Source: Bacillota bacterium
Lineage (GTDB): Bacteria; Bacillota_I; Bacilli_A; Izemoplasmatales; Hujiaoplasmataceae
DNA length: 37,040 nucleotides
Direction of reading: 5' to 3'
Assembly: GCA_029559915.1 (NCBI GenBank)
Contig: JAKPZU010000171.1
Span: 1 to 37,040, forward strand
Position 1 is the first letter of the stretch. Each line of letters starts with the position of its first letter. Shown piece by piece: positions 1 through 37,040 of this stretch. A program made the translations under genes and the position numbers. The notes beneath the pieces are model-generated. The model was not told the origin of the DNA and ran no database searches. It saw only the letters and a program-made list of their open reading frames with translations.

Positions 1-264
1 TTAATAGTTATCGGTGCTGTATTTTTACTCAATACTCTAGGTATCTTTACCTTTAATATCTTTGCAATCAAAGGTTGGTGGACCTTATTCTTGATTATTC
101 CAGCAGTAATTTCCATGTCAAGACAAGGAATTACTACCGGAAACGTCATTTTGCTGGTTTTGGGAGTGGTCTTATTTTTAAGAGAAAGAGACTTTGACTT
201 CAACGGCTATTTATTACCGGCTGCCTTGATTGTCTTGGGTATCAGTTTGTTCTTGAAAAAATGA
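1..264 (+). CDS. C-terminal part of a LiaI/LiaF-like (DUF5668-type) small membrane protein, 5'-truncated by the window
   Basis: Frame 1 is open from base 1 (LIVIGAVFLLNTLGIFTFNIFAIKGWWTLFLIIPAVISMSRQGITTGN...GISLFLKK*). Hydrophobic helices with the GWWTLFLIIPA pattern; the stop overlaps the next start (ATGA). Confidence 0.6.
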   Translation, partial: LIVIGAVFLLNTLGIFTFNIFAIKGWWTLFLIIPAVISMSRQGITTGNVILLVLGVVLFLRERDFDFNGYLLPAALIVLGISLFLKK

Positions 265-635
265 GTTGTATATTCTGTGATTTTAAAGAAAAAACAGAGC
301 AAATTATATATGAAAATGAGAAAGTTTTTTGCATTTACGATAATTATCCAGTAACTCGTGGTCACATATTAATCATCAGCAAAAAACATAAAGTAGATTA
401 TTTTGCCTTGGATAAGCAAGAATTAGTTGCCATTGATGAAGCTATCAGGATTTGTAAAAGTAAGTTGGACGATTTGTTTCATCCATCCGGATACAACATT
501 GGCATCAATAATGGTCGAAGTGCAGGGCAAACAATCATGCATCTACACGTACACCTAATACCCCGTTATGATGATTTGGCAATTGATCCTAAAGGTGGAG
601 TAAGAGGAGCAATACCGGAGAGACAAAAATATTAG
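261..635 (+). CDS. HIT family hydrolase
   Basis: N-terminal CIFC motif and histidine triad HLHVHLIPR; 124 aa, typical length. Confidence 0.93.
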   Translation: MSCIFCDFKEKTEQIIYENEKVFCIYDNYPVTRGHILIISKKHKVDYFALDKQELVAIDEAIRICKSKLDDLFHPSGYNIGINNGRSAGQTIMHLHVHLIPRYDDLAIDPKGGVRGAIPERQKY

Positions 636-711
636 TTTCTCCGTTTTTTATTTTGTCGTTTTAATTTATACAAAATATAGTATAATATTGTTAGAGTATT
701 GGGAGGCTTTT

Positions 712-2130
712 ATGAAAAGAAAAACCAAAATAGTATGTACAATTGGACCGGCTATCGATTCGCCGGAAATGATTAAAAAAATTATCAATGCCGGTATGAA
801 TGTGGCGAGACTTAATTTTTCTCACGGCAATCCTACTGAACATAAAGCAAGAATTGATATGATTAGATCTATCGCTCATGATTTACATCGTTATATCGCG
901 ATTATGGCAGATACAAAGGGCCCAGAAATCAGGACTGGCATGTTCAAAGATAACCAGGCTCAGTTTAAAACCGGAGACCAAGTGAAAATTTTAAAAGAAG
1001 AGATTCTGGGAACTAAAGAAGCTTTTCACATCTCTTGTCCTGAACTGTTCACGGATATTTCCGTTGGCGATTTTTTGTTGATAGATGATGGAAAAATGCG
1101 TTTGACGGTAGTGGAAAAATGTGTGGATGAATTCACATGTGTCGTAAATAATTCCGGTGTAATCAAAAGTAGGAAGGGCGTCAATGTCCCTAATGTTAAA
1201 CTGAGCATGCCTTTTATCTCTGTAAAAGATGATGAAGACATCAGATTTGCTTGTCGCAACAAAGTTGACTTAATTGCTCTTTCTTTTGTCAGAGGCAAAG
1301 AAGATGTATTGCAGGTAAGGGAAATATTGAAACAAGAAAATTGTGAAACTATAGAATTGATCTCCAAAATTGAAAATCAAGAAGGCGTCGATAACTTGAG
1401 TCAAATTCTTGAAGTTTCCGATGGCATCATGGTTGCCAGAGGTGATTTAGGGGTTGAGGTCTCGACACAATTAGTGCCAATCTACCAGAAAAAAATCATT
1501 CAAAAAGCCAATGAAGTTGGCAAACCTGTCATTACAGCCACGCATATGTTGGAATCGATGATGTCATCACCACGACCAACAAGAGCGGAAGCTAGTGATG
1601 TCGCTAACGCCATCTTGGATGGTTCCGATGCAATTATGCTTTCTGGAGAAACTGCCGCAGGTGAATATCCGATTGAATCGGTACTAATGATGGACACGAT
1701 TGCCAAGACAGTTGAAGATATCATTCCTTATGAAGAAAGATTACAAAAAGCCATCAAATCTTCTCATCAAACTACCAATGACGCCATAGGTATCGCTGTT
1801 GCCCAAACAGTGTTAACTTTACCAAAAGCTGAAGTCATCATTGCTTTTACCGAAACTGGTGGTACAGCGAAAAGAATGTGTAAATTCCGACCGGGAGTAC
1901 CGATTATTGCTGTTACCGACAGCGTTGAAACCTGTCAAAAGCTAGCTTATTATTGGGGGGTATTCGCTACAATTGGTGAAAACATCACTGATTTGAGATA
2001 TCATGACCAAGTCGCCATTGAAGTTGCCAAAGATTTTGGTTTCAAAAAAGGAGCCACTATGGTAATCACTTCAGGCTGGGGTCAAAAACATGGATATACT
2101 AATACGATGAGGATTGTCGACATCGAGTAA
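712..2130 (+). CDS. pyk: Pyruvate kinase
   Basis: MKRKTKIVCTIGPA...NFSHG...MVARGDLGVE...ATHMLESM; RBS gggagg before ATG at 712. The provided ORF starts further upstream. Confidence 0.97.
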   Translation: MKRKTKIVCTIGPAIDSPEMIKKIINAGMNVARLNFSHGNPTEHKARIDMIRSIAHDLHRYIAIMADTKGPEIRTGMFKDNQAQFKTGDQVKILKEEILGTKEAFHISCPELFTDISVGDFLLIDDGKMRLTVVEKCVDEFTCVVNNSGVIKSRKGVNVPNVKLSMPFISVKDDEDIRFACRNKVDLIALSFVRGKEDVLQVREILKQENCETIELISKIENQEGVDNLSQILEVSDGIMVARGDLGVEVSTQLVPIYQKKIIQKANEVGKPVITATHMLESMMSSPRPTRAEASDVANAILDGSDAIMLSGETAAGEYPIESVLMMDTIAKTVEDIIPYEERLQKAIKSSHQTTNDAIGIAVAQTVLTLPKAEVIIAFTETGGTAKRMCKFRPGVPIIAVTDSVETCQKLAYYWGVFATIGENITDLRYHDQVAIEVAKDFGFKKGATMVITSGWGQKHGYTNTMRIVDIE

Positions 2131-2135
2131 AAAAT

Positions 2136-2165
2136 AAAGAGCTAAAAATTTTTAGCTCTTTTTTG
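2136..2165. terminator. Bidirectional intrinsic terminator between convergent pyk and glnA
   Basis: Perfect palindrome AAAGAGCTAAAAATTTTTAGCTCTTT followed by a T run, in the gap between two convergent genes. Confidence 0.85.
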
Positions 2166-3506
2166 TTACATCAAATGAATATAGCGATTGACTTCCCATT
2201 CAGTGACAGTTTTTTTGAATTCATCCCATTCCTTATTTTTGTATTCGATGAATTTTGAGAAGATATGATCACCAAGGGCTTCCTTAATCAAATTATCTTC
2301 TTTCAGCAAATCAACTGCTTCTTTTAAATTGTCAGGTAAATTCTTGACACCTAAATTTGCTCTTTGCTCATCGGTAAGTTCAAATAGATTTTCGTTGATT
2401 GGTTCAATCAGTGGCAGATTGTTTTCGATGGCATCAAGACCAGCGGCTAAAATAACCGCTATAGCTAAATAAGGGTTGGCCGCGGTGTCGACTGAACGAA
2501 TTTCGGTTCTTATAGTTTTTCCTCTGGTTGCAGGGATCCTAATCATGACTGAACGATTGTGTTCTGACCAACTTACGTAACATGGCGCTTCATATCCGGG
2601 AACCAGTCGTTTATAGGAGTTGACGGTAGGGTTGGTTATGGCACAAAAATTGCGGGAATGAGTTAAAATTCCGGTAATCCATTGTCTAGCAACTAATGAA
2701 AGTCCCATCGGATCGTTTTCATCACAAAAGGCATTGTTGCCAGCCATATCTGCTAAGGAGCAGTTGGTATGCATACCGTTGCCATTAATCGATGCGATTG
2801 GCTTTGGCATGAAAGTAGCGTGAAGATTATGTCTTCTTGCTATATTCTTGACTACTAGCTTAAAGGTTTGAACTTTGTCGCAAGCTTCAATAATATTGGA
2901 GAATTGAAAGTTGATTTCATTCTGGCTAGGAGCGACTTCATGATGAGAAGCTTCGACGGTGAATCCGATTTTTTCAAGTTCCAAAACAATGTCTCTTCGG
3001 CAATCACTCGCTCCGTCAATTGGCGACAAATCAAAATAACCACCTTGATCTGTCATCTTCATGGTTATTTTTCCGTTTTCATCGAGTTTGAAGAGAAAAA
3101 ATTCCGGTTCAAAGCCGATATTGAGAGTTGAAAAACCGATATTGTTCATTTTCTTAATCATCTTTTTCAGGTTTGAGCGAGGATCAGCCGCTGATGGCAA
3201 GCCATCAGGCGTATAAACATCGCAGATTAATCTGGCAACCTTACCATAACGAGATTCTTCCCAGCTATGAATCAACCAGGTATCCAAGTCTGGTCTTAAG
3301 TACATATCGGCTTCCATGATTCTTACAAAACCTTCAATTGAAGAACCGTCGAACATGACTTTGCCGTCAAGTGCTCTTTCCAATTGACCGACAGGTATTT
3401 CCACGCTTTTGATGGTACCGATGATATCGGTAAACATCAGACGGACATAGCGGACATTTTCCGCTTTGGCGTTTTCAAGAATTTGATTTCTGGTATATTT
3501 TTTCAT
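2166..3506 (-). CDS. glnA: Glutamine synthetase type I
   Basis: 446 aa; MFDGSSIEGF, NGNGMHTNCSL (NG.GMH), NRSVMIRIPATRG and NPYLAIAVILAAGLDAI motifs. Confidence 0.96.
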   Translation of the reverse strand: MKKYTRNQILENAKAENVRYVRLMFTDIIGTIKSVEIPVGQLERALDGKVMFDGSSIEGFVRIMEADMYLRPDLDTWLIHSWEESRYGKVARLICDVYTPDGLPSAADPRSNLKKMIKKMNNIGFSTLNIGFEPEFFLFKLDENGKITMKMTDQGGYFDLSPIDGASDCRRDIVLELEKIGFTVEASHHEVAPSQNEINFQFSNIIEACDKVQTFKLVVKNIARRHNLHATFMPKPIASINGNGMHTNCSLADMAGNNAFCDENDPMGLSLVARQWITGILTHSRNFCAITNPTVNSYKRLVPGYEAPCYVSWSEHNRSVMIRIPATRGKTIRTEIRSVDTAANPYLAIAVILAAGLDAIENNLPLIEPINENLFELTDEQRANLGVKNLPDNLKEAVDLLKEDNLIKEALGDHIFSKFIEYKNKEWDEFKKTVTEWEVNRYIHLM

Positions 3507-3522
3507 TTTTTCACCTTAAATT

Positions 3523-3535
3523 ACCCTGCCAGGGT
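3523..3535. promoter_or_regulatory. Inverted repeat ACCCTG-C-CAGGGT in the glnA 5' leader (candidate operator)
   Basis: Perfect 6+1+6 inverted repeat lying between the predicted -10 and the glnA RBS; unusually GC-rich for this intergenic region. Confidence 0.4.
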
Positions 3536-3557
3536 TATATAACAATAATATTTTTGT

Positions 3558-3586
3558 ATTATACAAATAAAAAACAAATAAATCAA
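3558..3586 (-). promoter_or_regulatory. Sigma-A type promoter of glnA
   Basis: On the minus strand: TTGATT - 17 nt - TATAAT, about 52 nt upstream of the start codon. Confidence 0.7.
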
Positions 3587-3632
3587 TAATTTATGACTTA
3601 TTTGCTTAATATAAACGTTTTCATTCGTAATT

Positions 3633-4373
3633 TTAGTTTTCAAGCTTCAACTTCTTGTTGAGATTGTCAACAAAGCGGGTAATAAAAGTAACTATTTTTG
3701 AGTTTCTTAATAGCCAATAAGCGGCTTCAGCGAGAATTATTCCCGCTATCAAATCAATGATGTAATGTTGTTTCAAAGTTTGAGTAGCTATGATAATCGA
3801 AATTGACAAAACCCAAATGACGATTTTTGTCCAAAGTGGAATTTTTTTATCCATTCTCAGAGCAATTATACATAACCAGCTCATTAAAGTGTGCATTGAC
3901 GGTAAAGCGTTTCTTGGGCCTGCCGCCTGATAAATCATCATTACCAAAGATTCGGTAAAGTTAAGGTCAGTTCTCGGGGTCGCATAATCATTATTCAAAA
4001 ATAATCCTGAAGTTGTTCGCCAATAAGTAACGTCAGATTGCCAGAAGAAGTACCAGATGCCGCAGATAGTGAACGTTATCAAGGCCATCGTCAAGATCTT
4101 GTACATATTTTCTCTTGATCTTGTGGCAATGTAAATAAAAACGCCAGCCCAAAATGGATAAGCTATGACATAAGGATAAATATGCCAAGCGACGAAAGGT
4201 ACCTGCTGATTGAATTTAAGGAAAATATAAGAATAATCAACACCAACTTTTCCCACAGCTTCAGCGTAAATTTGATTGCCGAAATAGGTGATAAACAAAA
4301 AGATAATTAAAAGTAAAAAAGGGATGATGATATAGTTGTATTTTTTTATGCTCATAAAGTTGTGACCTTTCAT
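3633..4373 (-). CDS. PAP2 superfamily membrane phosphatase (inositol phosphorylceramide synthase-like)
   Basis: Multi-TM protein with PSMHTLMSW and QHYIIDLIAGIILA, PAP2 motif 2/3-like elements. Start could be the internal Met (MSIKKYNY). Confidence 0.75.
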   Translation of the reverse strand: MKGHNFMSIKKYNYIIIPFLLLIIFLFITYFGNQIYAEAVGKVGVDYSYIFLKFNQQVPFVAWHIYPYVIAYPFWAGVFIYIATRSRENMYKILTMALITFTICGIWYFFWQSDVTYWRTTSGLFLNNDYATPRTDLNFTESLVMMIYQAAGPRNALPSMHTLMSWLCIIALRMDKKIPLWTKIVIWVLSISIIIATQTLKQHYIIDLIAGIILAEAAYWLLRNSKIVTFITRFVDNLNKKLKLEN

Positions 4374-4512
4374 ATAATCTACTTAAAAATATACCATAAA
4401 ATGGCACAAAAGACCATAATAAAAATATATGAATATTTTGTGATAATTAATATATTGTTATTAAAACAAAATTGTGATAAAATCAAAGGTAATTTTATGA
4501 GGGGGTTCACCT

Positions 4513-5373
4513 ATGTTCGGATTACGCAGTGATGGAAAAAAAATTAAAAAAATTGATCCTTTAATGAGAATAGTTCCACATATCATGTTTTATCGCAATG
4601 ACGCTCAAGTAATGCAGTTACAGGAAATTGACTGTGAAGCAATGGATAATTATATTCTTGATAAAAGAAGAACCGAAGGTTTAAGGTTGACATATATGGA
4701 TATTGCTATTGCTTCATTTGTGAGAGTTGTCTCCTTAAGACCGAAACTTAACCGGTTTATTGTCAACGGCCGGATTTTTAAAAGAAACAATATTCAAATT
4801 TCTTTGGCTGTAAAGAAAAAGTTGGTTGATACAGCAGATGAAACAACGATAAAAATCACCTTTGATGGTACAGAATCAATTATGGAAGTTATGGAAAAAG
4901 TTCATAAGACCGTCAACGAAAATAAGGGCGATATCACCAATGATACTGATAAGATTGCAAAATTTTTGACAAAAGCTCCTAACTTTTTCATTAAGGTCAT
5001 GGTGAGATTTTTGATGTGGACTGATAAGCATGGAATGTTACCGAAATCGATTATCGAAGCCAGCCCTTTCCATACCACAATCTTTTTGGTAAACTTGAAA
5101 TCAATCAAAATGGAAACAGTATATCATCATATCTATAATTTTGGTACAACTGGTTTGTTTGTATCCATGGGCAAAGAAACTTTGGAACCAAGAGTCATAA
5201 ACCAGGCAACAAAGGAAATCGGTGTCAAAAAGATTATGAAAATGGGTATCGTGGTCGATGAAAGAATCACTGATGGACTTTACAACAGTTTGTCTTTAAG
5301 AGAATTCAAGAAGATTATGGAAAATCCTTATATTCTCGATCAAAAAAATGATAACGTCGTTTTAGACGACTAA
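4513..5373 (+). CDS. Stand-alone 2-oxoacid dehydrogenase E2 / CAT-like acyltransferase-fold protein with altered active-site motif
   Basis: C-terminal VVDERITDGLYNSLSLREFKKIMENPYIL resembles the E2 DHRxxDG...ENP region but has Glu in place of the catalytic His; no lipoyl domain; 286 aa. Confidence 0.75.
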   Translation: MFGLRSDGKKIKKIDPLMRIVPHIMFYRNDAQVMQLQEIDCEAMDNYILDKRRTEGLRLTYMDIAIASFVRVVSLRPKLNRFIVNGRIFKRNNIQISLAVKKKLVDTADETTIKITFDGTESIMEVMEKVHKTVNENKGDITNDTDKIAKFLTKAPNFFIKVMVRFLMWTDKHGMLPKSIIEASPFHTTIFLVNLKSIKMETVYHHIYNFGTTGLFVSMGKETLEPRVINQATKEIGVKKIMKMGIVVDERITDGLYNSLSLREFKKIMENPYILDQKNDNVVLDD

Positions 5374-5421
5374 TTAGAAGGTAACTGTAAAAGTCAGCTA
5401 GTGACAGAAAAGAGGAATGAC

Positions 5422-5670
5422 ATGACAGATTTGATTTTAGCTATTTTAGGAATAATCGTCGGACTGATATTTTTCATGATCGGTGTGAGATTGACCTTTT
5501 CACCTAAAAAATTCATAATTGGCATGATGAACTATAAATACAAGGGCAAGAGAAATGCCGAACCACAGAAGAACGCAGTGATATTAACTGTTGTCATGGG
5601 AGCTTTATTAATGCTCGGTGGTTTGTATTATATGGTGATTGGTGTAGTCGCCATATATGCCTTGAGATAA
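5422..5670 (+). CDS. Small two-TM membrane protein of unknown function
   Basis: ORF with RBS agagga before ATG 5422; two hydrophobic segments. Confidence 0.6.
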   Translation: MTDLILAILGIIVGLIFFMIGVRLTFSPKKFIIGMMNYKYKGKRNAEPQKNAVILTVVMGALLMLGGLYYMVIGVVAIYALR

Positions 5671-5782
5671 TTGTTTTCGCTTTAAAAAATATTTTATTGT
5701 ATAATCAGTATTTATTTGATAAAATAATATTAGCGAAAAAGTGCGTTTTATCGCTTTAATTGCTAGTTTAGGTGGTGACATT

Positions 5783-7621
5783 ATGAACTTATTACGAATA
5801 AATAACCTAAATAAGACATTTGGCGGTAATGTGCTTTTTGACAATGTTTCTTTAGAAATAAACAAGCAAGAAAAGGTGGCCCTTATTGGACGCAATGGCG
5901 TTGGTAAAACCACTTTGGTCAAGATGATATTAAATGAAATTACCCCAGATTCTGGGGAAATTTTTATTTTTAAGCAAGCCTGTATCGGCTATTTGTCGCA
6001 AAAAATCATTGAATCGGAGAACAATACTTTAATAGATGAATGTTTAAACGTCTTTTCTGATCTTGTCAGAATTGAAAAAGAATTGAAGAGATTATCAGAA
6101 GTTCTATCAATTGATGGTTCAGATTTAGCCTTAAAAAGATACAGCGACAAAGAACACGAATTTTTGGTTAAAGGTGGCTATGATTACTTGACCAAGATTG
6201 AGATGTTGTTGACGAGATTTGGATTTTCCAAGAATGAGTATAACCGCTCTATTGAGAGCTTTTCTGGTGGAGAAAAAACAAGGATTGCTTTCGCTAAACT
6301 TTTAATGATCAATCCCGATTTGTTAATACTCGACGAACCGACAAACCATATGGACATCGAGATTATTGAATGGTTGGAAGATTATCTCAGAGCTTATAAT
6401 GGTGCAGTTTTGGTTATAACTCATGACAAGTATTTCATTAATCGAGTTGTTAATAAAATTTATGAAATCGATAATCAGAGCATAGAAACATATTATGGCA
6501 ATTACGATGACTATGAAATTGAAAAAGTTAGCCGTTATGAATTGTTGTTGAAAAAATATGAAAAGCAAAAAAAGGAGATTGCTCACTTGCAAAGTTTTGT
6601 GGACAGATTCAGATACAAGGCCACAAAAGCAAAAAGCGCTCAAGACAGGATAAAAAAAATCAATAGAATAAAAGTCGTTGAAGTACAAGGGCAGACTCAT
6701 AGTCATATAAATCTGAAATTTACAAGCAAAAGACCAACTAACAGCCATATTCTAGAAGCAGTGAATTTGACTATCGGTTATGATAAACCCCTGATTGAGA
6801 AGATTAATTTCCAGATGCGAGGTTTTGAAAAGGTCGGAATTATTGGTAATAATGGTACAGGAAAAACAACTTTGATTAAGACCTTGATGGGGGAAATTGA
6901 ACCCTTAGAAGGGAAGTATGTTTTCCATAAACAAATGAAATTTGGGTATTTTGATCAAAATTTGCAGAATTTCAATCCTGATTTGACTTTGATTGAAACT
7001 GTTCACTCAATTTATCCAACTAAGACTTTGTATGAAGTGAGAAGCGATTTGGCAAAAGTACAATTTGTCAAAGAAGACGTTTTTAAGCAAGTAAGGGTGC
7101 TATCCGGTGGAGAATTAGTTAAATTGCAAATCTTATTGATAATGCTTGAAAAACCGGATTTATTAATCCTTGACGAACCGACAAATCATTTGGATATTGA
7201 ATCGAAAAATTTGATTGAAGATATTTTTGAAGAGTATGAAGGACCGATGATTTTCATTTCACATGACCGATATTTTATTAACAAGGTAGCGACTAAAATA
7301 ATTAAATTGGACAAAGAAGCGCATGTTTTTGAAGGGAATTATGAAGAATTTGTTGCAAGTGTAAAACCGGAAATCAAGGAAACAAAATCAGATCGCACCA
7401 AGTCTTTGCAACCAAATTATCGAAAACAGAAATCGTTAATTTTGAAGGATATCGAAGTTTTGGAGAAAGAGATTAAGGAATTGCACAATTCTTTGTTTTT
7501 AGAGAAAATTTATAGCAATAAGGAATTATATTTTGAAACTGAGTCTACAATCAAGAAAAAAGAGAGTGAACTGGAGAATTTATATATAAAATTAGAAGAA
7601 ATAGATATTTTAGCAGCTTAA
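5783..7621 (+). CDS. ABC-F family ATPase
   Basis: Two NBDs (GRNGVGKTT / GNNGTGKTT; SFSGGEKTR / VLSGGELVK; LLILDEPTNHMDIE / LLILDEPTNHLDIE), no TM domains, C-terminal coiled-coil. Start set to ATG 5783 after ggtggt. Confidence 0.93.
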   Translation: MNLLRINNLNKTFGGNVLFDNVSLEINKQEKVALIGRNGVGKTTLVKMILNEITPDSGEIFIFKQACIGYLSQKIIESENNTLIDECLNVFSDLVRIEKELKRLSEVLSIDGSDLALKRYSDKEHEFLVKGGYDYLTKIEMLLTRFGFSKNEYNRSIESFSGGEKTRIAFAKLLMINPDLLILDEPTNHMDIEIIEWLEDYLRAYNGAVLVITHDKYFINRVVNKIYEIDNQSIETYYGNYDDYEIEKVSRYELLLKKYEKQKKEIAHLQSFVDRFRYKATKAKSAQDRIKKINRIKVVEVQGQTHSHINLKFTSKRPTNSHILEAVNLTIGYDKPLIEKINFQMRGFEKVGIIGNNGTGKTTLIKTLMGEIEPLEGKYVFHKQMKFGYFDQNLQNFNPDLTLIETVHSIYPTKTLYEVRSDLAKVQFVKEDVFKQVRVLSGGELVKLQILLIMLEKPDLLILDEPTNHLDIESKNLIEDIFEEYEGPMIFISHDRYFINKVATKIIKLDKEAHVFEGNYEEFVASVKPEIKETKSDRTKSLQPNYRKQKSLILKDIEVLEKEIKELHNSLFLEKIYSNKELYFETESTIKKKESELENLYIKLEEIDILAA

Positions 7622-7659
7622 TTGTGCTAAAATACCTGTAGGAATGGGGGATGATTAAT

Positions 7660-9360
7660 ATGATTGATAAAATTAAAAACATAATCAGGCAAGAACTTGA
7701 AGTTAACTTAAGCGCTCATTATGGTGAAAGTATAAATGTGGTGGTTGAAGAGCCGAAATCGAGTAATTTGGGCGATATTTCAATTCCGGTTTTTTCAATT
7801 GTCAAAACTGTAAGAAAACCATTGAATGAAGTGGCTGATACGGTAATTGAAAAAATCAGGAAACTAGAAGTCAGCAATCTTTTGAAAGAAATTAATCGAG
7901 TAGGTGGCTTCATCAACATAACGCTTAATCGTTTGGCTTTTTCCAAGAAAGTTATCGACAATTATTTTGAGAACGGTCTTTCTGTTGAACAAATCGGTAG
8001 AGAAAAAACCATCGTCATTGATTATTCATCACCTAATATTGCCAAGCCGTTTTCAGTTGGACATTTGCGTTCGACCATCATCGGCCATTCCATTGGCAAT
8101 ATCTTGGAAAAATTAGGATATCAAGTTGTGCGTATCAATCACTTAGGAGACTTTGGCACTCAATTTGGCAAGATTATCTATGCTTATTTAAACTTTGGAG
8201 ACAAGCAAAAGGTTGATGAAAATCCGATTGAAGAATTGGTTAAACTCTATGTTGAATTTCATGAGCTTGCAAAAGAAAATCCAATACTTGAAGATAAGGC
8301 AAGAGAAATTTTCAAGGAACTTGAACAGGGTAATCCTGAATATCAAAAACTTTGGGAGCATTTTCGAGAAGTTTCATTGGCGGAATATATGAAAGTATAT
8401 GAGATGCTCAATGTCCATTTTGATTCTTATAATGGCGAGGCATTTTATAATGATAAAATGCAGGCGGTCGTGGATGAGTTAAATGCCAAGGGTCTGCTCA
8501 AGAAAGATGAAGGAGCGATGATTGTTGATTTGGGAAATGAGATGCCACCCGCTTTGATTCAAAAAAGCGACGGATCTACCCTTTATATAACAAGAGATTT
8601 GGCTGCTCTTTTCTATCGCAAAAATACTTATCATTTTGATGAAGTTTTATACGTGGTTGGCAATGAACAAAAATTACACTTTGAACAACTAAAAGCAGTT
8701 GTAAGAAAGATGGGTTATGATTTCTATCAAGACATCCATCATATCAATTTTGGTTTGGTCCTGCAAGAAGGCAAGAAAATGTCAACTAGAAAGGGCAAGA
8801 TTGTAAAATTAGAAGATGTGCTTGTAGAGGCCTGCAATCTTTCCTTGGATTATATCAATGAGAAAAATCCTTGTTTGGCTAATAAAGAGGAAATTGCCAG
8901 GAAAATTGGAGTTTCTGCGATTATCTTCAATGACCTCAAGAATTATCGAACCAATGACGTGGAATTTGATTTACAAGAAATGGTCAACTTTGTCGGACAG
9001 ACGGGACCATATCTCCAGTATACTTCTGTAAGAATTTCGTCCGTTTTGGAAGAAAACAATTTTTCTAATTCAGAGTTGATGTATGATTTGTTAGTACAGG
9101 ATCATAGTTTTGATTTAATCAAGACTATTGCTCAGTATGAAGAAATATTGAATAAGGCAAAGGAAGAATACTCGCCTTCCGTATTGGCTAAATATTTGTT
9201 GAATTTAGCGAGTTATTTTAATAGTTTTTATGCAAAAGAAAAGATTATGGTTGATGATTTAAAAGAAAGAAATACCAAGTTGTGTTTGATTTCTATCATC
9301 AGAAACATTCTCGACGAAGGCATGAATTTATTGGGTATGCAAGTGATTAGGAAAATGTAA
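7660..9360 (+). CDS. argS: Arginyl-tRNA synthetase
   Basis: DYSSPNIAKPFSVGHLRSTIIG, GLVLQEGKKMSTRKGK(I/V) and the Arg-type anticodon-binding C-terminus. Start 7651 or 7660; 7660 is better spaced from ggggg. Confidence 0.95.
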   Translation: MIDKIKNIIRQELEVNLSAHYGESINVVVEEPKSSNLGDISIPVFSIVKTVRKPLNEVADTVIEKIRKLEVSNLLKEINRVGGFINITLNRLAFSKKVIDNYFENGLSVEQIGREKTIVIDYSSPNIAKPFSVGHLRSTIIGHSIGNILEKLGYQVVRINHLGDFGTQFGKIIYAYLNFGDKQKVDENPIEELVKLYVEFHELAKENPILEDKAREIFKELEQGNPEYQKLWEHFREVSLAEYMKVYEMLNVHFDSYNGEAFYNDKMQAVVDELNAKGLLKKDEGAMIVDLGNEMPPALIQKSDGSTLYITRDLAALFYRKNTYHFDEVLYVVGNEQKLHFEQLKAVVRKMGYDFYQDIHHINFGLVLQEGKKMSTRKGKIVKLEDVLVEACNLSLDYINEKNPCLANKEEIARKIGVSAIIFNDLKNYRTNDVEFDLQEMVNFVGQTGPYLQYTSVRISSVLEENNFSNSELMYDLLVQDHSFDLIKTIAQYEEILNKAKEEYSPSVLAKYLLNLASYFNSFYAKEKIMVDDLKERNTKLCLISIIRNILDEGMNLLGMQVIRKM

Positions 9361-9384
9361 CACTTGCTCTTTGGAGGAATTACT

Positions 9385-11232
9385 TTGGACGATATTAAAA
9401 AAATAGATAAGCCAAAGCGGAATATATTTAAACACCTGATTTTAATGTACAGATGGTTGGGAAAGAATTCTCTGCTTTTGATTCCCGCTTTGGCATCATT
9501 GTTCTTAGTTTCATATTTAAGAACTTTAACACCACTTTTCGGACAACATATCATTGACTCGATTTTAAGTGATAAACCATCGAAACTACCTAGCTTTTTG
9601 GCGGATTTGATCCAAGCTGACACTTTGGTAAAGCAATTGTTATTGGCGACTTTATTGTTGTTGTTGATTTCTTTTATCAGAGCTCTTTTCATCTTTGTTG
9701 AAAGAGCAGTTACTGGGGTGTTTGCTGAAAGAACGGCTTATAGCCTAAGAAACAAATTATATGTAAAATTACGTGATGCGGACTATTATTTTCAATCACA
9801 TTTGGAAACTGGAGATATCATCCAGAGATGTACAACGGATGTGGAAATGTATAAACGTTTCATTTCAGAACAAAGCATCGAAGTTGCAAGACTCGTACTT
9901 TTGGTTGGTCTTTCAATTTACCACATGTCAAAACTAAATGTCACCATCATGTGGGTGTCATTGATAATAGCACCAATTCTTTTGGTCAGTGCGGCTTTAT
10001 ATTTCAATAAGGTCGAGAAAATGTTCACGGAAATCGAAAAGAATGAGGCGACCATGACCACTCATGTCCAAGAAAACGTCAGTGGCGCACGAGTCGTCAA
10101 GGCATTTGCAAATGAAGCTTATGAAGTGGAAAAATTCAGAAAGTTGAACCGGACATACACCGATTCCGATCTTAGGTTGGTCAAAAAAATGTCATTTTTC
10201 TGGAGTTCTACAGATTTATTGAGCTTTATTCAATTTTTCATCATTGCGATTATTGGAATAATTTATGCATCAAAAGGTATCATCAGCGTTGGTATTTATA
10301 CTGCATTCTTAGCTTATTCCGGTAATATCATTTGGCCAATGCGACAATTGGGCAGGTTGGTTGGTGATTTTTCGAAGACGGTAGTCTCAGTTTCAAGACT
10401 GGATTACATCATGTCTAACCCTGGTGAATACGTTGACGAAGCCAATAAAATAACACCTGAGATAAAAGGCGATGTTGAATTCAAGAATGTCTCATTCAAA
10501 TTTGCTGATTCCAAGGAAGACCAAATCATTGATGTCAGCTTTAGAGCAAAACCGGGTGAAACCATAGCGATTATTGGCAAGACCGGTTCGGGAAAGAGTA
10601 CTTTAATGAATCTCTTAATCCGGTTATTGGATTATCAAAAGGGCCAAATTTTAATTGATGGTATCGAAATCAAAGATATCGAAAAACATCATTTGCGTCA
10701 AAATGTCGGCGTTATCTTGCAGGAACCGTTCTTGTTCTCAAAATCGGTTGAGGAAAACATAAAAATTTCCGATATGGCTGTCGACAACAACAAAGTATCA
10801 TCGGTAGCTAAGATAGCTCAAGTCCACAATGACATCATGAATTTTGAAAAAGGTTATCAAACCTTGGTTGGTGAAAGAGGTGTAACTTTATCGGGGGGAC
10901 AAAAACAAAGAGTTGCGATAGCTCGTATGCTGTTGAAGCCAAAACCGATTTTGGTTTTTGACGATTCTTTATCCGCAGTAGATACGGAAACTGACGTTCA
11001 AATCAGAAAAGCATTGCAAAAAGAGTGGAAAAATTCCACGGTCTTTATCATAACCCATCGCATCACCACGGCTGCGGAGGCAGATCGAATCTTGGTGATA
11101 GCCGATGGAAAGATTAAAGAAAGCGGAAAACACGAGGAATTGATAAACCGAGAAGGTTTATATAAAAATATTTGGAAAATACAATCACAGATTAATTTCC
11201 AGTTAGAAGAGGATGGTGAGGAAAATGAGTGA
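9385..11232 (+). CDS. ABC exporter half-transporter (TMD-NBD), degenerate-site subunit of a heterodimer
   Basis: 6-TM domain plus NBD; GKTGSGKST, TLSGGQKQR, VFDDSLSAVDTETD (Asp in place of catalytic Glu). Likely TTG start at 9385 after ggagg. Confidence 0.92.
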   Translation: MDDIKKIDKPKRNIFKHLILMYRWLGKNSLLLIPALASLFLVSYLRTLTPLFGQHIIDSILSDKPSKLPSFLADLIQADTLVKQLLLATLLLLLISFIRALFIFVERAVTGVFAERTAYSLRNKLYVKLRDADYYFQSHLETGDIIQRCTTDVEMYKRFISEQSIEVARLVLLVGLSIYHMSKLNVTIMWVSLIIAPILLVSAALYFNKVEKMFTEIEKNEATMTTHVQENVSGARVVKAFANEAYEVEKFRKLNRTYTDSDLRLVKKMSFFWSSTDLLSFIQFFIIAIIGIIYASKGIISVGIYTAFLAYSGNIIWPMRQLGRLVGDFSKTVVSVSRLDYIMSNPGEYVDEANKITPEIKGDVEFKNVSFKFADSKEDQIIDVSFRAKPGETIAIIGKTGSGKSTLMNLLIRLLDYQKGQILIDGIEIKDIEKHHLRQNVGVILQEPFLFSKSVEENIKISDMAVDNNKVSSVAKIAQVHNDIMNFEKGYQTLVGERGVTLSGGQKQRVAIARMLLKPKPILVFDDSLSAVDTETDVQIRKALQKEWKNSTVFIITHRITTAAEADRILVIADGKIKESGKHEELINREGLYKNIWKIQSQINFQLEEDGEENE

Positions 11233-13075
11233 TTACCTTCAAGATGAAGAGAACTTCACGTCCCAAAAGTTTGATTGGTTAGTATGGAAAAAAATCTTGG
11301 CTTTTATGAAGCCATTAAAGAAATACGCTATTATGGGGTTATTAGCCGTCATTGTTTTGGCTGTCACCGATGTCATTTACCCTTATATTTCCGCTTTTGC
11401 AATAGATGATATCATCACGCCGAATATTGAAAACGGCACTCAAGATTTATCAAAATTACCAATATTGATTACTTATTTCATCATTTTTATGATAGTTCAA
11501 GCAGCAATGGTTTATTTATTTATCTTGTTTGCCGGTAAGGTACAAAACGAACTAGCTTTCAGCATTAGGGAAAAAGCCTTCAATCATTTGCAGGAACTGC
11601 CATTCTCCTACTACGATAGAACTAGAGTCGGTTGGATTATGGCAAGAATGACTTCGGATTCAAGAAACCTCAGTGAAGTATTATCATGGGGATTAATTGA
11701 CTTGGTTTGGGGTCTTTTCTTGATGATTTTCTTAACGATTTTCATGTTCATCATCAAGTGGCAATTGGCTTTGGTAATCTTGGCTGTCGTACCGCTTTTG
11801 ATGGGGGTTGCCATCTTTTTCAGAAAATACATTTTGAAGGCATACCGTTCAATCCGAAAAGTCAATTCAAAAATTACCGGTGCTTTCAATGAAGACATCA
11901 CTGGTGCGGTAACCACTAAAACTTTGGTCTTGGAAGAGCAAAACTATCAAGAATTCGATAAATTGACTAGAGACATGCGTCAACAATCAATTAGGGCGCA
12001 TCTATTACAAGGAGTTTTCTTTCCGACAATGTTGTTCATCATTTTCATCGGGATGGCGATGGTTTACAATATCGGTGGCAACATGGTTCTAAATGGCGCC
12101 ATCTCAGTCGGTACCTTATATTTGTTTACCAACTATGTCTGGCAGTTCTTTGATCCGGTTAATAATATTGCGAACTTTTATGCTCGTTTTCAGCAAGCTC
12201 AAGCTTCGGCTGAAAGAATCGTTTCTTTGATTGAAACTGTTCCTGATATCGTCGATAAGGATGAAGTTATTGCAAAGTATGGCACGATTTTCGATTATAA
12301 AACCGAGAATTTTGAACCGCTTATTGGCGATGTCGAATTCAAGAACGTTTCCTTCAAATATAATGTCGGTGAACAAGTCTTAAGTGATTTCAATCTCAAA
12401 GTCAAAGCCGGCCAATCTGTGGCTTTAGTTGGTCACACTGGTGCTGGAAAAACCACAATCGTTAATTTAATCTCAAGATTTTATGAACCAACATCCGGAG
12501 AGATCCTGATTGATGGCATTGATTACCGTGAAAGATCGATTGGTTGGTTGCATTCAAATCTTGGTTATGTCTTACAAACACCGCATTTATTCAGCGGTTC
12601 AGTGATGGAAAATATTCGTTATGGCAATTTAAAGGCAACGGATGAAGAAGTTATTGAAGCAGCTAAAGCTGTAGAAGCTCATGGATTTATTGTCAAGTTT
12701 GAAAATGGCTATGATACTGAATGTGGTGAAGGCGGCTCAAGGTTGTCGGTTGGACAAAAACAATTGGTTTCCTTCGCTAGAGCGATCTTGGCTGATCCCA
12801 AAATTTTAATATTGGATGAAGCTACTTCAAGTGTTGATACAGAAACCGAACAACTGATTCAAAATGCCATCCACAAATTGCTCAAGGGCAGAACTTCATT
12901 TATCGTAGCGCATAGACTATCGACTATCGTTCATAGCGATTTGATTTTAGTTCTTGATGACGGTAAAATCATCGAATCAGGTAGCCACAGGGAACTGATA
13001 AAAAAAGAGGGCGCGTATTACAAATTATATACTAACCAATATTCTGAAGAAATGTTGGAGTTATCTAAACGTTAA
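11225..13075 (+). CDS. ABC exporter half-transporter (TMD-NBD), partner subunit
   Basis: GHTGAGKTT, RLSVGQKQL (altered C-loop), ILDEATSSVDTETE; overlaps the previous gene by 8 nt. ATG 11225. Confidence 0.93.
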   Translation: MSDYLQDEENFTSQKFDWLVWKKILAFMKPLKKYAIMGLLAVIVLAVTDVIYPYISAFAIDDIITPNIENGTQDLSKLPILITYFIIFMIVQAAMVYLFILFAGKVQNELAFSIREKAFNHLQELPFSYYDRTRVGWIMARMTSDSRNLSEVLSWGLIDLVWGLFLMIFLTIFMFIIKWQLALVILAVVPLLMGVAIFFRKYILKAYRSIRKVNSKITGAFNEDITGAVTTKTLVLEEQNYQEFDKLTRDMRQQSIRAHLLQGVFFPTMLFIIFIGMAMVYNIGGNMVLNGAISVGTLYLFTNYVWQFFDPVNNIANFYARFQQAQASAERIVSLIETVPDIVDKDEVIAKYGTIFDYKTENFEPLIGDVEFKNVSFKYNVGEQVLSDFNLKVKAGQSVALVGHTGAGKTTIVNLISRFYEPTSGEILIDGIDYRERSIGWLHSNLGYVLQTPHLFSGSVMENIRYGNLKATDEEVIEAAKAVEAHGFIVKFENGYDTECGEGGSRLSVGQKQLVSFARAILADPKILILDEATSSVDTETEQLIQNAIHKLLKGRTSFIVAHRLSTIVHSDLILVLDDGKIIESGSHRELIKKEGAYYKLYTNQYSEEMLELSKR

Positions 13076-13104
13076 AAACCTGCAAAATTTGCAGGTTTTT
13101 TCTC
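13074..13104 (+). terminator. Intrinsic terminator after the ABC exporter operon
   Basis: AAAAACCTGCAAA-A-TTTGCAGGTTTTTTC stem-loop with T tract. Confidence 0.9.
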
Positions 13105-13140
13105 TTCAAATGATATAATAAAAATGAGGTGAAGCAACTT

Positions 13141-14520
13141 ATGAAAATCAAGGCATTTATTGATTCCCATCTTCACTTGATGGGAATGGGTTATTATGAA
13201 GAAATCTTGAATTTAAGTAACGCAAAATCGCTTGCGGAAATAATTGAACTTGCAAAAAAATCGGAAAATGAGGTTATCATTGGCAGAGGTTTCAATCAGG
13301 ATAATCTGCTTGAAAAAAGAATGCCTGAAGCACAAGATTTTCAAGATATTGAAAAACCGCTGGTGTTGTTTCGAATCTGTGGTCATGTTGCTATCGCCAA
13401 TCAGTTGATGATTGATTTAATAAAAGAGAAGTCGGACATCTTACCTATCAGTGGTGGCAGTTTTAATTTAAAAACCGGTTTGTTCACGGAAAATGCCCTT
13501 GCTTATCTTTATCAAGCCTTGCCAAAGCCAACGAAGAAAGACTTGGTGAGATATATTGCGAAAGCGAATAAAATTCTTTTGAAGAACGGTATTACCAAAG
13601 TAGCCAGCGACGATTTTTCATCTTTTGACGTTCCTTTTGAAATGGTAATTGAAGCTTATCTAGAAGCGATTGAACAAGGATTGCTGGATGTTGAAGTTAC
13701 CGAACAAGTCAATTTACCAATCAAGAAATTTGAGGAATTTTGTCGAAAAGACTATTCCAATAAAAAATATCATAATTTTCAAATGGGACCTCTAAAAGTT
13801 TTGGCGGATGGTAGTTTAGGGGGCAGAACTGCAGCTCTAAATGAACCCTATTCCGATGATTTGCATAACTTGGGAATATTGACCTACACTGGCTCTGAAC
13901 TTTATGATTTGGTCAAGTTAGCTACGATTAACAATATGGATTCAGTGATTCACGCTATTGGCGATAGAGCAGCCGACCAAGTAATTGATACCTTGATAAA
14001 AGTTCAGAAAGAAATGAATGTAAAATCACCAAATAACGCGATTATCCACGCACAAGTCTTGAATAAAATTCAAATAGAGAAAATGAAAAAACACCAAATA
14101 GGCGCGATTGTTCAACCGGTATTCATCAACTCCGATATTCAAATTGTCAAGGATAGACTTGGGGAAAGAAGATATGAATCCTATCTTTTTAAAACCATGT
14201 ATGAAAATATTTCTTTAGGTTTTTCAACCGATTGCCCAGTTGAAGCGGTCAATCCCTTCAAAAACATTTATTGTTCGATAACCAGAAAAAGCGCTGATAA
14301 ACCTGAGTTTGATGCCTATCTACCGGAAGAAGGATTTACCATGAAGGAAGCTTTGAAAGCTTACACCGATAATAATTTACGCTATGTCTATAGCGAATCA
14401 CAGGATGACTATCTAGAGATAGACCGAGATATCTTCGCGGCTGAAAATGAAGAATTACTGAGTGTTTCAGTCTTAAAAACATACAAAAACGGTAAAATCG
14501 TTTATGAAAGAAAAAATTAA
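13141..14520 (+). CDS. YtcJ-like amidohydrolase (Amidohydro_3 family)
   Basis: DSHLHLMGMG, GGSFNLKTGLFTE, LADGSLGGRTAAL, HAIGDRAADQ, STDCPVE. ATG 13141 with gaggtga RBS. Confidence 0.88.
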   Translation: MKIKAFIDSHLHLMGMGYYEEILNLSNAKSLAEIIELAKKSENEVIIGRGFNQDNLLEKRMPEAQDFQDIEKPLVLFRICGHVAIANQLMIDLIKEKSDILPISGGSFNLKTGLFTENALAYLYQALPKPTKKDLVRYIAKANKILLKNGITKVASDDFSSFDVPFEMVIEAYLEAIEQGLLDVEVTEQVNLPIKKFEEFCRKDYSNKKYHNFQMGPLKVLADGSLGGRTAALNEPYSDDLHNLGILTYTGSELYDLVKLATINNMDSVIHAIGDRAADQVIDTLIKVQKEMNVKSPNNAIIHAQVLNKIQIEKMKKHQIGAIVQPVFINSDIQIVKDRLGERRYESYLFKTMYENISLGFSTDCPVEAVNPFKNIYCSITRKSADKPEFDAYLPEEGFTMKEALKAYTDNNLRYVYSESQDDYLEIDRDIFAAENEELLSVSVLKTYKNGKIVYERKN

Positions 14521-14570
14521 TTTTTTTTCTTTTCTTTTTTATAAAAATTGTGTATAATAAATGTTGCTAT

Positions 14571-14657
14571 GCCAGTATGGTGAAATTGGTAGACACGATG
14601 GACTCAAAATCCATTGCCCTTAAAAGCGTGTCGGTTCGAGTCCGACTACTGGTACCA
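14571..14657 (+). tRNA. tRNA-Leu (anticodon CAA)
   Basis: GCCAGTA...TACTGGT acceptor arms, GGTAGACACG D-loop, anticodon loop CTCAAAA, long variable arm, GTCGGTTCGAGTCCGAC T-arm, encoded CCA. Confidence 0.95.
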
Positions 14658-14680
14658 TTCTTAGACATTTATTAAATTTT

Positions 14681-14710
14681 AGAAGAGGCGAATTTACGCC
14701 TCTTCTTTTT
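14681..14710 (+). terminator. Terminator after tRNA-Leu, overlapping the 3' end of the convergent minus-strand CDS
   Basis: AGAAGAGGCG-AATTTA-CGCCTCTTCT followed by TTTTT. Confidence 0.8.
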
Positions 14711-15080
14711 CGTTAATTGTTGATTTCAAGATTGTAAAAGCGTCATTGATGACTCCTGCACAACGGACGACATTTTGGCGATGAGTCGTCTTGATTTTAT
14801 CGCAAGCCAATGATTGAAAGTGTTTCTCGACTAAATCTTGGTATTTAATAACTTTGTTTTTTAAGCGTTCTCCGTCATAGAGCAAGGAAAGTACAGCGAT
14901 TCCCCCGGTAACTACTCCGCAGGTTCTTTCCTTGTACATTCCGCCACCAAAACCCTTAAGTAATCTTACATAATCTTTTTTTATCTGCAAATCATACTCT
15001 TCAATACTCAGCAACAAAATAGTTTCTGCACAATTGAAGTTTTCTTCAAGATAGTATTTTTCCGTTTTTTCTTTAGACAT
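14694..15080 (-). CDS. C_GCAxxG_C_C family redox-type protein
   Basis: NFNCAETIL...GFGGGMYKERTCGVVTGGIAVLSLLYD...CAGVINDAF. Confidence 0.85.
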   Translation of the reverse strand: MSKEKTEKYYLEENFNCAETILLLSIEEYDLQIKKDYVRLLKGFGGGMYKERTCGVVTGGIAVLSLLYDGERLKNKVIKYQDLVEKHFQSLACDKIKTTHRQNVVRCAGVINDAFTILKSTINEKEEA

Positions 15081-16005
15081 TATTTTCGCCTTTAAACCAT
15101 GTAACCGTATTTTGAATTGTTTGATTGATTGGAACTGGATTAATCATTAATTCTTCAATCATTTTCTTGTTGGAAAAATTATGATCTGTCAGCAAAGCCT
15201 TTATCATGATTCGATACTTTGGTAGAATCAAAGCGGCGAATCTAACTAGATTAACCGGAATCTTGATCATCAGGACTTTTCTCTTTAAAGTTTTGAAGAT
15301 CAATCGGTACATATTGTAAAGAGTGATGAATTCATTGCTGATGATATAAGAACCGCTGATTTTTTTGGTTATTCCCTGCATTAACGCTTCAGCAACATCG
15401 CTGACATCAACGAAATTATTGCCACCATGAAAGTAGAAGCAGAGCCTGCGCTTAAAGGTTCTTTTAATTTCTCTGCCAATAGCTGAAGGTTTAAAATCGT
15501 TGATTCCCAAAACAGCTGAAGGATAAACAATCATTGCCTTCAAGTTATCGTTTATCATCAGCTTCAAGAGATAATTTGTGGCTTTGGCTTTAGAGCGCTG
15601 ATAATACCCTTCAAGTTTATCAATATCAATTGTATCTGGCTCATTTATTAGATAATTACCATTGGTTATCACATCAGTAGAACTGGTGTAGATTAAGTGG
15701 ATTTTATGTTTAACACAAAAATCGGCAATGGTTTTTACTCCCTTGAAGTTAACTTCATCGGTGAGAAGCGCTTTATCATTCTTGAGATTGATGTAAGCGG
15801 CCAAGTGTACCAAGGTATCGCATTCTTTAATGTTTTTTTCTAGGAATTCTTTATTAAAGATATCGCCTATGATAACTCGGTTTTTGAATTCCTGGATGGC
15901 AATGGAGGATTTACGGGCAAGAATGCGAAAATCTATCTGCTTTTCTGCCAGCTTTTTCACTAAATTATTGCCTATATGTCCAGTTGCGCCCGTAATATAA
16001 ATCAT
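15073..16005 (-). CDS. NAD(P)-dependent extended SDR / epimerase family protein
   Basis: MIYITGATGHIGNNLV Rossmann motif, YTSSTDV, YYQRSKAKA (YxxxK), VDVSDVAEA. Overlaps the next gene by 8 nt. Confidence 0.9.
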   Translation of the reverse strand: MIYITGATGHIGNNLVKKLAEKQIDFRILARKSSIAIQEFKNRVIIGDIFNKEFLEKNIKECDTLVHLAAYINLKNDKALLTDEVNFKGVKTIADFCVKHKIHLIYTSSTDVITNGNYLINEPDTIDIDKLEGYYQRSKAKATNYLLKLMINDNLKAMIVYPSAVLGINDFKPSAIGREIKRTFKRRLCFYFHGGNNFVDVSDVAEALMQGITKKISGSYIISNEFITLYNMYRLIFKTLKRKVLMIKIPVNLVRFAALILPKYRIMIKALLTDHNFSNKKMIEELMINPVPINQTIQNTVTWFKGENNV

Positions 16006-16118
16006 GATTGACCTCTCAATAAAAATATTATAACATAATTTCAAAATTGAACGATTTTAATTTAAAAAGCTGGAGGTTTATTGTATAATATAATTAAAAT
16101 TTGGAGGTAAAAAAATAT

Positions 16119-17249
16119 ATGGAACATAAAAAATTAGATTTAATTAAAGAACTTAAAAACAAGAATCCAAAATTATTGAAACTATTAATCGGATTTGATG
16201 GATTCGTTGATGAAATAATTCACGTTGTTGACAAAAGAATCAACAGTGACAATTTTAAGCGCATTGAGACCATAGAAGATCTAGCAAAAAGAATCCAAAA
16301 AGCGAGTGGATTATCCACGAATATTGAGTTGGTTCCCGTAGTCAAAAAAATTGGCGGAAACGGTCCAATCATGTGTAACGCCATGGCTTCAAGCGGTGCT
16401 TTAATTACCTATGTAGGAGCTTTGGGATACCCTACATTAAATGATGTGTTCCATACTTTGGCTGATAAAGTAAAAGTATATACCATTGAAAATCCAGGTC
16501 ATTCTGATGCCTTGGAATTTAATGACGGTAAACTTATCTTGGGCAAAATGAGTTCCTTGACTAATGTAACATATGAGCAGTTAATCGCTGTGGTTGGCGA
16601 AGATAATCTAAAAGACCTGATTTCTGAAACCGACATGTTTGCGACAGTTAACTGGTCGATGCTGCCAAACATGACGGATTTATGGAAAAAGCTCTTGGAT
16701 AAAATCATTACTAAACTGCCTAAGAAGAATCATCGTCCTTTCATGTTCATCGATTTAGCCGATCCGGAAAAACGAGAAAATGTAGAAATAATTGAAGCTT
16801 TGAATCTCCTTAAGGAGTTTAATTCGTACTTTAGGGTGATTCTCGGTTTAAATAAAAAAGAAGCTTACGATGTCGCAAACGTCCTAGATTTGTTTGATGA
16901 TGCAAGCCTTAAAAACATGCAAGTGTCTCTAGAAGATTTAAATCAGGCATTGTATCGCTATTTGGATGTTCATGCAGTAGTAATCCATCCAGTGGACAGA
17001 TCTTGTTGCGTAGTTGATGATGTCTTCTATGAAGAACTTGGACCATATGTGGAAAAACCACAATTGACTACCGGCGCAGGCGATAATTTCAATGCCGGAT
17101 TCATGTTGGGCATGTTGTTGGACCTTAAACCGGATCAAGCCTTGCTAACAGGAATGTCAACCAGCGGTTATTACGTTAGAAACGCCAAGAGTCCTGAATT
17201 CAATGAATTGATTGAGTTTATCGGCGATTGGCACAAAAATCTGATATAA
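16119..17249 (+). CDS. PfkB/ribokinase family carbohydrate kinase
   Basis: LIGFDGFVDEIIHV, KIGGNGPIMCNAMASSGA, LTTGAGDNFNAGFMLGML; RBS ggagg before ATG 16119. Confidence 0.9.
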   Translation: MEHKKLDLIKELKNKNPKLLKLLIGFDGFVDEIIHVVDKRINSDNFKRIETIEDLAKRIQKASGLSTNIELVPVVKKIGGNGPIMCNAMASSGALITYVGALGYPTLNDVFHTLADKVKVYTIENPGHSDALEFNDGKLILGKMSSLTNVTYEQLIAVVGEDNLKDLISETDMFATVNWSMLPNMTDLWKKLLDKIITKLPKKNHRPFMFIDLADPEKRENVEIIEALNLLKEFNSYFRVILGLNKKEAYDVANVLDLFDDASLKNMQVSLEDLNQALYRYLDVHAVVIHPVDRSCCVVDDVFYEELGPYVEKPQLTTGAGDNFNAGFMLGMLLDLKPDQALLTGMSTSGYYVRNAKSPEFNELIEFIGDWHKNLI

Positions 17250-17253
17250 CAAA

Positions 17254-17281
17254 AAAGGAGCTATAATTTAGCTCCTTTAGT
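17254..17281. terminator. Stem-loop terminator between convergent pfkB-like and ferritin genes
   Basis: AAAGGAGCTA-TAATT-TAGCTCCTTT flanked by A and T runs. Confidence 0.75.
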
Positions 17282-17295
17282 TTGTTTGATTAATC

Positions 17296-17772
17296 TTACC
17301 TTTTGGCTAATTGATGGTCCATCATCAATAATCCGTTTGGACCGCCCATTTTTACCTTTTCAATCAATTCAGAGAAGTTTGCTTCCTCTTCAACTTGTTC
17401 GTTCAAATACCAATTCAAGAAAGAAACACTGGCATAGTCTTTTAATTCAATTGCCATCGCCATCAAATTGTTAATGCGTTTTGTGACTTCTTTTTCATGG
17501 TTTAAAGATACTTCAAGAATTTCAAGCACTGAAGCAAATTCATTTTTTGGAGAAGCGAAGCCGCGAATGTCGACTCTTTCTCCTCTGCTGTTCAAATAAT
17601 CCATAAATTTTTGTGCATGTTCCAATTCTTCTCGGAATTGGATTTGGAACCAATGTTCAAATCCTTTCAAGGAATGAGCCGCGAAATAGTTTTGCATTGC
17701 CAAGTAAACGTGAGCAGATTCAATTTCAAAATTCAGTTGCACATTGATTGCTTCCACAAATTTTTTATCCAT
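17296..17772 (-). CDS. ftnA: Ferritin (non-heme)
   Basis: NFEIESAHVYLAM...FREELEHAQKFMDYLNSRGERV...NEQVEEEANF diiron motifs. Confidence 0.95.
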   Translation of the reverse strand: MDKKFVEAINVQLNFEIESAHVYLAMQNYFAAHSLKGFEHWFQIQFREELEHAQKFMDYLNSRGERVDIRGFASPKNEFASVLEILEVSLNHEKEVTKRINNLMAMAIELKDYASVSFLNWYLNEQVEEEANFSELIEKVKMGGPNGLLMMDHQLAKR

Positions 17773-17838
17773 AATAATATCCTCCTTTTTTCTTCAAGTC
17801 TATTATAACTTATTGATAGTTTAATTCAACTGATATAC

Positions 17839-19530
17839 TTATAATTTTTGGTCATCGACGCCATCAAGATATGCCTTGATAGGTTCGATGACTTTTCTTA
17901 CTGTGCCATCAACGAATGGATTGTCGAGATTGACAGCTTTGATGAGATTGACGAAGCTCTTAGAACCACCCAGGCGGCAAAGGCTTAGATAAGATTTGAA
18001 AGCTTCTTGATGGTTTTCTCTGGATTTTACCCAATATTGGAAAGCCAACACTTGAGCAAGAGTATAATCGATGTAATAGAAAGGCGAACCGAAGATATGA
18101 CCTTGGCGGTACCAATAAGTACCTTTTTCCAAGAAATGATCATCGTCATAATCCTTGAATGGCAGATATTTCTTTTCAATCTTGCGCCAAGCGGCTTTTC
18201 TTTCTTCCTTTGTCATATCAGGTCTTGAATAGATTTCATGTTGGAATTCATCAACTGCAACGCCGTAAGGCAAGAAGGAGATGGAACTGTCCAAATGGAA
18301 AAATTTATATTTGTCGGCATCTTCCTTGAAGAAACCATCTATCCACGGCCAAGCTAAAAATTCCATGCTCATTGAATGAATTTCTGCGGCCTCAAAGGTA
18401 GGCCAACGGTACTGCGGATAATTGTCCCTAGATGAATAGACTTGAAAAGCATGTCCCGCTTCATGAGTCAAAACATCAACGTCATGGGAAGTTCCATTGA
18501 AATTGGCAAAGATGAAAGGGGCACGATACTTAGGAATATAGGTACAGTATCCGCCTCCGGCTTTACCTGGTAAAGAATCCAAATCCAAGAGGTCTTGATC
18601 AAGCATGAAATGGAAAAATTCAGCGGTTTCCGTAGACATTTCCTCATACATGTTCTTAGCGATTTCCACTTGCCATTTTCGGTCTCCCTTAGGCGTTGGG
18701 TTGCCAGACAAAAATGATAAAGTCAAGTCATAGGATTTTGGATCTTTTATGCCGATTCTTTTGGCAGCTCGTTTTTTGAGTTCCGTTACCAAAGGAACGA
18801 CATCGCGATAGATTTGCTTACGATAGTTCGCTACGTCTTCATGATTATAATCAGTTCTTCCCAAACGATCATAGCCTAATTGCACGTAGTTTTCATACCC
18901 AAGTTTCTTGGCAATCTCAGTTCTGACTTTGACCATATCGTCATAAATTCGATCTAAAGTGTCTTCATTGCTTTGGAAGAATTCGGATACTTTTAGTTGA
19001 GCACGATGACGAATGTCGCGGTCAAGGTTTTGCAGGAAAGGTGTCATGTTACTCAGGTTGTAAACATCACCATCAAATTCAATCTTCGCCGAAGCAATCA
19101 ATTTGGAATATTCCGTGTCCAGTTTATTTTCAGTCTGCAAAAGCGGGATTATTTCCGGAGAGAATGTTTTTTGTCTGAGTTCGGCTTGTTTGAAAAGCAA
19201 TGAGCCAAATTCCTGTTCCAAGACCAATCTATTCTTTGACTTCAAGATTTTCGACGAAAAAATGTGTTCATATTCTTGAAGAGCAGGAACGTTTTCATTA
19301 AAGAAATCTTGTTCTTTCTCATAGAATTCGTCTTGGGTGTTAAGTGAGTTTCTGATAGATACCAAAGTGATCAAGGTATCCATTTCATCATTTAGATCAA
19401 ATAGATTCTTAATTGCTTTGATTTCCGTCTCGGCTGTTTCGCTCTCGCCAATTAAAGCTAATAGTTCTTTAAATCTTTTGATATAATTTTCGATGTCTGG
19501 TCTTTCATAAACAAAGTCTTTAAATTTCAT
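17839..19530 (-). CDS. M3 family oligoendopeptidase
   Basis: HEAGHAFQVYSS zinc motif, FEAAEIHSMSMEFLAWPW, 563 aa. Confidence 0.93.
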   Translation of the reverse strand: MKFKDFVYERPDIENYIKRFKELLALIGESETAETEIKAIKNLFDLNDEMDTLITLVSIRNSLNTQDEFYEKEQDFFNENVPALQEYEHIFSSKILKSKNRLVLEQEFGSLLFKQAELRQKTFSPEIIPLLQTENKLDTEYSKLIASAKIEFDGDVYNLSNMTPFLQNLDRDIRHRAQLKVSEFFQSNEDTLDRIYDDMVKVRTEIAKKLGYENYVQLGYDRLGRTDYNHEDVANYRKQIYRDVVPLVTELKKRAAKRIGIKDPKSYDLTLSFLSGNPTPKGDRKWQVEIAKNMYEEMSTETAEFFHFMLDQDLLDLDSLPGKAGGGYCTYIPKYRAPFIFANFNGTSHDVDVLTHEAGHAFQVYSSRDNYPQYRWPTFEAAEIHSMSMEFLAWPWIDGFFKEDADKYKFFHLDSSISFLPYGVAVDEFQHEIYSRPDMTKEERKAAWRKIEKKYLPFKDYDDDHFLEKGTYWYRQGHIFGSPFYYIDYTLAQVLAFQYWVKSRENHQEAFKSYLSLCRLGGSKSFVNLIKAVNLDNPFVDGTVRKVIEPIKAYLDGVDDQKL

Positions 19531-19609
19531 AAAATTATCCTTTATGAATTTTGTAATTAACTAATATTTTATCATAAAATCAGTTATATTCCTATTGCTT
19601 GATACGATA

Positions 19610-20290
19610 TCAATCACTTAATTTTGATTTCTTTAACTTAGCGATGGTCAAAATCAAACCTAAGGCTATTGATAAAAATCCAGCACTTAAAATCCTGTAA
19701 TTCTCTGGTAAAAGAAAGGTTATCGTATGAGCGGGAATCCAAAATAGTGGAATGGTTTTTAAAACAACGAAGCTAAAAAAATTTTGCCAATCGATACTCT
19801 TGATGACTTCTTTAAAATCTATTTTCAAGATAGCCCCTAATTTACCTTGGCCAAGATCAAGATAAGTATCGGTTATTCTGTGCAGAATCATGAAGGTTGG
19901 GGCGAAAATCAAATTAAGAAAAAAACTTGTCAAAAAGGCAACATAAAGATTTCTGATGAAACCGGTATTGGCTATATTTGGCAACAAATTAACGGAAATT
20001 GCAGTTTTGACACCCGAATCAAAAATCTTGAAAACCAAGACGAAGACCATCCCTAATAATCCCCATACAAAGAAGCGATAGAAGAGACCGGTTTTTTTAA
20101 AATAGTCACCACTGCCGATTCTGGAGCCAATCATCTCACCATAAGTTGCAAGAATTGCAGTTTTGACAAACCCCATCAAGTATGGCAATTGGGTAGAACT
20201 ATTGGCAATGAATGTTCTTGACTCAGGAACAATCAGCAAACTGACAAAAAAGATAAAGATTAAGATGAATAGAAAATCAACTTTTTTCAT
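19610..20290 (-). CDS. Integral membrane protein of uncertain family (possible Mpv17/PMP22-like C-terminus)
   Basis: 4-5 hydrophobic segments; C-terminal FWIPAHTITFLLPENYRIL resembles the WPxxQxxNFxxVPxxYR pattern. Remote and unverified. Confidence 0.5.
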   Translation of the reverse strand: MKKVDFLFILIFIFFVSLLIVPESRTFIANSSTQLPYLMGFVKTAILATYGEMIGSRIGSGDYFKKTGLFYRFFVWGLLGMVFVLVFKIFDSGVKTAISVNLLPNIANTGFIRNLYVAFLTSFFLNLIFAPTFMILHRITDTYLDLGQGKLGAILKIDFKEVIKSIDWQNFFSFVVLKTIPLFWIPAHTITFLLPENYRILSAGFLSIALGLILTIAKLKKSKLSD

Positions 20291-20375
20291 AGAAAAACCT
20301 CCAACATGAAAATTATATCATGATTTTTCAAGGTTATGCCAGAGAAAATGAACTTACGCAAAAATCGACTAATTA

Positions 20376-20387
20376 TGACATTTGTCA
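20376..20387. promoter_or_regulatory. Inverted repeat TGACA-TT-TGTCA in the divergent intergenic region upstream of the EncFtn-like gene
   Basis: 5+2+5 inverted repeat about 75 nt upstream of the ATG; operator function is speculative. Confidence 0.2.
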
Positions 20388-20461
20388 ATTGAATTTTTAG
20401 CGAGACTTTCATTTTGAATCGAAATTTGTTATAATAGAATTAATGAAAAAGGAGGAGTAAT

Positions 20462-20746
20462 ATGAATCAATATCATGAACCTTATGAATTATTAAGTGAT
20501 GAAGTAAGAGAAATCACCAGAGCCATCAAATCTTTAATTGAAGAATTTGAAGCGGTAGATTGGTACAATCAAAGAGCGGCGGTAACAAAGGATGAAGAAC
20601 TGAAGAAGATTTTACTCCATAACCTTGATGAAGAAGTTGAGCACGCAGCAATGGCGCTCGAATGGTTACGAAGGAAAATGCCAGTCCTCGACAAGGAACT
20701 TAAAGACAATCTTTTCAAAACTGGCAAAATCACCGGTAATCACTAA
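20462..20746 (+). CDS. Encapsulated-ferritin (EncFtn)-like diiron protein
   Basis: YHEPYELLSDEVREITRAIKSLIEEFEAVDWYNQRA...ILLHNLDEEVEHAAMALEWLRRKMP...LF: matches the EncFtn core (EAVDWY, HNxDEExEHAAMxLEWLRR). Extended -10 TGTTATAAT and GGAGG RBS upstream. Confidence 0.92.
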   Translation: MNQYHEPYELLSDEVREITRAIKSLIEEFEAVDWYNQRAAVTKDEELKKILLHNLDEEVEHAAMALEWLRRKMPVLDKELKDNLFKTGKITGNH

Positions 20747-20757
20747 CACTTTCACTT

Positions 20758-20783
20758 AAAAGCACTCTAGGTGAGTGCTTTTT
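20758..20783 (+). terminator. Intrinsic terminator after the EncFtn-like gene
   Basis: AAAGCACTC-TAGGT-GAGTGCTTTTTA stem-loop with T run. Confidence 0.8.
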
Positions 20784-20844
20784 ATTTGGCTAACGTTGTT
20801 TATTCACAGATAATTTGATAAAATATTGATAAAAGGTAAAATAC

Positions 20845-21030
20845 ATGATAAAAATTGTCACGAGCAAAAAAGACTTAAATCAATTTAGTTATTTTGTTAA
20901 GGATTTATATAAAGATGAGGACCATTATATATATCCTGTTTTTTCTATTTTGAAAAAGTAATTACGTAAAAAAGTCTTACAGGATAAGTAGTATACGGTA
21001 ATTGTTTCTTTGAAAGGTGACGTATTAGTT
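20845..21030 (+). pseudogene. Decayed GNAT-like acyltransferase N-terminus
   Basis: MIKIVTSKKDLNQFSYFVKDLYKDEDHYIYPVFSILKK*LRKKVLQDK*YTVIVSLKGD: coherent reading frame interrupted by TAA (20959) and TAG; no full-length ORF. Confidence 0.6.
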
Positions 21031-21079
21031 CCTTCATTAATGATAGGAGTAACGATTTTGGAATCATCGCTTCTATCAA

Positions 21080-21451
21080 CAAGAAAGTCAGGGAAGTAAA
21101 GTTAACCACAATCTTGGCCATTACTTGATCTTAATCTTTTCTTTTGCGTTAGCTTCCTCAGTTAATTTTCTTCTTATCACCGGTGATTTTTCCAAAATAA
21201 TCATTCCTTATTGAATAATCACCTTGGGTGCATTCCTGTTGGCAATGGTTATTTCGATGTTCTTTAAGATTGACTCTGATTGCATGATTGTCTGTGCAAC
21301 TGCAGGAATTTACGGACCGGCGTTCATACCGGCTATTACGAAACAGTTAAAGAATGACAACTTGACTGCTCCGGGACTGATTGTCGGTTCAATTGGTTAT
21401 GCGATAGAAACTTTCTTGGGACTGCTTTTTGGTCTATTGTTCATGATATAA
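21080..21451 (+). pseudogene. 3' remnant of a DUF819-type membrane protein
   Basis: ...NHNLGHYLILIFSFALASSVNFLLITGDFSKIIIPY*IITLGAFLLAMVISMFF...ATAGIYGPAFIPAITKQL...TAPGLIVGSIGYAIETFLGLLFGL: in-frame TGA at 21212 and missing N-terminal half. Confidence 0.65.
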
Positions 21452-21469
21452 ATATAGGAGGATTAATAA

Positions 21470-23425
21470 ATGCCTTATCAAAACAAGTATTTGGAGTTGC
21501 TTAGTCAGAAATATCCCACAATTCAAACTGTGGCTTCGGAGTTGATTAATCTCAGTGCGATTTTGAATTTGCCGAAAGGCACGGAAATCTTTATCACCGA
21601 TATCCACGGAGAATATGATGCTTTCAATCATTATCTGAAGAACGCATCCGGCATCATCAAGGAAAAGATTGACTTGATTTTTCCAAATCTCAGTGAAGCG
21701 GATAAGAATCGTTTGGCTTTTTTCATCTATTACCCAACAGACATGCTCAATAAATATAAAGAGATGCTTAAGGGTGAAAACTTCCAGAAACTGATTAATC
21801 AACAGCTGAGCTATATGATTTTATTGGCCAAAGAGATTGTGACCAAATACACCAAAAGCAAGGTCAGAAAATCTCTCCCGGATGAATTCAGTTATATCAT
21901 TCAAGAACTGATTTATGAATCAAGTTCACATGAGGACAAGGAAAGATATTATCAAGCTATTATCGAAGCGATTTTCTTGACAAAAAGAGAAAGTAAATTT
22001 ATTCTGCAATTATCAAGATTCATTAGAAAATTGGCTATAGACAGACTCCATATCGTCGGTGATATTTTTGACAGAGGACCTTTGCCGCACTTGATTATGG
22101 AGAAGCTGTCTTCCATGAATAATGTTGATATTCAATGGGGCAATCACGATATCTCTTTTTTGGGAGCTGCAAGCGGTTCTAAAGTGATGGTCGCAAACGT
22201 TATCAGAATCGCGGCCAGATACAACAATCTGGATTGTTTTGAAGACGGGTATGGAATAAATCTTATTCCCTTAGCACGATTGGCGGAAAAATATTATAAA
22301 AAAGACGAATGTAGTTTATTCATTCCCAAAGGCTTGAACGTCAATTATAAAAAAACTGAGGATTTATCATTTATTGGAAGAATCCATAAAGCCATTACCA
22401 TCATCCAGTTCAAGTTGGAACACAATCTGATTACTCGAAAACCAGGATTTATGTTGGAAGATAGACTCTTGTTGGATAAAATCGATTTTAACGATAATAC
22501 TGTCTTGATCAATGGCGTTAAATATCCGCTTCTAGACCACAGTTTTCCAACCATCAATCCGAAAAAACCTTACGCATTGAATAAAGACGAAGAAGAAGTG
22601 ATTAATCACCTTACCCAACTTTTCCTTCACAATGAAATGTTACAAAAACATGCGCGTTATTTGGTGCAAAACGGCTCTATGTATTTAAAGTACAATAACA
22701 ACTTGCTCTTTCACGCAGCCGTGCCACTAACTGAAGATAGACAGTTCTTAAAACAAACAATCAATGGCAAGGAATATTATGGTCGAGGGCTTTTCGATGA
22801 GTTTGATCGTTTGGTCAGAAGTGCTTTCCTCAATCGCTATGAAAAGGACAATTTTGACAAGGATTACTTTTACATCCTCTGGCAAAGCGGAGCGTCTCCT
22901 CTTTTTGGCAAACACTCGATGAAGACTTTTGAAAGATATTTTATCGCTGACAAAAAGACTCATAAGGAGATTACAAATCCATATTATAAATATCGCCTAG
23001 AAGAAGATGTCTTAAGGATGATTTATGATGAATTTGAACTTGATTTCAACAAATCAAAAATCGTCAACGGTCATGTACCGCTTGATATCACCAAAGGCGA
23101 TCAAGTCGTATTGGCAAACAAAAGAATTTATTCCATCGACGGCGGTATGAGCAAGGAATATGCTGATAGAACCAATATCGGCGGCTATTCGTTGATTTCC
23201 GACTCCCACGCCTATTTCCTGGTTTCCCACGAAAGATTCGACAACTATCAAACCTTGATCAATCAAGAAAAAGATATTGTGTCAATCACACGTTCCGAAG
23301 AATTAAATACTAGAAGAACATATATTTATGACACCAATAAAGGTACGGAATTAAAAGAGAAAATCAACGATTTGTTGCAATTGCTTGAAGCTTATCGAAA
23401 TGGTACCATCACAGAAAAAAAATAA
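21470..23425 (+). CDS. fbp: Fructose-1,6-bisphosphatase class III
   Basis: 651 aa; ITDIHGEYDAFNHYLKNASG, HIVGDIFDRGP, DIQWGNHDISFLGAASG, NGHVPLD. Confidence 0.95.
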   Translation: MPYQNKYLELLSQKYPTIQTVASELINLSAILNLPKGTEIFITDIHGEYDAFNHYLKNASGIIKEKIDLIFPNLSEADKNRLAFFIYYPTDMLNKYKEMLKGENFQKLINQQLSYMILLAKEIVTKYTKSKVRKSLPDEFSYIIQELIYESSSHEDKERYYQAIIEAIFLTKRESKFILQLSRFIRKLAIDRLHIVGDIFDRGPLPHLIMEKLSSMNNVDIQWGNHDISFLGAASGSKVMVANVIRIAARYNNLDCFEDGYGINLIPLARLAEKYYKKDECSLFIPKGLNVNYKKTEDLSFIGRIHKAITIIQFKLEHNLITRKPGFMLEDRLLLDKIDFNDNTVLINGVKYPLLDHSFPTINPKKPYALNKDEEEVINHLTQLFLHNEMLQKHARYLVQNGSMYLKYNNNLLFHAAVPLTEDRQFLKQTINGKEYYGRGLFDEFDRLVRSAFLNRYEKDNFDKDYFYILWQSGASPLFGKHSMKTFERYFIADKKTHKEITNPYYKYRLEEDVLRMIYDEFELDFNKSKIVNGHVPLDITKGDQVVLANKRIYSIDGGMSKEYADRTNIGGYSLISDSHAYFLVSHERFDNYQTLINQEKDIVSITRSEELNTRRTYIYDTNKGTELKEKINDLLQLLEAYRNGTITEKK

Positions 23426-23618
23426 AAAAATGAAGTCTCAATCCGAATATTTCCGGGTTTCGGTTTGTGAAACTTCTCCAGTGTCAAATGAAATATGAAA
23501 GCAGACCAAATGAACTATTGAACTACACGATATCCAGCCAGGTTTCAATCAAAGCAAACGTATATTAGGATAGGTTTTGTTTGCGTTGACGAATTTTATC
23601 ATGATGACACTTCTTAAA

Positions 23619-23650
23619 TATAATAGCCACCATCATCGGTGGCTATTATA
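23619..23650. terminator. Strong stem-loop downstream of the minus-strand lipoprotein remnant (possible terminator)
   Basis: Perfect 13-bp stem TATAATAGCCACC-ATCATC-GGTGGCTATTATA; only a short T tract on the minus strand. Confidence 0.5.
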
Positions 23651-23666
23651 AATATTTCCAAAAAAA

Positions 23667-24026
23667 TTAACTCTTAACCGAAAGTCCATTATTCTTGTCT
23701 AGCAAGATAAGTTCTAATGATATCATAATCGCCATCTGCAGCTTCAGCATAGCCTTCATGGTTTCAATGAGTGCTTTATAGTCAGTTGTTACTGTTACAA
23801 GAACATTCATACCCAGTTCTTCTGATAATAAATCTTGAAGAGGTTCTTTTTGAGCTTCCAAAAGCGCGATGTCTTTGGAAGGTATCAATTGAACTTTTAG
23901 AGTTTCAAGATTGATGTATGTTTTAGGAGCTGCTGTAGTTGGACCTGTTGTAGCTGTTCCTGCACAAGCTACCACTCCAAGCATGAGTAATGCAAATACA
24001 AATAAACTTAAAACTTTTTTCATAGA
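23667..24026 (-). pseudogene. Decayed PhnD-like phosphate/phosphonate ABC transporter substrate-binding lipoprotein with internal deletion and frameshift
   Basis: MKKVLSLFVFALLMLGVVACAG lipobox, then LKVQLIPSKDIALLEAQKEPLQDLLSEELGMNVLVTVTTDYKALIETM (PhnD-like N-terminus). The frame then becomes nonsensical, while an alternative frame reads HEGYAEAADGDYDIIRTYLARQE*, which resembles a PhnD C-terminus. Confidence 0.75.
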
Positions 24027-24160
24027 ATTTCCCCCTCGTATAATACGTAGTGTAGATTTGAACTGTGAGAGTTCACTACATAATTGCATTATTTAAAGAG
24101 AACATCTGAAAAAAACATAAATTTATTGTAAAATATTAAATAAGAAGTGGAGTTGGGAGA

Positions 24161-25723
24161 ATGAAGAAAAAGTTTAACTTGAGGATTCTATCCACAAGCG
24201 ACATTCATGGAACGATTTTAGCGAAGAATTACGCTGACAATTCTTTAACATGTAGCGGTCTTTCGGTAGTAAGTTCTATGGTAAAAAAGGAACGGACTCA
24301 AAGCACAATACTGCTTGATGTCGGTGATGACTTACAAGGAAATCCTTTGATGTACTTTCATCAACTTAATCGCAATAAGTATAAAAATCCTTTAGTGGAC
24401 GTCTTTAATTATCTAAAATACGATTATTTTATTCCAGGAAATCATGATTTTAATTATGGTCTAGATTATCTCCAGGATTTCATAGGTGATTTGAATGCCT
24501 TGACTTTATGCGCCAATATCCTTGATTCTAATGATGCTTTATTGTTTAAGAATGCTTATGATATTATCGAATTTCCTAATGGACCAAAAGTCTTGATTGT
24601 TGGGGTAACCACTCAATATATTCCTAATTGGGAGAATCCAAGTTATATTAAAGATATCAAGTTTATCAATGCTTTTGAATCCGCAAAGCAATTAGTCGAC
24701 AGATTCAGAAGTGAGGTTGATTTGGTAGTAGTTGCTTATCATGGCGGTTTTGAAAAGGATTTACATACCTGGGAAAAATTTGTCGAAGACACAGGTGAAA
24801 ATTTGGGATCTTTGATGTTAAAGGAAATTACGGGGATTGATGTATTGATTTCTGCTCATCAACATCGTCACTTGAGCGAAAAGATAAATGACACATTAGT
24901 AATTCAAAGCGGTTCAAAAGCTGATAGTTTGGGTGTGTGCGATATTGAATTCAATTATCGGGACAAATGGGTTGTCACCAAAAAGGATAACAAACTTTTG
25001 ACTTCTACAGGTTATCCGGTTGACGAAGGAGTAGTTGAACTGGTCAAGGACATTGAAGCGGATTGTCAGAATTTTTTGGATCAAAAGATTGGAAATGTCG
25101 TTTCTGACAACTTGAAAATAGACGATATGTTCAGCGCCAGACTTAATAAACATCCAATTGTCACTTTTATCAATAAAGTGCAGCTGTTTTATACAAAAGC
25201 CATGATTTCCGGTACTTCATTGCCTAATGATGTCACTGGCTTTGAAAAGGACATCACAATCAGAAACGTGCTTTCAACCTATGTATATGCAAACACTTTG
25301 GCGGTTTTAGAGGTCAATGGCGGTATTTTGAAACAAATATTGGAAAAAAATGCAGAATATTTTATTTGTGCTGAAGGAAAAATTGCGGTCAATCCCAGAT
25401 TTGTTTATCCTAAAGTCCAACATTACAATTATGATATGTTTGACGGAATTGATTACTTAATTGATATCGATAAGGATTTTGGCGAAAGAATTGTGGAAAT
25501 TAAGTACCAAAACAAGCCCATTAAAGCCGATGATTTATTTACCTTGACTGTCAATAATTATCGCGCCAGTGGGGGCGGAGATTTCGCAGAATACAAAAAA
25601 CTTAAGGTTATCAGGGTTTTGCCTTTTGATATAACGGAATTAATCATCGACTATATCGTCAAAAATAGAAATTTGACTATCAAAGATGAAAAAAATATAA
25701 AGATAATCAGTGAAAATTGTTGA
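24161..25723 (+). CDS. 5'-nucleotidase / metallophosphatase family protein without obvious signal peptide
   Basis: LRILSTSDIHGTI, DVGDDLQGNPLMYF, PGNHDFNYG, ISAHQHRHLS and C-terminal 5_nucleotid_C-like NNYRASGGGDFAEY. Confidence 0.9.
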   Translation: MKKKFNLRILSTSDIHGTILAKNYADNSLTCSGLSVVSSMVKKERTQSTILLDVGDDLQGNPLMYFHQLNRNKYKNPLVDVFNYLKYDYFIPGNHDFNYGLDYLQDFIGDLNALTLCANILDSNDALLFKNAYDIIEFPNGPKVLIVGVTTQYIPNWENPSYIKDIKFINAFESAKQLVDRFRSEVDLVVVAYHGGFEKDLHTWEKFVEDTGENLGSLMLKEITGIDVLISAHQHRHLSEKINDTLVIQSGSKADSLGVCDIEFNYRDKWVVTKKDNKLLTSTGYPVDEGVVELVKDIEADCQNFLDQKIGNVVSDNLKIDDMFSARLNKHPIVTFINKVQLFYTKAMISGTSLPNDVTGFEKDITIRNVLSTYVYANTLAVLEVNGGILKQILEKNAEYFICAEGKIAVNPRFVYPKVQHYNYDMFDGIDYLIDIDKDFGERIVEIKYQNKPIKADDLFTLTVNNYRASGGGDFAEYKKLKVIRVLPFDITELIIDYIVKNRNLTIKDEKNIKIISENC

Positions 25724-25762
25724 TTTGTTTTCTTCTAGCTTGTAGCAATAGAGGTATGTTTG

Positions 25763-25771
25763 TGTTATAAT
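25763..25771 (+). promoter_or_regulatory. Extended -10 promoter upstream of the molybdenum hydroxylase operon
   Basis: TGTTATAAT (TGn-TATAAT) about 77 nt before the MocA-like ATG; no convincing -35. Confidence 0.55.
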
Positions 25772-25823
25772 ATTTTTTACTAAAAAAATGAGTAGAATTA
25801 ATTTAAATTTTTTTAATCGGTAA

Positions 25824-25837
25824 TGTAAGCGCTTAGA
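25824..25837 (+). promoter_or_regulatory. Candidate catabolite-responsive element (cre) in the leader of the molybdenum hydroxylase operon
   Basis: TGTAAGCGCTTAGA matches the cre consensus TGWNANCGNTNWCA at 13 of 14 positions, with core palindrome TAAGCGCTTA. Confidence 0.55.
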
Positions 25838-25847
25838 AGGAGTGAAT

Positions 25848-26402
25848 ATGATCGAAGGCATCATTTTAGCAGGCGGATACTCTTCTAGATTCAAACAGAA
25901 TAAAATGGTTGTGAATTTCAAAGGTCAAGCTTTGATACTTCATACTGCGCAGACACTCCTAAAAATATGTGACCATGTCTATGTTGTCACTGGTCATTAT
26001 CATGAAGAAATAAAAATATTGTTCAAAGATTATTCAAACATCACGATTGTCAATAATAAGGATTATCAGGAAGGGATGTTCTCTTCGGTAAAATGCGGCG
26101 CGAGTCATGTTAAACATGATTTTTTTATCATACCCGGAGATTATCCTTTGGTAAGCGACACAACTTATAAAACCTTACTGAAGGGTAAAAAAACGATAAG
26201 GGTTCCCAGTTATAAGCATAAACTGGGTCATCCGCTATTTATATCATATAGTTTGAAAGATGATTTGATTGATACTGATGTTGAAAGCTTAAAAGACTTT
26301 CGTAATCTCCATGATTACGAGATTATCGAAGTTGAAGATCAATTCATCAACTTCGATATTGACACAATAGAAGATTTAGAAGAAATTGAGGGAAAGGAAT
26401 GA
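25848..26402 (+). CDS. mocA: MocA-like molybdenum cofactor cytidylyltransferase / NTP transferase
   Basis: IEGIILAGGYSSRFKQNKM nucleotidyltransferase motif, IIPGDYPLVSDTTYK, GHPLFIS; adjacent to molybdenum hydroxylase subunits. RBS agaaggag before ATG 25848. Confidence 0.85.
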   Translation: MIEGIILAGGYSSRFKQNKMVVNFKGQALILHTAQTLLKICDHVYVVTGHYHEEIKILFKDYSNITIVNNKDYQEGMFSSVKCGASHVKHDFFIIPGDYPLVSDTTYKTLLKGKKTIRVPSYKHKLGHPLFISYSLKDDLIDTDVESLKDFRNLHDYEIIEVEDQFINFDIDTIEDLEEIEGKE

Positions 26403-27199
26403 TTTTTATGGAGGTAAAGGAATTAATTAGAGCGATTGATGCAGAAGCAGCTTATACTTTATTGAATGAATTTAAGGGGAGTAAAGTTATGGCTGGTGGT
26501 GCATGGATGAAACTGTCAGTTAAGTCGGTAGATAAATTGATTCTTTTGGATGATTTGAATTTGGATTACATTAAGGAAGAAAACGAATATTTGGAAATTG
26601 GCGCTATGACTTCCCTTAGAACCATGGAAATGCATCCAACCATTAAGAGTTTAAATTCAGGTATACTGGCTAAAGCCATCAAATCGATAATGGGCGTTCA
26701 AGTCAGAAATGTGGCAACCATTGGCGGTAGCGTCATGGGCAGATTTGCATTCAGTGATATATTGGGGGCTTTATTGGTCTTGGACTGTCGGTTGTATTTT
26801 CATGAGTTGCATGAAATCTCGCTTTTCGATTTCCTGCAAATGCCGAAAGTTCCGCGCGATATCTTATTGAGTATAAAAATCAAGAAGTCATCGGGAAAGG
26901 GTTACTTTCATAAAGTCAGTAAAACTCATTTGGACTTTTCCCTTTTGAACATTGCCATTACCAAGAATGAGCTGTTCAAGATTGCTATTGGTTCAAGACC
27001 GCAAACAGCGACACTTGCAATCAGCACTGCAAATTTCTTGAATTCGCAAAGTGTGATTAACGAAGCAATAATCAAGAAGGCGGTCGAGATTGCCTGCGAT
27101 GAAATTAAGGTTTCCACAAATCTCAGAGCTTCCAAGGAATACCGTGAAGTTTTACTGAAAACATATTTAACTCGAGGTCTTTTAGAGGTGATAAAATGA
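26399..27199 (+). CDS. Molybdenum hydroxylase FAD-binding subunit (CoxM/XdhB/YgfM-like)
   Basis: VMAGGAWMKLSVK, LEIGAMTSLRTME, VQVRNVATIGGSVMGRFAFSDILGALLVLDC; ATGA overlap with mocA. Confidence 0.9.
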   Translation: MIFMEVKELIRAIDAEAAYTLLNEFKGSKVMAGGAWMKLSVKSVDKLILLDDLNLDYIKEENEYLEIGAMTSLRTMEMHPTIKSLNSGILAKAIKSIMGVQVRNVATIGGSVMGRFAFSDILGALLVLDCRLYFHELHEISLFDFLQMPKVPRDILLSIKIKKSSGKGYFHKVSKTHLDFSLLNIAITKNELFKIAIGSRPQTATLAISTANFLNSQSVINEAIIKKAVEIACDEIKVSTNLRASKEYREVLLKTYLTRGLLEVIK

Positions 27200-27648
27200 A
27201 AATCAACTTAAGAATCAATGGCCAATCAAGGCAATTCTTGATTGAACCAAATGAATACTTGCTTGATGTTTTGAGAAAAAATGATTATTTGAGTGTTAGA
27301 AGAGGTTGTGACAACACCAGTTGCGGTGTTTGTACAGTTCTAATTGACAATAAACCCGTTCCTTCTTGTAGCGTCTTAGCTGCACGATGTGAAAACAAAG
27401 AAATTACGACAGTTGAAGGCATTGAAAAAGAAGTGGAAAAATTAGCAAAGTATTTTGGCGAATTGGGAGCTGATCAATGCGGTTATTGTAATCCTAGCAT
27501 GGCACTGACGGTTTATTCCCTAAAACTGGAAAATAAAAATGCGAACATCGAAGAGGTAAAAGAATATTTGGTTGGCAATCTCTGCCGTTGCACCGGCTAT
27601 GTTGCACAACATGAAGCAATCATGAAATATTTGGGTGATGAATCATGA
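27196..27648 (+). CDS. Molybdenum hydroxylase 2x[2Fe-2S] subunit (CoxS/XdhC-type small subunit)
   Basis: RRGCDNTSCGVCTVLIDNKPVPSC and ADQCGYCNPSMAL...GNLCRCTGY cluster motifs. Confidence 0.96.
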   Translation: MKINLRINGQSRQFLIEPNEYLLDVLRKNDYLSVRRGCDNTSCGVCTVLIDNKPVPSCSVLAARCENKEITTVEGIEKEVEKLAKYFGELGADQCGYCNPSMALTVYSLKLENKNANIEEVKEYLVGNLCRCTGYVAQHEAIMKYLGDES

Positions 27649-29960
27649 AAGTTGTAAACAATTTAACTCATTCCATTGATGGAATGGGCATAATGAAGGG
27701 CAGAAAAGCTTTTACTGATGACTTTGCGGAAAAGGATACTTTAATCGTCAAAGTTATGCGTTCACCATATGCATATGCTAAAATTCTCAAGATAAACGAT
27801 TCTGAAGCACGGAAGCTGGAAGGAATCGAAATGGTTTTAACCCATAAAGATTTTAAAAGGATACCTTTCACTAGAGCTGGGCAGGGCTATCCAGAACCTT
27901 CGCCTCATGACAAGTTTGTCTTGGATGAATATGTAAGATATATCGGCGATGAGGTTTTGGCTGTAGTTGGCAGAAGTGACGAAATTTGCGATAAGGCTTT
28001 GTCATTGATCAAGGTAGAATACGAAGTGCTGGAGCCAGTATTAGATTTTGAAACAGCAAAAGATAATCCAATAGTAATTCATCCTGAAAATGAGATTCAT
28101 GAGATGTTTGACATCGGTTTCGAACCCAAAAGAAATATAGCGGCTAGTTATGCGATGGAAATTGGCGACGTAAAAAAGACTTTGAGTGAATGTGAATACG
28201 TTATCAAGGAAACATTCTATACCCAAGCGCAAGCACATGTGATGCTTGAACCGCATACGGTTAATGCCCGTATGGATTATCAAAACAGACTATGCATCTA
28301 TTCTGCGACGCAAACACCTTTTCATGTCCGAAGAATCATCTCGCAAGGGCTGGAAATTCCTCTATCAAAAATAAGGGTCATCAAACCAAGAGTTGGCGGG
28401 GGATTTGGCGGGAAACAGGCAATTCATGGCGAGATGTTGGTAGCCTATGTAACTTATAAAACCAATAAACCAGCGAAAATGATTTATTCAAGGAAAGAAG
28501 TTTTTGAATCTTCATATTCCCGTCATCCAATGCGAATCGAGATGACTTTGGGAGCGGATAAAGATGGGAAATTAAAAGCGATAAATTGCGAAGGCTTATC
28601 AGATACCGGAGCTTACGGCGAACATGCGTTGACAGTTTTCATGGTAACTGGTTCAAAGGTTTTGCCGTTATACAATAAAGTCGATTCAGTTAGATTTGCC
28701 GGCGACATCGTCTATACAAACCATACTCCAGCTGGCGCCTTTAGAGGTTATGGAGCAATTCAAGGCAATTTCGCTTTGGAATCGGCTGTCGATATTCTTT
28801 GTAAAAAGATGAAGATGGACCCAATTCTTTTTAGACAAATCAACATGATGAAAGAAAAAGAAACGTCACCTATTTTTGCAATCATGGGTGAAGGTACTGC
28901 CGGTACTGCCATGATTATGGAAACATGCAAATTGGAAGAATGTATTGAAAAAGGCATGGAATTAATCGGTTGGAAAGATAAGTATCCAAGAATTGAAAGT
29001 AAGGATAAAATAAGATCTGTCGGCATGGCTATAGCGATGCAAGGCAGTGGCATACCTTATATTGATATGGGTAGTGCAACGATTAAGTTAAATGATGACG
29101 GCTTCTATAATTTAATGGTCGGGGCCACAGAGATTGGCCAAGGCAGTGATACGGTTTTAACGCAAATTGCCGCAGAAGAATTGATGACTACGGTTGACAA
29201 GGTGGTAATTTATTCCTCTGATACCGACCTTACACCTTTTGATGTGGGGGCCTACGCTTCAAGTACGACCTATATCTCAGGAAACGCAGTTTGGAAAGCC
29301 GCGAAAGAATTAAAGGAAAAAATGATTGTCGAAGCCGCGAGAATATTGAAAACAAATATAGAAAACATTGATTTTGATGGCAAGACATTCACCAATAGAG
29401 TTAGTGGTGAGAAAATTACCTTGGTTGATTTATCAAATCAGATAACTTACTCTCATGAACAAAAGCAATTACAGGTAACTTCAAGTTATGTAGGACACAA
29501 GTCGCCACCGCCATTTATGGCTGGTTTCGTTGAAATTGAGATTGATAAAGCCACATACGAAATTGATATTCTTCACTATGTCAGCGTCGTCGATTGTGGC
29601 ACAACCATCAATCCGATGCTTGCCAAAGGTCAAGTTGATGGCGCTATCGTCCAAGGTTTAGGTATGGCGCATTTTGAAGAAGTGATTTATGGCGCTAATG
29701 GAAAACTGATTTCCAGTGATTTGTTAAATTACAAGATACCTACAAGACTTGACATCAAGAAATTGACAACAGTTTTCGTCGACAGTTATGAAGAAACCGG
29801 ACCTTTTGGAGCAAAATCAGTTGGAGAAATCGGCATTGATACCCCGCCGGCGGCTTTGGCCAATGCCGTAGCCAACGCCTTGGGTGTTAGAATAACGACT
29901 TTACCGATTACTTCAGAAAAAATCTTTAAGGAAATGAGGAGAATCAATGATGAAAAATAA
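27645..29960 (+). CDS. Xanthine dehydrogenase-like molybdopterin-binding subunit
   Basis: RVGGGFGGKQAIHGE, AGAFRGYGAIQGNFALE, VGATEIGQGSDTVL, GAYASSTTYISGNAV, KSVGEIGIDTPPAALANAVANALG. Confidence 0.95.
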   Translation: MKVVNNLTHSIDGMGIMKGRKAFTDDFAEKDTLIVKVMRSPYAYAKILKINDSEARKLEGIEMVLTHKDFKRIPFTRAGQGYPEPSPHDKFVLDEYVRYIGDEVLAVVGRSDEICDKALSLIKVEYEVLEPVLDFETAKDNPIVIHPENEIHEMFDIGFEPKRNIAASYAMEIGDVKKTLSECEYVIKETFYTQAQAHVMLEPHTVNARMDYQNRLCIYSATQTPFHVRRIISQGLEIPLSKIRVIKPRVGGGFGGKQAIHGEMLVAYVTYKTNKPAKMIYSRKEVFESSYSRHPMRIEMTLGADKDGKLKAINCEGLSDTGAYGEHALTVFMVTGSKVLPLYNKVDSVRFAGDIVYTNHTPAGAFRGYGAIQGNFALESAVDILCKKMKMDPILFRQINMMKEKETSPIFAIMGEGTAGTAMIMETCKLEECIEKGMELIGWKDKYPRIESKDKIRSVGMAIAMQGSGIPYIDMGSATIKLNDDGFYNLMVGATEIGQGSDTVLTQIAAEELMTTVDKVVIYSSDTDLTPFDVGAYASSTTYISGNAVWKAAKELKEKMIVEAARILKTNIENIDFDGKTFTNRVSGEKITLVDLSNQITYSHEQKQLQVTSSYVGHKSPPPFMAGFVEIEIDKATYEIDILHYVSVVDCGTTINPMLAKGQVDGAIVQGLGMAHFEEVIYGANGKLISSDLLNYKIPTRLDIKKLTTVFVDSYEETGPFGAKSVGEIGIDTPPAALANAVANALGVRITTLPITSEKIFKEMRRINDEK

Positions 29961-30588
29961 TCGAATTGAATTAATCTCAAAAATCTTATTTTTTGGGGCT
30001 ATTTGGGGAATTTTAGAAGCTACTCTCGGCTATGCGCTGCATTTATTGCCAGCTCTTATCGCTGGTAGCGTCATGTTTCCGCTGGTAATGTTCATTCTTT
30101 ACCGGGCATATAAGGCAATTGGTTCAAGAGCTGGTGTTTTGTTAGTTGGAGTTGTCGCTATCATAATCAAGGCGACAAACCTCTTCCTACCTTTCTTGTT
30201 TCCGGCAAAAACCATTAATCCGATGGTGGCGATGTTCATCCAGAGTTTATTGGTGTTTTTAGTTTTGCCAATGCTTGACAATGAGAAAGTTACCGTAAAA
30301 ATCTCGAGTTTTGCAATCGGCAGTTTTTCATGGCGAATCCTGATGCTTTCTTATTATGGTCTCAATTATTTATTGACTGGTTTCATGGATTTAAGAATTG
30401 CTAGTCTCGATGCGGCATTCAGCTTTGTTTTGTGGGAAGGCTTGATTTCACTTGCGGTGATTTCAGGTTTATTCTATCTTACGGGTAAGATTCAAAACTT
30501 GGACAAAATCAATACACAAAGGATTCACCCGCTGTTATCAATGGCGATGATAGCCTTAGCACTGGTCTTGACTTTAGTTAAATTTTAG
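29947..30588 (+). CDS. Integral membrane protein of unknown function within the molybdenum hydroxylase operon (possible transporter/ECF S-component-like)
   Basis: 213 aa with about 6 hydrophobic helices; IWGILEATLGYALHLLP, INPMVAMFIQSLL. Overlaps the Mo-subunit gene by 14 nt. Confidence 0.7.
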   Translation: MMKNNRIELISKILFFGAIWGILEATLGYALHLLPALIAGSVMFPLVMFILYRAYKAIGSRAGVLLVGVVAIIIKATNLFLPFLFPAKTINPMVAMFIQSLLVFLVLPMLDNEKVTVKISSFAIGSFSWRILMLSYYGLNYLLTGFMDLRIASLDAAFSFVLWEGLISLAVISGLFYLTGKIQNLDKINTQRIHPLLSMAMIALALVLTLVKF

Positions 30589-30596
30589 GTGATTTG

Positions 30597-31436
30597 ATGG
30601 ATATATTTAAATTGATTATCGACTTCAAACAAAAGAATATGCCAATAATGGCCGTCACCGCTGTTAAAAAAGAGGGTGCCGGTCCTGTTGAGGTTGGTAA
30701 GAAGATGATAGTTCTCGCGGATGGTAGAAGTTATGGAACCGTCGGTGGCGGTGCTATTGAATATTATGCCAAGGCCAAGGCGGTTGAACTTTTAAAGAAT
30801 AAAACTTCTATACTTGAAAACTACATTCTTGATGAAGGAAAAATAATACCAGAAAGCATGACTTTACCTATGGTTTGTGGCGGAATTGTCAGTTTGTTTT
30901 ACGAATATATCGGTCCTAAGGCGACAATCTACATTTTTGGTGCCGGTCATGTCGGTCAAGCTTTGACAAATGTTTTGAAAACGATGAATTATCACGTGAC
31001 TGTCATTGATGAAAGAACTGAAGTTATCGAAAAGTTTATCGGAGCCGATATCTTGGTCAATAAGGGCTTTGTCGATTTTATCGATCAAGACATAATCAAA
31101 GACGGTGATTATATCATTGTCTGTACCCCAAGTCATAAATATGATTATCACGTAATCAATCGCATTCTCGAAAAACAAATCAAACCCAAGTATTTAGGTA
31201 TGTTGTGTTCTCCGGACAAAATTAGAGGTTATTTGACTTCAACATTTGAAAAATTCGGTAAAGATATTGATTTAAGCTTTTTCTACTCGCCAATCGGTCT
31301 TGAACTGGGAGGAATGACTCCTGAAGAAATCGCGATATCAATAGCTGCGGAAATACTGGCACTGACCTATCAAAAAAAAGGTCATAGGCATATGAGGGAG
31401 ACCCTAGATGATAAAGATTGTTACTGGGAAGATTAA
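30597..31436 (+). CDS. xdhC: XdhC/CoxI family Mo-cofactor insertion/maturation protein
   Basis: N-terminal VGKKMIVLADGRSYGTVGGGAIE and C-terminal Rossmann IYIFGAGHVGQAL...GLELGGMTPEEIAISIAAEIL; ATG 30597. Confidence 0.93.
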   Translation: MDIFKLIIDFKQKNMPIMAVTAVKKEGAGPVEVGKKMIVLADGRSYGTVGGGAIEYYAKAKAVELLKNKTSILENYILDEGKIIPESMTLPMVCGGIVSLFYEYIGPKATIYIFGAGHVGQALTNVLKTMNYHVTVIDERTEVIEKFIGADILVNKGFVDFIDQDIIKDGDYIIVCTPSHKYDYHVINRILEKQIKPKYLGMLCSPDKIRGYLTSTFEKFGKDIDLSFFYSPIGLELGGMTPEEIAISIAAEILALTYQKKGHRHMRETLDDKDCYWED

Positions 31437-31875
31437 TTCTCAAAAAAGCACCAGATTATTGGAGTATTACCAAGAACATCCCCAAGGAGATGGGTTTATT
31501 TCCCGTAAAATTATGCAAGGCAATTTGGTTTATGGTTACAACCTTTTACAACTGTCCAATAATAAGTTGATTCCTTTTGTGATCAGGGACATCTATGATG
31601 ACGGCTCTAAAGCCATTATCTGCAAAGTCGGACCTTATCATTTTTATGAGGATGCATTCAATTATGTTGAAGAAATGATTGATGATTTTATAGCTAAAAA
31701 AATCAGTCCGGTCTTTTTGGATGAAATCAGTCTATTGGAATTGAACGATCAGGGATTTCATCAAGTTTTGGTTAAATTGATTGAAAATGACATGGATTTA
31801 TGCTTGGTAGTGAGAGATGATTTGATCAATCAAGTTCTTCATAAGTACCAGATGAAATCAGTAGAGATTATCTAA
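31408..31875 (+). CDS. THEP1-like P-loop NTPase-family protein with altered Walker A
   Basis: IVTGKINSQKSTRLL (Gln where GxxxxGK[ST] has Gly), Walker B-like VFLDEISLLEL, CLVVRDDL; overlaps xdhC by 29 nt. Confidence 0.7.
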   Translation: MIKIVTGKINSQKSTRLLEYYQEHPQGDGFISRKIMQGNLVYGYNLLQLSNNKLIPFVIRDIYDDGSKAIICKVGPYHFYEDAFNYVEEMIDDFIAKKISPVFLDEISLLELNDQGFHQVLVKLIENDMDLCLVVRDDLINQVLHKYQMKSVEII

Positions 31876-31886
31876 GGAGCAAAGCG

Positions 31887-33176
31887 ATGTTCGATAAGGT
31901 TATCCGTAATGGTAAGGTCTTTATCGCCGGTGAGTTTGTTAAAACCAATGTTTATATTGAAAAAGAAGTGATTGCCAAAATCACTCCTGAGGTTTTGTCC
32001 GCAAAAGAAAGTATCGATGTGAACAATGCCTTGGTAATTCCGGCGTTGATCGATCCGCATGTCCACTTTCATCTAGACTTAGGATCGATTCATTCTCGAG
32101 ATGATTTTTATTCCGGGACACTTCAAGCTGTTTATGGCGGAATTACGACAGTGATTGATTTTTTGGATCCCGTCGATAATCCTGTTGACTTGGAAAAGGC
32201 TTATTATAGGCGTTTAGATGAAGCAAAAACATCTGTTTGCGACTATAGTTTTCACGCTACAATCAAGAATCCAAATTGTGATTTGGAAGAGTTTGTGATC
32301 AAGATGAAGAGTTTGGGAATAAATTCCTTAAAGCTCTTTACAACTTATTCCGACTCTAATCGTAGAACCTATGACAATCAAATCATCGAGCTTTTAAAAC
32401 TATCTTCGAAATATGATTTCTTACTTTTGGCACATATTGAAAACGATAACCTGATTGACTTAAATCCAAATTTCAAATATAACTGTCTCTTAAAATCAAG
32501 ACCAACTTTGGCGGAAACGAAAGAAGCATTGAAATTGGCTGCTTTTACCGAAATTAACGGTGGATATTTATATATGGTCCACTTGTCAAGTGGCATTACC
32601 TTGGAAAAACTCAAGAAAGATTTTCCCAGTTTAATCAATAAACGTTTTTTTATCGAGAGTTGTCCGCAATACTTTGCCTTCACCAATGATTTCTTGGAAA
32701 GAGAAGATGGTTATTTATATACTTTGGCTCCTCCTTTAAGAACAAGAAGAGAAAGAACTTTATTGAAAGAAAATTTCAACGATGTTTTTTCTGTCGGTAC
32801 TGATCACTGTGCCTTCAACAAGAAAGATAAAGATAGAAAGTACCTTAAGGATATTCCTCTGGGTATTGGCGGGATTGAAAATTCATTTGATGTTTTATAT
32901 GAGTTTTTCAAGGAAAAAGCAATCGATAAGATGAGTAAGAACATAGCTTCACTTTATCCAAATCTTGTCGGTAGGGGAGAAATCAAAGAAGGAAATCTAG
33001 CTAATTTGTTTATTTACGAACTTTATGATAATTTTATTTCCAAGCACCACGGCAAAACCGACTGTTTCTTATATGACAATTTTAAAAGATCGGGAGAAAC
33101 TGTTCATACCATGAATCGCGGTGAATTCATCATTAAAAATCGTGAGTTTATTAAATCTGTCAGCAAGAAAGTATAG
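31887..33176 (+). CDS. hyuA: Dihydropyrimidinase/hydantoinase family amidohydrolase
   Basis: VIRNGKVF, IPALIDPHVHFHLDLGS, GINSLKLFTTY (carbamylated Lys position), MVHLSSG, SVGTDHCAFN. Confidence 0.9.
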   Translation: MFDKVIRNGKVFIAGEFVKTNVYIEKEVIAKITPEVLSAKESIDVNNALVIPALIDPHVHFHLDLGSIHSRDDFYSGTLQAVYGGITTVIDFLDPVDNPVDLEKAYYRRLDEAKTSVCDYSFHATIKNPNCDLEEFVIKMKSLGINSLKLFTTYSDSNRRTYDNQIIELLKLSSKYDFLLLAHIENDNLIDLNPNFKYNCLLKSRPTLAETKEALKLAAFTEINGGYLYMVHLSSGITLEKLKKDFPSLINKRFFIESCPQYFAFTNDFLEREDGYLYTLAPPLRTRRERTLLKENFNDVFSVGTDHCAFNKKDKDRKYLKDIPLGIGGIENSFDVLYEFFKEKAIDKMSKNIASLYPNLVGRGEIKEGNLANLFIYELYDNFISKHHGKTDCFLYDNFKRSGETVHTMNRGEFIIKNREFIKSVSKKV

Positions 33177-33184
33177 GTGATGTT

Positions 33185-34501
33185 ATGTATGCTTTAATCA
33201 ATGCTCGCTTTTATGATTATAAAAATTATCGGGAGAATGTCTCAATCATTTTTGATGATCATATAAGATTTATCAAGCCAATGAGTGAATACAAAAATGA
33301 TGGATATATTGAAATTGATTGCACAGGAAAGCTTGTTATGCCGGGCTTTGTCAGCGGTCACACTCATTTGTATTCAACTTTTGCCAGAGGCATGATGATT
33401 GAATTCAATCCAAAAGATTTTCTGGATATCTTGAAACAGTTATGGTGGAAGATGGATCATTTTCTTGATTTGGATTTGGTTTATCATTCAGCCTTTATGG
33501 GTGCTCTAGAACAAATGTCTTCGGGCACTACAACGCTTATCGATCATCATGCTTCCGGAACAATAAGTGGTAGTTTGAATTGCATCAAAAAAGCTGTAGT
33601 TGACGAACTTAAGTTAAGAGCGATTTTAGCTTTTGAAACCTCCGATCGTTTCAATGTTTCTTCTGCGATTGAAGAAAATCTGGAGTTCATCGAACATAAT
33701 CAACGAAAGAATGCCAATGGATTATTTGGCATGCACGCATCATTATCTTTAAGTGATGAGACTATGACTAAAATCAGTGCCAAACTCAAGGGAGCCGGAA
33801 TTCATGTTCATGTGGCGGAAAGTTTGCTTGATGAGGAAGATTGTCGGAATAAATATGGAATGAGAGTGGTTGAAAGACTCGAGAGTTTCAATCTCTTGAA
33901 TGAAAAATCGTTGTTGGTTCATTGCACTCACATTGATGAAACTGAGATGGATATCATCAAAAAACATGGGTCAACTATTGCCATCAATATCACTTCAAAT
34001 CTGAATAATGCTGTCGGCATTGCTCAGATAAAGAAATTTCTTGATAAGGGTATCAGGGTCATTAGCGGCAATGACGGGCTATTGCCTTCACAGCCAATAG
34101 AATATTTAAACATCTATTACCTTTCGCATTTATTGGGTAAGTCGCCTACATCTTTCAGCTTAGATGATTTAAAAACCATTATCAACAATACCTATGATTA
34201 TGCAAATAAAATATTGACGACCAATCTCGGTTCCATTAAAGAAGACGCGGAAGCCGATTTGGTCATTGTCGATTTCAATCCTTATACACCTATAACAAAG
34301 GAGAATATTTTCAGCCATGTCTTTTTTGGAGTTTTTCCAAGTTTTAAACCGGAAAAAGTTATTGCCGGAGGCAAGATATTGATTGAAAATTATAAAACCA
34401 AAGAAAATTATCAAGAAAGATTTTCTTTGGCAAAAGAAAAAGCCGATAGATTATGGAAGATAATCGGGAAGGAAGGCAAAAATGTTCGATTTAAGTACTA
34501 G
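33185..34501 (+). CDS. ssnA: SsnA-like putative aminohydrolase
   Basis: VMPGFVSGHTHLYSTFARGM, LVHCTHIDETE, ISGNDGLLPSQPIEYLNIYYLSH, ADLVIVDFNPYTP. Confidence 0.9.
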   Translation: MYALINARFYDYKNYRENVSIIFDDHIRFIKPMSEYKNDGYIEIDCTGKLVMPGFVSGHTHLYSTFARGMMIEFNPKDFLDILKQLWWKMDHFLDLDLVYHSAFMGALEQMSSGTTTLIDHHASGTISGSLNCIKKAVVDELKLRAILAFETSDRFNVSSAIEENLEFIEHNQRKNANGLFGMHASLSLSDETMTKISAKLKGAGIHVHVAESLLDEEDCRNKYGMRVVERLESFNLLNEKSLLVHCTHIDETEMDIIKKHGSTIAINITSNLNNAVGIAQIKKFLDKGIRVISGNDGLLPSQPIEYLNIYYLSHLLGKSPTSFSLDDLKTIINNTYDYANKILTTNLGSIKEDAEADLVIVDFNPYTPITKENIFSHVFFGVFPSFKPEKVIAGGKILIENYKTKENYQERFSLAKEKADRLWKIIGKEGKNVRFKY

Positions 34502-35570
34502 TTTTGATGGCTTAAAATTCAGCAATCCCTTGATGCCTGCAGCAGGACCGCTGAACGGAGATTTGGAAAAACTGGAGTTTTTGGTTTCTCAAGGACTTGG
34601 GGGAATTGTCACCAAGACAATTGCAAGAGCCTTGCCAAATATACCGAAACCATGCATCTATGGCGATAAGACTTTTATCATGAACTCGGAACTGTGGAGC
34701 GAATTGAGTTATGAAGTTTGGGTAAATGAAATTTTACCCAAGTTTCACAAAAGTAAGGATCGGCCTTTAATTATTAGTTTGGGTTATACCAAGGAAGATA
34801 TGGAGTTCTTGGTACCGTTGGTGGAAAAATATGCCGATGCATATGAAATTTCCACTCATTATGTCGGAACTGACTTGACAGTCATTCAAGGGACAGTCAG
34901 GGCAATCAGAAAACATACAAAAAAACCGATATATATGAAGATTAGTCCGCATTTACCTGATCCTGAAGGCTTTGCCAAAGCAATCAAGGAAGCGGGAGCA
35001 AATGGTGTGGTTGCCATTAATTCATTGGGTCCGACCATGAAAATCGATTTAAAAGAAAAAAGCATCATTTATGGCAATGAAAAGGGTTTTGTCTGGACTT
35101 CTGGTCCGGCCATTAAACCTGTAGCTTTGGCCACAGTTTATAAAATCAAGCAAGCTGAACCATCATTGACCGTGATTGGCGTCGGTGGAATCAAAAACGC
35201 TGAGGATGTTTTAGAATTTTTATTAGCTGGTGCTAGTGCTGTACAAATGCTTTCAGCGGCTTTGCTTTATGGTAAGGACCTATATAAAAAAATCATAGCT
35301 GATTTACCAAAAACTTTGGAAAAGTATGGATTTACCTCAATTGAAGAAGTTATTAATCATGGTTTGAAAAAAGAAGTTGTCTATAAACAGTCATTGCCTG
35401 TTTTAGATCGGGACAAATGCATCGATTGCATGTTGTGCGAAAAGATTTGTCCATATTTTGCAATTTCCTATCCTGGTGTAATAACTTTTAATCCTGATAA
35501 ATGTTTTGAATGTGGTCTTTGTATCGCCAAATGTCCAACCGGTGCTATCAGTTATTCTTTGAAGAGGTGA
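34482..35570 (+). CDS. PreA/dihydroorotate-dehydrogenase-like flavoprotein with C-terminal 2x[4Fe-4S] ferredoxin domain
   Basis: FDGLKFSNPLMPAAGP, YMKISPHLPDPEGF, GVGGIKNAEDVLEFLLAGASAVQM; CIDCMLCEKICP and CFECGLCIAKCP. EISTHYVG replaces the ELNxSCPH-type catalytic loop. Confidence 0.9.
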   Translation: MFDLSTSFDGLKFSNPLMPAAGPLNGDLEKLEFLVSQGLGGIVTKTIARALPNIPKPCIYGDKTFIMNSELWSELSYEVWVNEILPKFHKSKDRPLIISLGYTKEDMEFLVPLVEKYADAYEISTHYVGTDLTVIQGTVRAIRKHTKKPIYMKISPHLPDPEGFAKAIKEAGANGVVAINSLGPTMKIDLKEKSIIYGNEKGFVWTSGPAIKPVALATVYKIKQAEPSLTVIGVGGIKNAEDVLEFLLAGASAVQMLSAALLYGKDLYKKIIADLPKTLEKYGFTSIEEVINHGLKKEVVYKQSLPVLDRDKCIDCMLCEKICPYFAISYPGVITFNPDKCFECGLCIAKCPTGAISYSLKR

Positions 35571-35575
35571 TTGCT

Positions 35576-37040
35576 ATGAAAGATATTTCCCAAAGTATCA
35601 ATAAAGTCGATAACGATGAAAAAATTTCCGGTAAAGCCAAATATGTCGCTGACATCAAAATGGAAGGTATGCTTCATGCCTTGACTTTAAGAGCGACTAT
35701 TGCTAAAGGAGAGATTGTTGAAATAATCTACCCAAAGATGCCAGAAGGGTATTTTGTCGTTGATTACAAGGATATTCCGGGAAAGAATGTTGTCAAGGTA
35801 ATATTTGATGACATGCCCATTTTCACTACAGGTAAAATAACTTATCTTTATGAGCCCATCGCTTTGTTGGTTGGCCCGGATAAGCATTTAGTTAATGAAC
35901 TTTTAAAACAGGTAAAAGTAACTTATAAAGAGGAAAAACCATTATTTGATTGGGTTGATAGCGTCATCCATTATGAATTTAAAAAAGGCGAAGGTTTCAA
36001 ACCCGAAAAGGGCGATATAATAATCGAGAAATCCTACGAGACTTCCTATCAGGAGCAACTTTATCTCGAAACTCAAGGAATGATTGGATATATGGAAGAT
36101 AGTGAAAAAATCACTTTGGTGGGATCAATTCAGTGTCCTTACTATGTTAAGAATGCACTCATTCAAGCACTTGACGTCGAAGAAAAGTTGGTAAGGGTCA
36201 TCCAAGCAACTGTAGGTGGAGCCTTCGGTGGTAAAGAGGAATTTCCATCCTTGATTGCTTGTCAATTGGCAGTAGCTGTCAAAAAGATTAAAAAACCGAT
36301 TAGGCTTATCTATGAAAGGGAAGAAGATATACTCTCGACAACTAAACGTCATCCTTCAAAAACCACTTTGAAGGCATTGGTAAGAAATGATAAGATTATT
36401 AGTCTAGCCGTCAAGGTAGGACTTGACGGTGGCGCAAATATCGGTCTGAGCGGTGTGGTTTTATCTCGAGCCTTGATAGCTTCAAACGGTGCTTACACGA
36501 TTGATAATCTTGATGTCCAAGGTGATGTATTCAGAACGAATACCGTTCCCAATGGAGCGTTCAGGGGATTTGGAGCGCCACAAATGATGTTTGCCATTGA
36601 GATGTTTGTTGATCATGTCGCTAAGGAAATCGGAAAAGACTCATTGATGTTTAGAATGAAGCATTTGGCTAAACAAGGCGATTATACATCGACTATGGGG
36701 CTGTATCGCGATCCAATTTTATTGGAAGATATGATTGCCAAGGCAATGGAAGTTTCAGATTATAAAACCAAAAGAAAACTATATGAGCAAAAAGATTGTT
36801 ATAAGGGCATCGGCATGAGTGTTTTCTTCCATGGCTGTGGTTTCACCGGTTCGGGAGAAAAGAATCATATCAAAGCTCGGGTCAAACTCAAGAAACAAGA
36901 TGACGTAGTAGAGATATTGATAGCTGCTGTGGATATGGGTCAAGGTGTAAAAACCAGTTTCAGAAAACTTGTTGCGCATATCCTGGATATTGAGATTGAA
37001 AGAGTTATTTTCAATAATCCGGATACGGATTACGTGCCTG
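35576..37040 (+). CDS. Second xanthine dehydrogenase-like Mo-binding subunit (XdhD-like), 3'-truncated by the window
   Basis: MKDISQSINKVDNDEKISGKAKYVADIKMEG...ATVGGAFGGKEEFPSL...NGAFRGFGAPQMMFAIE...AAVDMGQGVKT. Open to the window end, hence missing from the supplied ORF list. Confidence 0.93.
   Translation, partial: MKDISQSINKVDNDEKISGKAKYVADIKMEGMLHALTLRATIAKGEIVEIIYPKMPEGYFVVDYKDIPGKNVVKVIFDDMPIFTTGKITYLYEPIALLVGPDKHLVNELLKQVKVTYKEEKPLFDWVDSVIHYEFKKGEGFKPEKGDIIIEKSYETSYQEQLYLETQGMIGYMEDSEKITLVGSIQCPYYVKNALIQALDVEEKLVRVIQATVGGAFGGKEEFPSLIACQLAVAVKKIKKPIRLIYEREEDILSTTKRHPSKTTLKALVRNDKIISLAVKVGLDGGANIGLSGVVLSRALIASNGAYTIDNLDVQGDVFRTNTVPNGAFRGFGAPQMMFAIEMFVDHVAKEIGKDSLMFRMKHLAKQGDYTSTMGLYRDPILLEDMIAKAMEVSDYKTKRKLYEQKDCYKGIGMSVFFHGCGFTGSGEKNHIKARVKLKKQDDVVEILIAAVDMGQGVKTSFRKLVAHILDIEIERVIFNNPDTDYVP

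Follow-up and report, generated by a model that had tools for sequence, protein, structure and literature searches.

The window analysed here, a stretch of 37,040 nucleotides that is the entire contig C110 of a Candidatus Izemoplasmatales MAG (G000; fragmentary, 83% complete), carries an eleven-gene operon which, together with its continuation in related genomes, appears to encode a self-contained fermentation of DNA-derived purines by enzymes whose molybdenum cofactor (Moco) would come from outside the cell. Based on sequence comparison, we give this explanation as a whole a probability of roughly 70%. The host is a wall-less bacterium of sediment. Already known are the locus (2021), UacX as a substitute for YgfK, and the reductive urate pathway (2025); unexpected is that moaA, moaC and moeA are missing from nearly all of these Mo-enzyme-bearing genomes, including those of closed cultured strains.

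The eleven plus-strand genes span positions 25842-37039, and neighbours overlap or nearly abut (gaps in order from mocA onward: -4, -4, -4, -14, +5, -29, +11, +8, -20 and +5 nt). A preliminary description of the window had reported eleven consecutive plus-strand genes in the order given below, with overlaps or gaps of 11 nt or less; all were found as described, the computed gaps ranging from -29 to +11 nt. The features are as follows.

24161..25723, plus strand: 5'-nucleotidase/cyclic phosphodiesterase, upstream of the operon (NF006934, 233 bits)
25824..25837, plus strand: cre-like (CcpA) motif TGTAAGCGCTTAGA, lying after promoter-like TGTTATAAT and ahead of the mocA start
25842..26402, plus strand: gene 1, MocA-like nucleotidyltransferase of the CTP:Moco cytidylyltransferase family (PF12804, E=1e-28; TIGR03310, 124 bits, cut-off 186)
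26399..27199, plus strand: gene 2, FAD subunit of Mo hydroxylase (PF00941, PF03450)
27196..27648, plus strand: gene 3, 2x[2Fe-2S] subunit (PF00111, PF01799)
27645..29960, plus strand: gene 4, Mo subunit, proposed urate reductase (urate to yanthine; PF02738/PF20256)
29947..30588, plus strand: gene 5 ('memb'), unannotated six-helix membrane protein, candidate cofactor importer subunit (no Pfam or NCBIfam match)
30594..31436, plus strand: gene 6, XdhC-type Moco-handling/insertion chaperone (PF13478, PF02625; TIGR02964)
31408..31875, plus strand: gene 7, THEP1-type P-loop NTPase (PF03266, E=3e-7, 30.8 bits, cut-off 23.9)
31887..33176, plus strand: gene 8, HyuA-type cyclic amidohydrolase (TIGR02033, 205 bits)
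33185..34501, plus strand: gene 9, SsnA aminohydrolase (NF005540, 366 bits; TIGR03314, 345 bits; the top-scoring families, yet under their equivalog cut-offs)
34482..35570, plus strand: gene 10, UacX, candidate yanthine reductase (PF01180 DHO_dh and two 4Fe-4S Fer4 domains; no FAD/NAD domain)
35576..37039, plus strand: gene 11, Mo subunit, proposed classical xanthine dehydrogenase, cut by the contig end

Gene 11 breaks off near residue 488 of some 700, because the window is the whole contig. The addition of a membrane protein and an NTPase, previously noted, is borne out by the family searches, gene 7 matching NTPase_1. Upstream of mocA, the cre-like motif matches the cre consensus at 13/14 positions, was equalled in 0/300 shuffles, and has a similar counterpart at nearly the same position in L017, L020 and L049. 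Promoter-like sites in the window modestly exceed the shuffled expectation and terminator-like sites equal it, while Rfam searches of the window and five related or comparison loci returned no Moco or purine riboswitch.

Of 61 related genomes, 48 have a gene 4 homologue and, in the gene-neighbourhood comparison that had been proposed, gene order was near-identical in loci read with sufficiently long contigs; the order is therefore not down to chance. The 5'-nucleotidase/cyclic phosphodiesterase gene also adjoins the operon in G004, G013, G010, L020 and L037. In relatives the operon continues with Fe-S and FAD subunits, an adenine deaminase, two PLP enzymes, YgeY and a YgeW-like carbamoyltransferase, as in G004, where YgeY scores 691 bits (TIGR03526) and adenine deaminase 602 bits, accompanied by the YgeW-like/OTC family protein and both PLP enzymes. 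The carbamoyltransferase is of the OTC/YgeW family (35.9% identical to EcYgeW, with a score under the YgeW cut-off), and neither PLP enzyme is clearly YgeX; of the two, the one resembling threonine synthase adjoins YgeY in G078, the position of YgeX in G074. The suggestion that ygeW, ygeX and ygeY may lie beyond the right edge holds in relatives for YgeY, YgeW-like and PLP-enzyme genes. A search of the fragmentary G000 with the PLP enzyme did not find the downstream half.

The reductive urate (yanthine) pathway was described in 2025 by Li et al. (PMC12507026), with the reactions of XdhD, YgfK/UacX, SsnA, HyuA, YgeW/UacY, YgeY and YgeX shown for E. coli/C. difficile enzymes. SsnA, UacX, HyuA and an XdhD-type gene 4 are present in the operon, and YgeY and the YgeW-like protein in relatives, so that the operon very probably encodes a variant of this pathway. 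Gene families and order agree with the kinship previously suggested with the E. coli yge/ygf-xdhD region and anaerobic purine degradation. The replacement of YgfK by a PreA-like protein also holds, but is not new, gene 10 being UacX as in C. difficile (PMC12507026); YgfK itself occupies the gene 10 slot in G013 (TIGR03315, 1318 bits) and G059.

From these families we infer each reaction in the host. Adenine and guanine would be deaminated first. Gene 11, served by Fe-S and FAD subunits encoded for it beyond the contig end, would oxidise hypoxanthine and xanthine to urate, and gene 4 would use the products of genes 2 and 3 to reduce this urate to 2,8-dioxopurine (yanthine). UacX would then reduce the yanthine ring, SsnA would open it, HyuA would yield 2,3-diureidopropionate, and the YgeW-like protein, YgeY and a PLP lyase would release carbamoyl phosphate, ammonia and pyruvate. 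Starting from hypoxanthine, the four electrons released on the way to urate would equal the four used by the two reductions, making an external acceptor unnecessary. For strain zrk29, up-regulation of the purine cluster has been reported with DNA+RNA, and for zrk13 with thiosulfate or in situ (PMC10470597, PMC8397711).

The two Mo subunits are assigned here in the opposite sense to the preliminary description, which called gene 4 XdhA-like and gene 11 XdhD-like. Gene 4 scores 472 bits against EcXdhD versus 420 against EcXdhA, groups with E. coli XdhD in the tree (support 100/99) and carries the EcXdhD Glu606 loop, G-E-G; by clade and loop gene 11 is not XdhD-type, and gene 4 is probably a urate reductase of the EcXdhD type. 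Gene 11 has GGAFGGK[E] and AF[R]GFG at the bovine E802/R880 positions and resembles EcXdhA more than EcXdhD. Completion of this gene, which had been proposed as a check, was possible through an intact copy in G005 (94.7% identical, with Fe-S and FAD subunits of its own after it); since the window copy is cut, the Glu base at the bovine E1261 position was read from that copy, where it is present. Residues and tree suggest that gene 11 is a classical xanthine dehydrogenase. The role of Glu606 is itself a computational proposal. As a mark of every urate reductase the loop is ruled out, since the reductive clusters of G109 and G074 contain no Mo subunit that carries it.

The reverse assignment, with gene 4 as the xanthine dehydrogenase (XdhA), gene 11 as the XdhD-type urate reductase and the pathway otherwise unchanged, is the less probable reading, although several observations favour it. 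The top scores of gene 4 are to XdhA models (643 bits), gene 11 joins on long branches a clade of Fe-S-Mo fusions that includes those found in other reductive clusters, and C. difficile XdhD shares just 25.6% identity with EcXdhD and has no FAD subunit, which indicates that a protein not of the EcXdhD type can reduce urate. It is opposed by the closer affinity of gene 4 to EcXdhD, together with its Glu606 loop, and by the presence in gene 11 of the Glu and Arg with which classical xanthine dehydrogenases bind purines. A more radical departure, the xanthinase/glycine pathway of purinolytic clostridia, would accord with the synteny that Wasmund et al. note with Clostridium loci termed xanthine-degradation loci. 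The set formed by SsnA, UacX/YgfK and HyuA in the operon and YgeY and the YgeW-like protein downstream is that of the reductive pathway, and family searches of the operon proteins found no xanthinase among them, making the clostridial route highly improbable.

The enzymes of the proposed reductive pathway require a cofactor for which the biosynthesis genes are largely missing. MoaA was found in 4 of the 61 relatives, MoeA in the same four and MoaC in those and one more, as against a Mo subunit in 48. Profile searches found no moaA, moaC or moeA in G000, nor in the closed genomes of three cultured strains, G022 and G041 for the pair zrk13 and zrk29 and G028 for zrk2. The profiles covered the MoaA C-terminal domain, MoaC and the MoeA N-terminal domain, and matched 11 of 14 control genomes and four to five Izemoplasmatales. 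The preliminary description had regarded a lack of molybdopterin genes as contrary to its reading, and this lack is what was largely encountered. We read it as acquisition rather than as refutation, because the catalytic residues are intact and published transcriptomes show the cluster up-regulated; on the strength of the missing genes, a source of Moco outside the cell is somewhat favoured. Genes 1, 5, 6 and 7 would supply the operon's enzymes, finished Mo-molybdopterin being taken up from outside, after which MocA would cytidylate it and XdhC insert it. Two markers of selenium-dependent Mo hydroxylase systems, YqeB and YqeC beside the Mo enzyme, are missing: gene 6 falls in XdhC families rather than YqeB, and the window operon gave no YqeC family match. 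Strains zrk13 and zrk29 are reported to grow, if slowly, on E. coli DNA in a seawater basal medium free of yeast extract, which speaks against an absolute need of exogenous cofactor for growth. A few text searches on bacterial Moco auxotrophy and uptake returned nothing direct and no bacterial importer, only dietary Moco in C. elegans.

Gene 5, with the gene 7 NTPase, would be the best candidate for cofactor uptake or handling. Its AF2 model (pLDDT 86.8, pTM 0.83) is closest in PDB geometry to ECF S-components, with Foldseek TM-scores of 0.45-0.54 to RibU/ThiT (target-normalised 0.54 for 5kc0 and 0.50-0.52 for 4tkr) at E-values >1, which are not significant. It shares with such components (RibU, ThiT, HmpT, PanT) its size, about six helices, the best TM-scores and an invariant GxxxG pattern in helix 1 (motif-like G17xxxG21xxxA25), but differs in lacking a significant E-value and a sequence match in the PDB. 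The gene 7 model (pLDDT 93.8) matched NTPCR 2i3b (E=2e-6) and AaTHEP1 1ye8 (E=1e-4), while its sequence search of the PDB gave no match. Across the 395 genomes searched, gene 5 is confined to those with Mo hydroxylases (49/49) and tends to be missing where moaA is present. Exclusivity to moaA-less genomes is ruled out by five moaA-positive genomes that retain it (G049, G050, G057, G391 and G308). The moa cluster was read in two of these (G049, G391) and in the gene-5-less G059; all three have it together with tupABC-like genes and a tungsten-type aldehyde ferredoxin oxidoreductase, which may therefore be the enzyme that it serves.

A Moco salvage system in these bacteria is plausible, though unproven. 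Tentatively, they may be Moco scavengers in which gene 5, the THEP1-type NTPase and XdhC form a dedicated system of Mo-molybdopterin uptake and delivery in place of biosynthesis, other moaA-less Bacilli using a FecCD-type ABC importer; that gene 5 in particular is the Moco importer subunit is possible but doubtful. It could equally be transporting a purine base, urate or xanthine, a similarly doubtful role that draws on the absence of any other transporter from the operon, on the nature of ECF S-components as small substrate-binding membrane proteins and on the strict association of gene 5 with Mo hydroxylases. Against substrate transport, in G011 gene 5 adjoins XdhC away from the purine operon, and it lies near XdhC in G394, G305 and G132; the contiguous MoaA-positive G059 and G367 keep the purine enzymes in an operon without genes 5, 6 and 7; and G397 has XdhC without genes 5 and 7. 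As to the cofactor itself, internal synthesis by a divergent or unrecognised molybdopterin pathway would suit an absence defined by profile families that omit MoaE, MoaD and MogA, but is unlikely given the success of the same profiles in controls and some Izemoplasmatales and the need to replace three unrelated enzymes at once. The missing genes would also fit Mo subunits that are relics or function without molybdopterin, which is barely credible for long intact frames with the catalytic Glu, MPT-binding motifs and a MocA retained across lineages, in a cluster up-regulated with nucleic acids.

The purine part ties a DNA-eating marine-sediment lineage to the newly solved reductive urate pathway, which would explain purine fermentation without an external acceptor. 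The cofactor part, if true, matters more: the cell-to-cell passage of Moco is described as poorly understood in a passage of PMC9793310, and with two Mo hydroxylases in closed genomes that lack moaA, moaC and moeA, strains zrk2, zrk13 and zrk29 make the question directly testable.

Judged by its text and the legend of Extended Data Fig. 9, the Izemoplasmatales 'xanthine-degradation locus' of Wasmund et al. 2021 (PMC8289736) shares with the present operon the bacterial order and a region with xanthine dehydrogenase and deaminase; the reductive urate pathway, published later, is not assigned there, and missing molybdopterin synthesis is not discussed in the passages located. In other Bacilli a FecCD-type ABC importer lies beside Mo hydroxylase genes (G083, G340, G129, G231 and G384, all MoaA-negative). 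These loci likewise have a dedicated transporter near a Mo hydroxylase and, in most, a PF03266-type NTPase and a MocA-like gene, but differ in having an ABC transporter and lipoprotein in place of gene 5, a single Mo subunit and, in the part read, neither SsnA nor UacX. The E. coli/C. difficile reductive urate cluster (PMC12507026) has in common with the operon and its continuation SsnA, HyuA, YgeY, a carbamoyltransferase, an EcXdhD-type Mo subunit and MocA, and the C. difficile cluster also UacX instead of YgfK. In contrast to that cluster, neither PLP enzyme here is a clear YgeX, and the carbamoyltransferase falls outside the knotted YgeW equivalog. The membrane protein of gene 5 and the NTPase of gene 7 are extra, in a lineage without moaA, moaC and moeA, and a single operon combines adenine deaminase with two Mo hydroxylases that each have separate Fe-S and FAD subunits.

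The preliminary description's eleven-gene operon was borne out, with coordinates (25842-37039, plus strand) and gaps re-derived and families assigned by NCBIfam and Pfam as follows:

Gene 1: MocA-like
Gene 2: FAD subunit
Gene 3: 2Fe-2S subunit
Gene 4: Mo subunit
Gene 5: membrane protein, unannotated
Gene 6: XdhC
Gene 7: PF03266 NTPase
Gene 8: HyuA
Gene 9: SsnA
Gene 10: DHO_dh and 4Fe-4S
Gene 11: Mo subunit, truncated by the contig end

The window makes up contig C110 of the source genome (G000), a MAG of 2.49 Mb in 430 contigs, 83% complete and 5.5% contaminated, compared with 1.2-1.6 Mb for genomes of the same genus. Given its excess size and contamination, foreign contigs may be present; the window itself matches Izemoplasmatales, gene 4 having 98% identity to a homologue from Candidatus Izemoplasmatales. 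A cre-like CcpA motif (25824-25837) lies directly upstream of the operon, and at near-equal distance in three comparison loci (L017, L020, L049). Outside the operon, Rfam places a tRNA gene at 14571-14654.

In relatives, the same gene order is kept and runs on past gene 11: another 2Fe-2S subunit, another FAD subunit and an adenine deaminase come first, then two PLP enzymes (one threonine-synthase-like, with a zinc-ribbon-like stretch at its N-terminus, and one cysteine-synthase-like), YgeY, a carbamoyltransferase of the YgeW/OTC type and an RNA 2',3'-cyclic phosphodiesterase homologue; on the opposite strand there follows a cytidine-deaminase-family protein. Several lineages also have carbamate-kinase (YqeA) homologues at the flanks of the locus. 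Of the genes that the preliminary description suggested might lie beyond the right edge, YgeY and a YgeW-like protein are there in relatives; neither of the two PLP enzymes is a clear YgeX. In G078 a threonine-synthase-like PLP enzyme adjoins YgeY at the place taken by YgeX in the related cluster of G074 (loci L119 and L129), possibly a non-orthologous replacement for the last pathway step.

Gene 4 had been called XdhA-like and gene 11 XdhD-like; alignment scores and active-site residues point the opposite way. Gene 4 scores higher against EcXdhD (35.8%, 472 bits) than against EcXdhA (34.6%, 420 bits), while gene 11, represented by an intact copy in G005, favours EcXdhA (197 bits) over EcXdhD (169 bits). 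Glu606 of EcXdhD, which modelling has led others to propose as orienting urate, sits in a short loop (FAIMG[E]GTAGTAM) common to gene 4 and all orthologs examined, and sequence comparison found this loop in neither gene 11 nor EcXdhA. The positions of bovine E802 and R880 fall within GGAFGGK[E] and AF[R]GFG in gene 11, and are Q and R in gene 4. A maximum-likelihood tree groups gene 4 with EcXdhD (support 100/99) and gene 11, on long branches, with Fe-S-Mo fusion proteins (100/99). Together, these comparisons suggest, with a probability of roughly two in three, that gene 4 encodes a urate reductase and gene 11 a xanthine dehydrogenase. No Mo subunit with the Glu606 loop was found in the reductive clusters of two other genomes, G109 and G074. 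Going by the published reactions, oxidation of hypoxanthine to urate would release four electrons, and reduction of urate via yanthine to dihydro-yanthine would consume four. Having the two enzymes in a single operon would allow a balanced fermentation of adenine; guanine would require two more electrons.

Gene 10, the PreA-like protein of the preliminary description, has the UacX architecture, with DHO_dh, two 4Fe-4S and no FAD domain; UacX is already known to stand in for YgfK in C. difficile. YgfK (~1000 aa) fills the same slot in G013 (TIGR03315, 1318 bits) and G059. The replacements are:

L046, 16746-19757: YgfK for UacX, by NCBIfam
L049, 10619-13663: YgfK for UacX, by size and place

Such interchange within a single operon slot points to a shared job for gene 10 and YgfK.

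Missing cofactor synthesis was unexpected and merits a bench test. Profiles for MoaA (PF06463) and MoeA (PF03453) matched the same 4 of 61 related genomes and MoaC (PF01967) these four plus G047; gene 4 homologues occur in 48 of the 61. Run on 14 control genomes, the same models recovered these genes in 11. The biosynthesis genes sought elsewhere in the genome by the preliminary description did not appear: within a search covering MoaA, MoaC and MoeA, there was no match in G000, in any sampled member of its family, in the closed genomes of strains zrk29 (G022), zrk2 (G028) and zrk13 (G041), or in the two-contig G045. Catalytic residues of the Mo subunits are intact. Since the substrate of MocA is Mo-molybdopterin and Mo insertion is the task of MoeA, what arrives would most simply be finished Mo-molybdopterin. 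On the contrary side, slow growth on DNA in seawater basal medium is reported for strains zrk13 and zrk29, so exogenous cofactor may be dispensable for growth itself. In the few MoaA-positive Izemoplasmatales read (L091, L092, L116), the moa/moe cluster adjoins tupABC-like genes and a gene for an aldehyde ferredoxin oxidoreductase, of the tungsten enzyme family, which suggests that the pterin there may be made for the tungsten enzyme.

One candidate for import is gene 5, whose profile (A2) matched 43 of 61 relatives and 49 of 395 class members, and all 49 also encode at least one Mo hydroxylase (Fisher test, p about 1e-44). In two other families, 10/10 carriers have two Mo hydroxylases and lack MoaA. 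Among genomes that have a Mo hydroxylase, gene 5 tends to go with the absence of MoaA, though not strictly: MoaA is present in 5 and absent from 44 genomes with gene 5, against 11 and 13 without it (p = 0.0017), and gene 5-bearing lineages keep gene 5 in 5/8 MoaA-positive versus 44/46 MoaA-negative genomes (p = 0.019), both p-values ignoring kinship among genomes. Genes 5, 6 and 7 are gone from the operon in MoaA-positive G059 and G367, and MoaA-positive G397 retains XdhC without genes 5 and 7. Some MoaA-negative genomes of another family also lack genes 5, 6 and 7 in the operon, yet carry gene 5 elsewhere. In G011 the operon copy is broken and an intact one adjoins XdhC on another contig (L093, about 10950-11500; L088, 9062-10628). 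Gene 5 is also close to XdhC in G394, G305 and G132, with a small, unannotated lipoprotein-like protein between them:

L082, 6697-7302: lipoprotein-like protein
L084, 10207-10746: lipoprotein-like protein
L085, 9912-10451: lipoprotein-like protein

The AlphaFold model of gene 5 (pLDDT 86.8, pTM 0.83) had no significant PDB match; among the matches listed, only RibU and ThiT, both ECF S-components, reach TM >= 0.45 on both lengths, a likeness that is suggestive only.

A parallel arrangement occurs in five Bacilli genomes from other families that are likewise MoaA-negative (G083, closed; G340, G129, G231, G384), where genes for a Peripla_BP_2-type lipoprotein, a FecCD permease and an ABC ATPase, assigned by Pfam in G340 and by sequence likeness in the other four, adjoin single Mo hydroxylase operons:

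L117, 3377-6671: FecCD-type ABC transporter
L118, 3609-6905: FecCD-type ABC transporter
L123, 4445-7265: FecCD-type ABC transporter
L124, 4335-7893: FecCD-type ABC transporter
L125, 4592-7858: FecCD-type ABC transporter

A PF03266-type NTPase lies upstream in G083, G340, G231 and G384 (L117, L118, L124, L125), with no such ORF listed in G129 (L123). Within one family, MoaA-positive members lack the transporter (G354, G392) or retain the lipoprotein alone (G360); the set is thus present in 5/5 MoaA-negative versus 0/3 MoaA-positive genomes (p = 0.018), a comparison lacking MoaA-positive members of families f21 and f22. The best case for giving cofactor salvage serious weight is this recurrence, in genomes without MoaA, of a dedicated transporter, mostly accompanied by a PF03266 NTPase. 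Salvage by the gene 5 and FecCD-type routes is nevertheless an incomplete account, since four genomes of another Bacilli family (G078, G089, G109, G133; L119-L122, L136, L137, L143) carry a Mo hydroxylase and a YgfK-type reductive urate cluster with no MoaA match, and with neither of the two proposed import routes in the regions inspected.

The pathway itself has been shown in vitro by Li et al. 2025 (PMC12507026), with XdhD-YgfM making yanthine from urate by reduction, SsnA opening the ring together with either YgfK or C. difficile UacX, and HyuA, YgeW/UacY, YgeY and YgeX leading to pyruvate; that paper does not mention Izemoplasma or Mycoplasmatota. Izemoplasmatales 'xanthine-degradation loci' already feature in Wasmund et al. 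2021 (PMC8289736), and the corresponding cluster is reported to be up-regulated in X. coldseepsis zrk13 with thiosulfate and in situ, and in H. nucleasis zrk29 with DNA and RNA (Zheng et al.; PMC8397711, PMC10470597). With both pathway and locus published, the present step is the modest one of assigning one to the other. As an operon call the finding is ordinary, with a known pathway in a lineage-specific build.
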